A stretch of DNA of 64,000 nucleotides, taken from assembly GCA_021927905.1 (NCBI GenBank), contig BLLK01000025.1, positions 372,001-436,000 on the forward strand, in the 5' to 3' direction. This document shows positions 1 to 64,000 of the stretch, piece by piece. The notes beneath the pieces were generated by a model that did not search any database, was not told where the DNA came from, and worked only from the letters and a program-made list of their open reading frames with translations. The translations under genes were made by a program, and so were the position numbers. The DNA is from Chaetoceros tenuissimus. Taxonomy: Eukaryota; Bacillariophyta; Thalassiosirophyceae; Chaetocerotales; Chaetocerotaceae. Positions within the stretch are counted from its first letter, which is position 1; each line of letters opens with the position of its first letter.

Positions 1-2837
1 GAAGGGATCAACGACGGAGCTGCACTCTTATCCGAAGGCTGAGAAGAAGGTAGTGCAGAAGGTATGTCTCCATCATCTGTAGGCAAGTTTGAAGGAATCA
101 ACGACGGAGCTGCACTCTCATCTAAAGGCTGGGCGGAAGGTTGAACAGAAAGATGGTCTGTATCATCCTCTGTAGGCAAAGTTGAAGGGATCAACGACGG
201 AGATGCAAACTCATCTAATGTCCTAGAAGAAGGCAATGCAGAAGGTTGGTCTGTTGTAGCTGTAGGCAGATTTGAAGGGATCAACGACGGAGATGCAGAT
301 ACATCCGAAGGCTGAGAAGATTGTTGAACAGAAGGTTGGTCTGTATCATCCTCTGTAGGCAAAGTGGAAGGGATCGACGATGGGAATGCACTCTCATCTG
401 AAGGCTGAGAAGATGGTTGAACAGAAAGTTGGTCTGTTGTAGCTGTAGGCAAGTTTGAAGGGATCGACGACGGAGATGCACTCTCATCTGAAGGCTGAGA
501 AGATGGTTGAACAGAAGGTTTTTCTGTATCATCTGTAGGCAAGTTTGAAGGGATCAACGACGGAGCTGCACTCTCATCCGAAGGCTGAGAAGAAGGTAGT
601 GCAAAAGGTTGATCTGTTGTAGCTGTAGGCAAGTTTGAAGGGATCAACGACGGAGCTGCACTCTCATCTGAAGGCTGAGAAGAAGGTAGTGCAGACGGTA
701 TGTCTCCATCATCTGTAGGCAAGTTTGAAGGGATCAACGACGGAGCTGCACTCTCATCCGAAGGCTGAGAAGAAGGTAGTGCAGAAGGTATGTCTCCATC
801 ATCTGTAGGCAAGTTTGAAGGAATCAACGACGGAGCTGCACTCTCATCTAAAGGCTGGGCGGAAGGTTGAACAGAAAGATGGTCTGTATCATCCTCTGTA
901 GGCAAAGTTGAAGGGATCAACGACGGAGCTGCACTCTTATCTAATGTCCTAGAAGATGGTAGTACAGAAGGTTGATCCGAAATAGCTGTAGGCAAGTTTG
1001 AAGGGATCAACGACGGAGATGCAGATACATCCGAAGGCTGAGAAGATGGTTGAACAGAAGGTTGGTCTTTATCATCCTTTGTAGGCAAAGTGGAAGGGAT
1101 CGACGACGGGAATGCACTCTCATCTGAAGGCCGAGAAGATGGTTGAACAGAAAGTTGGTCTGTTGTAGCTGTAGGCAAGTTTGAAGGGATCGACGACGGA
1201 GATTCAGTCACATCTGAAGGCTGAGAAGATGGTTGAACAGAAGGTTTTTCTGTATCATCCATTGTAGGCAAAGTGGAAGGGATCGACGACGGAGTAGCAG
1301 TTACATCTGTTTGCTTGGCAGAAGGTTGAACAGAAGGTTGGTCTGTATCATCCTCTGTAGGCAAATTGGAAGGGATCAACGACGGAACTGCACTCTCATC
1401 TGAAGGCTGAGAAGAAGGTAGTGCAGAGGGTGGATCTGTTGTGGCTGTAGGCAAGTTTGAAGGGATCAACGACGGAGCTGCACTCTCATCCGAAGGCTGA
1501 GAAGAAGGTAGTGCAAAAGGTTCGTCTGTTGTAGCTGTAGGCAAGTTTGAAGGGATCAACGACGGAGCTGCAGTTACATCTGAAGGCTGAGAAGATGGTT
1601 GAACAGAAGGTTGATCCGAAATAGCTGTAGGCAAGTTTGAAGGGATCGACGACGGAGCTGCAGTCACATCTGAAGGCCGAGAAGATGGTAGTGCTGAAGG
1701 CTGATCTGTATCATCCATTGTAGGCAAAGTGGAAGGGATCGACGACGGAGTAGCAGTTACATCTGATTGCTTGGCAGAAGGTTGAACAGAAGGTTGGTCT
1801 GTATCATCCTTTGTAGGCAAAGTGGAAGGGATCAACGACGGAGCTGCACTCTCATCCGAAGGACGAGAAGATGGTAGTGCTGAAGGTTGATTTGTTGTAG
1901 CTGTAGGCAAATTTGAAGGGATCGACGACGGAGATGCAGTTACATCTGAAGGCTGAGAAGATGGTTGAACAGAAGGTTGATCCGAAATAGCTGTAGGCAA
2001 GTTTGAAGGGATCGACGACGGAGCTGCAGTCACATCTGAAGGCCGAGAAGATGGTATTGCAGAAGGTTGGTCTGTATCATCCTCTGTAGGCAAAGTGGAA
2101 GGGATCAACGACGGAGCTGCAGTCACATCTGAAGGACGAGAAGATGGTAGTGCTGAAGGCTGATCTGTATCATCCATTGTAGGCAAAGTGGAAGGGATCG
2201 ACGACGGAGTAGCAGTTACATCTGATTGCTTGGCAGAAGGTTGAACAGAAGGTTGGTCTGTATCATCCTCTGTAGGCAAATTGGAAGGGATCAACGACGG
2301 AACTGCACTCTTATCCGAAGGCCGAGAAGAAGGTAATGCAGAGGGTGGATCTGTTGCATCTGTAGGCAAGTTTGAAGGGATCAACGACGGAGCTGCACTC
2401 TCACTAGAAGGCTGGGCGGAAGGTTGAACAGAAGGTTGGTCTGTATCATCCTTTGTAGGCAAAGTGGAAGGGATCAACGACGGAGCTGCACTCTCATCCG
2501 AAGGACGAGAAGATGGTAGTGCTGAAGGTTGATTTGTTGTAGCTGTAGGCAAATTTGAAGGGATCGACGACGGAGATGCAGTTACATCTGAAGGCTGAGA
2601 AGATGGTTGAACAGAAGGTTGGTCTGTATCATCCTCTGTAGGCAAAGTGGAAGGAATCAACGACGGAGATGCAGTTACATCTGAAGGCTGAGAAGATGGT
2701 AATACAGACGGTAGATTTGTTGTAGTTGTAGGCAAATTTGAAGGAATCAACGACGGAGCTGCAGGTACATCTGAAGGCCGAGAAGATGGTAGTACAGAAG
2801 GTTGGTCTGTTGGACTTGATGTCGGCAAAGCGGTAGG
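1..2837 (-). repeat. Protein-level tandem repeat, about 30 units of 87-93 bp in one exon
   Basis: On the minus strand one frame is free of stops from 2837 to the window edge. It repeats every 29-31 codons. The core reads roughly PSSQPSD, then a short Glu/Ser/Ala or Val/Thr stretch, then APSLIPSNLPT and DQPSVQ. Units differ by substitutions and small length changes, so this is an older or selected array compared with the exon array downstream. There is no intron inside it and no in-frame ATG is needed, because it is an internal exon. Confidence 0.85.
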
Positions 2838-5800
2838 CTAAAATAGAAATGGAAATTTATATCATGAGCGCATTAGTCATTCAAAGATGCAGACAAATTT
2901 TATTACTTGAAACACTTACTGCTGCTGTCGGTGAGCTTGTCGGCTAAAGGTAAAGAATGAAATGTAGGAGTTAGATAAGTGCAAGCATCCTCATATTCTC
3001 GAATATAAGAAATACTTACTGCTGCTATTGGCGGTATAGAAGACGGACTCAACGAAGGCTTGTTACTGCTATGAGAAGGCAACTCACTTGGAAGAGATGA
3101 TGGTGCATTTGTAGGTGCTACTGTCGGATTTGGTGTGGGGGACTTGGTAGGCTGTTTTCAAAAAGACATCATAACGCGCAATGTTAGCTTCAATGAAAAA
3201 TCGAAAATTTCGGGGATTTTTTACGACTCAAAACAAAGAAAAAATACTTACTGCTGATGTCGGCGAAGCTGAAGGACTCGAAGTCGGAGAGCTCGTGGGC
3301 TTTAGGAAACAAAGATTAGATATTACGAGGATTTTTCTCGTATCAAACCAAAGATCAATATCCATGCGAAGTACTTACTGCTGCTGTCGACGAAGCTGAA
3401 GGACTCGAAGTCGGAGAGCTCGTGGGCTATAGATAAAAAAGATGGAAATGTAGGAGTTAGATATTTGAAAGATTTCTCACTATTTCAATCTCAATGTCAA
3501 TCTCAATTGCTATCCGAAGAGAACTTACTGCTGCTGTCGGCGAAGCTGAAGGACTTGAAGTCGGAGAGCTAATCGGAGAGCTTGTGGGCTATAGATGACA
3601 AGAAGGAAATGCAGAAAATTAGATATGTGAAAGCCTCGTCTTCTATTATTCTTTTACATCCGAAGTACTTACTGCTGATGTCGGCGAAGCTGAAGGACTT
3701 GAAGTCGGAGAGCTCGTGGGCTTTAGGAAAAGAAGAGGCAAAGAAGGAAACACAGGAGTTAGATAAGTGAAAAGGAAAAGTATTGTGACTCTCTTCATCT
3801 CTTCTCATTTTTTAGATTGTCTAGAATACTTACTGCTGCTGTCGGCGAAGCTGAAGGACTTGAAGTCGGAGAGCTCGTGGGCTATAGATAAAAAAGATGG
3901 AAATGTAGGAGTTAGATATTTGAAAGATTTCTCACTTTCTCAATCTCAATGTCTATCTCAATTGCTATCCGAAGAGAACTTACTACTGCTGTCGGCGAAG
4001 CTGAAGGACTTGAAGTCGGAGAGCTCGTCGGAGAGCTTGTGGGCTAAGATAAAAAGAAGGAAATGCATGAGTTAGATATGTGAAAGCCTCGTCTTCTATT
4101 ATTCTTTTACATCCGAAGTACTTACTGCTGATGTCGGCGAAGCTGAAGGACTTGAAGTCGGAGAGCTCGTGGGCTATAGATGACAAGAAGGAAATGCAGA
4201 AGTTAGATATTTGAAAGATCCATCTTAATGTCAATCCAAAGCTCAATATCCATGCGAAGTACTTACTGCTGATGTCGGCGAAGCTGAAGGACTTGAAGTC
4301 GGAGAGCTCGTCGGAGAGCTTGTGGGCTAAGATAAAAAGAAGGAAATGTAAGAGTTAGATATGTGAAAGCCTCGTCTTCTATTATTCTTTTACATCCGAA
4401 GTACTTACTGCTGATGTCGGCGAAGCTGAAGGACTTGAAGTCGGAGAGCTCGTGGGCTTTAGGAAAAGAAGAGGCAAAGAAGGAAACACAGGAGTTAGAT
4501 AAGTGAAAAGGAAAAGTATTGTGACTCTCTTCATCTCTTCTCATTTTTTAGATTGTCTAGAATACTTACTGCTGATGTCGGCGAAGCTGAAGGACTCGAA
4601 GTCGGAGAGCTCGTCGGAGAGCTTGTGGGCTAAGATAAAAAGAAGGAAATGTAAGAGTTAGATATGTGAAAGCCTCGTCTTCTATTATTCTTTTACATCC
4701 GAAGTACTTACTGCTGATGTCGGCGAAGCTGAAGGACTCGAAGTCGGAGAGCTCGTGGGCTTTAGGAAAAGAAGAGGCAAAGAAGGAAACACAGGAGTTA
4801 GATAAGTGAAAAGGAAAAGTATTGTGACTCTCTTCATCTCTTCTCATTTTTTAGATTGTCTAGAATACTTACTGCTGATGTCGGCGAAGCTGAAGGACTC
4901 GAAGTCGGAGAGCTCGTGGGCTTTAGGAAAAGAAGAGGCAAAGAAGGAAACACAGGAGTTAGATAAGTGAAAAGGAAAAGTATTGTGACTCTCTTCATCT
5001 CTTCTCATTTTTTAGATTGTCTAGAATACTTACTGCTGCTGTCGGCGAAGCTGAAGGACTTGAAGTCGGAGAGCTCGTGGGCTATAGATAAAAAAGATGG
5101 AAATGTAGGAGTTAGATATTTGAAAGATTTCTCACTTTCTCAATCTCAATGTCTATCTCAATTGCTATCCGAAGAGAACTTACTACTGCTGTCGGCGAAG
5201 CTGAAGGACTTGAAGTCGGAGAGCTCGTCGGAGAGCTTGTGGGCTAAGATAAAAAGAAGGAAATGCATGAGTTAGATATGTGAAAGCCTCGTCTTCTATT
5301 ATTCTTTTACATCCGAAGTACTTACTGCTGATGTCGGCGAAGCTGAAGGACTCGAAGTCGGAGAGCTCGTGGGCTTTAGGAAAAGAAGAGGCAAAGAAGG
5401 AAACACAGGAGTTAGATAAGTGAAAAGGAAAAGTATTGTGACTCTCTTCATCTCTTCTCATTTTTTAGATTGTCTAGAATACTTACTGCTGCTGTCGGCG
5501 AAGCTGAAGGACTTGAAGTCGGAGAGCTCGTGGGCTATAGATAAAAAAGATGGAAATGTAGGAGTTAGATATTTGAAAGATTTCTCACTTTCTCAATCTC
5601 AATGTCTATCTCAATTGCTATCCGAAGAGAACTTACTACTGCTGTCGGCGAAGCTGAAGGACTTGAAGTCGGAGAGCTCGTCGGAGAGCTTGTGGGCTAA
5701 GATAAAAAGAAGGAAATGCATGAGTTAGATATGTGAAAGCCTCGTCTTCTATTATTCTTTTACATCCGAATACTTACTGCTGATGTCGGCGAAGCTGAAG

Positions 5801-6810
5801 GACTCGAAGTCGGAGAGCTCGTGGGCTATAGATAAAAAAGATGGAAATGTAGGAGTTAGATATTTGAAAGATTTCTCACTATCTCAATCTCAATGTCTAT
5901 CTCAATTGCTATCCGAAGAGAACTTACTTCTGATGTCGGCGAAGCTGATGGACTTGTCGTCGGTGACTTTGTTGTAATCTGCAAAGATCTATTATTCAGA
6001 TCCATTTTTCCACTAGAGTGTGACGAAGTTCTTGCTATGATAGACATTTTCGTTGATTTGGAAGAAGATCGATTATTCTTTTGAGTAGACTTTGTTAACG
6101 GTGATGACCTTTTCTTGGCGAATAAAAAATGACTAGAGGTCGGGCTGAAAGTCGGACTAGATGTCGGAGATCTTGACTATATTTTGGAAAAGGTGAAAAA
6201 TGGGTTAGTTTTTATAGGTTTATCACGAAAGTATTTGTTCTTTCATTTCAAAAAATTATCTTATCCCCGTGTTATTACTTACAATTTCTGATTGAAAATT
6301 TACTTTTCGTTTTGATGGGAATGAACTGCTTTCTTCCAATAATAAAGAACGTCTGTGAATATGTTCTTTTTCGTTCGATAACATATATCTTTGGTCTACA
6401 CAGTATTTCAACGTTGCATCTCTTTCAGCAATTTTACAATATCTAGATGCTTTATAATAATTCATGCATGTGGAATTGGATGGGCATGATTCATTCGAGG
6501 AACATGTTTCTGTACAATATCGTAATGGCTTCATATTGGTAAAGATGCTACTTTCACGAATACAAAAATTGGAATCCAATGTTGTGACTCCGGAGCATTC
6601 ATTAGGTATTTGATTCCATTTATCTCGATGGAAGCAAACGAGATCATCTTTACAATCTTCATCTATTTTGCAGATTCCTTGACACAAAGATAGTAATGTA
6701 CTAGCTCCTCCCCTAGTTGAATGAGCTATGGTCACGTGTACTAGAATCATCAAAGAGCAAAGAAACACATGGCAAAATGAATAATTTATGGCTTTATTCT
6801 TGACCTGCAT
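1..6810 (-). CDS. Secreted Pro/Ser-rich repeat protein, 5' and middle part (3' end outside window)
   Basis: I do not recognise a named family. Exon 1 (6283-6810) starts at an ATG followed by a hydrophobic signal sequence (SFCHVFLCSLMILVHVTIA) and about 140 residues with many Cys. Exon 2 is 5928-6176. Then come 18 mini-exons of 48 or 60 nt: 5778-5825, 5637-5696, 5487-5534, 5326-5373, 5184-5243, 5034-5081, 4873-4920, 4712-4759, 4570-4629, 4409-4456, 4267-4326, 4126-4173, 3984-4043, 3834-3881, 3673-3720, 3529-3588, 3379-3426, 3252-3299. They are followed by 3020-3151, 2920-2943 and a last visible exon at 2837 that stays open to base 1. All introns are phase 0, with GTAAGT-type donors and AG acceptors. 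The mini-exons encode PTSSPTSSPSASPTSA-like peptides. At least 1,560 residues are visible. A secreted or cell-wall-associated role is inferred from the signal peptide and repeats. An in-frame TTG farther upstream (6918) was not used. Confidence 0.7.
3252..5825 (-). repeat. Tandem exon-intron array: 18 mini-exons with three intron classes
   Basis: Eighteen exons (twelve of 48 nt, six of 60 nt) alternate with introns of three main kinds: about 82, 102 and 113 nt. The 60-nt exons carry one extra PTSS-type four-residue unit. In transcript order, the intron before each 60-nt exon is of the ~82-nt class in five of six cases and 93 nt in none of these except as the variant after the exon at 4267-4326. 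This gives a higher-order unit of 82-60-102-48-113-48 that is repeated and partly deleted. Bases 3701-4152 and 4901-5352 are identical by eye. All exons are multiples of 3 and phase 0, so adding or losing a unit keeps the frame. Confidence 0.85.
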
Positions 6811-7040
6811 GTTGAGTAGGCTAAGTAATAGTATTGTTTCCAATCTAGTGCTTTGTTCTTTGATATAGAAGTTTGGGTGTTTTGTTGAAGTGCTGATAAG
6901 TAACTGTGTGTAGCACAAGCAGTCTGCTTGAGGAATAAAGATGAGGCGATGTGATGCGTTGTGTGGTATTTTTCTGTACTGGAACGATAAACACTACCGT
7001 TCATTAGTAAATTGGTGGAAGTAAAAAGGGGGGACACTTT
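6811..7040. other. Upstream region of the repeat-protein gene
   Basis: This stretch holds the presumed promoter and 5' UTR of the minus-strand gene starting at 6810. No convincing TATA box or gene is seen. Confidence 0.4.
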
Positions 7041-7180
7041 TTCTGCTCAAATACGATTTTCCAGAAAAACTTTTTGGAAAAACCGAAAACACTACCGTAT
7101 AGAGAATCAAAAGTTCTATACGGTAGTGTTCTCGCTTTTTTGAATAGGTTTTTGCCGAAAATCGTATTTGAGGAGAAAAA
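7041..7180. repeat. Hairpin-forming inverted repeat (MITE-like)
   Basis: Bases 7088-7102 (AACACTACCGTATAG) are the exact reverse complement of 7116-7130, separated by a 13-base loop. Outside these, 7047-7061 (TCAAATACGATTTTC) is the exact reverse complement of 7157-7171. The stretches between pair only partly. The whole could fold into a stem of about 65 bp. No target duplication was identified, so mobile origin is inferred. Confidence 0.6.
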
Positions 7181-7254
7181 AATTTGCTCTGATTTTTGTG
7201 TCGTCTCGACTTGGTCGTGCTTTTGGAGATGACACTTAATGATGACGTCATACT

Positions 7255-8095
7255 TAACAGTGGTGTCACGTAAGAATACAAATTTTTTGTGAGTTTTTGC
7301 TGCAAAGTGAAAAATCTAATTTCTGTTCCAATCGACTAACAATAAAGTAGTAATACCTTTCTAAAAGATCTTTTTACGCTTGTTTCAAAACTGTACTCGA
7401 AAAAATCTCGGAAGCTTTCTGAGTCGAGAAATTAGCCTCCAAAGTAGCTTACTTCGGTTATCCCACAGTTTAATCGAAACCATATTTCTCGCTACAAAAT
7501 GAGTTGTCGATTCTGAGAAGTTACAAATATATTCTTGAAGTGTTTGTCTGAATGAATATGTAATTAGTTTAGCCATAGAATCATTATAATATTGATATCG
7601 CAATAGCATTCTCAACCATGTTTTCTTTGATTCTTTATCGTACGTACAGACTGTACCAACAATGACGCAATCTCCGTCATTGGTCTGTGAAATCGAGTGA
7701 ATTTTGAGACAATTTTGAATCATAAATCGACCATGTTCACTATACACTCAAATAAAGTATTCTACAGTCAACCTACAACTAATGGAAATACACGAATCTT
7801 TCGAAAACTATTCAAATGAACAGTATGTAACTTGTTGGAATCGACAACTCATTTTGTGGCAAGAAATATGGTTGCAATTCAACACCAAATATTGGAAAAA
7901 GTGACGATCTCGTCTTACGAAAAGCTTAATTTCTCGACTCAGAAAGCTTCCGAGATTTTTTCGAGTGCAGTTTTTAAACAAGCAGAAAAAGATCTTTTAG
8001 AAAGGTATTACTACTTTATTGTTAGTCGATTGGAACCGAAATTAGATTTTTCATTTGCAGCACAAAATCGGTATTCTTACGTGACACCGCTGTTA
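7255..8095. mobile_element. Element with about 270-bp terminal inverted repeats
   Basis: The left arm (7255 to about 7525) and right arm (about 7826 to 8095) are inverted copies with scattered differences. Both outer ends read TAACAG(T/C)GGTGTCACG inward. Shared internal blocks include the CTAACAATAAAGTAGTAATA segment (7337-7356 and its complement near 8005-8026). The core of about 300 bp is unique. It keeps a minus-strand reading frame of about 70 residues (around 7535-7747) with no family I recognise. No transposase is present, so this would be a non-autonomous DNA transposon or foldback element. A target-site duplication is not obvious. Confidence 0.6.
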
Positions 8096-8751
8096 ACAAT
8101 CTTGTTTCAAAGTGTCCAATTTGTTAAGCTAATTCTCCAGAGACACCTGAAAATAAAGTTTGCTTAATTATGTAGAAACTTCATTTCTGTCTGTTTTTTT
8201 ACTTTATTTGGCGGAATCAACGGATTCTCTGTCGTAAGAGCTTTCGAATGATGTGTCGGGTTTGTTTGTACCCCTCCAGGAAGGGGATGCTCCCTTCCAC
8301 CAATTTTCTAATGAACGGTAGAATTGTATGATTTTTCCAAATAATGATGTCTACAAATTTGACAACTAGTGTCTTTTTTACCCCCTTTTTTGACTTTTTT
8401 ATACCCTCGAAGAAAATAAGAACTAAAAGGCCGTCACACAATCGTCACTCACATTCTTTTGAATTTACCTGGATACGAACATCCTAATGATAACTAGTAT
8501 CTGGTTCTAAACTGCGTTTTTTTTTAAAAATCGATGCATCGATTATTCATTCATTGCGCTCTACTGCCATCTTCATCTATTCAATATTCACTAGAGAAAG
8601 AAGATCGTAGTCTATTTCAATCACCAGATCATACTGAAATGCTTGCTTTGGTTCATGAGATGAAGAAGGAAGAGTAGAGATATAAAAGTGAACATCAGCA
8701 ATAGTGGCTGGTCGAAGGAGTAAAAAATTTGAAAGAGATCAAATCATCAAA
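8096..8751. other. Intergenic region upstream of the silicon transporter
   Basis: No gene is seen. The region contains the self-complementary ATCGATGCATCGAT near 8531 and a TATA-like box close to the transporter start. Confidence 0.5.
8681..8688 (+). promoter_or_regulatory. Possible TATA box of the silicon transporter gene
   Basis: TATAAAAG lies 71 bases upstream of the chosen ATG at 8752. Its position suits a short 5' leader, but in an AT-rich genome such a match can occur by chance. Confidence 0.35.
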
Positions 8752-10173
8752 ATGACACAAACTCACACACATATCTGGAAGAAATGCAAGGAAATATATT
8801 CAATACTTCTCCTTATCTTTTCAGTCATGATCATCATGGGGTTGATTGCTTCGAAGCAAACTAAGCTTTCCTCTGAAGCCGACCCAACTACAGCATATTT
8901 ATTCATCTGGATTGCAGTCATTTGGCTCACTATAGTTGAAGGAGGTCAAGCCGCTCTTGTAGGACTAGCACCAGTCAACAAGGAGCTCTACAGAGATTCT
9001 CATCCTACCTCTTATAAGTGCACTTCCATCACAAACAAGGGAGATAACCTGGACAGATATCTTCTTGGACGGCAATTGATGGTTGTAATCCTTGTTTTTT
9101 GTATAAATATTGCGGGAAGACCATTAGATGGGGCTAGGCTTTGGGGATTACCAGTATGGGTTTCAGATATTATGCTTCAATCTGGACTTGCTATGGTTCT
9201 ATTTACATGTAACGTTGGACAACTCAATACTCAAGTAAATGCTTCGCATTGTATGCTTGACTATGTCAACAATTACTTCGCATTGTTCACTGTTTGGGTA
9301 GCCATGGCGATTGAATTTTCGGGGCTTCTTCATTCGTCATATCTTGTGCAAATGGCTGTGACTACCATGGCTGGAAAGAAAATTGAGTCCAAGGAGGAAC
9401 CGAGAAATCCTGTACAGACTTGGTTTTTCTACTTTCGATGCATACTTTCTCTTGTCATCCTTATAGGGTGCTTCGCTGTTACCCTTGAAGCTTTATTCCA
9501 AGGAAAAACAACTTTATGGGAGGGATTTCCAGCATGGCTTGCAATAGTAATTTTCTTTGCACTCATGTCTGTTGTAGGTATGTTGGAGGGAATGCAAATT
9601 GCTTTCTTTGCGGTTTCAAAGATTCCGGAATCCGAACGCGGTGATTCTGTTTGGGCAAAGAAAACATGTGATCTATTATTTCGAGGAGAGGGACATAACC
9701 TTCCAGGTTTCATGATTGGACGTCAGCTTTGTGTCGTATCCTGTATGTTTTTCATAGCTCGTGTAACATCTGTATCTATCCCTGAGGGACAAGAAAATTT
9801 ATTTGGAGTTGGAGATGCTCTTGAGCAGCTTTTCGGAACTGGCTTGCTTGGAGCACTCATCACCACTATCTGCGCATCCATCTCATGGCAACTTGTTGCT
9901 TCTGCATTCCCTCTTGCTTTTCTTTCTTCACCCATTAACTACTATCTGCTTCGTCTCTGCCTTCTTCTTGAATCAACTGGACTTTGTGAAGCCGCGTGGG
10001 TCATTGCTGCTGGGCATAGAAAGATTGCTGGATTTCAGCGTGATGAAGTTTATATAGGGACTGCTGAAGAGCGTGCTATGGGAGAGATGGACGACCTCTG
10101 CACCAAAGTCTCTATGGAAATGCATGATGAAGGACCATTTCGAAGGAAAACTGGAACTCCGTTGAAAAGCTAA
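8752..10173 (+). CDS. SIT: Silicic acid transporter (SIT family)
   Basis: This protein (473 aa) takes up silicic acid across the plasma membrane, coupled to sodium in characterised diatom SITs, and supplies silica for the cell wall. I count ten hydrophobic segments. The family signature is complete: EGGQ near residue 63 with GRQ near 106, and EGMQ near 279 with GRQ near 323, one pair in each half. The diatom motif CMLD is near 167. The start is the ATG in CAAAATGAC context. The frame is open 16 codons farther upstream, but only to a GTG. After the last membrane segment only about 45 residues remain, so the long C-terminal coiled coil of several described SITs is absent. The gene has no intron. 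Confidence 0.93.
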   Translation: MTQTHTHIWKKCKEIYSILLLIFSVMIIMGLIASKQTKLSSEADPTTAYLFIWIAVIWLTIVEGGQAALVGLAPVNKELYRDSHPTSYKCTSITNKGDNLDRYLLGRQLMVVILVFCINIAGRPLDGARLWGLPVWVSDIMLQSGLAMVLFTCNVGQLNTQVNASHCMLDYVNNYFALFTVWVAMAIEFSGLLHSSYLVQMAVTTMAGKKIESKEEPRNPVQTWFFYFRCILSLVILIGCFAVTLEALFQGKTTLWEGFPAWLAIVIFFALMSVVGMLEGMQIAFFAVSKIPESERGDSVWAKKTCDLLFRGEGHNLPGFMIGRQLCVVSCMFFIARVTSVSIPEGQENLFGVGDALEQLFGTGLLGALITTICASISWQLVASAFPLAFLSSPINYYLLRLCLLLESTGLCEAAWVIAAGHRKIAGFQRDEVYIGTAEERAMGEMDDLCTKVSMEMHDEGPFRRKTGTPLKS

Positions 10174-10411
10174 AATTTATTCGTTGAGATCCCCCACCTC
10201 TCAAGAACTTTAATTATTTACAATAAATAAGCTAGCTATTTTTCTGCCAACTTTACTTCATTTTCTCTAATCAGTCTATCCAAAAGCTGTATTCTGTCTT
10301 GTCATTCATGAATTGTGCGGACAGCCATTATAATTATACCCACAGTAGGCAACAAACTATGATGAAAATATTTGACACCTACTAGATTACTCTTTAATTT
10401 TATTTTTGTAT

Positions 10412-11389
10412 TTATTCCATAGCACCCTCTTCTAGTACGTTAATCATACTGTAAACCTTTCCACCTTCTCCCTTTTCAATCTTTCTTGCCAAGAATTTTA
10501 CAGCATCTGCAGTACCCTCTGCGTAAACGGTTCTTCCACTTACATTATGCTTCAATTGAAATTCTACAGTTCCATCAGGACTAGTCAAAGTATAAGTATG
10601 GAAAGCATGTCCATTAATGTATTCCTCCTTTACTCCAAAATCCTTGGATTCGTCATCGTCACGAATCATTTCAATATCATCATAAGTATATTTATCATCT
10701 CCACTCAAAACTTTCAAAGAATCAACAACAGCCTTTGCAGTTCCACTAGTATCTGCTTTGGTCTTTTGATGCGATTCTCTAACATGTAGTTTATAATCTC
10801 CAAACGCAGATGGAAATTTCTTTGCCAAGTCTTCTAATCCAGCTTGAAGTGCCACAATTTGTTTTCCCATATTTGGCGCAATAACTGCAGATGCATTAGA
10901 AGATTCCATATCCTTCATGAGTTGATCACGATCTCCACCAGTAGTTCCCATAACAAAAGGGATCTTTTGCTCTGCATAGAATTTTGCATTTGAGTTGACA
11001 GCAGATGGATGGTTATAATCAATTGCAAGAACTGCATCATCTCCGAATTTCGATCTAGTTTTTTCAAGTTGAGATAGAATTTCATCATTTGCGGAAGAAG
11101 GAATGAGACGTACGTTTGCATGGTTTCCAGTTACATCATCTACTACAGTGATGGACATTGGTTCCATATCTGGTCCAGTCATTGCAAATGGGGATAGAGA
11201 AAGTCCCTTACGAAGACATGCTTCTGCTGCTGCAGTTGCCATCGGTCCTGGCATACCGTTTACCATTACTTTGATATCGGAATCAGAAGCCATTTGAAGA
11301 CAAGTTGTTTGACGAGTTTGCATGGATGGTGCAAAAGCAGCTGCTTGCTGCAATGAGAATAGAACAGTAATTGGTGCCAAGAATTTCAT
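10412..11389 (-). CDS. dapB: 4-hydroxy-tetrahydrodipicolinate reductase, plastid-targeted
   Basis: The enzyme (325 aa) reduces dihydrodipicolinate with NAD(P)H in the diaminopimelate route to lysine. The N-terminus has a signal peptide (ITVLFSLQQAAAFAPS) ending in the AAAFAP motif of diatom plastid precursors, so it is expected in the plastid stroma. The nucleotide-binding segment is VMVNGMPGPMA. The catalytic region is ESHQKTKADTSGTAKA, with the His and Lys of the plant-type enzyme. The C-terminal domain ends in a typical beta-strand and helix pattern (FQLKHNVSGRTVYAEGT). I chose the ATG at 11389 because it puts the signal peptide at the very N-terminus; an in-frame ATG eight codons upstream is possible. 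It converges on the silicon transporter and diverges from the TIM gene. Confidence 0.9.
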   Translation of the reverse strand: MKFLAPITVLFSLQQAAAFAPSMQTRQTTCLQMASDSDIKVMVNGMPGPMATAAAEACLRKGLSLSPFAMTGPDMEPMSITVVDDVTGNHANVRLIPSSANDEILSQLEKTRSKFGDDAVLAIDYNHPSAVNSNAKFYAEQKIPFVMGTTGGDRDQLMKDMESSNASAVIAPNMGKQIVALQAGLEDLAKKFPSAFGDYKLHVRESHQKTKADTSGTAKAVVDSLKVLSGDDKYTYDDIEMIRDDDESKDFGVKEEYINGHAFHTYTLTSPDGTVEFQLKHNVSGRTVYAEGTADAVKFLARKIEKGEGGKVYSMINVLEEGAME

Positions 11390-11737
11390 TTTTGATGAGA
11401 ACAGTACAATCACAAGTTAATATGATACGAAGGTCAGTCTACTTGCTTGATGAAAAGATATTCAATTCATTCATCACTTTCACTTCTTCCCTTTGTTGGA
11501 AAAGATTTGTGTGGTGGACATCAGGAGACACCACAAAACTCCGACAGTTAACTACCGTTTGACATATAAAATGGGACTTAATCCCTACCCAACAAAAAAG
11601 AACACCTCATCTAACGGAAGAGATAGGTGGTGCCGGTAGTATCTTTTTTCTTTGGATACCAATACAACCAATCATCCGAACTGTGCCTACTGTACTCATT
11701 CATTAATTTCTATTACTCCCTCTAATACTACATCAAA
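11390..11737. promoter_or_regulatory. Divergent promoter region between dapB and TIM
   Basis: These 348 bases separate the start codons of two plastid-enzyme genes that point away from each other. A TATA-like TATAAA is at 11565-11570, on the TIM side. Shared regulation is an inference from layout only. Confidence 0.4.
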
Positions 11738-13071
11738 ATGAAGCTTTCTGTTGCAACCGTATTCGCTACCCTATCTTCTGTTTCTGCATTCGCTCCTTCT
11801 TCCATGGGGATTAGATCTGCTACCCAACTTGAGGCACGTAAGCCTTTCATCTCTGGAAACTGGAAGTTGAATCCACAGTAAGTATACTTTGCATGTTTAC
11901 TTGTTGAATGAGGAGAGAGAAGAAGATTCATTTTTCTGGATGGATACTGGAGTCGAACTATGATATTGCATAATGAAATGAAGAAAGATATCACGTACCG
12001 AGAAGTACATGTGACCCTAGAATTTTACTCACCATTTTCCTTTTTTTAGAACCAAGGAAGAGGCAGTAAAGCTTGCTGCAGATATCTCAGCAACTGTAAC
12101 TGATGATTCTCCAGATTCTGATGTTGCACTTTTTGTACCATATGTATTCATCGAGGCTGCTATGGCTTCTGCTGGTGATAGCCTTATGATTGGAGCTGAG
12201 GTAAGATACCCTTATTGTGTGTTCATTTTGATTGGATATTTGGTGTGAGAGTTTGGAGAAATGTTTGTAGCTGCGTTTGTCATGAATGAATCTGTTATGA
12301 AAACAAAAGATGAAGAAGAAAAGACTCTTATTGAAATTGGAAATGTAGCATAGTTCGTTGAATGGCATCGCACACTACAAGTCATAAAAGAGACATCCAA
12401 TGAAGTAATGTTCTTCCGAAATGAGATTTGAAAAAGTCGTCATGATATTATTACCATACATATCCCAATAATTCATCAAAACTTACATTCTATTTCAACT
12501 TTTTTAGGGAGTATGCCCAGAAATTAAGGGAGCATTCACCGGAGCAGTTTCCACTGCTATGCTTGACTCTGTTGGAGTGAAGTGGGCACTCGCTGGACAC
12601 TCCGAACGTCGTGTTATCTTTGGAGAATCTGACGAATACATCAACGGACAATGTCTTAAGCTTATTGAGCAGGGAATGAATGTTATGCTTTGTATTGGAG
12701 AATCCGAGTCAGAATACAACCAAGACCTTGCTGGAGCAGTATGTGCTGTACAACTTAAGAAGGGATTGGCTGGAATCTCCAAAGAAGATATGTCCAGAGT
12801 AGCAATTGCATACGAGCCAGTTTGGGCTATTGGAACTGGAAAGGTTGCTACTCCAGAAATTGCACAGAGTGTACACGCTACATGCCGTTCAATTTTGGCA
12901 GACATGTATGATCAAGAGACTGCAGATGCAACTAGAATTCTTTATGGAGGATCTGTAACACCAGAATCTGTAGATGATTTGATGAAGCAGGAGGATATTG
13001 ATGGAGCACTTGTTGGAGGAGCTTCCCTTGACGCTGAGAAGTTTGGACGTATCATCAACTTTCAAGTTTAA
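11738..13071 (+). CDS. TPI: Triosephosphate isomerase, plastid-targeted
   Basis: The enzyme interconverts glyceraldehyde 3-phosphate and dihydroxyacetone phosphate. Three exons: 11738-11877, 12050-12200 and 12508-13071, giving 284 aa. Both introns have GTAAG donors and pyrimidine-rich TTTTTTAG acceptors, and joining them preserves the frame. The first exon codes for a signal peptide ending SVSAFAPSS, the diatom plastid-import motif. Next comes the catalytic Lys in GNWKLN. In the third exon are the catalytic His (AGHSERR), the Glu in the family signature AYEPVWAIGTGK, and the phosphate-gripping loop ILYGGSV. Length after removing the presequence fits the usual 250 aa. Diatoms also carry a mitochondrial TIM-GAPDH fusion; this copy has no GAPDH part. 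Confidence 0.93.
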
Positions 13072-13728
13072 AAACAATAATGAATGCACTTCAATAAAGT
13101 GAAATTCAGTGAATTTTGCATGTAAATTGTAATATCAAAAATGGAATAGGAAAGTTGGAACTAATTTTAAAACAATGTTTCAAACTTGCAGACGATCATG
13201 TTATGCACATTATTATGATGACCGATATCGTACATGAAAGAAAACGTTCAATTTTCCCAAGTCTCTCTTAGTTTCCATTCAATCAGATATGCTATGAAAT
13301 ATGAATATGTTCATTTGAATTTTTTACAATACAAATGTTCAGACCAAAAGTGGTTCACAATCACTATCCATTAATTCAGATAGACGCCTTGACTCACTCG
13401 AGACCTTCAAACTTCTACTCGGAAATTCCAGCAATTCACCTCCTTCACGATCATCACGAGGATTACAGCCTCAACCAGGAACTAGAATGTCGCGATGAGG
13501 TATGATTATTTGCATGTTGGTAGAAGACAAGGAGAAAAGAAACTTTCTGTTCATATCTATTTTATTTGTATGTAAGTTCATTTAGTAATTACGCAAGTTC
13601 ACTTTCATAATGATTGCATAATGAACATCACGCCAATACTCTTTCCTCAAAATGATTGATATTGAAAAATCAAACTTTACAGATAATTCACGTACACGCT
13701 TTCTACTTGGATCTTATGGGTACCGTCA
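13072..13728. other. Intergenic region between convergent genes
   Basis: AT-rich stretch that must hold the 3' ends of the TIM transcript and of the minus-strand hydrolase. I see no gene or repeat. Confidence 0.5.
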
Positions 13729-14672
13729 TTACGATACTTCTGTAGTTAAGGGGGGCTCTGGTTGGCTCTCTAACATACTCTTTTCCTCTTGTGTACATCC
13801 CTTTGATTTCGAGGTTGGTAATATTCGGGTAAAAGAGTTTTTCCTCTTGTATTTTGGAAGATATTGATTCATGTATTTGTTCACATGCTCAACTAGAGGA
13901 TCATAGTTGTAGTCTAAGTCATTGTGCCCTCTACCTTCTACCCACAAAGGCGATGCCTTTATTTCACTTTCTAGCAATTCATAAAGCTCTTTTCCATGCG
14001 AGGCTGGAATAGTTTTATCATTAGTTCCATGCATAATCAATGTCGGGCATCTGTGTAGAAGTAAATGAGTTAATACATTGAAATCCTGTCAACGAAATGA
14101 AAGCTAGTACATGATATAACTTACGTAATAGATGAAATGCGATCTGCATTAGGAAACTTGTCACCTACAACTGTGCAACTCATATCCATGACAATTCTGA
14201 ACACCGATTTGAACGGTGATTCCAAGATAAGCCCACCTACTTGCGTTCCTGCTAATGATAACTTTGAAGCCAAGTAAGTGGCTGGTCCACTTCCTACGCT
14301 TCTCCCCCATATTACAATTTGCTTAGGATCGAGTTTCCTATAGTTTATCAAATGGTCATATGCTGCCTCAACTGACGCATAACAGTTTTCTTCACTAGGG
14401 ATGCCTTCGCTTTCCCCATATCCTATATAATCATAAGCTAATATATTTACATTGCACTTCCTAGATAAACACTTCAACCATCCAAACATAAGACCCAAAT
14501 CTTCAGCGTTCGCATGTGAGTAAAGCACGGTTATTTGTGCTCCAGCTCTTTTGAAATAACATGCTGGAATCTTTATTTCTTTCGTCGTTGGTATGAAGAA
14601 ACGATAAGAAGGATGCAGGGGAGTAGCAGGCTTTGGAGGCCTAAATAGTATTGAATCAACACTGTTCCCCAT
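13729..14672 (-). CDS. Alpha/beta hydrolase, ABHD17 (FAM108)-like
   Basis: A serine hydrolase of 289 aa, two exons: 14125-14672 and 13729-14050. The intron has donor GTAAGT and acceptor CACAG and splits a Thr codon. Motifs in order: the oxyanion region YSHANAEDLG near residue 51, the nucleophile elbow GRSVGSGP with Ser125, the acid HGTND with Asp194, and the base GRGHND with His225. The family in animals removes palmitate from membrane proteins, and the layout (about 290 aa, strictly conserved HANAEDLG) matches it well. The animal N-terminal Cys cluster for membrane anchoring is not seen; the N-terminus instead begins MGNSVDS, which only resembles a myristoylation site. A role in protein depalmitoylation is inferred from family. 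Confidence 0.85.
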
Positions 14673-15157
14673 CTTCCTTTTTATGCGTTAGAATGATGAT
14701 TGTGTCAAAGGGATAGAGAACACTAAGTAAACACATGGAGAGGAATGATGAGAAGAGAGGAGAAGCTGTCCAGAAAAATTGCGCGTTAAATATGAACAGC
14801 CAAAGAAAGCATTCTTTTGGTAATTTTAGTAGTAAAATGACATTTTGACACCATTCAGCGAGACCGTTGAGTTCCAATATTTATTTTTAGCCCTTTTCTG
14901 GGATTGAAACTGCCGGGTTCGAGGTATCTTTTAAAAATTTCAATTTACACATTTTACGCATATATAAAAAAACTGGACGAAAAAAGAGGTCTTTCTATGT
15001 TTCATCTACAAAGCATGGGTTTATATTTCATAATGAAAAGATTACTACAAAACAGAAAAGCTACGATTTATTTAATTGGCTTCATTATCCATCTATTTAA
15101 AGCCCTACTTTTAATGTCCTATTACTACTACTTCTACCTTTGTCGTTAATATCAACT
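14673..15157. other. Intergenic region, no feature seen
   Basis: It contains the upstream region of the hydrolase gene and the 3' flank of the coiled-coil gene. Short open frames here look random. Confidence 0.5.
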
Positions 15158-17578
15158 TTACCACATTTTCAATCTGAAACTTCTAGACTTCTTTTTTTCC
15201 TTGGATGTTTCTATGGAATCAGAACGGACAACTGTCTCTGCCTCCTCCTTTTCGACAACTGGCTTATCGACTACAGTGCTTTTCTGAGATTTCAAACCTT
15301 GTGTAATTTTGTACACTTTCTTCGTTTTTCTCCTTTGAATTGTTCTAGTTGGAGTAAACATTGGTGATGGCGCAATCTTCTCAGGTGTAACTACAGCTCC
15401 TGAGATTGGGTGTAATGCTCGACTGGATGTGTTGCGTACTCTATCAGTTTCATCGGCACTTGGATTGCTTTCCTTTGTATCTTTTGAAGTTTTGCTATTT
15501 GTTTTACTATTCAAACTCTTCTCTGATGTATCTTTCGTGCTCTTCTCTGATACATCTTTTGGAATTCCACTTACTCCTGTGAACTCGTCAGTGGAATTGT
15601 CATTGGATATATCTTTTTCAATCGCCCCACCAGTAGTAGATGGCCGTGGACCAAGCTCAGATGACAGAGGATATTGCCATCCAATAGCGGATCCTGCAGT
15701 TCTTGTCCGTTTCAAAGTAAGCGGATCATCATTCATATTATCAAGTTCTTTAGAGTAAGATTTTGATTCCTCCTTTACATCACTCTTTGGAGAATCTGCT
15801 TGAACCTCTTTTTTCTCACTGCTTTTACTTACTCTACTAGAAGCAGAAGAAGAAATACCTCTTGGCAGCGCTGGGCGCATGCCACTGCTACTACTACTCT
15901 TTTTGGAAACTACAGACTTGACCTCCGACTTGTCCTCACTTGGGTTGGTATTTACTGATCGACTTCCAAAAGATGGAATTAGGTTTGTTTGAAAAGATCT
16001 GGTCTTCAAAATTCCAATTGGCTTATCATTGCTCTTTTGGGTAAGATTGGTTGTGCTACGTTTCAGCATAGTAGGTTTGTCTGGAATATAGTAGCACATT
16101 GCTTTATCATCATTGGATGGCTTCGCAAGAATGGTTTCTGGTTGCTGTGAGGATTTTGACTCTGCCACACTTGCTGAAGCTTTTGACTCTGCTACACTTT
16201 CTGTTGCGTTTTCCTCCTCTTTTTGAGCTTCAGTCATGCTTGATAATGAAATCACATCATCTGCAATTGTATCCTTTGCATCATTCAATGGTTTAGTTGC
16301 CTCCTCTTCCTTCTGAGACTTGGTTTCAGTAGAAAGGTCTTGTTTCTCAGGAGTAGTTGGAGCAGCGATTACTTCCTTCACATCTTCCTTCTTTGGAGCA
16401 GCACTCTCACTCTTTTTCTTGGTAGGAGGAGTGCCAGTAGGAGGAAGTTTGTTGCGATTTCTTTTAAATCCGAAAAAGCTGGAATTCTGTATTCTGCCAT
16501 GTGCAGTACTTGACCTCTTGAGATTCACAGCACCTTGATCCAACGCTTGATCGGAGTCAATACCAGACGACTCTTCCTCTTGCTTTTCTTTATCTGGGGT
16601 AGTAGGGGTTAATTCCACCTCTACGGATTCATCCTCGCTCACAGAAACACTATCAGCAACTGCCAAAGGCTCAACCGAAGCAGATGTAGTCTTTCCGATG
16701 GTATCGAGCTCAGGTTTCTTTAATTCTTTATCTTGTGACTTCACTGGGACAAAGGAATCCATACGCATATTTCTCAAGCCACTCTCTTTTGTGGTCACAC
16801 TGGAATCTTTACTCGCTGTTTTACGCACTGAAGAGGATACTCCAGATCCTTCTCTTTCATCCACAAGGTATTTTCTACTTTCAACAATTTCATTCTCACG
16901 AATTTCATCAATGGCACCTAGATTGATATTTTCTTCATATGCAATCAATTTCAATTCTTGAAGGTATTCATCACTCTTGGTCATTTGCTTCTCATTCTCT
17001 TCACGAGAAGAAGTTACAGCATACAATTTCGACTCTGATTCCGCAATCTTTTCCTCGAGCATATTACGTGTTGGCAACTTATCATGTCTCCTCAACTTTT
17101 GTTCTTGTAGATTAACATTCAGCTCTCTCTGCTTCTCAGTATTGATGCGATGTTTGTGAACAAGTGATCCGAGTACTTCATTTTCTCTGATTCCATTCAT
17201 ACGTTTCATTTCAATTTTGTATCTTCTAGAAGATTCAATCTTTTGCAAAGTCTGAATCACACTGTTCAATTCTTTCTTGATGACTGCAGTTTTACGATCG
17301 TTGATGGCAATACTACTGTTTACCTTTTCGAGCTGTTCTTCGTCTCTATGAATGATTTTACGGATAGCTGCTTGTTGTTCTGCATACTTTGTATCGTTAC
17401 TATGCAACACTTCATTTTGCTTCTTGACTTCTTTGAGTGTTTCTGCGATTTCTAGTTCTCTCATCGGTCCATTTGCATCAGAGGGATCACTTTGAAATGA
17501 AATAGCAGAGACTGTAGATGGTTGGCGCTTGGCCATCACCAATGGAATTGGTTTCACTTCCAAAAGATCCATACTCAT
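15158..17578 (-). CDS. Coiled-coil and low-complexity protein of unknown function
   Basis: A single-exon frame of 806 aa starting at MSMDLLEVKP. Residues about 40-240 are rich in Glu, Lys, Gln and Leu and look like one or more coiled coils (for example ELEIAETLKEVKKQNEVL). The remaining 560 residues are disordered, rich in Ser, Lys, Glu and Pro, with many SP/TP sites and short basic patches; the C-terminus is basic (EKKKSRSFRLKMW). No enzymatic domain is recognised. There is no signal peptide or membrane segment, so a cytoplasmic or nuclear scaffold role is possible, but this is a guess from composition. Confidence 0.75.
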   Translation of the reverse strand: MSMDLLEVKPIPLVMAKRQPSTVSAISFQSDPSDANGPMRELEIAETLKEVKKQNEVLHSNDTKYAEQQAAIRKIIHRDEEQLEKVNSSIAINDRKTAVIKKELNSVIQTLQKIESSRRYKIEMKRMNGIRENEVLGSLVHKHRINTEKQRELNVNLQEQKLRRHDKLPTRNMLEEKIAESESKLYAVTSSREENEKQMTKSDEYLQELKLIAYEENINLGAIDEIRENEIVESRKYLVDEREGSGVSSSVRKTASKDSSVTTKESGLRNMRMDSFVPVKSQDKELKKPELDTIGKTTSASVEPLAVADSVSVSEDESVEVELTPTTPDKEKQEEESSGIDSDQALDQGAVNLKRSSTAHGRIQNSSFFGFKRNRNKLPPTGTPPTKKKSESAAPKKEDVKEVIAAPTTPEKQDLSTETKSQKEEEATKPLNDAKDTIADDVISLSSMTEAQKEEENATESVAESKASASVAESKSSQQPETILAKPSNDDKAMCYYIPDKPTMLKRSTTNLTQKSNDKPIGILKTRSFQTNLIPSFGSRSVNTNPSEDKSEVKSVVSKKSSSSSGMRPALPRGISSSASSRVSKSSEKKEVQADSPKSDVKEESKSYSKELDNMNDDPLTLKRTRTAGSAIGWQYPLSSELGPRPSTTGGAIEKDISNDNSTDEFTGVSGIPKDVSEKSTKDTSEKSLNSKTNSKTSKDTKESNPSADETDRVRNTSSRALHPISGAVVTPEKIAPSPMFTPTRTIQRRKTKKVYKITQGLKSQKSTVVDKPVVEKEEAETVVRSDSIETSKEKKKSRSFRLKMW

Positions 17579-18114
17579 TTTGGAAGAAGGGATTGGTATT
17601 ATGAAAAGTGATTACTTCTCTTGTATATATCAGATGTGTTCTTTGAAGAAAAGATTCAAACAATAGCATGCAAGTTCGCAACTCATGCACTAATTTTCAT
17701 GTACAAGGATAACGGGTCTGTTGATTGTCTCACAATCACTCAGCTCTTGTACAAAAGTAATGTAATCTCATTGATCATCACAGAATTGTTTCTTTGCTTC
17801 AAAATGAAATTTTTCATTCAACGCTGGGACAAACATATTGCTATTGAAAACAAGACATCAAAAGACTATCATTGTACTAAAATAGTAAATTGATATTAAT
17901 TCACTAGGAAATATTAATATACAGGTTATTAGTCCTCAAGATTCTAGCGAATGAGAAGCCCAAATCTTGCGCATCACCGATGTTGATGGCACTTTTCGCT
18001 TTTGCTGCTGTTGGAACAAACATCAAACTCCGATCTTTTTACATATATCTTGAGTTTATAAAAAAACTGTCAAACAATAAAGATACAAAAAACCTAACAA
18101 AATAATTTTACAGC
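17579..18114. other. Divergent intergenic region
   Basis: It lies between the starts of the coiled-coil gene (minus) and the succinyl-CoA ligase gene (plus). Promoters for both are expected here. No clear motif was identified. Confidence 0.5.
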
Positions 18115-19673
18115 ATGTTTTCCAAAGCAGCATCGACCCTTTTACGCAATCAGACAACTCGTTCCAAGATTCTCAAGCCAACAGCAGGAGCGATTGGTGC
18201 AATTCGGAATCTTAACGTTCACGAACATGTATCCATGGAACTATTTACAGAGAACGGCATTGCTACCCCAGCTGGTGCAGTGGCATTCACTCCTGATGAA
18301 GCTGAAGCAGCTTACAAGTCTCTTGGATCTCGTAAGTCTTTGAAAATGTTGAACACAAGATGTGTATCTTGCTTGACACATCTTACAGTATTTATTCATC
18401 ACCCTTCGCACGAACTCACTCTTTTTTTACACTTTTTCAACACAGCGGACGAACTTGTAATCAAAGCACAAGTACTCTCGGGAGGACGTGGACTTGGAAC
18501 ATTTAAAAATGGCTTCAAAGGAGGGGTACACATGATTTCCTCCCCGGAACAAGCAAAAGAATACGCATCGCAAATGCTAGGACAAGAACTCGTCACCAAG
18601 CAAAACCCAAAAGGAATCCTCTGTAACAGAGTTTATCTCATGGAAAAAATGAATATTCAGAATGAAATGTATCTCAGTCTTTTGATGGATCGTGCCAGTG
18701 GTGGACCGGTCATGGTTGGTTCTCCAGCGGGAGGAACAAGTATCGAAGATGTCGCGGCTGAATCTCCCGAATTGATTTTCAAAGAGCCGATTGATATCAT
18801 GGATGGATTGACGGATGAAGCGAAATTGCGCATGGCTTCTAATCTTGGTCTAGAGGAAGGATCGGAAGCACATTCCAAGGCTGTAGAATTGATGGGGAAC
18901 TTGTATGATATGTTTTTGAAATGTGATTGTACACAGGTTGAAATTAATCCTTTGGCCAAGACTAATGATGGAAAGATTGTAGTTTGTGATGCAAAGGTTA
19001 ACTTTGATGATAATGCGGAGTTTAGAAATAAGGATATTCATGCAAAGAGGGATACTACACAGGAAGATCCTAGAGAAGTCAATGCTAGTCAGTATGATTT
19101 GAATTACATTGGACTTGATGGATCTATTGGTTGTATGGTCAATGGAGCCGGACTTGCAATGTCTACCATGGACATCATTCAATTGAAGGGAGGTTCTCCA
19201 GCAAACTTTTTAGATGTTGGAGGCGGTGCTACTGAGGTAAGTTGTTAGTAGAGGAGGCGCGACGGGAAAAAAGAAATGATATCCAGGCATGGAAAATAGT
19301 GGACCGACGGAAAATAGTGGACCGGGGATCTCTAGAGTTTATGACTTGCGCACCCAAATAGCTCTTTACTAACCGAATCCTTTTCATTTCATAGGAACAA
19401 GTAACCAAGGCATTTGAGATCCTGAACGCAGATGAAAACGTAAAGGCTATCCTTGTGAATATCTTTGGAGGTATCATGAAATGTGACATTATTGCTGGAG
19501 GTATCATTGCAGCTGCGAAAAAGATTAGCCTTGACAAGCCATTGGTTGTCAGATTGGAAGGTACCAATGTTGCAAAGGGACAACAATTGATCGCTGATAG
19601 TGGTATTGAAGTTGTTCTTGCAGATGATTTGGATGATGCAGCTGAAAAGGCTGTTGCTTTGGTGGGTATTTAA
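18115..19673 (+). CDS. Succinyl-CoA ligase beta subunit, mitochondrial
   Basis: The beta subunit (428 aa) binds nucleotide and CoA-side elements of the TCA-cycle enzyme that converts succinyl-CoA to succinate with ADP or GDP phosphorylation. Exons: 18115-18331, 18446-19236 and 19395-19673; all introns have GTAAG donors and AG acceptors and preserve the frame. The N-terminus ([20 protein letters not shown]) is basic, Ser/Thr-rich and lacks acids, as in a mitochondrial presequence. The ATP-grasp region includes [12 protein letters not shown] and the metal-binding [10 protein letters not shown]. The ligase part has LDVGGGATE spliced directly to EQVTKAF, then [10 protein letters not shown] and RLEGTNV. 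The second intron contains a small direct repeat of ACGGAAAATAGTGGACC-like sequence. ATP versus GTP specificity cannot be decided here. Confidence 0.92.
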
Positions 19674-20033
19674 AAGTCAAATGAAAACTGTATAAAAGCA
19701 TGCAAGAATAGCTTGATGCAAGTATGGACTTTTATGAAGAGCATCAAAATAATTGGAAATTCAAAAGTATTGTGGAAATAAAGATAATGTAATAGACCCT
19801 TACACAAAAACTGTTCTATCCATGTTTATACATTCGGTCATTTGTCACATTGAATAACTCCGAAAGTTCGAAAATTGTCCCAAGCACAAAAAAAAATCAT
19901 CTTCTTATTTATTGGATAATAGAGATAGATTGGAGAGCATACTAGCATAGCTCTTAAAAACAAAATAAATTGTACCCACAGGCGCTATCCATTTGAAAAA
20001 ACAATTCTTTGTGATCTAAATCTAATACTGAAC
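19674..20033. other. Intergenic region, no feature seen
   Basis: AT-rich stretch of 360 bases between two plus-strand genes. I see no gene, repeat or RNA in it. Confidence 0.5.
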
Positions 20034-22470
20034 ATGTTTGGAGCATATGATAGTAACGACAGGGCTAAACCTGGCAGATGCGAAGATACGGAAGCGCAAA
20101 AATCGTATGGAAGTACTTCCATTCAAGAGGTATCTGTGGTTGCGACTAGGCACATGAGCAAAATTGATATGAAAAAGAAAAAGAGATCTCGCCTACATAT
20201 CTTTTATTCCTTCGCTCCCATGGCCATCATATGCATGTCGAAAAAGCAGACACTCATGATAATCATAGCTTTGTCTACCTTAGGATTCGTCGCTTTTACA
20301 AATATCGAGTCAGTCTATTATAATTGGTCCAATGAAGATTTAGCAAAGAAAAAAGTGGACACCACCCGATCGAGATTTTTGCAACATATTCCATACACGA
20401 AACATTCATCTTATTATACCTCTACCTATTCAAAAGATGTGCTGAAATTCGTACAAGAGAATTATCCCGATATGGACAGTGATGAAGAGAAAAGGAAAAA
20501 GAAGTTTGCAATTTTGAGACCATTTTGTGCATTTGATTCAGGGTATTTTCCAACGACTTTCGATGTTTGGGATGAGTTTCCTCCTTGTGACTTGCATTCC
20601 GATGAGATTGATGAAATGGTGTCAGTTGATTTGTTTCTCTCATTCAGTGGAACTTATTCCGACAATGAGGAAGGAGCTGTAAGATCTGTGGATAAGATCA
20701 TTCAGCATTTTTATAATGGAGAAAATCTATGGTCCAAGTGTTTTCAAAATGTATATGCTGTTGAAACTAACATAGGGGCAGACAAAGACACTTTTATCCC
20801 GCCCATGCAAGAGTACCTTGCCGATTGGATCAATGGACCAAATCGTCAATTTGAGAGAGGTTTTAGACTCATTCAAAGCGGCAAATGGGGTGAATATGAG
20901 ACCTTTTATTTGATGGAGGGGGATAGTATTCCAGTCCGAGCAAATTGGCTACCTGCTTTAATAGATGACCTAGAGGAAAAACGTCCATTTGCGATACTTG
21001 GGAGGTAAGCACGTCACTCTCGATAATTTCTTCGCTTATCAACAAGAATGATCTATTAACTGACTTCTAAATGCAATGTCTCTATACAGCAACTTCGAAA
21101 TCTCAACGCCAAAATGGGGAGACTTTAACAAAGACTACAAAAGTACAGATCAGATTGAACCATTCAAAAAGTATAAAGCGCATGGAAATGTTGTCTACAA
21201 TACTTCCCATCCTCTATTGGATGCGCTTGTTGGACATTTAGAAGTTGAGGCACATAGTCCCTACAATTCTGTACCATTTTTTATTCGTCTTATTCAACTC
21301 TTGAGAGAAGGAAAGTATGGAGAGGTAGCCGAGGTACCGCCAGCAATTCTACTAGATAACGAAGGAAAGAATATAACTCTTTCGAATAATACAGCCATGC
21401 TACGCCGTTGGGTGCACACCTTTTCTCCTGAGACGACAGATGAACCACTAGAACCCTTCAAACAAACCAGCGTATTGGCCGAATATAATACACAAAACAC
21501 CTCTCCTGAGATACTGGGTAATGAATATATTTATCATCCACTCAAAATGTACAATTCTTGGAAGACTCATCGACAGAATATTTCCCTTGTTATATCAAAT
21601 ACAAACTCTACTCGAACTCAAGAAATTCTTTCAGACCTTGATAGACTTCAACATCCATTTACAGACATCATAGTAAGGGGAAATGAAAGAGATCTAGAGA
21701 ATTTCAAGATGTCTGATCAAGGTATAAAGCATGCTCAGCCGATACAGTTTCAGGTGAGATACTTAGATCACTACATCCCCAGTACGGGAAAGGGGATTAG
21801 GGATATGAATATGGATCCACATCTGATGGACATATGTGACGTAAAGATAGAAAATTCTGCCAACTGGTTTATGATAATGGACTCTAGTCACAACATCAGG
21901 GAAAACGCTGATGTATTGATGGCAAATGCCACATCATTTATTCGTAACAAGAAGAAAAGATCATTTTGGCAAAGCATTTTTGGAACGAAGGCAAACCACA
22001 ATCACTGGTACGAAATGCAAGAATGTCAAATTCAGAATTATTGGAAGTCAATTGTACCCTTCACTCCAGCATATAGGGAGTGTTTCATGAACTACGATTG
22101 CAACCTCAGACTGGAGTTAGGAATGAGATTTCACAAAGATTGGGCAAAAGTGTTTTACGAATGGGATGTTCCATTTCATGTAGAATCTCGCAATGAATTT
22201 TGCAAAGAGTGGAGGTACATGTATATAGATTCTTGGGAAGCTGATTTTTATCAACGTCAACAGAACTTGAAGGTAAAGCGTCTTGAAAATTTTTTGTCCA
22301 CACAAGGAATAGAGGCGACCAAAGCTCTTGATTTTTTTGGACCACGTGGACCAACTGCAACAGAATACATGGCTTATTTAGCGAGGGAACGAAAAGATAA
22401 GATTTACAAGATGACGGACTTGACTCTCTACATGCATACTTCACCATTTGTAAAAGCAAGGAGTGATTAA
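20034..22470 (+). CDS. Type II membrane protein, glycosyltransferase-like
   Basis: Two exons, 20034-21004 and 21090-22470, give 783 aa. The intron has donor GTAAGC and acceptor TACAG, and the join reads AILGSNFEI. A short basic cytoplasmic tail precedes one membrane span near residues 73-95 (TLMIIIALSTLGFVAF), so the bulk would face the Golgi or ER lumen. The segment FYLMEGDSIPVRANWL followed by LGSNFEI and HGNVVYN resembles the acidic metal-binding motif region of GT-A glycosyltransferases, which supports but does not prove that function. Many NxS/T sites fit a lumenal location. Donor and acceptor sugars are unknown. Confidence 0.6.
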
Positions 22471-23161
22471 ATTGATAAAGTACACGTTTACCTAAAATGA
22501 TGGTACGTAGCTCGTTTAAGCATGTCACTTCCTCAAAATAACGACTGGCAATCACATCTGATGGTTGTCAAACCTGCCGCTCTAACCTAAGCAGATGTTA
22601 TCAATGGAAGCAGGCTTTCATCAAAATCTAGACTGCGCATACTAAAAGTTTCTCGAGGTGTATGTCTACATGTCATAAAACTGAAAAGCAACAGTCGAAA
22701 ATCCTCTTTTCAAAGAACCAATGACAAAGTCTTCACATCATTCAACACGTTCAAATAAAATGGAGGAAAAGGCTAGCATTGAGCACTTTTAACATCATTG
22801 AAGAAAGCACTTCATAGATCTAATGTAAAAATATGTTTAAGAATATACATTTGAATATCTAGAATTGAACAAACTGAAGTAGGTAGTAGCTGTGCCCTAA
22901 ACTTTTGTTTACAATGACACAATGACTTTGTCCTTACCGATGTCATTCTGGTTATGACTGTCAAAATAGCCTTCATTGACATGGAACGGAGGAAAGATGA
23001 GAGAGCATGAAAAAGCACAAAGCACAAAAGGCATCTCTATTGCTAATCAACCTATGAGTGCTTGAGTGCTTGAAACAACTGTTTACATACACACATCTCT
23101 CTCTCTCTTACAACATATAGAGCCTATATTTCTTCATCATAGCTACGGGGCATTGGCTAAA
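22471..23161. other. Intergenic region, no feature seen
   Basis: It holds the 3' flank of the membrane protein gene and the presumed promoter of the DONSON-like gene, including a CTCTCTCT run at 23098-23106. Confidence 0.5.
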
Positions 23162-26100
23162 ATGGAGGAGGAAAAGAAAAATCAGGAACTGCTCAAGTCT
23201 CCTCAGCCACCTCGACTTGGTCTCTCATTGAAGGAAAGAAGGAAGAGACTTCAATCTCGTCGAAGGGCAAGTTTAAATAATGCAAAGGAGACTTCAAGTG
23301 ATAAGACGAATTCTAAAGAACAAGTACGTACAGGTCAAATGCAATTTTCTTCTTCAGTACCACAGGATACAATCAGTACGACGAGTAATAAAAATGAGAA
23401 ACAACAGATTAGCTTCCACAGTGATGCAATGCAATCAAGTTCCATAGAATCATCAAGGCCAACGTATAGAGATGTTCCGAGTCATCCTCTCATGGGTCAG
23501 TCTATAATTGAATCCAGTATCTTACCACCAGCTGCAACAGCAAATCATTCACAAGACAACACATCCTCATCGAGATTTTCAAAAGAAGAAGAATCTATGA
23601 AATCATCTTCGTCGGCATCTAGATTCTCAAATTCCATGCAAGACATGAATCAAGTGCTTCATCCTGTTTCATCATTATCAGCTCAGGAATTGAAATCACC
23701 TACTGGAAATTATCTTCAGGAATCAATGAAAAAAGTCAAAACTCCATCTTTATTTAGTAAAGTTATGCAACGTACACCGAAAAAGATTAATCCACCAGAA
23801 GTTCAAATGGATTCATCATCGATAGAGTTGCAAAATGGATTTCTATCACTTGTCAATGTCGAAAAGGCAATAAAAAATTCACAGTCATTGACCAATGATG
23901 CAAAGAATGAAGCTGTTGATTCCACTACAAAGGAAGAGAATGGAAGCATGGATTTGTGTCTCTTTCAAAACAATGGTAAGAAAGGGGCTCTATCATTAAA
24001 GCCGTCATTGGCACCTAGAAGAAACAACATGTTTAAACAATGGAGTAAATCTTCGAAGCAAAAACAATCGCTTCCGGTAAATAATACTGCTGCTCCAAGT
24101 AATTCATCGCCAAGTAGAAATAAATCATTTGCAAGTAGTTTGATGTACAATGACAACAATGTTACATCGCAAATGTATTCGTCGCCAAGTAGAAAAAGAC
24201 CTAGGCCAAATAGCAGTCCACCACGAAGTGGATCAACAACTCAAATCTTTTCATCACCGGAGAAATCAGCACTTAAATCATCTCCAGCTAAAAATGGATA
24301 TGGAACTCCTAGTCGTCTCAATTTTTCAAAACATTCTGGACATGTTGCATGGGATCCTTCCACTACACCCAGTAGAAAAAAGGGAAATTTATTTTCAAAT
24401 TCATCTCCAGATCGTAATGGAAATCCAATGGCTACTCCTCAACGGAAACGAAATTCGGATAAACTTCATTCTGTGCATTTTGATCCTAAAACACCTGATA
24501 CGAATAGGAAAACACCCATGACTCCTTCTCGATATTATGCCAGTCCAGGCGGTTTCGCTCTTCAAAGGTTTTTAGAAGGGTGTATGAGTCCTCATCAAAA
24601 GCATTTGAATCATAAAATGAGCGATGAAAATGAAGATTTGAGAGTGGAACCCGCACATGGATACGATGATCGAGAGGATTCACGTGGGAGTGTTGGAAGT
24701 TTAGGGGAGTTTGCTGATGGCTGGAATGAATGCTGGTTGCACCCGCCACTTTGTAGTGATGGTAAAAATCGAGATGTAGGTTTGCTGGACTGGTCCATCA
24801 AGAGTCAAATAAAATTCGAATGCTATCCAAAGAATTGTATTCTTGGAACTGCATTTCATAATCCCGGCGATTGGGATTCCATTTTAAAAGATGATTTGAT
24901 TGAAAAAAGAGCAATGGATATGTTTCTAATGAAAAGTACATCTGATGTGTCTGACATGAATAAAGAAGATATCGCTTTAGCACAGTGGAAAGCATCCTTG
25001 ATGTATTGGCAACATCCTGCAACCCATCCTCTTCCACCACAACCAACGTCGAAAAGGAATATGGATGTTTATGGAATGGATCCAATACCTCCGTCACTGA
25101 AGAGATCTTCGTCCATTACGATGAGAAGTAATAATTCTGGAGAATCTTCCCGTATGAATAGATCCAACTCAAATCTATCATTCCTACCAACTGCCTCCTA
25201 TTCCAACCTTACTACTCCTTTTGAGTCATCATTTCCAGACGTATCGAAAGTAGAGAAGGCAGAAAATCTTGTAGATTCTGTGCGTGGGAAGAATGCCCCT
25301 TTGAAGAATGGGTACACACGACTTTCACAAGGGTCCTTAGGAGGTCTTGGATCCGAAGTTTTTGGTGAAAAGTATTCCTCCTCTTTATCGGACCTAATGC
25401 AAGAAAGAAAATTTGAATGGCAAGAATGCTTCCGAAATCTCTTCTTGCAGTGGATAAAGGAAGTCAAAATGATGCAACATCCGTGTGATCCTTGTTCTGC
25501 GTCTCGAGTATCCTTCTACTCTGTTGAAAAGAAATCTACAGTACTTTTCAGACCATTCGTCGACGGAAAAACTTTCAAACCAATGATACTTCTGTCTTCT
25601 TCTACATTACGTTTTCGAGATACACTGCGGGCTGTCGGTGTCGAGTTTAAGGTCAAATCTGAGGCTTTGTCACCTGAATCATTTCAAGAGTTCAATGAAA
25701 ATTTATTGAATGAGTGGGTTTTATCTGACATCGAACAAGGTGAAGAAACATCAAAAGTCCATGAGGAATTAGAAGCACTGAGGCGAGTAACAGCCAATGG
25801 TGGCTCACTCGGAGCTGAAGTGTCCATATCCATGCGTAAGAGACCACGAAAATCAAAATCTTTGAGCTTGTTCCCTCCACTGATCATTGAAGGATTTGAG
25901 AATTGTATGGCTTTTTATGAAGTTTATCTCAACTCGTATGGTATGAGTGGCGAACAAAATAATTCAAGCCAAGAATGTGACGTACCTTTACTTTTGAGCA
26001 GAGGAGCAATTGGTCAAAATGCAAGGATGACATTAAGGACACTGAAAGTTAGCAAAAATAATTTGAATAGTACTGTCGATGGTAACAACGAGGGAGATGA

Positions 26101-26536
26101 AGAAGGACAGGTATCAACAATGAATATACACGGGCCGATTCTACCAGATTCCTTTCGTGATTTAGTTTACGCATCAACAAGTTATTCCACACTGCACCAA
26201 AATCTATCCAAGCCTTTATCTGTGGATGCAAATGAAAATACAGAAAGTGAAGACAATTCTTTGGGATCACACTATATCATGATCCAGCTCACGGACCATG
26301 CTATTGACAAATTTCGAGAAAAAAGTACAACTAGGCAACACATGGAAGTAGGGACAAGAGGATCACTATTTTTCAATGGGACCAGTTCACTATCCATTGA
26401 AGCGGGAGAGAACAATGAATCACCTAATGAAATAGTTCAAAATGAAGTCACGACGATTGCTGTTTGGGGAATCAATCGTCCTACAAAACTTGCGTATAGA
26501 AGTAGTTTGGTCGAAGAAGTAGCACCTGATTCGTAA
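23162..26536 (+). CDS. DONSON-like replication protein
   Basis: A 1,124-aa single-exon protein. The C-terminal half matches the pattern of DONSON: LLDWSIKSQIKF, then a segment with SLMYWQHPA, then a block with WQECFRNLF, STVLFRPF and STLRFRDTLRAVGVEF. In animals DONSON helps assemble and protect the CMG replicative helicase, so nuclear action in DNA replication is inferred. The N-terminal 450 residues are disordered and full of SP/TP sites followed by basic residues (for example TPSRKK, SPSRKRPRP, TPQRKR), good candidates for cyclin-dependent kinase control. The start is the ATG at 23162 (AAAATGGAG); the frame continues upstream only to a GTG. The protein is about twice the length of the human one because of the N-terminal extension. 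Confidence 0.72.
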   Translation: MEEEKKNQELLKSPQPPRLGLSLKERRKRLQSRRRASLNNAKETSSDKTNSKEQVRTGQMQFSSSVPQDTISTTSNKNEKQQISFHSDAMQSSSIESSRPTYRDVPSHPLMGQSIIESSILPPAATANHSQDNTSSSRFSKEEESMKSSSSASRFSNSMQDMNQVLHPVSSLSAQELKSPTGNYLQESMKKVKTPSLFSKVMQRTPKKINPPEVQMDSSSIELQNGFLSLVNVEKAIKNSQSLTNDAKNEAVDSTTKEENGSMDLCLFQNNGKKGALSLKPSLAPRRNNMFKQWSKSSKQKQSLPVNNTAAPSNSSPSRNKSFASSLMYNDNNVTSQMYSSPSRKRPRPNSSPPRSGSTTQIFSSPEKSALKSSPAKNGYGTPSRLNFSKHSGHVAWDPSTTPSRKKGNLFSNSSPDRNGNPMATPQRKRNSDKLHSVHFDPKTPDTNRKTPMTPSRYYASPGGFALQRFLEGCMSPHQKHLNHKMSDENEDLRVEPAHGYDDREDSRGSVGSLGEFADGWNECWLHPPLCSDGKNRDVGLLDWSIKSQIKFECYPKNCILGTAFHNPGDWDSILKDDLIEKRAMDMFLMKSTSDVSDMNKEDIALAQWKASLMYWQHPATHPLPPQPTSKRNMDVYGMDPIPPSLKRSSSITMRSNNSGESSRMNRSNSNLSFLPTASYSNLTTPFESSFPDVSKVEKAENLVDSVRGKNAPLKNGYTRLSQGSLGGLGSEVFGEKYSSSLSDLMQERKFEWQECFRNLFLQWIKEVKMMQHPCDPCSASRVSFYSVEKKSTVLFRPFVDGKTFKPMILLSSSTLRFRDTLRAVGVEFKVKSEALSPESFQEFNENLLNEWVLSDIEQGEETSKVHEELEALRRVTANGGSLGAEVSISMRKRPRKSKSLSLFPPLIIEGFENCMAFYEVYLNSYGMSGEQNNSSQECDVPLLLSRGAIGQNARMTLRTLKVSKNNLNSTVDGNNEGDEEGQVSTMNIHGPILPDSFRDLVYASTSYSTLHQNLSKPLSVDANENTESEDNSLGSHYIMIQLTDHAIDKFREKSTTRQHMEVGTRGSLFFNGTSSLSIEAGENNESPNEIVQNEVTTIAVWGINRPTKLAYRSSLVEEVAPDS

Positions 26537-26909
26537 ATGAGTTTGTACAGAAAAATGTAAAAATATTACATTATTAGTAACTAAATCGAATCACTTTCAC
26601 AGCCATCGTTCTTTTATAGGGAGATAGTGTTTTAGGAATATTTTATGATTTAAAACACTTTTAAATCGGAGCCATTAAAATTTATGGAGCGATCGCACCA
26701 AAAAAATGCTTTTTCTGGCTATAACATCCTTAGTCGTATGTGTCAAATGGGACTGGAGAAAATGAGAAGCGTTGAAAAAACCTTCCAACGAAGACAAACA
26801 CACAGACGTCGTAATAAAACTCTGAAAACTTTGATCACAAGAGATTACAATAGGTACAACATCTCCACTAGTATTTGTTCAAACTTAGATAGGTACAAAT
26901 GCATATGAT
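26537..26909. other. Intergenic region, no feature seen
   Basis: A short open frame (26684-26908) ends two bases before the next start. It is Arg/Lys-rich and resembles no family, so I treat it as leader sequence. Confidence 0.45.
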
Positions 26910-28931
26910 ATGAGTTCCCTTCATAGATTATCTTTCCATTCTGGAAAGACTTCAAGGCAGTCTTTTCACGGAGTAATGTGTGTTATGATCCTTGCTTCTA
27001 CTACAATCTTCAATGTTTACCATCTAAGACTAGGATCCTTCTCAATTTGGAACGGCACAAATTATGAAACATCGCAAAAGGTAGACTCTCATGGTCTGCG
27101 TATACCTGTTACTCACAAAGAAGAAGCATTGAAAGTTAAAATCTGCAATAAAATCGACTCCTTACTAGACATATCGCAATGGCCTGATGTTGTTTTCTAC
27201 AAAGACAAGCAAAAACCGAGTCAAGATGAACCTAACAATGAAGAAGATAAAGAAGACGACGAGCAAGCTAGGGCGACAGTCGCAGAATTTAATAGAATAA
27301 GGAATTCAGTCTTGACAACAGAGTTAATAGAGCACGGCATTAATGAGGGCCATACTTACTATGCACATTCTTTTGCACAACGATTTTTAGAGAGAAGAGA
27401 AGATGCACGACCGTTGTCTATAGCAGTGACTGGAAATTCTTTTACAATTGGATCTAATTGTGGCGAAAATCAGAAGCAACCCTCTACTGGGTCTGACGGA
27501 TGTGCATGGCCGTCGAGGCTTAGGAATAGATGGAACGAACTTGTTACAACATATTTTCGAAATATGACCAATACTGATATTGAATGGCTTATGCTTCAAG
27601 AGAATGCGCAAACATCCAATAATGTCATTCATCGTCTTCCTACTTTAGTTGATGATTTTCGTAACAAAAATAGAACCTTGGATATTATCATTTTGAATAA
27701 TGGAATTTCAGACTCTCGCTCTTCAGACCCATGGCTTGAAGCTGTCCTTCGATATTTACTTGAACATTTTCCGGAAATGTTGGTCATTTCTATCATTGAT
27801 GGTATTCCTGGATTTGTTAGGTGTAGAGACTGTTGGCAACGATATAGACCTCGACACGGTGTTCAAGGAGATACACTTCAGCGATTTCTTACAACTCAGG
27901 AATATTACAATGTGACAGGAATTGATTTCGCAGCAATGAGTAGGTTGTTGAGCGATTCAGACGAGGAAAAGTATAAGATACTACGTGATAGATACCCAAA
28001 TTCAAACCTACTTTGGCCACAAGAAGAACAATACATGATGTATGCCAATGGAACATTGATGAATTATGAAGAAGCGAGGCCTAGGCCTAATGGTCAACCG
28101 ATCTTTTGGGCAAATTACACGCCAAGGGTCGAAAAAACAAAGCCAGCATATTACCCAGCAAATCATCCACCGTGGACCACGCACCAATATGTCGCTGACT
28201 CGACATTATATACTTTGATAAGTATATTGAAGACTGGTATTGGTTGCGATGAACATGTGCGCATAGAAAGAATTGGAATAGTAAAAAAGCCATCGTTCCA
28301 AGAAACACCTATTGCAGATAAGGAGGAACTAGATAGGTTCTTCATTTGTCAAAATCCAAAAGATACTCTTGATGCTAGAGTACTTACTTCGGTTGTCAAT
28401 GCAACTGATGATGATAACGTGAGTTTACACGAAGCTCCAGTTGTTGTCATGTGCGGTGATTGGAAATGGGTGACAGATGAACGAAACCGGTCTGGATGGC
28501 AAAGTGAAAGACCAGGAAGTCTCATTCGATTTCGATTAAAATCTAGTGATATCCCTACAATTTCTCTTACTCACATGAAGAGTCATGCTTCATTTGGTAA
28601 ATTTCAAGTAGCTTTTCAACCGATATCTGGGACAAATAGAACACTTCAAGAAATGATGACATGCAAAGATATTAAAAAGTTTGATAACCAAGAACTGTTA
28701 CCATCCGCAAAATTAGAAGGAATCAGAGAAGAATTCTCATTATGGGAAACAGTTATCTTCTCGGGAAAACTTGACTCAAATACTGACGAAGCAAATAGAG
28801 TTATGAAGAAGTTCATAGAGAAGATTGAAGAAATGAAAGATATTCAATATATTGATGTGTACATTATTAATGCCAGATACTACAATGCAGACAGAACAAG
28901 AGTAAAGATACAAAGAATTTCATCCTGTTAG
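26910..28931 (+). CDS. SGNH-hydrolase-like type II membrane protein
   Basis: A single-exon protein of 673 aa. One membrane span near residues 19-38 (HGVMCVMILASTTIFNVYHL) follows a short basic tail. The lumenal part contains three spaced blocks like those of SGNH hydrolases: VTGNSFTIGSNCG near residue 171 in place of the GDS block, IILNNGISDS near 258 in place of the GxND block, and a later ANHPPWTTHQYVAD near 422 that could give the catalytic His. Such enzymes remove or transfer acyl groups on sugars and lipids. The blocks are divergent, so the assignment is tentative. The gene ends 68 bases from the stop of the convergent minus-strand gene. Confidence 0.55.
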   Translation: MSSLHRLSFHSGKTSRQSFHGVMCVMILASTTIFNVYHLRLGSFSIWNGTNYETSQKVDSHGLRIPVTHKEEALKVKICNKIDSLLDISQWPDVVFYKDKQKPSQDEPNNEEDKEDDEQARATVAEFNRIRNSVLTTELIEHGINEGHTYYAHSFAQRFLERREDARPLSIAVTGNSFTIGSNCGENQKQPSTGSDGCAWPSRLRNRWNELVTTYFRNMTNTDIEWLMLQENAQTSNNVIHRLPTLVDDFRNKNRTLDIIILNNGISDSRSSDPWLEAVLRYLLEHFPEMLVISIIDGIPGFVRCRDCWQRYRPRHGVQGDTLQRFLTTQEYYNVTGIDFAAMSRLLSDSDEEKYKILRDRYPNSNLLWPQEEQYMMYANGTLMNYEEARPRPNGQPIFWANYTPRVEKTKPAYYPANHPPWTTHQYVADSTLYTLISILKTGIGCDEHVRIERIGIVKKPSFQETPIADKEELDRFFICQNPKDTLDARVLTSVVNATDDDNVSLHEAPVVVMCGDWKWVTDERNRSGWQSERPGSLIRFRLKSSDIPTISLTHMKSHASFGKFQVAFQPISGTNRTLQEMMTCKDIKKFDNQELLPSAKLEGIREEFSLWETVIFSGKLDSNTDEANRVMKKFIEKIEEMKDIQYIDVYIINARYYNADRTRVKIQRISSC

Positions 28932-28999
28932 TTGGATCTAAATTAATTCCTTATTGATTTGTAAGAGCAAGGACTTTGTCGAGACATAGAACCTGAGTA

Positions 29000-29422
29000 T
29001 TAAATACCAAAGTCGTATCCATCTACTTGTGAACTGCTCGACTTTTTCGAACCAATTACATTTTGTTTTTCCTTGACAACTTTTGGCTTGGAAATAGTAG
29101 ATTTCGGGGAACTTTGAACCTTTTCTTTCTTTGCCCTCGCCACCTTTACATTCTTTGGTTTTGACGTTGTAGAAGTAGATTGTGATAGCGCCCCGGGTGC
29201 ATGAGGGTCTGCAAATGGTGAAGTGATAATCAATCCAAGTGCAACTGCCCCAGCACCAAGGATGGCTCCCGCTTTTGCTACTCCAGCTGCATCTACATCA
29301 GTATTGGCAGCCAATAAAGAGGAATTGCGTGATCTAGCCGAAAATCCTTGATTTTGAACACAAGTAAATGCATCAGATGAAGATGCAAGTGCAGTAAAGA
29401 GGAGAGTAGATGTGAGCTTCAT
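29000..29422 (-). CDS. Small plastid-directed protein of unknown function
   Basis: A protein of 140 aa. The N-terminus is a signal peptide (MKLTSTLLFTALASSSDAFT) with Phe after the predicted cleavage site, as in diatom plastid precursors, though the usual Ala-Pro is missing. A hydrophobic segment near residues 48-70 (AGAILGAGAVALGLIITSPF) could span a membrane. The remainder is basic, rich in Lys, Ser and Thr. The start at 29422 places the signal peptide at the N-terminus; the frame is open for another 37 codons upstream but those residues do not look like a targeting sequence. No family is recognised. Confidence 0.6.
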   Translation of the reverse strand: MKLTSTLLFTALASSSDAFTCVQNQGFSARSRNSSLLAANTDVDAAGVAKAGAILGAGAVALGLIITSPFADPHAPGALSQSTSTTSKPKNVKVARAKKEKVQSSPKSTISKPKVVKEKQNVIGSKKSSSSQVDGYDFGI

Positions 29423-29911
29423 TTGAAATATTCTTAGATGAAAAATTGTAGCTGGTTGCTTGCTACTTGATATATTGTGGAAGAAATGAAAAGAGCTCGA
29501 CTTCGAATCAACGTGTTTTGTAGAAGGTGTCAACCTATTGGGTTTTTCTATTGAAGTTTCGGTACCGTATCTTTGAATTGTGTCTTTTTCTAATATTGTA
29601 TGAGCTAATCAGTTATAATTGATCTGTCTCTTCATTTTAGTCTTGTATGTTGTCATTGTTTTATTTGAACTCCTACTATTTACACCTACTTATCCATACG
29701 TTACACACGTTTTTCCCGAAAGAAGGAAAACAAAAAAAAGAATATTGTTTCCACGCTCACGATGCCAACCAAGATACAATCTGTATTTGGACTCTTTCTG
29801 GACAAGTCGAAATATTTGCCGGTCATATTATTTCATTTATTCTTCCCTTGCATTTTAATCTCATATAAATTATTTGCGAGAATAATACGATATTTGGTGT
29901 AAAATGGAAAC
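29423..29911. other. Divergent intergenic region, no feature seen
   Basis: It separates the starts of the small plastid protein and the next plus-strand gene. Open frames here are short and hydrophobic by AT bias. Confidence 0.45.
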
Positions 29912-30562
29912 ATGAGGTCAAAGAAAAGATCAAAAGCAAAAAATCAAGTTGAAACATCCCGTTTCGATTCCAATGCCTCACCACCAACAAAAAGATACAG
30001 AGAGCAACGAGACGACTGCTCTTCTCTTTCTATGGCTCAAACCGAAATATCTTTTACATCAAGAAGGAGCGATAGAAATAGATTTAGTCCAACTGTTCAA
30101 AGCTATATCCCCATGCAAAAAATGTTGAATTGCTACAAGTTGAAGATTGACAAACCAAATCGCACAGGTTCGAACATGAAGCTTCTCAACGATCTACCCG
30201 AAGTATTGTCAAACTTATCTTTGGACTCTATCAATGATATATGGACCCAACAAGCCATTGATACGGCAAGAATATTTAGAGATGTCAAGGTAGACAAGCA
30301 AGGAGCAATCATTGGAAATAACAGTAGGTCTAGATCTAAACGAAGTAAAAGGCATAAGCTTAAAGCGAAGACAAAAATCAGCACACAGGTTTCAAAGATT
30401 GAAAGTGCAGTTCATATTGCTGACGAGCAATATCACAAAAACAGCAAAGGGCATATCAAAAAAGGGAAAATGAAAATAGAAATGTTATGCCCAATTAGAG
30501 AATATTACGACATGAAAGTTATGTTGCGTGATGGTGGAAGAAAGCTATGTACCAAGAAGTAA
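29912..30562 (+). CDS. Basic hypothetical protein
   Basis: An intronless frame of 216 aa starting MRSKKRSKAKNQ. It is rich in Lys, Arg and Ser, with basic clusters (SRSRSKRSKRHKLKAK) that would serve as nuclear localisation signals. No domain is recognised. A nearer ATG at 29903 is followed at once by a stop. The frame is much longer than expected by chance at this base composition, so I regard it as probably real. Its stop lies 137 bases from the stop of the convergent flavoprotein gene. Confidence 0.5.
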   Translation: MRSKKRSKAKNQVETSRFDSNASPPTKRYREQRDDCSSLSMAQTEISFTSRRSDRNRFSPTVQSYIPMQKMLNCYKLKIDKPNRTGSNMKLLNDLPEVLSNLSLDSINDIWTQQAIDTARIFRDVKVDKQGAIIGNNSRSRSKRSKRHKLKAKTKISTQVSKIESAVHIADEQYHKNSKGHIKKGKMKIEMLCPIREYYDMKVMLRDGGRKLCTKK

Positions 30563-30701
30563 AAAAGCCGTAACCTGAATTACGCTTTTCGCTTCATAAA
30601 ACTCTTTTGTCATTTCGCAAGGGGAAAATATGGTTACCACACATTAAGGGAAATATGTAAACTAGTGCCTTTCTTTAAATTCTCAGTACCTTACTAGCTA
30701 G

Positions 30702-32681
30702 CTAGATGCTCTTGTCTCCAGATAGAAGTTGCTTTGCAAGAATCCATGGCGACGGAGGAAGAGTAGTTGGCGGCAGCGTCTTTCTAAGTAATCTTGCCGC
30801 ATCACGTAAAAGAGAGAGTTGTAAAGTATCTTCAGCCACTTCAATCACATCACATTCACTTTTTGCGAGCTTTAAATCTCGCGACAATGCTGCTGCAGCT
30901 TGACGAGCAGTTACTACACTTTTCTCAGTACTCCAACTTGAATGTCCTGTTCTATCAATCCAATCTCCGCAAATGTAAATGTTGTCACCTAGATCAACAC
31001 CAGAGCTATAGAGGGCTTGATTTGGTGCAAAATGAGAAACGGCATTACGAGCACGAACGATGGCCTTATCTACAACCAAGTCGCCATCTATGGTACTAGT
31101 CTCTAACGCTGAAGCAGCTGCTTGTAGAGCAATAGATACTATTTCATCGTCCGAAAGGTTTACAATGCTATCAGCTCTGTAAAAGTCTACTTCAAGCACC
31201 GCGAGGTTATCATCTATACTTTCTTCAGTCTTTACTGCAAACTCGTCTTGCATACGCTGCAAGTCATAGACACAAAATCCAGTTTCTTTCAATTCAGGAA
31301 TATTTCCAATATTGGGACCACAAACAGCCACTGGAGAGTCATTCATCTTTTTGGCCAGATCCATTGGAAGTTGAGTTTTTCGACCTTCTGAATCAGTATA
31401 CACCACATCATTTGGTTTGAGAAATAGTCGAACCGCCACACAAGTGATTCCACGCAATCTATCAAAGTCTTTGGTTGCTGGAAGAGATTGCAAAAGAGGC
31501 GAAAACTGTGTGATTTTGGACATGGAATTTGCCCCAACTGCAAATACGATAGCATCACACCCAAGTGTTGTTGGTTCACTGCCATCTAGGGTCACAGCGT
31601 ACTTGTAATCGTCCATAGTCTTTTCAATATTGACAACTCTAGATCCACCCTGAAAAGTGACACCTCTATTTTCAAGCTGCTGTTGCCATGGATCAAAGAT
31701 CAACTCACTAATACTACCACGACACCACCTTACATCAAATGCTCCTCGAATAGACTGCAATGCAAATACATGAAAACAAGACAGAGCAGCAGCGGCAGAA
31801 CAGTCATATGCAGGGCACATTGGAAGTACATGCAACAATGGATCCACAAGTTCCTCTTTTAGAGTTTGAGTGATGCCCGCCTTTCGAAACAAATCTTCCG
31901 CTGGATAAGTATCATATCGTTCCCACGAAGCTCGTTCTTCCGGGTTAAAATCTGCCCATGCACCCAACAATCCTATAGCCGAAACAAGATCAATCCATGC
32001 CAATTGTTTCCGTTCTGAATTCGGCAATGCTGAAAATAAATCTTTGGAATCAAATTCAGCCAAAATTGGTAAATCCAAAGGAGGTGGCACTAACGCTGCA
32101 AGTGTCTTTCTCAAAAGACCAACATCCAATGGATTCATTGCCAATTTTTGCAAATTTTCCTTGATCAAATCTTGATCCGTCACAATATCATCATCATTTC
32201 CAATCACAGGAGCAAGTGCAACCCTTCCATGTTGACTAAACAATACAGAAGGAATATAATCCCCCAAGACAGTATCCACATCTATCCCCTCAATTTTTTC
32301 CATGATATCAAATACATTATTATATTCTCTCCAGAATCCATGTATCCCAGCTTCGACTGGTCTATTCTTTTCAGATCTATATCCACCTGCTAATCCCCCC
32401 TTGGAATCTTTGGATGCATCCAATAGTATAATTTCTAGATTATTTTTAGAAATGGACTCACAGAAACTATATCCTGCCCATCCTCCCCCTACGACGATAA
32501 TTCTTTGTGGTCGTTCTTCTATAGTGTCTTGTATAGTGTCTATAGATGAATGAAGTGATGTAGTCCATGCATTTTGAGTGTATAAAGTAGGTGTAGTAAA
32601 TGCAAATGTAAAATGAAACAGTATTTGAGAAGCCAGTATCTGAAGCACAAGTCGTAGGTGTATATTCGAATTAGTTCGCAT
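30702..32681 (-). CDS. FAD-dependent oxidoreductase, carotenoid-desaturase-like, plastid-targeted
   Basis: A 659-aa amine-oxidase-superfamily flavoprotein. The dinucleotide-binding fold is IIVVGGGWAGYSF near residue 61, followed by GGLAGGYRS and EAGIHGFW, the layout seen in phytoene and zeta-carotene desaturases. The C-terminal FAD-contact motif is NIYICGDWIDR near residue 583. The N-terminus is a signal peptide ending FTFAFTTPT, which fits plastid import. I chose the ATG at 32681; another lies 14 codons upstream. Substrate is not clear: it could act on carotenoids or on a related plastid isoprenoid, and it is not a clear match to PDS or ZDS. The single exon is unbroken. Confidence 0.75.
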   Translation of the reverse strand: MRTNSNIHLRLVLQILASQILFHFTFAFTTPTLYTQNAWTTSLHSSIDTIQDTIEERPQRIIVVGGGWAGYSFCESISKNNLEIILLDASKDSKGGLAGGYRSEKNRPVEAGIHGFWREYNNVFDIMEKIEGIDVDTVLGDYIPSVLFSQHGRVALAPVIGNDDDIVTDQDLIKENLQKLAMNPLDVGLLRKTLAALVPPPLDLPILAEFDSKDLFSALPNSERKQLAWIDLVSAIGLLGAWADFNPEERASWERYDTYPAEDLFRKAGITQTLKEELVDPLLHVLPMCPAYDCSAAAALSCFHVFALQSIRGAFDVRWCRGSISELIFDPWQQQLENRGVTFQGGSRVVNIEKTMDDYKYAVTLDGSEPTTLGCDAIVFAVGANSMSKITQFSPLLQSLPATKDFDRLRGITCVAVRLFLKPNDVVYTDSEGRKTQLPMDLAKKMNDSPVAVCGPNIGNIPELKETGFCVYDLQRMQDEFAVKTEESIDDNLAVLEVDFYRADSIVNLSDDEIVSIALQAAASALETSTIDGDLVVDKAIVRARNAVSHFAPNQALYSSGVDLGDNIYICGDWIDRTGHSSWSTEKSVVTARQAAAALSRDLKLAKSECDVIEVAEDTLQLSLLRDAARLLRKTLPPTTLPPSPWILAKQLLSGDKSI

Positions 32682-33078
32682 GGTAGTTATTATGTACAAA
32701 TAGACGAATACTAATAGTTTCAAATGTGAATATCTTTTCTATTTGTTCTTGTGCTCAAATTCTATGTATCTTTTATTGATAATGTTCAATCGTCAATTGA
32801 TGATGATTGATGATGTGTGATGATCCGCCTACGTGTTCATTGAAAAGGTGACTGTTTGCAAAGACGTTATTCAAGGTTATTGACAAGTCAACGATGTCTA
32901 GAAAGGCTAAAATAGCAAACGTTTCTTTTTGCTTCTTTCCTTTTCGGCAGCAACGCTCAATCAAAATGAACATCTCATGTGTATCTTTTTCATTTTCACA
33001 TATCTGAATATATAATTAGAGATCCATCAAGAACTAAACTACAATTTCATTTTCAAAATACTATAAATTAAATAAAAA
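32682..33078. other. Divergent intergenic region
   Basis: It lies between the starts of the flavoprotein and RPN6 genes. The ATTGATGATGATTGATGATG-type repeat at about 32796-32818 is a simple sequence. Promoters for both genes are expected here. Confidence 0.45.
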
Positions 33079-34702
33079 ATGACTGACGGAGAAGCAATGG
33101 AAATCGATTCAGCACCACCAGCAGCAGCAGCAGCAACTGAAGCACCAATGTCAGTAGTGGACGAAGAGGAAGAAGACATTGCAGACCTGATTCAACTATT
33201 CGACTCCATCAACACAGAATCAGACTCTGCCAAGACCATCTCGACCCTCGAACAAATCCTAACAGAGCCTCAAAACAGATTCGGACCGAAAGCAACCTCC
33301 ATCAAGGAACGATCCATCTATACCCTCGCACGTACTTACTGTACCGATAAACAATCCAACCAAGTCGTTTCCCTCTTGACGGGCACTACATGCTCCACTT
33401 TCTTTTCCTCCGTGACAAAAGCCAAATGTGCCAAGGTAGTAAGAGCAGTACTAGACCTCGTATGCAATCTTGCACCACAAGAACTCGAAATGCAACGTCA
33501 AATCTGTAACAACATTATCGAATGGACCAAAACTGAAAAACGCTCCTTTTTACGTCAACGTGTAGAATCAAAATTATCCTCCATTCTATACAATTTGAAA
33601 TTGTACGCGGAAGCACAAACTTTGGTAGATGGGTTATTGAGTGAATTGAAAAAATTGGATGATAAACAGCTTCTGGTAGAGACTCATTTAGTCGAATCGA
33701 AAATTCATCATGGGTTGAGAAATTTGCCAAAGTCTAAGGCGGCATTGACGGCGAGTAGAACTTGTGCCAATGCGATTTATGTTGGACCGGCTTTGCAGTC
33801 TAGTATTGATGGTATGAGTGGTATTTTGCATGTGGAAGAGGGGGATTATAATACTGCTCATTCTTACTTTTTAGAAGCGTTTGAGCAGTTGGATCAGTTG
33901 GAGGGAGATAAAAAGAAAAAGGATGCCATGGGTGGTGTGGCAGTTGTAGGAGGTGTTTCTGGTGAAGGCACTGGATCGGCTTTGAATTGTCTAAAGTATA
34001 TGATGCTTTGTAAGATTTTGGATGGTGTCAGTAAGGCTTTGAAGGGTGTTGTAGGTGAGTAGAGAATGGATAGAGAACGGAGCGAAGTGAGCTACATGTT
34101 TTACATGTGTGAATGGAGCTAGTCTCAGGCTTTTCTTCTTTTTCTTTTTTTTCTAATGTACTCACCCCAGCCCTCATTTCTTTTCACTAGGTGTCAAATC
34201 TAGCAAATCAGATGTGGACATCTCCAACATGATTTCCAACAAGCAGGCAATCAAGTACGCAGGGAGAGATATTGAAGCAATGTCTGCTATTGCATCCGCT
34301 GCTTCACGTCGTTCACTCAAAGACTATGAAGCTGTCATTCAAGAATTTTCACAGGAACTTCAAGAAGACATCCTCATCAAGAATCATTTGAAATTCCTTC
34401 ATGAACAATTACTTGAATCGAACTTGATTCGGATCATTGAACCATACTCTTGTGTCGAGATTGATCATGTTGCTACCTTGATTGAGATGCCACTTGATAT
34501 CGTTGAAAAGAAATTGAGTCAAATGATTTTGGATGGAAACTTGAATGGGATCTTGGACCAAGGTAAAGGACAATTGATTGTATACGAAGAGGGTGAAAAG
34601 GATCTTGCCATGGAAAAAGGTTTGCAAGTCATTGCCAACATGGACAATGTTGTTACTTCATTGTTTAGCAGAAGTCATAAACTTCGAACCACCATGGCAT
34701 AA
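33079..34702 (+). CDS. RPN6: 26S proteasome lid subunit RPN6 (PSMD11)
   Basis: A structural subunit of the 19S regulatory particle that joins lid, base and core of the 26S proteasome. Exons 33079-34054 and 34191-34702 give 495 aa; the intron has donor GTGAGT and acceptor CACTAG. The N-terminal two-thirds is a helical TPR-like repeat region. The PCI domain in the last 150 residues is very close to known RPN6: KYAGRDIEAMSAI, HEQLLESNLIRIIEPYS, and KLSQMILDGNLNGILDQG. The acidic, Ala/Pro-rich N-terminus is a local extension. Length (495 aa) is somewhat above the human 422. Confidence 0.93.
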
Positions 34703-34893
34703 ATAGATGAGTGATGATGATTCTTGGTGAATGAGATAGTATCATCAGTAATGGAAAGAAACAAAGTCTAGAAATTGTTTACCAAGTTTTCTTTTTTTTA
34801 GATTATATATATAATATATATATTGCTAAAGTTCCTGAGAGTGAAATTAAGGTCATCACTTTCTCGTCTTCATTTCATACCTATCGGGAGAGA

Positions 34894-37605
34894 TTACTCT
34901 CCATTTAGTAGAGGCTCATCCTCTGTTGTTTCTTGTTCATTACTTTTTGCCTTCTCTACCCCCACCTTTATTTCAGGTTCCTCCTCTTCACCAAAAGATA
35001 TATCATCGTCATGAAGAGATGATATATGTCCCTCAAGCTGCATTTTTAATGTTTGCAATTCTTCTTTGAGACTCACATTTTGGGCTTGCAATTGTTTCAT
35101 ACCTTTCTGAAGCTCAACTGGAGTTAGAGACATTACATCTGTTGTAAGAATTGATGATCTCGAAGTCCACATGCTAACAGTTGTGAGACTATCAGAAGAA
35201 GCTTTTCTTCTATAAACTCCATGGAATTTTCGACCGCGAAGAGAAAGAGGCAGTACAGAGTACACAAATACCGACTCAGTAACCCCTCTCAAGTCCAAGC
35301 CTCCAACAATACCAACATGTGATTGTGATGTAACCTCCTCTGAAATAGCGTCATAAACCTCCTTTGATATCATGGTCTGACCACCAAACGCCGCATCTTC
35401 AATCCTGGCAGCCGTATTTACGACTGGGCCGTAATAATCGAATCCCTTGGATACCTTATCATGTAAGATTTGGATTTCCCCATCTTGTGCTTTACTCATA
35501 TCATGTTGATGTTGTCCCATATGGACTCCAATACGTACCCTTAGACCTTTGAACATCAATCGAGGCGGTTCTACTGTATTTGTTCGTCTTGGACGTGGAA
35601 AATAGGATATACAAGAAGAAGGCATGGTAGCTAGTTCCAGCGGCCAGTCCTGACTGATCAACATCTCTTGGATGTCATTCGCTAGCATCACTGCTTTGTT
35701 AGGACAGTCTGTCGCAATCATGAATGAGTCTCCTACTGTCTTGACTTCATACGCTTCGTACTTATCAATCAAAGAACGAATAACATTGTTATGAATGTCA
35801 AGTGATTTCTGCATGGCATGCTTATTTGTTTCCCATAAAGCTGTAGAGTCTTCAATATCTGTAAAGATAATTGCAACTGTTCCCGCTTTTGGAGCATTTC
35901 TCACATCTCGCGTGTGGTATTTGATGGTATGACGCTGTTTAGCTACAACAATGGTAAGAAGTATTGCTAATACTCCGATAGGAATGGTAACACTAAGAAT
36001 AATTCTTCTCAGTCTTTGTAATCTCTGCCTTGCTTCTTCCAAACCATCATTAGGATCGATGTAAGGGGGCAAACCGAGATAATCTCTGTAAAAGTCACGC
36101 TGTTGCTTCAATCCAAAAGTTTCAGTGACTCCATTCCAAGCATCAGTAATAATTTTCGCAGTTTCCCCAACTGAAGTTTCACCTTTCCACATTTTGATTA
36201 GATGTGGCATAGTTCCTGCCTCTTGATACTTCTCTGAACCGAGAACACGAAGATCTAACACATAATTCTTATTCAAGAAACTCATTTCAGTGGTTTCTTT
36301 GAGCATTGGAAGCTGACGAGATTCCCAACCAAAATCCAAGAACGCCTTGGCCTCTCTTGTAGAATTATTCGCCAGCGAAGTGGTGTGACGTAAACGAAGA
36401 GGATCAAAGAAACTGGATGGATGAGCAACGTCCCAGAACGAAGCACCAGGATCTGACAAATACAAAGCAAATGCAAGAGCGGCCTCTTGTTTTTCCTGAG
36501 ACTTTCTACTATTGACTGCATAAGCCATCCCTCCAGAAGCAAGAAACGGCGCATAGTTCACACCGTCCTCAGAGGCGTAAGGACATCTCTCATCTTCTCG
36601 ACATTTTTTACCAGGCAATGGCGCAAGATTCAATTTTCCCGAGAAACCGTTCGCTTCTTGAGCACTAATCATCGATTTAATTGGGCCAGGATAGTTGTAA
36701 TACAATACACACTGTCCATTATTAAATTGAGCCCTAGTTTCTTGCCACATCTGTCCCTTTTTTTCACCACTAGTCTGATTGTTAAAAGTCGAATGTTGAA
36801 CGAGAAAGTCGATTGTCTCAAGTGCCTCTAAAAACTCTGGAGAATTTGATACTGGGTCCATCGATTCAGTATCAAAAAATACTCCTTGTGACTTTCCACC
36901 TGTTTGAAGAAATGGAGATGCCAAAGCCCAAAATATTTTATCAGCAATATCATTTGCAGCTGTCGCAAAACAATTTCCATATACAGGTTGGCCTTTGTCG
37001 TTGTACGTTTTGTTTTTCTTATAGTAGTCAAGAATTTGCTTCACATCATCCCAGCTCCTTGGAGTTGGTAGGCCTTTGTCCTCCACAAGGTCTTTTCTGT
37101 ACAGCATATAAATCACATCTCCGTCTAAAGGCACGGCATAGACCTTTTCTTTATAAGAAGCTACTCCCTGTCGGATCGCAGGCATGATGTCAAACCAATC
37201 TTCACCAACTGCATTCAAAATATCATCTGAAATGTCTCTAAACCCTCCAAGACTCGCAAAATATGGAACCCAGTTTCCAAAGGTTCCATATAAATCAATA
37301 AATCCCTCTTCTTTCTTCACATCTTGAAGAATATCATCATACCAAGTAGCAGTGGTAGTTGGTGACTTTTTCATAATCGCCCCAGTTAGCTGTTCAAAAT
37401 TTCTCATCTTTTCACTCATGAAACAATCTTGAAATGTCAAATATTTTACAGTGATTTCCACGCCCATGTGTTTGCTTCTCATGGACTCTCGAACCGGTGT
37501 CGATTCTAGAGCATATGGATCTACAATGTTACAGACTTGTGCTTCCGCATAGGAACGAAGCAACATTCCACATTGTAGTAACCTCACGAGTCCTTTCATT
37601 TTCAT
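34894..37605 (-). CDS. Receptor-type adenylate cyclase with solute-binding-protein ectodomain (copy 1)
   Basis: A single-exon protein of 903 aa. A signal peptide is followed by an ectodomain (residues about 30-530) resembling bacterial extracellular solute-binding proteins of the MalE type: FEQLTGA, DLYGTFGNWVPYFASLGG, YAVPLDGDVIYMLYRKDLVE, and PTPRSWDDVKQILDYY. One membrane span is near 535-555 (SVTIPIGVLAILLTIVVAKQ). The cytoplasmic class III cyclase domain begins near 575: metal-binding Asp in FTDIEDSTALWE and VGDSFMIA, and the Asn and Arg for transition-state binding in GPVVNTAARIE. Lys in EVKTVGD and Asp in GFDYYG match the ATP-selecting pair, so cAMP is the expected product. A short coiled coil (LQAQNVSLKEELQTLKMQLE) and an acidic tail follow. 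I chose the ATG at 37605; the frame is open farther upstream only to a TTG. Confidence 0.85.
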   Translation of the reverse strand: MKMKGLVRLLQCGMLLRSYAEAQVCNIVDPYALESTPVRESMRSKHMGVEITVKYLTFQDCFMSEKMRNFEQLTGAIMKKSPTTTATWYDDILQDVKKEEGFIDLYGTFGNWVPYFASLGGFRDISDDILNAVGEDWFDIMPAIRQGVASYKEKVYAVPLDGDVIYMLYRKDLVEDKGLPTPRSWDDVKQILDYYKKNKTYNDKGQPVYGNCFATAANDIADKIFWALASPFLQTGGKSQGVFFDTESMDPVSNSPEFLEALETIDFLVQHSTFNNQTSGEKKGQMWQETRAQFNNGQCVLYYNYPGPIKSMISAQEANGFSGKLNLAPLPGKKCREDERCPYASEDGVNYAPFLASGGMAYAVNSRKSQEKQEAALAFALYLSDPGASFWDVAHPSSFFDPLRLRHTTSLANNSTREAKAFLDFGWESRQLPMLKETTEMSFLNKNYVLDLRVLGSEKYQEAGTMPHLIKMWKGETSVGETAKIITDAWNGVTETFGLKQQRDFYRDYLGLPPYIDPNDGLEEARQRLQRLRRIILSVTIPIGVLAILLTIVVAKQRHTIKYHTRDVRNAPKAGTVAIIFTDIEDSTALWETNKHAMQKSLDIHNNVIRSLIDKYEAYEVKTVGDSFMIATDCPNKAVMLANDIQEMLISQDWPLELATMPSSCISYFPRPRRTNTVEPPRLMFKGLRVRIGVHMGQHQHDMSKAQDGEIQILHDKVSKGFDYYGPVVNTAARIEDAAFGGQTMISKEVYDAISEEVTSQSHVGIVGGLDLRGVTESVFVYSVLPLSLRGRKFHGVYRRKASSDSLTTVSMWTSRSSILTTDVMSLTPVELQKGMKQLQAQNVSLKEELQTLKMQLEGHISSLHDDDISFGEEEEPEIKVGVEKAKSNEQETTEDEPLLNGE

Positions 37606-38260
37606 AGCTTTAGAGGAATACAGAGAAACCAACTTTAATGAATGGATGTGAGATGGGTCATCTAAAATATTTTGAAAGTGACATATTGGTGGACTTACCG
37701 ATTACTTGCTTTCTTCAAGCGCTTTTTCTTAGTAAAAAAGTGAGTGCAATACTTTAGAGTAACTGGGAATTGATGTAAAATCCGATCGTAAACTCGTCTC
37801 GTAGACACAAAAGCTATTGCTTGAAAGCAGATAAAAAAGTATGGAACGCATAAATTGAACTCAATGTTCCTGCTAGGTTACTAGTCTTCTCTCTTTTCTC
37901 AGAGTTCACCTTGTCCTTGAAATGTTCTCCTCTTGAGAACATGCTGACGTGTAGCAATAGTGAAAATGGACATTTTGAAATACGTACTACGTACGTTTCT
38001 GTACATGAACGAACATGCAAGACCCCTCCTTGGTATTCATAATTAGAGTGTCGGGAGTCGGGAGTAATGAAACCAAAAGCCAAACAAAATAATCAAACCC
38101 TCACTTCTGTGCTTACTGACTGGCTGGTGGTACTACAAAAGCAAGTTCTCCAATGGATACAGTGATAAAATCTTTATAGTAACTTCCAAATATCATTTAA
38201 ATTGAATATGCGATCAGCGTCTTGGTTAGACCGACGCCATTGACAAGTCGAAATGGAGAA
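37606..38260. other. Intergenic region, no gene seen
   Basis: Upstream region of receptor cyclase copy 1. It includes TACGTACTACGTACGT near 37981-37996, a self-complementary simple repeat. No other feature was found. Confidence 0.45.
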
Positions 38261-38524
38261 ATGACAATAAATGACTTTTTCTTCGTTGGCTGGCTGCTAT
38301 TATTTTTTACAATTTTGCCAGGAGTTCTGGTGATTCTATCAGCAAAACACCATGACGTTAAGTCAAAGTGGCTAGCAGAGGAAAGAAGCACGAAAATCAC
38401 AAGAAAAATGGAAGGAAAAAATTTAATCGAAACAATTAGCTATCATCTACTTTGGTTGACGATGAACTTTCGTCCCCTTCTTGGCAGAAAGGCTCATCTA
38501 GTAGGCCATCAAAAGTTCAAATAG
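38261..38524 (+). CDS. Possible small membrane protein
   Basis: A short frame of 87 aa starting MTINDFFFVGWLL. Residues 5-28 are strongly hydrophobic (FFFVGWLLLFFTILPGVLVI) and the rest is basic and polar, as in a one-span membrane protein. There is no recognised family and no second line of support. It could equally be a chance frame or an exon of a longer unrecognised gene. Confidence 0.3.
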   Translation: MTINDFFFVGWLLLFFTILPGVLVILSAKHHDVKSKWLAEERSTKITRKMEGKNLIETISYHLLWLTMNFRPLLGRKAHLVGHQKFK

Positions 38525-39324
38525 AAACTAAATATAAGCAAAGAATTGCTAGCTAAAAAATATCACCGTACAATTAATTAAATATTACAAGCTCAAAAAA
38601 ATCCCTCAAGTCGAATGTTGCAAAGCTAGAGAGCAAGTTTTGTTGCTAGTATCGAATAGCGAGCGAACAAAGATCTTTTCTGAAATTCTTTTGTGATGAT
38701 GAGACATGGAAATGATGGAAGTGCATACTCCTACATGTATTACTACACAGTTACCAATACTAGGTACTAATAGTAATGAGTAGGTTGCTACTCAAAGAAA
38801 AAACGGAAATTATTTGTTTCAGAAAGAATCATCAGTGAAGATCTAAGAAAACCTTCCCCTTATCTATGACCCTCCGTAAAAAGGTTTTTAGTATGATTGA
38901 AATATGACCTGATTCAAACAAACAGATTTGATGTAGAAATTGTGTGCAAATAATCTCTCTTTACAGGGCACCAATCCTGCAAATTTACGGAGAATCGGAA
39001 GAAATAGTAAAAACTGATTAGTTTCAAATGCCAATGTCTATGACCTGTCAGGTGAAGGCAAACGTCTTTTCTATTTTACTGAGGCAATCACATACTCCCC
39101 CGCAAAAGGATTTTGTGAATGTTCTTTTCAGTTCAAATATATCTTTTGCAGATGAAATAATAGAAAACAACGGGAAATCGGAACAAAATGTCATCGAGGT
39201 GTCATATCAGGAATGCAAGATGAGCGCATGCAAGTGATTTCGAACCTTTTCCAACCCTCAAAGTCTGCACATAAAAACAAAAAGTGCAAACTTGAATTCC
39301 ATCGCCAAAGCTACAGTGACTACT
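38525..39324. other. Intergenic region, no gene seen
   Basis: About 800 AT-rich bases between the small ORF and the secreted protein gene. Frames here are short. No repeats, RNAs or signals were recognised. Confidence 0.45.
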
Positions 39325-40578
39325 ATGAAGATCGTATGTAACTCTCTCATCATCGCATCTCTCTACGCAAGCGTAGATGCAGGATGTAAGTACTACTATT
39401 CTACTAGCTCAGGCTGTCTTGCTGATTTCATTGACTTGTTATCATCATTGCTCTAACACGCACTTTGCTTCTTATCATGATTCGTTAGCCCTCCGTAACC
39501 TCAAGGGGAAGAATCCAACATCAATCTATGCTGGAACATCTTATGATGCTTTCTGTTCTCCTTTCTTTGAACTTGAAGGCGATGATGCATACGTTTCGGC
39601 AACATCTCCTTGGGCTACAGGAGCACTTAACGAACTCGTGAAAGGAGAAGCCACAGATGAGGAGATTGCAACTGCTTTGGAGGAATTGAATGTCTGTGGT
39701 GGCAATGGTGGTGGTGGTGGTACTGGAAACTCGGTTGCTTGTTCTACAGCTGCAACGGAAGACGATTGCAATGCTCTTAAAGCCACAAACGTCTGTAGTT
39801 GGTCTGGTAACCCTAAATCTTGTAGTGGAAGTGGAGATCCAAAGCCAGCAAGCTATGAAGCTACATTTGCAGATTCAGACATTACTTGCTCCGGTGTACG
39901 TGACGTATATGTCGAAACTGCTCATGGAGCCACTTTTGCAGATGGGTCTATCTGTGAAGATGATTCAGGATGTACTCTTGGAGACGGCAATGTTGTTGCA
40001 AAAGGCGATGCGATCCTAGATGGAAGCACTTGCGAAAATACTAGTACTGACCCAGATACTCTCGTAGTTACTGACACTCCTTGTTATAGCAAGCACCAAG
40101 AGGACTATGATGGATACTACATGTGCTACAATCCAAACTCTCCTCATTTGTACCCTCGTACAATCTGTCAGCCAAATGACGAGGAACCAGCAGCGAGTAA
40201 GTTATCACAGACAGAGCTTGATTCAAATTTGGATATTTTCTTCTCGATATTTGTATCTCACAACGATTCGATTCTACTTCTTCTTGTTTTATTTTTGTAG
40301 TGATTGATGGTTCTACTTTTGCCTCCTGTGGCTGGTGCTGCCAGACTGCAGCTGGAGACAACCAGTGGACCAATGATGCTTGTGATCACGAGGATGGCTT
40401 TGATTGTGACTCGGACGAGAATGAAGTAAATGATGGTTATTTGGTTCAAGTTGCGAACGGCAAAAATCAGAAGAAAGATGGTCCTGTACCACCAACCGCA
40501 GGAAAATGCGTTACTCATGATGAAATTGCTGATACTCTTAATCACTTCTGGGGATCCTATTGCAACAACTCCATCTAA
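39325..40578 (+). CDS. Secreted Cys-rich protein of unknown function
   Basis: Three exons, 39325-39385, 39489-40196 and 40301-40578, give 348 aa. Donors are GTAAGT in both introns; acceptors are TTAG and TGTAG. The short first exon codes for a clean signal peptide (MKIVCNSLIIASLYASVDAG). The mature part is acidic and Cys-rich, with a Gly-rich linker (CGGNGGGGGTGNS) separating a first module from two Cys-containing modules, the last including ASCGWCCQTAAGDNQW. No family is recognised. Secretion and disulfide bonding are inferred. It lies between the two receptor cyclases, but nothing in the sequence links it to them. Confidence 0.7.
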
Positions 40579-40926
40579 TTCCCTCCCTACAAGATTATTC
40601 TGCATACCGAAGGCTCTTAGATATTTAGCTTAGTGGAAGAGAAAGTACGTAGAAAACATCTGAAATTGATATCGGAAATTGATGGGTTTAAATTCATCGA
40701 GAATACATTCACACAAATCGAAACATAATAAAAACAAAAAGTGATAAAAATTTCCTAAGGTACATACGAGTATGATCATAAATTTAAAAAGACAAAAACA
40801 ATCATGACCAATCAATGATATTCAAAGTTTCCGGAGATGATAATCTATTGCACTTTTTCTATTTTAGCTAGGTAGTATCTTTGGTGTTTGGCTTATTCAT
40901 CAAAATCCCTCTTCATGATCACGTTT
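40579..40926. other. Intergenic region between convergent genes, no feature seen
   Basis: Holds the 3' ends of the secreted protein and of the minus-strand transporter genes. Nothing else recognised. Confidence 0.45.
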
Positions 40927-43143
40927 CTAAACAATGTTGCTTTCATTCTCTCTCGATATCCTCTCGAGACGATGATAAACAAGGGGAAACGCTTGACTCA
41001 AACTCTGATGATTTTGCGCGAAACAAACATACACAGCCTTGATACTCGCTTTCAGAGGTTCCATCATTGTATAAACAATGATGTACACCATGATAAAGGT
41101 GATGACCATAATTTCACAAATAATCATATGATCATTTTCAGGCGTTGCAGATTGTCCAATAAAAATAACAATGAGACCGGCTATAGCTTTTGAAATCGAA
41201 GCACACATGTGGACAGAAATGTCTTCATGTATTGTAGATTCAATACCAGAAGCATTGATGAGATCTAAGACGTCGTTGGCAGCTCTAGTGTAACTTTTGT
41301 AATATGCAGCAACATGGCAAAGCCCCAAGTCATTATGATTCCTTACAAAAGTTTTTGATTTGATTCGAAAGGACTGCCATTTTAGTCGCAGTCTTTCCCT
41401 GAAAGTTCCCCGTTGGCTATTGGAATCATCACCAATATTCATACCTTGATAAGTACGGAAACGCCGGTTGGCGAAACGGGATGATGAGGCTAAAATCCAA
41501 TCCACAGATCGAACAAATGACCACAAAACATTCGCTGCTGCTCCCATCAAAGCGCAATGTACAATTGATCCAAATGAAATTCCAAGTGCAGTTTTCAGGA
41601 ATGCCTTCACGGTGGGAGAATTGGTGTTGGAAAGTCTCCCGAAAGTAGCATCATTCTCGTCCAAGTATTGCTTTTCATTTGAGTCAGACATGATGGCGCC
41701 CATCATGATACCATCGTCGTCACCGTAGTCATCATCCATACCCTCATCAAACTCTATTCCCATACTGTATGCGGATGCATCTACATCTCTATATGCATCT
41801 GATATAGACCCGTTCTCATTCAAAATAGCAGACTGCATTGTCTCTTTTCTGGCAACACTACCACTTCGATCTTGTCTTCTCATGATCTCCATGTCTTCCA
41901 TGAGCGCACTTTGCTGAGCAAACCAAGATGTAACTCCACCACAAGCTAAGTAACTGAGAAAGCGTATCTGGACACTTGCAGCCCAATATCCAAGAAAACA
42001 GACCACAGATACCCAAAAGTATTGTCCAAAGCCTGTATGATATGACATTGCTGCTTCCCATGCCTTCCTAATCCCCACCAACACTAACCACTGGAAGAAA
42101 AGAGTAACCACAACAACTCGGTAAAAACTCTGACAGCGACATGACCGGGAAAGAATATCCAAGCTAGCATTCACCAACATTCTATAAAAAGCTCGCTCTC
42201 CATCATTCACACCTTCTCGTAGAAAACTAGACCCGCTTCTAAAAATCTTTGCAAAGAGATAAATATCTCGAAGAGTCAGGTATGCCAATGCAATCACAAT
42301 TAAATCGTAAAATAAACCGTGTACATTCAAATTGTAGAATGTCAAAGTCAACAAAGGAAGTATAAAGCACGTTGCCATATTCGCAATAATCAATAGTTGC
42401 GATGCTAAATATCTTTGATCTTCACCCTCTCCTGCACCTTTTGATAGGTAGAATATTCTCGCAATGAAAATAGCCAAGATTGTCGCAAAAAACACAGGAA
42501 TGTTGGAAGAGTGGTAGACAGTGTGTGACTTTGAATGAAAGAGTGATGGTAAAAAAAGCATAGGAGCTACAATAAGAAAGGTCGTTGTCCATTTTGCATC
42601 CCTTGGTCGTCGTGGTGGTCTTGGTCGATATGTTGGCTGATTTGTGTACGAAATATTGTTTTCTCCGTGTATAGCATTCACAGTAAAGCTCCTATTGTTT
42701 GCCTCTTGTTGGCCATTACCATTACTTTGCATTGTTTCTTGACTGTATTGACTATCGCCAGTGTTTGAATCTAAAGTCTCATTTAACGATTGATTCAAGT
42801 TCTCACTAGCTTCCTGGTTCGTTTCATGTTGAAGGTTATTAGTTGTAGTCATAGACGATTCAAGCATAGGCCCAGGCGTAGATGCTATATTTGGCAATTC
42901 TACAGATTTCAATCTTTTCAGATCAGGAGTCTGAAGCGTTTGCCTTAACGTTAAATCCGGAGTCGGTGCAATGCCCTGTGCCTCTTCTAGATCCAACGTG
43001 GCATCTGCAAAGAAGGGAACATCTGAATGCGAGTCATCGTCTTCATAGTCTCCATCACTGCTGAATTCATTGCTATTTTCATCGTTTGAAACGTATTCAT
43101 TGAGATCCATTGGCTCTTCCGGTATGCTGTTGAAAGATGACAT
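40927..43143 (-). CDS. Choline-transporter-like (SLC44/PNS1-type) membrane protein
   Basis: A single-exon protein of 738 aa with an acidic, disordered N-terminus of about 185 residues and nine to ten hydrophobic segments after it. The last third resembles SLC44 proteins: GISFGSIVHCALMGAAANVL corresponds to the conserved GSICFGS-type helix, followed by HVAAYYKSYTRAANDVLDLI and a final segment near EPLKASIKAVYVCFAQN. A loop of about 110 acidic residues interrupts the membrane part (DEGMDDDYGDDDG). Animal members carry choline; the substrate here is unknown. I chose the ATG at 43143 (MSSFNSIPEEP); the frame continues upstream only to a TTG. Confidence 0.6.
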   Translation of the reverse strand: MSSFNSIPEEPMDLNEYVSNDENSNEFSSDGDYEDDDSHSDVPFFADATLDLEEAQGIAPTPDLTLRQTLQTPDLKRLKSVELPNIASTPGPMLESSMTTTNNLQHETNQEASENLNQSLNETLDSNTGDSQYSQETMQSNGNGQQEANNRSFTVNAIHGENNISYTNQPTYRPRPPRRPRDAKWTTTFLIVAPMLFLPSLFHSKSHTVYHSSNIPVFFATILAIFIARIFYLSKGAGEGEDQRYLASQLLIIANMATCFILPLLTLTFYNLNVHGLFYDLIVIALAYLTLRDIYLFAKIFRSGSSFLREGVNDGERAFYRMLVNASLDILSRSCRCQSFYRVVVVTLFFQWLVLVGIRKAWEAAMSYHTGFGQYFWVSVVCFLGYWAASVQIRFLSYLACGGVTSWFAQQSALMEDMEIMRRQDRSGSVARKETMQSAILNENGSISDAYRDVDASAYSMGIEFDEGMDDDYGDDDGIMMGAIMSDSNEKQYLDENDATFGRLSNTNSPTVKAFLKTALGISFGSIVHCALMGAAANVLWSFVRSVDWILASSSRFANRRFRTYQGMNIGDDSNSQRGTFRERLRLKWQSFRIKSKTFVRNHNDLGLCHVAAYYKSYTRAANDVLDLINASGIESTIHEDISVHMCASISKAIAGLIVIFIGQSATPENDHMIICEIMVITFIMVYIIVYTMMEPLKASIKAVYVCFAQNHQSLSQAFPLVYHRLERISRENESNIV

Positions 43144-44001
43144 AATATATGTATAATACTTATGTGTCTCCAATTGTTTCCGTCTATTTCACTTATGAAC
43201 CACCGAGATGAATGTTACTTTTACTTGACTCTTTGAATTGTAGTGACTCTGCGGGTCAATTTATTGAGAAAAGCAACGTTCAATAATTATCAAACTAATG
43301 AATACAGTGGACAAGCTATCTATGTCCCTTTTCAAGTTTCTCCGCCTTGTATATTCGAAGGTACTCTGGCACGAAGAATCTTTCGAGCCAAGAGAATATT
43401 TATTTTGAAATGCTCCTATGCTTGGTTCTATTATGTAGTGAAATGGAATGTTTATAGGGTGAACAAACTGAGTGTAGCAAAGATGCTATGGTACTTCACA
43501 TAAAGTTGTGCTTTGGAAGAACTGTTTGGTAAGTAAGTATCAACAAGCGATACCAACGATCCAGCCGCCAAAATCAATGTCCGACTTATAATTTCGGATC
43601 CGCTTCTAACTGTACACCTCCGGGTCTTGGATGTTGGAATCGGAATCACGAGTTACACGTGTAGTCATCTTTGATCTGTCCAGGATATTTTTGGCTTTTC
43701 TACTGCGTAAGTATCTACAATGATTCGCAGATGGTGACAGCAAGTTCAACAAGAAATGACAAAGAAGATACGTACAAACGTACATACCCCGTTCTACAAG
43801 GGACAGACAGTGTTTTACGAGTCGAGTCGAGTATCTGCACATGTTCAACAAGGTTCAACATCAATCAATCGTCCCATTCCTCTTTATCACACCACATGCC
43901 ATCTAGCCATTACGGTTCTCTATTATCTTGTGTTCACATAGGTTCTCCAATACCCACTTCTAATTTGATAAACGACCTGAAACTATTGCAAGAAATTCAT
44001 A
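43144..44001. other. Divergent intergenic region, no gene seen
   Basis: About 860 bases between the starts of the SLC44-like gene and receptor cyclase copy 2. Two short frames on the plus strand have no recognisable features. Promoters for both genes are expected here. Confidence 0.45.
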
Positions 44002-46813
44002 ATGTGGTCTAGGAGTACCTCTTCGTTCCTCCTCAACATACTTGTGTTGTGGTCGACAACAAAGATATCAAAGACTCTCCCTAGAGTTTTCGCCGAACAT
44101 GATAGCACACACATTATAGATCCCTATGCCGATGAATCCACTCCGCTGCGAGAATCTATGAGAGGTAGACATACTGGAGTTACTCTTAAAGTTCTAAGTC
44201 TTGACTTTGCTGAAAATTTCACGGTGGAAAAATTTCGTAACTTTGAAAAGCTTACCGGAGTAACTATTGAACCAGTCCGAGTTTCACAAACTACATGGTA
44301 CGGTGGTGTTCTTGAGGATATCAAGCAGGATAATCGCTTCATTGACCTATATGGGACTTTTGGAAATTGGGTTCCTGAATTTGCTAGTTTAGGTGGATTG
44401 AAAGATATATCCGAGGAGGTACTTGAAAACTCGATTGGTTTAGACTGGCTTGATATCATGCCTGCTGTGAGACTTGGAGCTGCTTCTTACAAAAAGAGTA
44501 TTTATGCCGTGCCTTTAGATGGAGATGTGATTTATATGCTTTATAGAAAAGACCTAGTGGAGGATGTAGGTCTACCAAGTCCAAGGAGCTGGGATGATGT
44601 GAAGCAAATTCTTGACTACTATGAAAAAAATACAATTTATGACAAAAATGGATACCCTGTTTATGGAAATTGCTTTTCCACTAAAGAGAACGATATTGCC
44701 AATCATATGTTCTGGTCTATTGCTTCCTCGTACCTTCAGACTGCTGGAACAGCACAAGGAGTATTCTTTGATAGTGAAACAATGGACCCAGTTTCAACAA
44801 GACCAGAGTTCTTGGATGTACTGAACGAGTATGATTATCTCGTAAAGCACTCACCATTCCAAAATAATACAGAAGAAGGTGTGGACTGGATTTATTCGAG
44901 ACAATTGTTTAACGAAGGAGGATGTGTACTTTTTTATAACTTTCCAGGTCCAATCAAATCAATGATTTACGAACAAGAACAAAATGGCTTCGCTGGCAAC
45001 TTGAATCTAGCCCCTCTACCCGGTAAGAAATGCACAGAGGACGAGAGTTGTCCATATGTCTCAGACGATGGTGTGAACCATGCTCCTTTTCTAGCAGGCG
45101 GAGGATTTGCATATGCTGTTAATAGCAAAGTTTCCAAAGCGAAGCAGGACGCCGCACTTGATTTTGCACTGTATTTGTCAGACCCATCTGTATCGTTTTG
45201 GGATGTTGCAAATCCATTCAGTTTCCTTGATCCTCTTCGTTTACGTCATACTACATCACTTGGAAACAACTCCACGAAAGAGGCACAGGCTTTCATGGAT
45301 TTTGGGTGGGAAGCACGTCAATTGAGTAAGTGACCAATATTGATTTTATGTATTTTTTTACTGAGCGAAACTAATGTATTTTTTTTTAATAGGTCAATTG
45401 AAAGAGACTACAGAGGCAAGTTTCAAGAGTCAAAATTACGTTTTAGATCTTCGGAACCTAGGCGCGGACGAATACCTTCAAAGTGGAACAGTACCATTTC
45501 TAATCAAAATGTGGCAAAATAAAACTACTGCAGAAGAAACAGCAGATGCAATCACTAAGAGATGGCATATCATTACTGAAAAGTACGGACTTTCACAACA
45601 GCGTGACTTTTATCGAGATGTTCTAGGATTACCTCCGTATGTGGAAAATGACGACGAGCTTCGAGCAGCTAGGCAGAGATTGATAAGATTGCGCAATATC
45701 ATCCTTAGTGTCACGATTCCTATTGGAGTTCTTGCATTTATCCTTTGTATTATCGTTGCTAAGCAGCGCCACACAATTAAATACCACACACGTGATGTCG
45801 AAAATGCACCTAAGTCTGGACCAATTGCATTGATCTTTACCGATATAGAAGACTCTACAGCTTTATGGGAAACCAACAAACATGCTATGCAAAAATCTCT
45901 TGACATTCATCACAATGTCATTCGTTCTTTGATTGATAAGTACAAAGCATATGAAGTCAAGACAGTAGGAGATTCCTTTATGATCGCCACGAATAGTGCT
46001 GATAAAGCAGTTCAGCTCGCAAATGATATTCAGGAACATTTGATCCTTCAGGATTGGCCGCTAGAACTAGCTACCATGCCTTCTTCTTGTATATCTTACT
46101 TTCCTCGCCCAAGACGGATGAGTACCGCCTGTGAACCTAGATTAATGTTCAAAGGTGTGAGAGTAAGAATTGGAGTTCATATTGGACACTATGAATTTGG
46201 GCAATCAGAAGACGGTGAGATCCAAGTACTCCACGATAAGGTCGTAAAGGGTTTTGATTATTATGGCCCAGTTGTCAACACAGCAGCAAGAATCGAAGAC
46301 GCAGCATTTGGAGGTCAGACCATGATTTCAAAGGACGTTTTCGATGAACTCTCACTCGAAGTCAAGACGGCATGCTCAATTAATGAAATTGGAGACCTTA
46401 GCCTTCGAGGTGTCAAAGATCAAGTGTTTGTCTACTCTGTGCTGCCTGAGAGTCTGAAAGGTAGGAGATTCCATGGCGTTTTTAGAAGGAAATCTTCTAG
46501 TGACAGCATCACGAGCTATGCAAATGATAAACTCTCTTTCAAGAATGTGGATATTATGACTTTAACACCTGTGGAACTTCAAAGAGGAATGAAGCAAATG
46601 CAAATCATGATCAGAGTATTAGAAGAAAAAGTTAAAGACTACGAGGAGAAGGAAAGAAGTGCTCAAGAGGTTGTTAAAGATGCAAATGTTAAAGATGCAA
46701 ACCAAAGTTCCTCATCCATCCAGAGTGACGATGATATCTCGTATGGAGGTGTTGATGATGACGACGAAGTTGAAGTCAAACCTTTGGTGAAATTTGATAT
46801 GGATTTGTCTTAA
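44002..46813 (+). CDS. Receptor-type adenylate cyclase with solute-binding-protein ectodomain (copy 2)
   Basis: A paralogue of the gene at 34894-37605, alignable along its whole length. Exons 44002-45325 and 45393-46813 give 914 aa; the intron (donor GTAAGT, acceptor TTTAATAG) falls where copy 1 reads straight through. The ectodomain has DLYGTFGNWVPEFASLGG, YAVPLDGDVIYMLYRKDLVE and SPRSWDDVKQILDYY. One membrane span is near 548-567. The cyclase domain keeps both metal-binding Asp residues (FTDIEDS, VGDSFMIA), the Lys/Asp pair expected for ATP, and GPVVNTAARIED. The C-terminus has a short coiled coil and an acidic tail (DDDISYGGVDDDDEVEV). Like copy 1, it is predicted to sit in the plasma membrane and make cAMP on ligand binding; the ligand is unknown. 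Confidence 0.85.
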
Positions 46814-47349
46814 AAAATATCTATATGTAATGTCTAAAAGCAAATATTTCAGTCTCATGGGGGCAATGATAAAATTTATGGAATAAAACATTGTAGAAAG
46901 CTGTTGAGAATCCACCTCCATTTTCTTCTCCAAATCTAACCACCGAGTGTAAAAAACATCATCCAAACTGACTTGCTTAGAAGATTCTCTCGAGAAACAC
47001 CGCTTTTGAATCATCTAAAGATTTTGTCTACTGCATATAAAGTTTACTTATGTGTTTACAATATGTTCAACTTGCTTCTAAAAGTTCCAAGGGTACAATC
47101 AAGAAACAGAAAAAACGAAAAAAATCTCATCTCATAGTACGTACGTACTATATTGTTCTCATATTTCTTTTTGGCGCACACTATCCCCTTTCCCCTCAAA
47201 AGAGGATTGATTGAGAGCCATTGAAAAGGCAAACATAATATCATAATAAAAACGATAGACGACTGCTATTTTCAATCCAACACAATTCTGACATTTGTAG
47301 AAAACAAAAGAGGTACAATTTTCGCTTCACTGCAAAAACTAATCAAACA
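46814..47349. other. Intergenic region, no gene seen
   Basis: It includes the self-complementary AGTACGTACGTACT near 47137-47150. No other feature recognised. Confidence 0.45.
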
Positions 47350-48486
47350 ATGACAAAGAGTTCTACGAAAGACGAGAAGGAAGTCCCAGCCAGTGGAGTA
47401 GAGGTAAAAAAGCGAAAAGGTTCCCTCAAGAATCAGCTTCGTTGCAAGAAGCGTTTACTTTCCAAAATCACTGATGAAGAAGTAAAGGCAAAGATAGAAA
47501 ATGAAATGAAAGAAATTGAAGAAGAGATTAAAATTCGCAACTTGAAGGAAAAAGAGAAAAAGTTTGCGTCAAAATATCACAGAATCAAGTTTGTTGAGCG
47601 TCAGAAACTCACCAGACTTGAAAAGAAATGTAAGAAAAAGTTAGAGGAGTCAACTGCTGCTGCTGATTTCGATGATATTGAAAAGTACCAAAAACAGTTG
47701 GAGCAAATATGCATGGATCAATTATATGTAGCTTATTATCCGAACGATAGGAAATACATATCTCTTTTTGCGAATGGAATCAGGCTGAAAGATGATGAGA
47801 AAACAGCGAAAAGGAGAAATGATATTAGGCAACATATTGTTGACAAGATCAAGAATAAGGAAATAAAAACCAAAAAGACTTGGGTCAATATGAGTGTTTT
47901 GAAAGAAAAAGGCTTTGATATTGACATGGATAATGTGGTTCTGGAGGATGAGAAGTCAGAGCAGCCTATGTCAGCTGCAATGAAAGAAGCAGCTGCCATG
48001 GCAGAAAAGATGAAGCAAGAAAGCAATGAGAAATCCAAGAACGAAAAGCTAAATAGCAGCAATGATGAAGCGATGTCTAGTAGCGATGATGAAGACGAAA
48101 AGGAAGATGAAAAGGAAGAACTTGTTGATGTGCCTGTCGTCGACACCATCCCTACTGTCGGAGATAGTGATTCATCAAGTGAGGAAGATGATAGTAGCTC
48201 TAGCAGTAGCAATAGCAGTAGCTCGGACTCTGATTCAAGTAGCAGTCTTTCCAGTTCAGACTCTGATAGCAGCGATGATGACGAAGACAATAACAATCCA
48301 ATGCAAGAAGAAGAATCCGATGACGACTTTTTGGTAGAGGATTCCGGAGAAAATGATGTTAAGGAAGTTTTCGCAAAGGCAAAGAGAGAAAAGGGTACTT
48401 ATGGTATGACGGGTGATAAATCTCAAGGTTGGAAAAGTCAACGACAGCGTCCAGGCGAATTCAAGAAAAAACGCCAGCGCTACTAA
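47350..48486 (+). CDS. EFG1: rRNA-processing protein EFG1 family
   Basis: A 378-aa nucleolar protein needed for early cleavage of the 18S rRNA precursor in yeast. The N-terminal 160 residues form a long charged helix with the family pattern: SLKNQLRCKKRLLSK, KYHRIKFVERQKLTRLEKK, and the terminal block LYVAYYPNDRKYISLFANG. The second half is acidic and Ser-rich with a run of Ser/Asp (residues about 230-330), typical of nucleolar proteins, and ends in a basic tail (PGEFKKKRQRY). The gene has no intron, and its stop is only 51 bases from that of the convergent DNAJC11-like gene. Confidence 0.85.
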   Translation: MTKSSTKDEKEVPASGVEVKKRKGSLKNQLRCKKRLLSKITDEEVKAKIENEMKEIEEEIKIRNLKEKEKKFASKYHRIKFVERQKLTRLEKKCKKKLEESTAAADFDDIEKYQKQLEQICMDQLYVAYYPNDRKYISLFANGIRLKDDEKTAKRRNDIRQHIVDKIKNKEIKTKKTWVNMSVLKEKGFDIDMDNVVLEDEKSEQPMSAAMKEAAAMAEKMKQESNEKSKNEKLNSSNDEAMSSSDDEDEKEDEKEELVDVPVVDTIPTVGDSDSSSEEDDSSSSSSNSSSSDSDSSSSLSSSDSDSSDDDEDNNNPMQEEESDDDFLVEDSGENDVKEVFAKAKREKGTYGMTGDKSQGWKSQRQRPGEFKKKRQRY

Positions 48487-48537
48487 GAATGATGACCTAG
48501 CTAAAATCATCATTTTATAACGTAGTAAATAACAAAA

Positions 48538-50124
48538 CTAAGTATTAATTATTTCTTTAGCACATGGATGTGGCAGTTGGAGAGCTTCATGATCTAAAAC
48601 AGAAATCTCAAAAACTTTCTCGTTAAGTTTGTACTGAACCCACAAAATTGGCACCTTTTCACTATCTTTCTCTTCAACCTGAAGAAAGTTCCAAAGATCT
48701 GCCAATCCATTGAAAACATTGCGCTTAGAGCCAGCACTTACGTCACTAGATACAGCTGCTTTCGATGCCCGAAGTTCATAAAATCCGAGCATACTTCCAA
48801 AAGAGCTTGCAGATAAATGAAGCCTTGAATCAGACACCCAAAATTGCAGGGGAATCGTCACATTAAAAGTATCTCCACCTTCTATATAATATGTTGCATT
48901 TTGTATGACTAGCCCATTCTTTGATTCTTCAGAGCGTTTAATGGATTTTGCCTTTCTTGCCATGAGTGAAATTTGGTTTTCTGCATCGCTTCTTGCTTTC
49001 TGGACTGACAATCTTGTCTCTTCTCTTTTAATATCATCAGATACTTTGACATTTGGAATAACTTCATCAATCGCCATATGGATGACACTACTCAACATGC
49101 CGAAATATAGTGTTGATAAACTATACAGTACTGAATTGTAGAAAGAATGACCTACGATCTCTGGTGTCGATATTTGAACAGGAATGTTTAAACTCAGTTC
49201 TTCCTTTTGAAGTTTGAATATCCACGTAAGACCCTGCCACGATGTGTGACCAATACCAATGCCTAGATGTGTAAATTTGTCAATAGCCCTCGTTACCAAA
49301 GCCTTGATTTCCAGATTTCTCACGCTCCATCCAAGAAATAGTTCCGTTGAGAACTTTTTCTGTGTATCTAAATACGATTGATAGCCAATGTTTAGAAAAG
49401 TCTTGCGAAAGAAATCAATGTAAATTTGAACATGCGGAAGCATAGGTTGATCATGAGTTGTGGATACTCCTACTTTGAACTTTGACATTGCAATATCCGA
49501 TGGTAAAGCACCTATTTGCATCTCTGTCTCTAGCTTCACCTTATCTGTAATATTTATAGAGTTTTGAATAGTCAAATACTCTGGTTCCGTTGTGATCTCT
49601 TTTGTAGTTGGAAAAAGATAGTCAATCTTTGTATTTGATTTTTCCCTATTGAAATTCAATCCATATGATTTCTGCAAAAGACCACCTATGGAATGAAAGT
49701 TGTAAAATAACTGCGTTTGTTTGTTTGCATTGTATCCCAATGATAATTTACTTTGTGCAAACCCCTTCAACTTTAAAAAAGACGAATTACCATGAAAAGA
49801 TGCAAACACTTTTCCTCCAGATTTAGGAGGAATAGAGCAGTCGAGTGCCATTTCACATTTCTGCATTGTCACATATACACCGTTGGGATCTTCATTGTGT
49901 AGTTTGAGTTCATAGTGTATATCCCCAGTACTTGCAAAGTCTTGATCAGCATGACTGTCTGATTTACTATTTGTGTTTTCAGCTTTCTCATTTGTTGAAG
50001 ATGTACTTTGTGGTGCAGTACCTCTTTCATATGATCCTACTTCATTTCCTGGGAAGTAATCATGGGCAAATGTTTTTGAATTAATCAAATCTTCATGTTC
50101 CTCGACATCAACAGGCTTTCTCAT
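48538..50124 (-). CDS. DNAJC11-like protein lacking the J domain
   Basis: A 528-aa protein matching the part of DNAJC11 after its J domain. The C-terminal DUF3395 region is clear: EESKNGLVIQNATYYIEG, TFNVTIPLQFWVSDSRLHL, LGFYELR, and LWVQYKLNEKVFEISVLDHEALQLP. Ahead of it lies the beta-rich middle domain and a charged helix (REETRLSVQKARSDAENQIS). In animals DNAJC11 associates with the mitochondrial MICOS complex. No HPD motif is present, and a stop codon lies in frame just upstream of the ATG, so a J domain could only come from a separate spliced exon. Membrane insertion is possible near residues 330-350 (VLYSLSTLYFGMLSSVIHMA). Confidence 0.8.
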   Translation of the reverse strand: MRKPVDVEEHEDLINSKTFAHDYFPGNEVGSYERGTAPQSTSSTNEKAENTNSKSDSHADQDFASTGDIHYELKLHNEDPNGVYVTMQKCEMALDCSIPPKSGGKVFASFHGNSSFLKLKGFAQSKLSLGYNANKQTQLFYNFHSIGGLLQKSYGLNFNREKSNTKIDYLFPTTKEITTEPEYLTIQNSINITDKVKLETEMQIGALPSDIAMSKFKVGVSTTHDQPMLPHVQIYIDFFRKTFLNIGYQSYLDTQKKFSTELFLGWSVRNLEIKALVTRAIDKFTHLGIGIGHTSWQGLTWIFKLQKEELSLNIPVQISTPEIVGHSFYNSVLYSLSTLYFGMLSSVIHMAIDEVIPNVKVSDDIKREETRLSVQKARSDAENQISLMARKAKSIKRSEESKNGLVIQNATYYIEGGDTFNVTIPLQFWVSDSRLHLSASSFGSMLGFYELRASKAAVSSDVSAGSKRNVFNGLADLWNFLQVEEKDSEKVPILWVQYKLNEKVFEISVLDHEALQLPHPCAKEIINT

Positions 50125-50794
50125 TATTTATATTCTTGAATACGAAAAGGACGAATTAAAATGCTCTCAAAAGTTATCGAAACACTCGAGCATCTCTTCT
50201 AGAAAGAGATCAGAATATTTTATTTGGAATTGAGAATGATGAGAATGAGATTTTTCTACTCTAATGATTCTTCGTAGTTCATTGGAAAAACTCATCATTC
50301 ATCATGTATTGGCTGTTGTAAGTAGCTGCAAAGATTGATAGGTTTTCCTGGCTGCTGCTGTTTGATTTCTTCGCGCCAAAAATCTAATACTTCTACACAA
50401 CAGTGGTACGTACGTAATTTCATTCGGAGAAACTCTTTTACACCTCGCGGTGAAACTGTTCAATCTTAGATTCCTCTGTAACGAAGAATCAATCGTACTA
50501 CTTCCCAATCTGCCTTTCTAACTTTCTTTTAGCGATATGCATGCTTCCCTACACGAGGCCTTGGGAAGTGGGAAGTCAGTTTATGTGATCGAAGGCAATA
50601 AGTAATAAAAGAGGGTGGCATTCTTTCGCTTTGCGAGAACGTGACGGCTTTGTTGAAATAAATGTCAAGAGTTTCAATAATTACAAAACCAACACCAACT
50701 ATTTCAAAATTGGCTGTGAAAATGACAATTGAACAAGAGAGCAGCCTTGATAGTAAGGTTCACCAGCAGTGGTCAATGGCCACCACAACAAAAG
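50125..50794. other. Intergenic region, no gene seen
   Basis: It runs from the start of the DNAJC11-like gene to the left edge of the LTR element. No gene or repeat recognised. Confidence 0.45.
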
Positions 50795-50975
50795 TGTTAG
50801 GAAAGAGAATAAAGCTATCTAAGTCGAGAAACCAATGACGATGGACGTCAAATCAAACGTGTATAGTGACTACAATTCCCAATGCACAAATCGTCCCAAA
50901 TCATTACAATTTAGATATATTCATAATAATAAAAAGAGTTCTAACTTATCAATTCGATTTAGTTTAGACTTAACA
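50795..50975 (+). repeat. Left LTR
   Basis: 181 bases, identical to 52383-52563 by direct comparison. Followed by GATTAACAGTCTCG, the position expected for a primer-binding site; the matching tRNA was not identified. Confidence 0.9.
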
Positions 50976-51179
50976 GATTAACAGTCTCGTTTTGTTTCTG
51001 AAGGACCAACTCTTTTAAGCGAGTGAGAAATGCATTGACCTGAAACAAGGTTTATTTTCACTTATTGTTATCATTTAACACAGTCTTGATTTGGTTCTAG
51101 AGGTCTAAAGGACAACTCGAGATTAGGTGAGAGACAATTGATCAAGACCAAGGTCGAATTCTTACCTTTTGTTTGCGGT

Positions 51180-51585
51180 ATTTCTTCATTGAAGAGATTT
51201 AGAAGCAGAATAGTTTCCTTCCTGGAGAAGTGTTTCGTGACATTCACTGAAAGCTTGCTGAAGAGATTTGGAAGTGGAGGTGTTTCGAGGTATTCACTGA
51301 AGAGATTTGGAGACAAAGCCGTTTTCTTCCTGGAGAGGTGTTTCGAGGTATTCACTGAAGAGATTTGGAAACGGAAGAGAGCTTCCTTGCTGGAGAAGTA
51401 TTAATTTACAACTGAGTAAAAGGAAGCAAACCGGTTTCTTGCTGGAGAAGTGTTCATTCATAACTGAGTAAAAGGAATCGGAATAAGCTCCTTGCTGGAG
51501 AAGTATTAATTTACGACTGAGTAAAAGGTAGCACAAGCACTTTCTTCCTGGAGAAGTGTTAATTCACTGAAGAGATTTGGAAGTG
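51180..51585 (+). repeat. Internal imperfect tandem repeats of the LTR element
   Basis: Two short motifs recur in alternation: CTGGAGAAGTGTT-like (near 51222, 51332, 51392, 51442, 51502, 51549) and TTCACTGAAGAGATTTGG-like (near 51293, 51352, 51563). Spacing is about 50-60 bases in the right part. They lie upstream of the internal ORF and might act in packaging or transcription, which is speculative. Confidence 0.7.
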
Positions 51586-51587
51586 GA

Positions 51588-52304
51588 ATGCCTAATGGAA
51601 GCTTCAACGTCGTTTCCCAAGGCACCGAGAATGCTAATGATGCAAGTACTTACCGTCACGATGCTACGCGAGCTTCTGACAACTCTGGAAGACGAGGAGG
51701 TACTAGTCTCGGAAACTCTCAGAGATCCCAAACCGGAAGGGATTCGAAGAGAAACCAAAGCTCTGTAAGTGTACAGAGCTTGCAAACACCCAAGAGAAAT
51801 GTTGAGATCATTGGAACGTTGCTACTTGGGATTGCAGCTTACTTATTTGGATCACTGGTCATTGGAGACGCTGAGAGTTTCGAAACCGGGGGGGATTCAA
51901 AGAGTGATGGAAGCTTTCGAAGCTTCATTGAGTCTAAAAGTCTTATCGAGATTGTCGGTATTTTGTTACTTGGACTCGCTACGAGTTTATACTCGTTGGT
52001 TGTGACAGCAGCCAGTACTTTATTTGGAAGTCGGAAAGTACCTGCTTCGACGTCGGAGAATCAGAGGATGGTAGATATCCTCGATGATAATGGTCTTACA
52101 GGATCGAAAGTGGTAATTGAAGATCCTCAACTTTCAAATTTATCAGATCTTGTTCTAATTCAGCATTATCCCTATGAGAACAGGGAGTGTAAAGGTCTAA
52201 TTGACGGGGAGTCAAAAGACAGGTCTGAATCTACCATTTCCTTCAAGGAAATACTTTCACTTATTCCAAGAATCTTGTTTCCTGCAGAGTTAGAAATTCA
52301 TTAA
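51588..52304 (+). CDS. Unknown two-span membrane ORF inside the LTR element
   Basis: A 238-aa frame starting MPNGSFNVVSQ. The first 65 residues are polar and rich in Ser, Arg and Asn. Two similar hydrophobic segments follow, VEIIGTLLLGIAAYLFGSLV and IEIVGILLLGLATSLYSLVV, which look like an internal duplication and could form a membrane hairpin or two spans. The C-terminal third is acidic. It matches no gag, pol or env family that I recognise. It may be a captured host gene or an element-specific protein. The ORF fills most of the space between the internal repeats and the right LTR. Confidence 0.55.
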   Translation: MPNGSFNVVSQGTENANDASTYRHDATRASDNSGRRGGTSLGNSQRSQTGRDSKRNQSSVSVQSLQTPKRNVEIIGTLLLGIAAYLFGSLVIGDAESFETGGDSKSDGSFRSFIESKSLIEIVGILLLGLATSLYSLVVTAASTLFGSRKVPASTSENQRMVDILDDNGLTGSKVVIEDPQLSNLSDLVLIQHYPYENRECKGLIDGESKDRSESTISFKEILSLIPRILFPAELEIH

Positions 52305-52382
52305 GGACAAAGAGTGAGGATATCACTTGAAGTTCATAGTCTAACTAAGGAGCTATTGTTTCACGCCATAGATTCCGGGGAG

Positions 52383-52563
52383 TGTTAGGAAAGAGAATAA
52401 AGCTATCTAAGTCGAGAAACCAATGACGATGGACGTCAAATCAAACGTGTATAGTGACTACAATTCCCAATGCACAAATCGTCCCAAATCATTACAATTT
52501 AGATATATTCATAATAATAAAAAGAGTTCTAACTTATCAATTCGATTTAGTTTAGACTTAACA
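52383..52563 (+). repeat. Right LTR
   Basis: 181 bases, identical to the left LTR at 50795-50975. It ends 69 bases before the ATG of the following phosphatase gene. Confidence 0.9.
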
Positions 52564-52631
52564 AAAAGAACAAGAACAAGAAGTTTCAAAGAAACAAAGC
52601 AATATTGTTCAAAAGAATACTTATTTTCATC

Positions 52632-53805
52632 ATGATCGGCTTTACTATTCATTCTAACCTTTCCCTAATCGGAAAGGAGGGTAATTTCAATAAAGCTAGA
52701 GGGAAGAAAAGGCAAAGATCCAAGAGGAGCAATAGTCTGAAGCACGATGATAGACCACTCGGAGAGAACAGAACAATAGTGATTAATGCCATACACAAAA
52801 TGTACAATGGTGGTCATTTGAACAGAGACTTTGCAAAGTATATCTTACTTCAAGGCAAAGATATGATGGCGAAGCTCCCTTCATTCTACAATGTTCCACT
52901 GCCAATGATATATGATTATGAAGAAAGAACCCTATCCAAAAAGAGAATCACTGTACGTTCATCTGTTCGCTTCTTCTTGCTTCTCCCAGGAGACGTTACT
53001 AACATCTTTTTGTTTACTTACTTGTAAAAGGTTGTAGGTGATATACATGGGAACTATAACAATATGATACACATTTTCAAAAGCAATGGTGGACTCCCAT
53101 CCAAAAACAATCCGTATATCTTCAATGGTGATCTTACAGATAGGGACTATCAAGGCATCCAATGTTTACTCACTGCCGTACTCATCAAAATAAATTGTAA
53201 TGAATGCCTCCATCTATTACGAGGCAATCACGAACTACGTGACTACTACAAGGGAATGATAAAAACTCAAGTGTTGAAAATATACGACAAAGAAATATGG
53301 CTCATTGTTCGTGATATCTTCAACTTATTACCATTGGGTATCATTCTTGACGACAGGATTCTGGTCTTACATGGAGGAATACCCTCTGCTACCATCACCC
53401 TCAATGAACTCCGATCTATAAAACGCACAACAGATGAAATATTTCGTGACAACATGACTAAAGACCAAAGTCTAACAGAAGAGTTGGTGTGGGCAGAAGA
53501 AGACGAGAAAAACGGCATCACCGAAAGTGATCGAGGAATTAACTTTGGGCCAGACATTTCGAGAGAGTTTTTGCATCGTAACAAATTGGAATACATAATC
53601 AAAGGGCATACGTACATATGTTCCAAAAGGATTTGAAATCGCACACGATGGTCGAGTTGTAACGTTGCATTCTGCACCTGCTGAAGAATTTCGTCAACAT
53701 TATGGAGCCTATGCTAACATTTACTCAAATGACGGATCTATGCACATTGAACAGTTCCAGAGACTAAACCAAAGCATATCAATTGACTGGCGGTCTCTTG
53801 TTTGA
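52632..53805 (+). pseudogene. PPP-family Ser/Thr phosphatase with a frameshift
   Basis: The frame resembles PP5-type phosphatases. Exon 1 is 52632-52952 and exon 2 starts at 53031 (donor GTACGT, acceptor AAAAG). Metal and active-site motifs in order: VVGDIHGNY, FNGDLTDRD (usually GDFVDRG), LLRGNHE, LHGG, and IIKGHTY. The usual LLWSDP is LVWAEE. After the last His motif the frame hits a stop at 53634, but the expected continuation (KGFEIAHDGR and later SAPAEEF) lies in the next frame from 53620 to a stop at 53803. One base therefore has to be gained or lost between about 53605 and 53620. It may be a true lesion, a sequencing error or ribosomal frameshifting. The LTR element sits directly upstream. 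Confidence 0.65.
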
Positions 53806-54123
53806 ATAATTTCAAATTTGAAAAAGAAAAATGATCTTTGAAAAGTCTTGGTGAGACTATTTTAACTAGGGATAATGGGATCTGAAGGGTAACATGACAA
53901 GGAGTCTTACGGGATAAGAAAAAGTACGTGAATGAGAATTGAAAATTAGTCCGGGTCATTCTGAAGAGGGGTCTGGGTGCAGGCAGGTCGCTGAATAAGG
54001 CTCGTTGGTAATAATATGGAAGTAAGAAGGTGTACTCGTACAACTAACTACTACTAGAATACCTCAACTTGTTTGTATATTCAAGATCACCTATGAGCTA
54101 CAGATTTACGATTGCATGAATTG
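53806..54123. other. Intergenic region, no feature seen
   Basis: 318 bases between the phosphatase and the next gene. Nothing recognised. Confidence 0.45.
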
Positions 54124-55126
54124 ATGACAATGTCAAGAAGTCCAAGATTCTCAATACTTCTTGTAGTGTCTGGAGTCATAGCTTCACTTTTTATCTCATC
54201 GATATTCCTCGAACCACAGAATGTTGATAGTAGAATACTCAGCAATGTAAAGATCGAACCTAAAAAGAAAGGTCTAATAGCTGCAGTGATTAATACACCA
54301 AAGGTAATTATTCCACGTGTTTACTTTTTGGCATATGAACCTAAGAGCAAATGACACTCATATGATATATGACAACCATCCTCGTCGAATACTGTAGTGC
54401 GGAACTGGTAGTTTATCTGGCGAGTTGTCACTAGCTTTTGCTTGTAGAGGAACAGAGAATACTGCACAAGGCATTTGGTTCAAGGAATGTTTAAACGACT
54501 ACAGTGTAATTAGAACTCACGACGCAACGGAAGGGTTAGAAATGATCCAGAAAATTAGACAAGAAGATGGCTATGGAGATGAAGCTGAATGTGTAATCGT
54601 CACCGCTACCAGACATCCCAAGTCTTGGGCAGCAAGCTTATTTGTTGAATCACGACCAGAGGAGCTTTGCGATGGAAATTTTTCATATGAATGGCTCGAA
54701 AAAGAATACCATGAATTCATCATGGGTCTTAGCATACATCTAGCTGTAAATCAAACAAGACCTACTCTTTTGAATGCCTTCGGTACTACAGTAAAACATG
54801 AAATGGGAAAGATGAAAGAAAGTGTTGATGGCTACAATGTAATTCAGAATTCTTCAAATGACAGCGAACATGGAAATTGCAAAATTTTGCTATTGGACAT
54901 GGAACACCAAAAGAATTGGCCTGCCATTTTTTCATCTCTGTTTCACGGCATTATCTATGGGAGTTATCATTTAAATCGCGAAGAACAATGTCCAAGTTTT
55001 GCTGATAAATATGATAGACTGAAAGAGCGTGATTTTACAACAGAAGAATTGACATATTTGCTCAATGGCGAATGGCCTGAAGTATACAACTATTTCGAGG
55101 CTTATGGATACGAATCTGTAAAGTAG
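54124..55126 (+). CDS. Type II membrane protein, sulfotransferase-like
   Basis: Two exons, 54124-54303 and 54398-55126, give 302 aa; the donor GTAATT is weaker than its neighbours and the acceptor is CTGTAG. A membrane span is near residues 10-32 (SILLVVSGVIASLFISSIFL). Right at the splice join is CGTGSLSGELSLAFAC, which resembles the 5'-phosphosulfate-binding loop of sulfotransferases, and TATRHPKSWAASLF has the layout of the 3'-phosphate-binding motif (RxPxxxxxS). The two motifs suggest a PAPS-dependent Golgi sulfotransferase acting on sugars or proteins, but the protein is short and other conserved residues are not clear. It may start at the ATG two codons later. Confidence 0.55.
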
Positions 55127-55325
55127 ATCACTGTACAAAACAAAGGAAAAGGAACGGTTGAAGAATAATCGAAAAGAGACTATTTCGTAATGAATTGAAT
55201 TTAATCGAAAGAACAATTCGCTAGTGGTGATAGCAACTCAGTCAGTAAAGAGAAAACTCTCAGCAATGCATATACTTTCAAAAGATGAATGATTCTGTTT
55301 GGCTAAAGTCAGAAACAAAAGTAAT

Positions 55326-57515
55326 TTAATTTAACCATTCGGAAGTAAGCTCGTCAACTACACCTAGTTCTTCATTATCTTCTGCATCAAGAACTTTTCT
55401 CAATGTTCGAACACATTTCTTGTAGACAGGAAGAGCATCCATGACTAGATTCTTTTTGATCCCTGCCTTGGATACATTTCCGGGATTTTCAATAAGTCCT
55501 CTCATCTTTTTGAATTTCCCTACTTGACCAGCCTTCATTATTGTAATACCTCTTCCACTTTTGCCAGCTCTTGCAGTACGTCCACATCTATGAACATATG
55601 TTTTGGCATATGGGGGTACATCGTAGTTCACCACCGAAGTTACATGTTTGATATCCATACCTCGAGACATACCATCTGAACATACAATTACTCGTACTTG
55701 AGATGATTTATCTCCAGATTCTTTGTTGCACCGAAGCATAAGTGCTGCTCTTTCCTTTTGAGTAAGGGCACTTGAAAATTCAGCAACATTGGATGCTGTA
55801 CCATAACCTGTCGAAGAATACAACAACTGCAGTAACCTCGCTAGTCTATGCGTAGAATCAATACTAGAAGTGAAAATCACAACAATACCTTGTCTCTTTT
55901 CTTTTTCGTCCAATTGCTCTTGCTCGCGTAATAATGCTAAAAGAACAAGAGGTTTCTGTTCTGCTGTACATTCTACATATGATTCTGATAACGTTTCTGG
56001 AAGACTGTAACTTGCTTGTACCTTGGATTTTGAGTTTGAGTCTCCCGATTTTTCGCTAGATTGACGCAAATGGTGAGCATCAAAATGTTTTGGATTTACC
56101 AAGCCAAGCGAGGCTAATTTGCGAGGATCCTTAGTCATTGTAGCCGAAAACAAGAGCTTTCTGAGTTGAACTGGTCTACATACAGAATAGTCAATGCCAG
56201 AGTCTTCTTTTGATATATCTTGTTCTTTTCGCCATGTTACTGGATCCAAGTGGTGTAAATTCGCTGTCTCTTCTTCATCTTCCTCATCAGTCTGTGTTTT
56301 ATTAGCAATGAGTATTTCAGGACCTATCGATGCTGCTTTGACAACTCTATGAATCCAATTCTGGTAACTTTGATTCATTAATCTATCGGCTTCATCAATG
56401 ACCAAAAATCTCAAGTGCTGTAATGTGAAACCGGGTGTACTCTCCAAGTGATCCATGAGACGACCAGGAGTACAAACTAAAACATCCACAGCAGAAGTTC
56501 CACCATTTGGCATTTCACATAAACCATCTACATTTTTCAAATTACCATTTACAGCAATTCTAGATGCAAATGATTGAGAAAAATGAGGACTATGACCATG
56601 GACCCCATTAAATGCAGATAGTGTTTTTTGCAAATTGAATGGATCCAGTGCACTGCGAAACATTCTTGCTTGTCTACTTTCCCCAAGTGATTCTTGTCCA
56701 AGTATGAGATCACATTGCTCCTTCACAAAATCACTCTGACCGATAGCTAATCCAATACGCAAATCAGATCCTTGGGCATAGCGCTCAAACACATTATAAA
56801 CTTGCTGTGCTAAATCTCTCGATGGCAAAACAACCAAAGCACGTAATCTTCGCACCCGCCTTGTGTACAATGAATTCAAAACTGGCAACACAAATGACAA
56901 TGTTTTTCCACTCCCAGTTGGGGCCGAAACACAAATATCTCGATTACGAATATGATGATGCCTTTCACTTGCAATGATATCTGGGATGGTTAGAGCTTGT
57001 ATTGGGAAAAAGTTTGTGTATTCATCTTGTTGAAGATTATCCAGTAAAAACGGAGCAAGCTTCCACTTTTTACCAGCTTCTGTAATTGGAAGCTTTGACA
57101 ATTTCATTGCAGTTTTTATTTCTTCACTGAGATAATCGATATTTTGTTCTTCATTATCAAAATCATCTATACCTTCATCGGTCATATCGCGTCTTTTTCG
57201 AGGTGTATCTCCTACCCCTTGGTATTTCTGTTCTGGAGCAATCACTTTTAGAGCTGGTTCTATTTCTGTATCTGATTCTTCACTGTCAGAAGAAGGTGCC
57301 GAGCTCGAGCTATGTCCGCTACTTATTGAATCATTATCACTATCTGAAGATGGCGCTGAGCTACTAGATGAACTATGAATGGACTGGTCGTCATCATTTT
57401 CTTCATCTTCTTTATTTTTGACTGTGTCGTGATGTATCTTTCTTTTTTTTGTTTTCGTTTCTACTTGAGATGGAGCAGCCTCCATCCGAGGATCAAATCT
57501 TCCCATCGAAAACAT
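55326..57515 (-). CDS. DDX51: DEAD-box RNA helicase, DDX51/DBP6 type
   Basis: A 729-aa ATP-dependent RNA helicase expected to act in nucleolar assembly of the large ribosomal subunit. An acidic Ser-rich N-terminus (about 100 residues) precedes the helicase core. Motifs in order: Q motif region NFFPIQALTIP, Walker A APTGSGKT, PSRDLAQQ, TPGR, DEAD in VIDEADRLMNQSYQNWI, SAT in LLFSATMTKDPRKL, SDGMSRGMDI, and HRCGRTARAGKSG. The RLMNQSYQNWI segment after DEAD and the insert between the two domains are typical of the DDX51 group. Single exon. It is convergent with the sulfotransferase-like gene, with 199 bases between stops. Confidence 0.92.
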   Translation of the reverse strand: MFSMGRFDPRMEAAPSQVETKTKKRKIHHDTVKNKEDEENDDDQSIHSSSSSSAPSSDSDNDSISSGHSSSSAPSSDSEESDTEIEPALKVIAPEQKYQGVGDTPRKRRDMTDEGIDDFDNEEQNIDYLSEEIKTAMKLSKLPITEAGKKWKLAPFLLDNLQQDEYTNFFPIQALTIPDIIASERHHHIRNRDICVSAPTGSGKTLSFVLPVLNSLYTRRVRRLRALVVLPSRDLAQQVYNVFERYAQGSDLRIGLAIGQSDFVKEQCDLILGQESLGESRQARMFRSALDPFNLQKTLSAFNGVHGHSPHFSQSFASRIAVNGNLKNVDGLCEMPNGGTSAVDVLVCTPGRLMDHLESTPGFTLQHLRFLVIDEADRLMNQSYQNWIHRVVKAASIGPEILIANKTQTDEEDEEETANLHHLDPVTWRKEQDISKEDSGIDYSVCRPVQLRKLLFSATMTKDPRKLASLGLVNPKHFDAHHLRQSSEKSGDSNSKSKVQASYSLPETLSESYVECTAEQKPLVLLALLREQEQLDEKEKRQGIVVIFTSSIDSTHRLARLLQLLYSSTGYGTASNVAEFSSALTQKERAALMLRCNKESGDKSSQVRVIVCSDGMSRGMDIKHVTSVVNYDVPPYAKTYVHRCGRTARAGKSGRGITIMKAGQVGKFKKMRGLIENPGNVSKAGIKKNLVMDALPVYKKCVRTLRKVLDAEDNEELGVVDELTSEWLN

Positions 57516-57838
57516 GATTACAGCAGCTTAAGAGATAAAAGATATGAATATGTAATATGGTAAGTGACTTGGAAATATTGCTTTCTATTTCTCTTCTATT
57601 GCAGAAAGTCAATGTATCTTTTCAATCAAAGATCAAACCTGTCTCGTCCTACTTTTCCTGTCGCAAAATTGGGTGGCTGCGAGAGAGCCTCATTATTGAC
57701 GATCGTGCTGCAGACATACGTACATGCATGTCATCTCTCTCCTCTTTTGTTTTTTATTTGCATGCATTACATTAGTATCTAACTTACTTCATTCGCACAT
57801 TCAAAAGCTTTGAATAAATAGAATCATAAAAGGAAAAA
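57516..57838. other. Divergent intergenic region, no feature seen
   Basis: It contains the promoters of the DDX51-type and QueH-type genes. No clear motif found. Confidence 0.45.
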
Positions 57839-58853
57839 ATGCCTGAAAAATTATCCTACAGTGAAGGAGCAGCTTTGCCAGAATCTGCACCATCATGGGC
57901 TGTATCGGCATCGAAAAGAATCCAAGAAAAACTAGAAACAATTGGGAAAATATCAACTGCACAACCACCAGAGGGTGTCTCACGTGTCTTACTCCATTCA
58001 TGCTGTGCACCATGTAGTGGAGCAATGGTGGAAGAAATGTGCGCATCGGATATTGACGAGGTTGTAGTCTTTTTCTATAATCCAAATATTCATCCAAAGA
58101 AAGAATATGAAATTCGTAAAGAGGAAAATAAAGAATATTGTAAAAGGATTGGAGTCAAGTTTATCGACTCCGATTACGAAGTCGACAATTGGTACAGTCG
58201 TATGAAGGGTGAGTGCTGGAATTTTATATCATGAACTTTTTTGGGCATTTCAACTTATGCTATACTTGTAAAATTAAGGAATGGAATATGATCCAGAACG
58301 AGGTCATCGATGCAGTGAGTGTTTTGATATGCGTATGGAACGTACTGCACTATATGCACATGAGAATGGATTTCATGCAATTGCAACTACTAATTCTACC
58401 TCACGTTGGAAAGATGAAAAACAAGTTGATGCATCTGGGTTCAAAGCTGCAGCTAGATACCCAGGCTTGAAATATTGGCAATATGAATGGCAATCGGATG
58501 AAATGACTTTGAGAAAATACCAAATATCCGCAACTGAACGATTTTATAAACAGGAATATTGTGGATGTTCATATTCTCTCAGAGACTCAAATGAATGGAG
58601 AAGAGCAAATGGGATTCCAAAGATTCAAATAGGAGGCGATACTGCTGGGCTGGGAGACAGATACTTTTCAAATCCTTTGGTGGATGCTGCGGAGGAGTCG
58701 CAAGATGTTGTTGATGAGTTCTTTCAACAGGCAGAGGACCTGGCAAAGGCGGGTAGAGATGTGAAGGAGCGTAAAAAGATGCTAAAGGTGTATGAAAATA
58801 GAAGAAAAAACGAAAAAACAGACGGAAGTATAACCGGGCTAAACAATTGGTAG
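57839..58853 (+). CDS. queH: Epoxyqueuosine reductase, QueH family
   Basis: QueH reduces epoxyqueuosine to queuosine in tRNA, the last step of bacterial Q synthesis, using Cys pairs and iron. Exons 57839-58208 and 58279-58853 (donor GTGAGT, acceptor TTAAG) give 314 aa. The family motifs are all present: VLLHSCCAPCSG near residue 50, FFYNPNIHPKKEYEIRK, RGHRCSECFDMRMERTALYA, NSTSRWKDEKQ, and FYKQEYCGCSYSLRD. The Cys residues of the CC, CxxC and CGC clusters are kept. N- and C-terminal extensions of about 45 and 70 residues are added. No targeting signal is evident, so the compartment is open. The intron shows that the gene is part of the eukaryotic genome and not bacterial contamination. Confidence 0.9.
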
Positions 58854-59277
58854 AACGTTAAATTGGACTTGTTAGTAATTGCTTTGCAACTCAGGATGTT
58901 GTAGTCTTTTTTGTATAAAATCTTGTCGCAAACTAGCAGACTACAGTTTCAATACTTTGAACTAAAACTTACTTCAAAAGTAGCTATAAACATGATGTAA
59001 AGGTAAAGATAGATCAATTTGTAAAATCAGTTCTTCGTCCTTTCGCGACTCTCTCAGATGAAGATTCCATTCTACAGTGCCTACTTTCCAAGCCTTCTAT
59101 CAAGTGATTCGATTCGGGATTATATGTTTCCAGTAAAGCGAATCAATACCGCATGAGCCCAAGCCTTATTCAGTCATTGATTCAATAGCTTTATGTCGAC
59201 TCTTCGACGACGACTACGGTTTTCGATGAAGGCTTTGCCCTTCAAGCGACTTTGTACTGGTCACTTATTTTTACTAT
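58854..59277. other. Intergenic region between convergent genes, no feature seen
   Basis: 424 bases holding the 3' ends of the QueH gene and the large minus-strand gene. No repeat or RNA recognised. Confidence 0.45.
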
Positions 59278-62200
59278 TTATAATATAAGGGTAACGACTA
59301 TAATCAATGAGTTATACAATAGAATGGATGCCGGAGAGGTAGATGGGCTATCACTACTATCAGATGGATTCTCACTTGGTTGAGAAGACGAACTCAACGA
59401 AGGCTTCTCACTGCTACCATGAGACGGCAACTCACTTGGACGAGATGATAGTCCGATTGAAGGAGCTTTACTACTATCAGATGTTTTCTCACTTGGTTGA
59501 GAAGACGAACTCAACGAAGGTTTGTTAGTGCTATGAGACGGTAATTCACTTGGACGAGATGAAGGTCCAGCTGAATGAACTTCGCTAAGTCTGAAGGAGG
59601 GGGGTTCTGAAGGATCTGTAACTGGAACAAAGGAAGGTGCAGAATTTGGATTTGTGGAGGTAGCTGTAGTATCGTCAACAAGGACTATAGGGGCAACAGA
59701 GCCATTGAATTCCCAATTCTGCAGGTCTTGCTCTTGCTGACGACCATTTACCCATGTGATTTGTATGCTAACCGGCTTCAGGTCTTTTCCTAGCCCAAAA
59801 TATACACGGGGATCATCATAGCCACTTTTATCTCCATTACGTGAATATTCTTGAAAATGCTTACGAATCGATCCATCAATTCTTTCAGTGGTAAGAATCA
59901 ATGTTGTACCTATTCCATAAGCATCATTATTGATGCCATTGCCCTTTAATTCAAAAACAATAAACTCATTTGTCTTGTCATTGTTGTTTGGTTTGTTAAG
60001 AAGAAATCTGTTTGGTTTGTTAAGAAGAAATCTCACATAACCAAATGCATTTGCATACACAATATCCATTAAGCCATCATTGTTCATATCGACAATTGTC
60101 AATCCTACAGCGCCTATCATGAGGGACTTCCCGGATTGATACTTAAAACATGCGTTTCTAACATGCTTAAATTCAAAATTTTCACAATTGGCTCTGGAAG
60201 AATCAAAGAGGTCGTCAAACTTTGGATATGCCAGAGACAATTTAGAAATGTCTCCCATCGAATCATTCCTACCACATGAAGGGTGAAGTGTCCATTTTTT
60301 GGAATCAACACTTTCTTGGGTATAGAATACAAAGGCTCCAGTTGCCTTACACATGATGAAGATTTCTTGTTCACTGTCATTATTGAAATCGGTGACTCTA
60401 AGGCTCTTTGCAGAGAGACAATAGTCTGGAAGTATGAGTTCAACACTTTGATATTTGTTTGTTATTGGTAAAGTACCTCGGGGTCTATCGGAAGAATAGT
60501 AAATTACTAATTTTGTCTGATATAAAAAGATATGGGCTGCTAGCAAGTCATTGTCAAAGTCACCAGATGCAATTGCTAGTGCATTGCATCCATATTGCTC
60601 ATCAAAGGCCCCATGCGGACAACAAGGTGGCTGGTAATCGGAATCGGCATAAATATTGAAGTATTGTGGGGAAATTTCCTGCATTTTCTTGCTGTCCTGG
60701 TTGAAGCGATAGCCTGCCAAAGTGCCAACTGGTCTTGTGCTGCAAAATTCTTTAATTTCTTTGCCAAATGGACCATACTTTTCATAGGCAGGATCAGTAT
60801 TTGGACCTTTACGCTGGGGGAAGCAAAATGCTCGATGCATAATTACTTCATTTGCAATCCCATCACCATTAATATCAGTAAGGATTACAGCTCTCGTAAA
60901 TTCTTCCATGCTTTTGTGCTCAAACCACGTACGATTTCCTTGATTCAATAATAGGATCCCTGGTTCTATTTCATTGTCAGTCCGCCTCGATTGGACAATG
61001 AATATATCTAACAAACCATCGCCATTTGCATCTAAGAAGAAGATCAGACAAATCAATAAAAATAATAGAGTCAAAATATATCCAAACTCCGCCGAAGATG
61101 AAGGGTTGACGACCCCTTCCATTTCGACCATGCAATCCTGCATCAAATGCCTGTTTCCTCCCTCCTCGAAAGACCAAATTGTTGTCGTTGATCTCGCCGA
61201 AGAAGAGGAGATTATCTTGCATTTTTGGATTTCGTACCAGTTCACCTCTATTGCCGCCTTGTACAATGTAGAGGTCTAAAATTCCATCACCATCTAAGTC
61301 CATCAATTGCTCCCCATGTGAGTCAATGAACCCGATATTATTTCCGTAAAAAGAGGCATATTCGTCAACTTCATCTTCAATCACAATACGATTGTCAATG
61401 GGCTGTAACTGTATTGTTCCATCTTCTAGGACTCGACTCAATGCTATTTCGAAACGCCCGTCCAAAGTTCCATTGGAATTTACTATAGTATGACCATGCA
61501 TGGAGTTAAAATAATCAAGTACACCATCACCGTCGATATCACGAAAGAGAGGAGCTCTTTCATGTCCATACGAAGAACCTGAATGATCAAGCTGGTACCA
61601 ATAGGATGGGCTGCCGCTGAACACAGTCTCAGTGATATCCTCAAAATATGCAAAACTGCATTGAGATTTGCTGGGTGGTGAGCAAAATTGACAACCGGAA
61701 CAATTATGTCTATTGCAATCCTCTTCCATACAGAATGGTTTGCAAGTCTTTCCTAACCATACAAAATCACATTCCAATGACGAGCACGTGAATTCATTAT
61801 CTTGGCAATATTGCAAACCGCAATTTAAACCGTTTGAACATTGTTCACCAAGTCCAGATATCTCGTCTTGTTCAAGAGATCGACCAAAGACTGAAACATC
61901 ATCAATCTGTCCATCGTAGGGCTCCTTTAGTGTGTCATGATTTAGAGAATCACCGCCATAACCAAATCCACCAATGCTCAATCTTCCTGCTGTAAAAAAG
62001 AATATGTACTCTTCAGTCAAATCTACGTTATGCGTCAATCTCACAAAATTGCCGTCTACAAATAGTTTCATGTCAGAAGGGCGGCAGCTTTTGAATGGCA
62101 TTGTGACTACAATATTATGCCAGAAGTTATCTGCAAGAGGTTTCACTGTAGGAGCCCAAAGGGATTTCGCTCCATTCCTCAAGTATATTGTAGGTATTCC

Positions 62201-63949
62201 TTGATCTAGTGTGAATAAGAAATAATCTTTGTTACCATGGCTTCCTCCCCAATATGAGCCATAGAATGCCAACACCATTTCTTTTTCGATATGCTCTGTT
62301 CTAAACCACAAAGAAATAGAGAAAGCCTGGCCACCATGAAGAGGACCTGTACCAAAAATTGCAACTCTAGAGTCTGGATGAAATTGAGCCGAGCTGCTGT
62401 CCCTATACCTGCCTTGTGACAGAGTTACATTTCCTACTTGGGCATCATACTGTGCATCAAAGATTCCATTGTTGCGAAAACTGTCCGTGCACATGATTCC
62501 ATCAATTGAAAGACTCTTAGGTATCAATTCGTTCTCACCTCGAAGACCAAGTACCTGTCTTTCGTCAATAGGCTTTAACTCTTCAAAATCAAAATAAATC
62601 AAAGCCTTCTCCCAATTATCATGAAGAAGCAATTCACCTTCTGATTCTATGCTTCTTGTTCCAGCTGATTTATCAACAGTAAGGGATCCATCTTTCACGT
62701 AATTGTTATTGAATTTAACTGCACCTACGTCAATTTCATTGTAGTGATCTATCTGTACTTTGTCCTCGATAACATTGACCACAAGAAATCCACCAAAGCT
62801 ATTGGCTCTAGAAATTATTTGGATGGTATTTGAGTCTTGCTCCATACTTTTTGTAACAGTATTGGAATGAACATCACCACCAAGGTAGAAGTCGACGTCA
62901 TACTTTATCATCAATTTCCAGAATGCACTTTCTTCGGCCAAATCAAAGAATTGGCCAGATGTCTTCACTGCGCGAACTGGCTGAAGAATTGGTACATGTC
63001 CCGCCACAAATACGTGTGCAATTGTTGGATCACCTCGGGACGAGCTTAAAACGTCTTCAAACCAAGCTAGATGCTCATCAATAACTGTACATGTATGAGT
63101 TCCTTCCCCGCCCGTACCATATTTTCTATCAAAAAAGTTTGAGCTACCATCGCCGACGAGCTGAAAGACATCCACTGCTACAAAGACGATATTTCGAAAT
63201 CTGAAAGCATAGGAAGAGCCTGAAAGTAGTAAAATATAAATTATTAATATTCCAATAGATCAACAATGCGCAAGACATCGTACCTTCAAAAGTAGTTCCA
63301 AATGGCCTTGCGCTAGCACCTGCGATGTCATCACTATAATCATACAAGTTTTTGTCACCTTTGAAGTATCCATCGGCAAAAGATTGTCTATAAGCAGGAA
63401 TATTTGCAACCTTCTTTCCAACTCGAAATCCTTCATTACCTGCCAGTAAAGGAAAGAATATGTGCAATTATTGAGATTGCAATACTTTTGCTTTACTACT
63501 TTGAAAGATATCGAATGTAATTACATACCTCCAAGTTCATGGTCTCCTACTACCGGCAAAAGATGTTCGAATCCAGCTTCCAATACCATCTCCCGTGTCC
63601 TATTATGAGCATTGACTCCTGCCATGTAAACTGCATCATATGTAGACATGTTTCCACCAAGCTTCTTTACAAACTCTAAATCATTTCGGATACGTCCAAA
63701 ACTCACAGAATCTCCAATTGTGATTAGAAATTTGGACTGACCGTAGTTTTGATAAATATTCTTCAAAATGGATAAACGAGGTTTCCAATGCTTGGATGAC
63801 TTGTATCCGTCACTTTGAAAAGCAAAAGGAGTGAAACCATGTTCATCCGCCATTACCACAAAAGAGAAGGGTTCAGTTGATGAATTCACGACTGACAAAC
63901 AGAATGTTACAAAAATAGAAAGAAACATAGCTTTGATCAACATTTCCAT
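59278..63949 (-). CDS. Large secreted protein: phosphoesterase, LamG-like, FG-GAP and ASPIC/UnbV domains
   Basis: Four exons, 63529-63949, 63284-63439, 61093-63219 and 59278-61031, give 1,485 aa. A signal peptide (MFLSIFVTFCLSVVNS) leads into a calcineurin-like phosphoesterase: VVMADEHGF, ITIGDSVSFG, VVGDHELGG, VAGHVPIL and LGGDVHSNT. A LamG/concanavalin-like domain follows (SISLWFRTEH to GQIDDVSVFGRSL), then a Cys-rich knot, then at least five FG-GAP/VCBS repeats with calcium-type loops (DIDGDGVLDY, DLDGDGILDLYIVQ, DANGDGLLDIF, DINGDG, DMNNDGLMDIVY), then an ASPIC/UnbV domain (FELKGNGINNDAYGIGTT). The tail is Pro/Ser-rich and ends in a hydrophobic stretch (ASILLYNSLIIVVTLIL), perhaps a GPI signal or anchor. 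The third intron (61032-61092) needs a GC donor to give the motif PFIFDANGDG. A cell-surface role is inferred. Confidence 0.78.
59987..60033 (-). repeat. In-frame 24-bp tandem duplication
   Basis: TTTGGTTTGTTAAGAAGAAA and the next four bases occur twice in a row inside the large secreted-protein gene, adding a second copy of the peptide RFLLNKPN without breaking the frame. Confidence 0.85.
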
Positions 63950-64000
63950 CCTTTTTGTATTTGAAAACACATTGTATTTTTACAACTTTGATTACACTTT

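Follow-up and report, generated by a model that had tools for sequence, protein, structure and literature searches.

Predicted single-pass receptor adenylate cyclases with a MalE-type ectodomain in the diatom Chaetoceros tenuissimus

Known receptor cyclases and the Chaetoceros genes

Animal receptor guanylyl cyclases have a type-I ANF ectodomain, a kinase-homology domain and a GTP-specific cyclase. The kinetoplastid receptor cyclases (GRESAG4/ESAG4, TcAC) consist of a flytrap-type ectodomain, one transmembrane helix and a C-terminal class III cyclase, and we take their ectodomains to be of the type-I PBP group, unlike those studied here. One or two periplasmic-binding/VFT domains per ectodomain are described in the accessible text of two sources (PMC6027212, PMC10470820), the second of which gives 17 annotated receptor cyclase genes in T. 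cruzi. The available part of the first also describes animal receptors of the ANP receptor type as a flytrap ectodomain, a single span and a cyclase (PMC6027212). SBP_bac_1 domains have been reported as receptor ectodomains in eight sequences of class C GPCRs from Allomyces macrogynus, again according to part of the source (PMC3251606). Flytrap receptor cyclases in kinetoplastids and SBP_bac_1 ectodomains on fungal class C GPCRs are thus already known.

We analysed a 64,000-nt stretch of Chaetoceros tenuissimus DNA (GCA_021927905.1, contig BLLK01000025.1, positions 372,001-436,000 of the forward strand), hereafter the window, within which all positions are counted. Two of its genes, A and B, encode proteins with the same domain order as the kinetoplastid and ANP-type animal receptors, but their ectodomain is one type-II domain of the MalE family, and two such genes were seen in the host genome (41.03 Mb in 68 contigs searched) compared with the 17 of T. 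cruzi. Whereas the Allomyces receptors are fungal seven-helix proteins, A and B are predicted single-pass cyclases of a diatom. CUT1 MalE-family solute-binding proteins (SBPs) share the fold and full-length homology with the ectodomain, including the C-terminal W490...T494...G498...Q502, but in A and B this domain forms one polypeptide with a membrane helix and a cyclase. The first-pass annotation knew of no description of this combination in diatoms. Among the best-ranked literature matches (the top 12-20 per search), judged by title and abstract in a search covering neither subscription journals nor preprints, we likewise found no account of it. The novelty does not extend to SBP_bac_1 as a receptor ectodomain, which the accessible part of the Allomyces paper already places on GPCRs (PMC3251606).

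The window encodes a silicon transporter (8704-10170; E = 3.7e-193), indicating diatom nuclear DNA, and ordinary eukaryotic genes (RPN6, EFG1, DEAD-box genes) surround A and B. The two genes are divergent, with A on the minus and B on the plus strand, and are separated by a gene without a Pfam match (39377-40300, plus strand) and a choline-transporter-like gene (40927-43173, minus strand). Gene A (34894-37605, minus strand) is intronless and encodes a complete predicted receptor adenylate cyclase of 903 residues. Its open reading frame (34894-37632) starts with TTG; the first ATG has its A at 37605, and the stop codon lies at 34894-34896. The type-II SBP ectodomain (residues ~26-512; 36070-37530, minus strand) is followed by a transmembrane helix detected by hydropathy (residues ~531-557; 35935-36015, minus strand), which the predicted model draws as a single helix from 518 to 557, and by the class III adenylate cyclase domain (residues ~571-794; 35224-35895, minus strand). 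In gene B, exon 1 (44002-45325, plus strand) covers a hydrophobic segment at the N terminus together with most of the ectodomain, and exon 2 (45393-46813, plus strand) encodes the ectodomain end, the transmembrane helix, the cyclase domain and an acidic tail. The 67-nt intron between them (45326-45392, plus strand) is of GT-AG type (GTAAGT...TAG), and its removal restores both the frame and colinearity with A (RQLSQLKETTE in B, RQLPMLKETTE in A), giving a product of 914 residues. A perfect 15-bp duplication lies within the acidic tail of B, at 46672-46701.

Pfam matches place both domains in both proteins: SBP_bac_1 scored 46.7 bits in A (E = 5.8e-12) and 51.8 bits in B (E = 1.5e-13), against a curated cut-off of 26, and Guanylate_cyc scored 87.5 bits (E = 1.1e-24) and 84.4 bits (E = 9.5e-24), against 21.9. 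Each protein has one hydrophobic helix, with 19-residue windows above 1.6 starting at 531-539 in A and 538-552 in B. The first-pass annotation had proposed two paralogues of this design within 34894-46813, each with a signal peptide. Both genes are real and have the proposed ectodomain, span and cyclase, but B is split into two exons rather than being a single reading frame, and the interval also covers the two intervening genes. By hydropathy, B has a good signal-peptide-like segment at its N terminus (TSSFLLNILVL, mean 1.9), and the counterpart in A is weaker (LVRLLQCGMLL, 1.75). The two proteins are 66% identical, and over 883 aligned codons their NG86 dN/dS is ~0.14 with dS near saturation, a divergence that excludes a recent copying artefact. 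Taken separately, the ectodomain (dN/dS 0.12) and the cyclase (0.13), again with dS near saturation, are both under purifying selection, indicating constraint on both halves.

The catalytic positions of the cyclase are intact. D583, K622 and D626 were kept in all 23 alignment rows (A and P0001-P0022), D723 and N730 in 22, the remaining row having a gap, and R734 in 22, the exception being P0007, which is broken there; B carries the same motifs as A. With roles that we assume to correspond to those in mammalian cyclases, these six residues comprise both metal aspartates, the transition-state N/R and the adenine-type K/D, in a domain recognised by the class III profile. The two base-reading positions hold K and D, a pair that suits ATP rather than GTP, and ATP is thus the expected substrate. 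Amongst solved structures, kinetoplastid receptor cyclases were the closest relatives of the A cyclase (37% and 34% identity), in agreement with the likeness noted at first reading: T. brucei GRESAG 4.3 (1fx4) was the best PDB match (E = 3.1e-37) and GRESAG 4.1 followed (E = 1.3e-36). The alignment to GRESAG is full-length for the domain. At the site of the extra GRESAG subdomain the A cyclase also has an insertion, of different sequence and length, and both groups have APK just before the first strand. In the host genome, searched exon by exon, the next-best match to A reached 51 bits, compared with 132 bits for 1fx4.

Rfam and tRNA scans of the 64-kb window returned no match. Long tandem arrays occupy positions 1-5831 (a 90/183-bp unit at 1-2811; at 3978-5831, units of 142 to 453 bp) and stand out from the remaining window by their elevated GC content and strong GC skew. 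At 59281-63175 on the minus strand, overlapping frames encode FG-GAP, UnbV_ASPIC and Laminin-G/concanavalin-like domains and are perhaps exons of one extracellular gene.

Recurrence of the architecture and a HET-like form

A protein search with the receptor, in which scoring was limited to the 7995 candidates with the most shared words, gave 23 matches. Both domains were present in 19, three were cyclase-bearing fragments (P0020-P0022) and one (P0023) was a stand-alone SBP from a bacterial family. At least one further named diatom has the architecture, P0016 being a protein of Asterionellopsis glacialis (taxid 33640); the remaining 18 proteins with both domains, which include the transcriptome entries P0002 and P0017, are probably also from diatoms, judging by their sequences. 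The receptor family thus extends beyond one genome, as first proposed. A and P0001 (93% identical) were sisters, with B next (support 100/99), and a partial ectodomain (P0155) comes from Chaetoceros neogracile. All 19 lack a source tag of NCBI, nr or UniRef, although an ectodomain fragment (P0147) does carry NCBI, and the family may therefore be absent from the model diatoms represented in those sources.

Two further proteins, P0148 (897 residues) and P0153 (903 residues), have an ectodomain 38% identical to that of A, followed by a membrane span recognised by eye. Their cytoplasmic part did not match the cyclase profile and resembled HET weakly (23.5 bits in P0153, above the cut-off of 22.5, and 18.5 in P0148, below it), and the HET-like region bears an SHQW motif. 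They were sister to all cyclase-type forms used in the trees. Since the ectodomain also occurs on a HET-like domain, the sensor looks portable between output domains, and this second setting of the diatom-type ectodomain appears to be new. In the host genome no HET-like form was found, all three matches to P0153 being pieces of A and B. PADLOC returned nothing for P0148 or P0153, and the predicted structure of P0148 (mean pLDDT 38.5) was unusable.

The ectodomain and its bacterial relatives

Pfam, phmmer, hhalign, Foldseek and VIA all placed the ectodomain in the solute-binding superfamily, within the MalE sugar-SBP group and with a two-lobe type-II fold, bearing out the MalE-type assignment made at first reading. 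The candidate pocket positions are intact. D161-G162-D163 was kept in all 21 diatom-type ectodomains (A, B, 17 cyclase-type and two HET-type) and in 6/6 near ABC SBPs, as were W112, R404, N447, D451 and W490; in 4rya, the residue aligned with D163 is the acid of YAE. Amongst the rows compared, Q234 was common only to the ectodomains and the ABC clade. The pair C212/C299 was considered as a derived mark joining these two groups but was dropped: it occurs in 5/5 generic outgroup SBPs and, as a retained trait, has no evidential weight.

Bacterial genomes were sampled in sets of 274, 398 and 337, with matches in 3, 25 and 3 respectively, and a nearer donor may thus lie outside the sample. A profile of the diatom-type ectodomain found L035, L072 and L073, which are closer than the kinase-linked SBPs described below; tblastn with the A ectodomain found L069, on a Paraburkholderia plasmid; and the L035 protein as query then found L085 and L086. 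L035, L069, L072 and L073 were the best bacterial matches to A among the rows compared (E = 1e-39 to 1e-44 in this small set). The six form one clade (99/98), and MalF/MalG-type permease genes adjoin the SBP gene in five, the sixth (L072) ending at a contig edge. The A and B ectodomains share only 25-28% identity with the closest of the bacterial SBPs found. As the first-pass annotation had supposed for the recruited binding protein, these nearest relatives are ABC-importer SBPs; that they belong to MalFGK-type sugar importers, two of them beside 6-deoxyhexose genes, appears to be new.

A bacterial family of SBPs of ~500 residues can also be aligned with the ectodomain over its full length (hhalign E = 6e-27). 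In 5/5 loci read whole (L016, L017, L018, L019 and L021; eight were scanned, L020 and L022 being left out), the next gene encodes a histidine kinase (HisKA, HATPase_c by Pfam); L015, whose contig ends just past the SBP gene, is outside this count. At these five loci the kinases carry HAMP/PAS or CHASE5, no permeases adjoin, and the SBPs themselves bear names of sugar-importer binding proteins. They are probably periplasmic sensors of two-component systems. At another bacterial locus, L036, SBP_bac_1 is fused to a ribose-type Peripla_BP_4 in one protein (6580-9027) and a GGDEF-EAL protein follows (9046-12150), a pair that reads as a putative double binding-protein sensor.

Proposed mechanism, alternative explanations and candidate ligand

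On these data A and B are probably diatom single-pass receptor adenylate cyclases, a judgement that concerns the receptor-cyclase core and not the ligand. Binding of a ligand, perhaps carbohydrate-like, would close the two lobes of an extracellular MalE-type Venus-flytrap domain at the cell surface, and closure would be transmitted through the single helix to the cytoplasmic cyclase. Two cyclase domains, from a homodimer or an A/B heterodimer, would then meet head-to-tail and make cAMP. Dimerisation of the catalytic domain is required for activation of trypanosome cyclases, according to the accessible part of the source (PMC6027212). Such a design would give a diatom a direct route from a nutrient in the surrounding water to a signal within the cell. 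Diatom sensing of dissolved organic molecules is poorly known, and A and B offer a concrete, if predicted, receptor family with direct second-messenger output.

The bacterial descent of the SBP domain could raise the suspicion that its fusion to a cyclase is an artefact of contamination, mis-joined assembly or chance. We discount this almost completely: there are two copies, one with a GT-AG intron, amid RPN6, EFG1 and a silicon transporter, and recurrence of the fusion in independent sources, transcriptome collections included, excludes it. An origin of the ectodomain from the histidine-kinase-linked SBPs, and hence from a part already used in signalling, was made attractive by their end-to-end alignment and signalling neighbourhoods. 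It is very improbable, as an AU test rejected the grouping of ectodomains with the kinase-linked clade (p-AU = 1.2e-5) and did not reject that with the ABC-importer clade (p-AU = 0.23), values that serve as guides because the two groups were defined with the result of a previous tree in view; BLAST scores and the shared Q234 also favour the ABC clade. In the free rooted tree, from which out_L055, out_L061, out_L045, out_L049, L076 and six diatom-type rows were omitted, the ectodomains stood beside all bacterial clades (89/86) and not inside the importer clade, a placement subject to a long-branch warning. Descent from the SBP of a bacterial sugar ABC importer, on the importer side of the family, is most likely from these comparisons, and the breadth of the bacterial SBP family suggests transfer from bacteria to the alga. 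On this reading, a bacterial transport protein was put to new use in eukaryotes, as the sensor part of receptors with more than one kind of output domain.

The long branch that separates the ectodomains from bacterial SBPs, with 25-28% identity, means that specificity may have changed, and it would also suit an ectodomain that had lost ligand binding and become a scaffold for dimerisation or stress sensing, the cyclase being switched by pH, osmotic or membrane stress. This follows a proposal for trypanosomes: their receptor cyclases, for which no natural ligand is known, react to stress from acid, osmotic change or proteolysis, as far as the available text states (PMC6027212). We consider such a scaffold unlikely, because the DGD motif and the five other candidate pocket residues are invariant across the ectodomains and near ABC SBPs, and because dN/dS is no higher in the ectodomain than in the cyclase (with dS close to saturation). 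There is a more substantial, though still minority, chance that the receptor binds something other than a sugar, such as a polyol, phosphodiester, amino compound or bacterial signal; this overlaps with the receptor-cyclase reading and differs in ligand only. The SBP_bac_1 family is chemically diverse in its ligands, and UgpB with glycerophosphocholine (6r1b) was among the structural matches to the ectodomain. In the best 50 of each of two lists, however, these matches were mostly carbohydrate-binding proteins or MBP fusions, and the nearest bacterial relatives lie within carbohydrate importer operons.

For a sugar-binding receptor cyclase, a 6-deoxyhexose such as L-fucose is our best single guess at the ligand, from the neighbourhoods of two bacterial relatives only. 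Catabolic neighbours of the L-fucose or L-rhamnose type were found at two of the four near-clade loci with full flanks, L035 and L072 ending at contig edges. L069 adjoins an L-fuconate dehydratase gene. The neighbours of L086 include an SDR, a 2,4-didehydro-3-deoxy-L-rhamnonate-hydrolase-like protein, a dehydratase, a fuconolactonase-like protein and an aldo/keto-reductase-like frame. Every NCBIfam match listed at this locus falls under its curated cut-off: 450 bits against 500 for the hydrolase, 389 against 731 for the dehydratase (galactarate dehydratase model), 195 against 400 for the fuconolactonase and 45 against 550 for the reductase (YdjG model). Together we take these neighbours to resemble a non-phosphorylative 6-deoxyhexose route. 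The full flanks of L073 and L085 gave no match to any L086 or L069 catabolic gene tested, L085 being searched by tblastn with twelve query proteins.

Against this guess, the L-fucose SBP known from Sinorhizobium falls into a different class (CUT2, class I), according to part of the source (PMC3454389). Several diatoms secrete a sulfated polysaccharide containing fucose, as the accessible text of another paper reports (PMC13063451), which makes a fucose ligand ecologically sensible without proving it. A fuller scenario is speculative and, taken whole, rather doubtful: some diatoms may have captured the SBP of a bacterial 6-deoxyhexose importer and turned it into a modular surface sugar receptor, with adenylate cyclase as output in diatoms and a HET-like domain elsewhere, by which Chaetoceros-type diatoms would read L-fucose or fragments of exopolysaccharide that contains fucose, their own or their neighbours', as cAMP. 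The ectodomain can be produced and tested by itself, and the list of candidate ligands is short.

More distant relatives of the SBP, of FucU type, are all encoded in operons for carbohydrate importers. RbsD/FucU genes occur in those on four annotated rhizobial or Phyllobacterium plasmids; L071 and L077 are without annotation. At L075, RbsD/FucU and a ribokinase-like frame, read by eye, adjoin the SBP gene, and a relative in the roseobacter Ponticoccus has a ribokinase and an aldehyde dehydrogenase adjoining.
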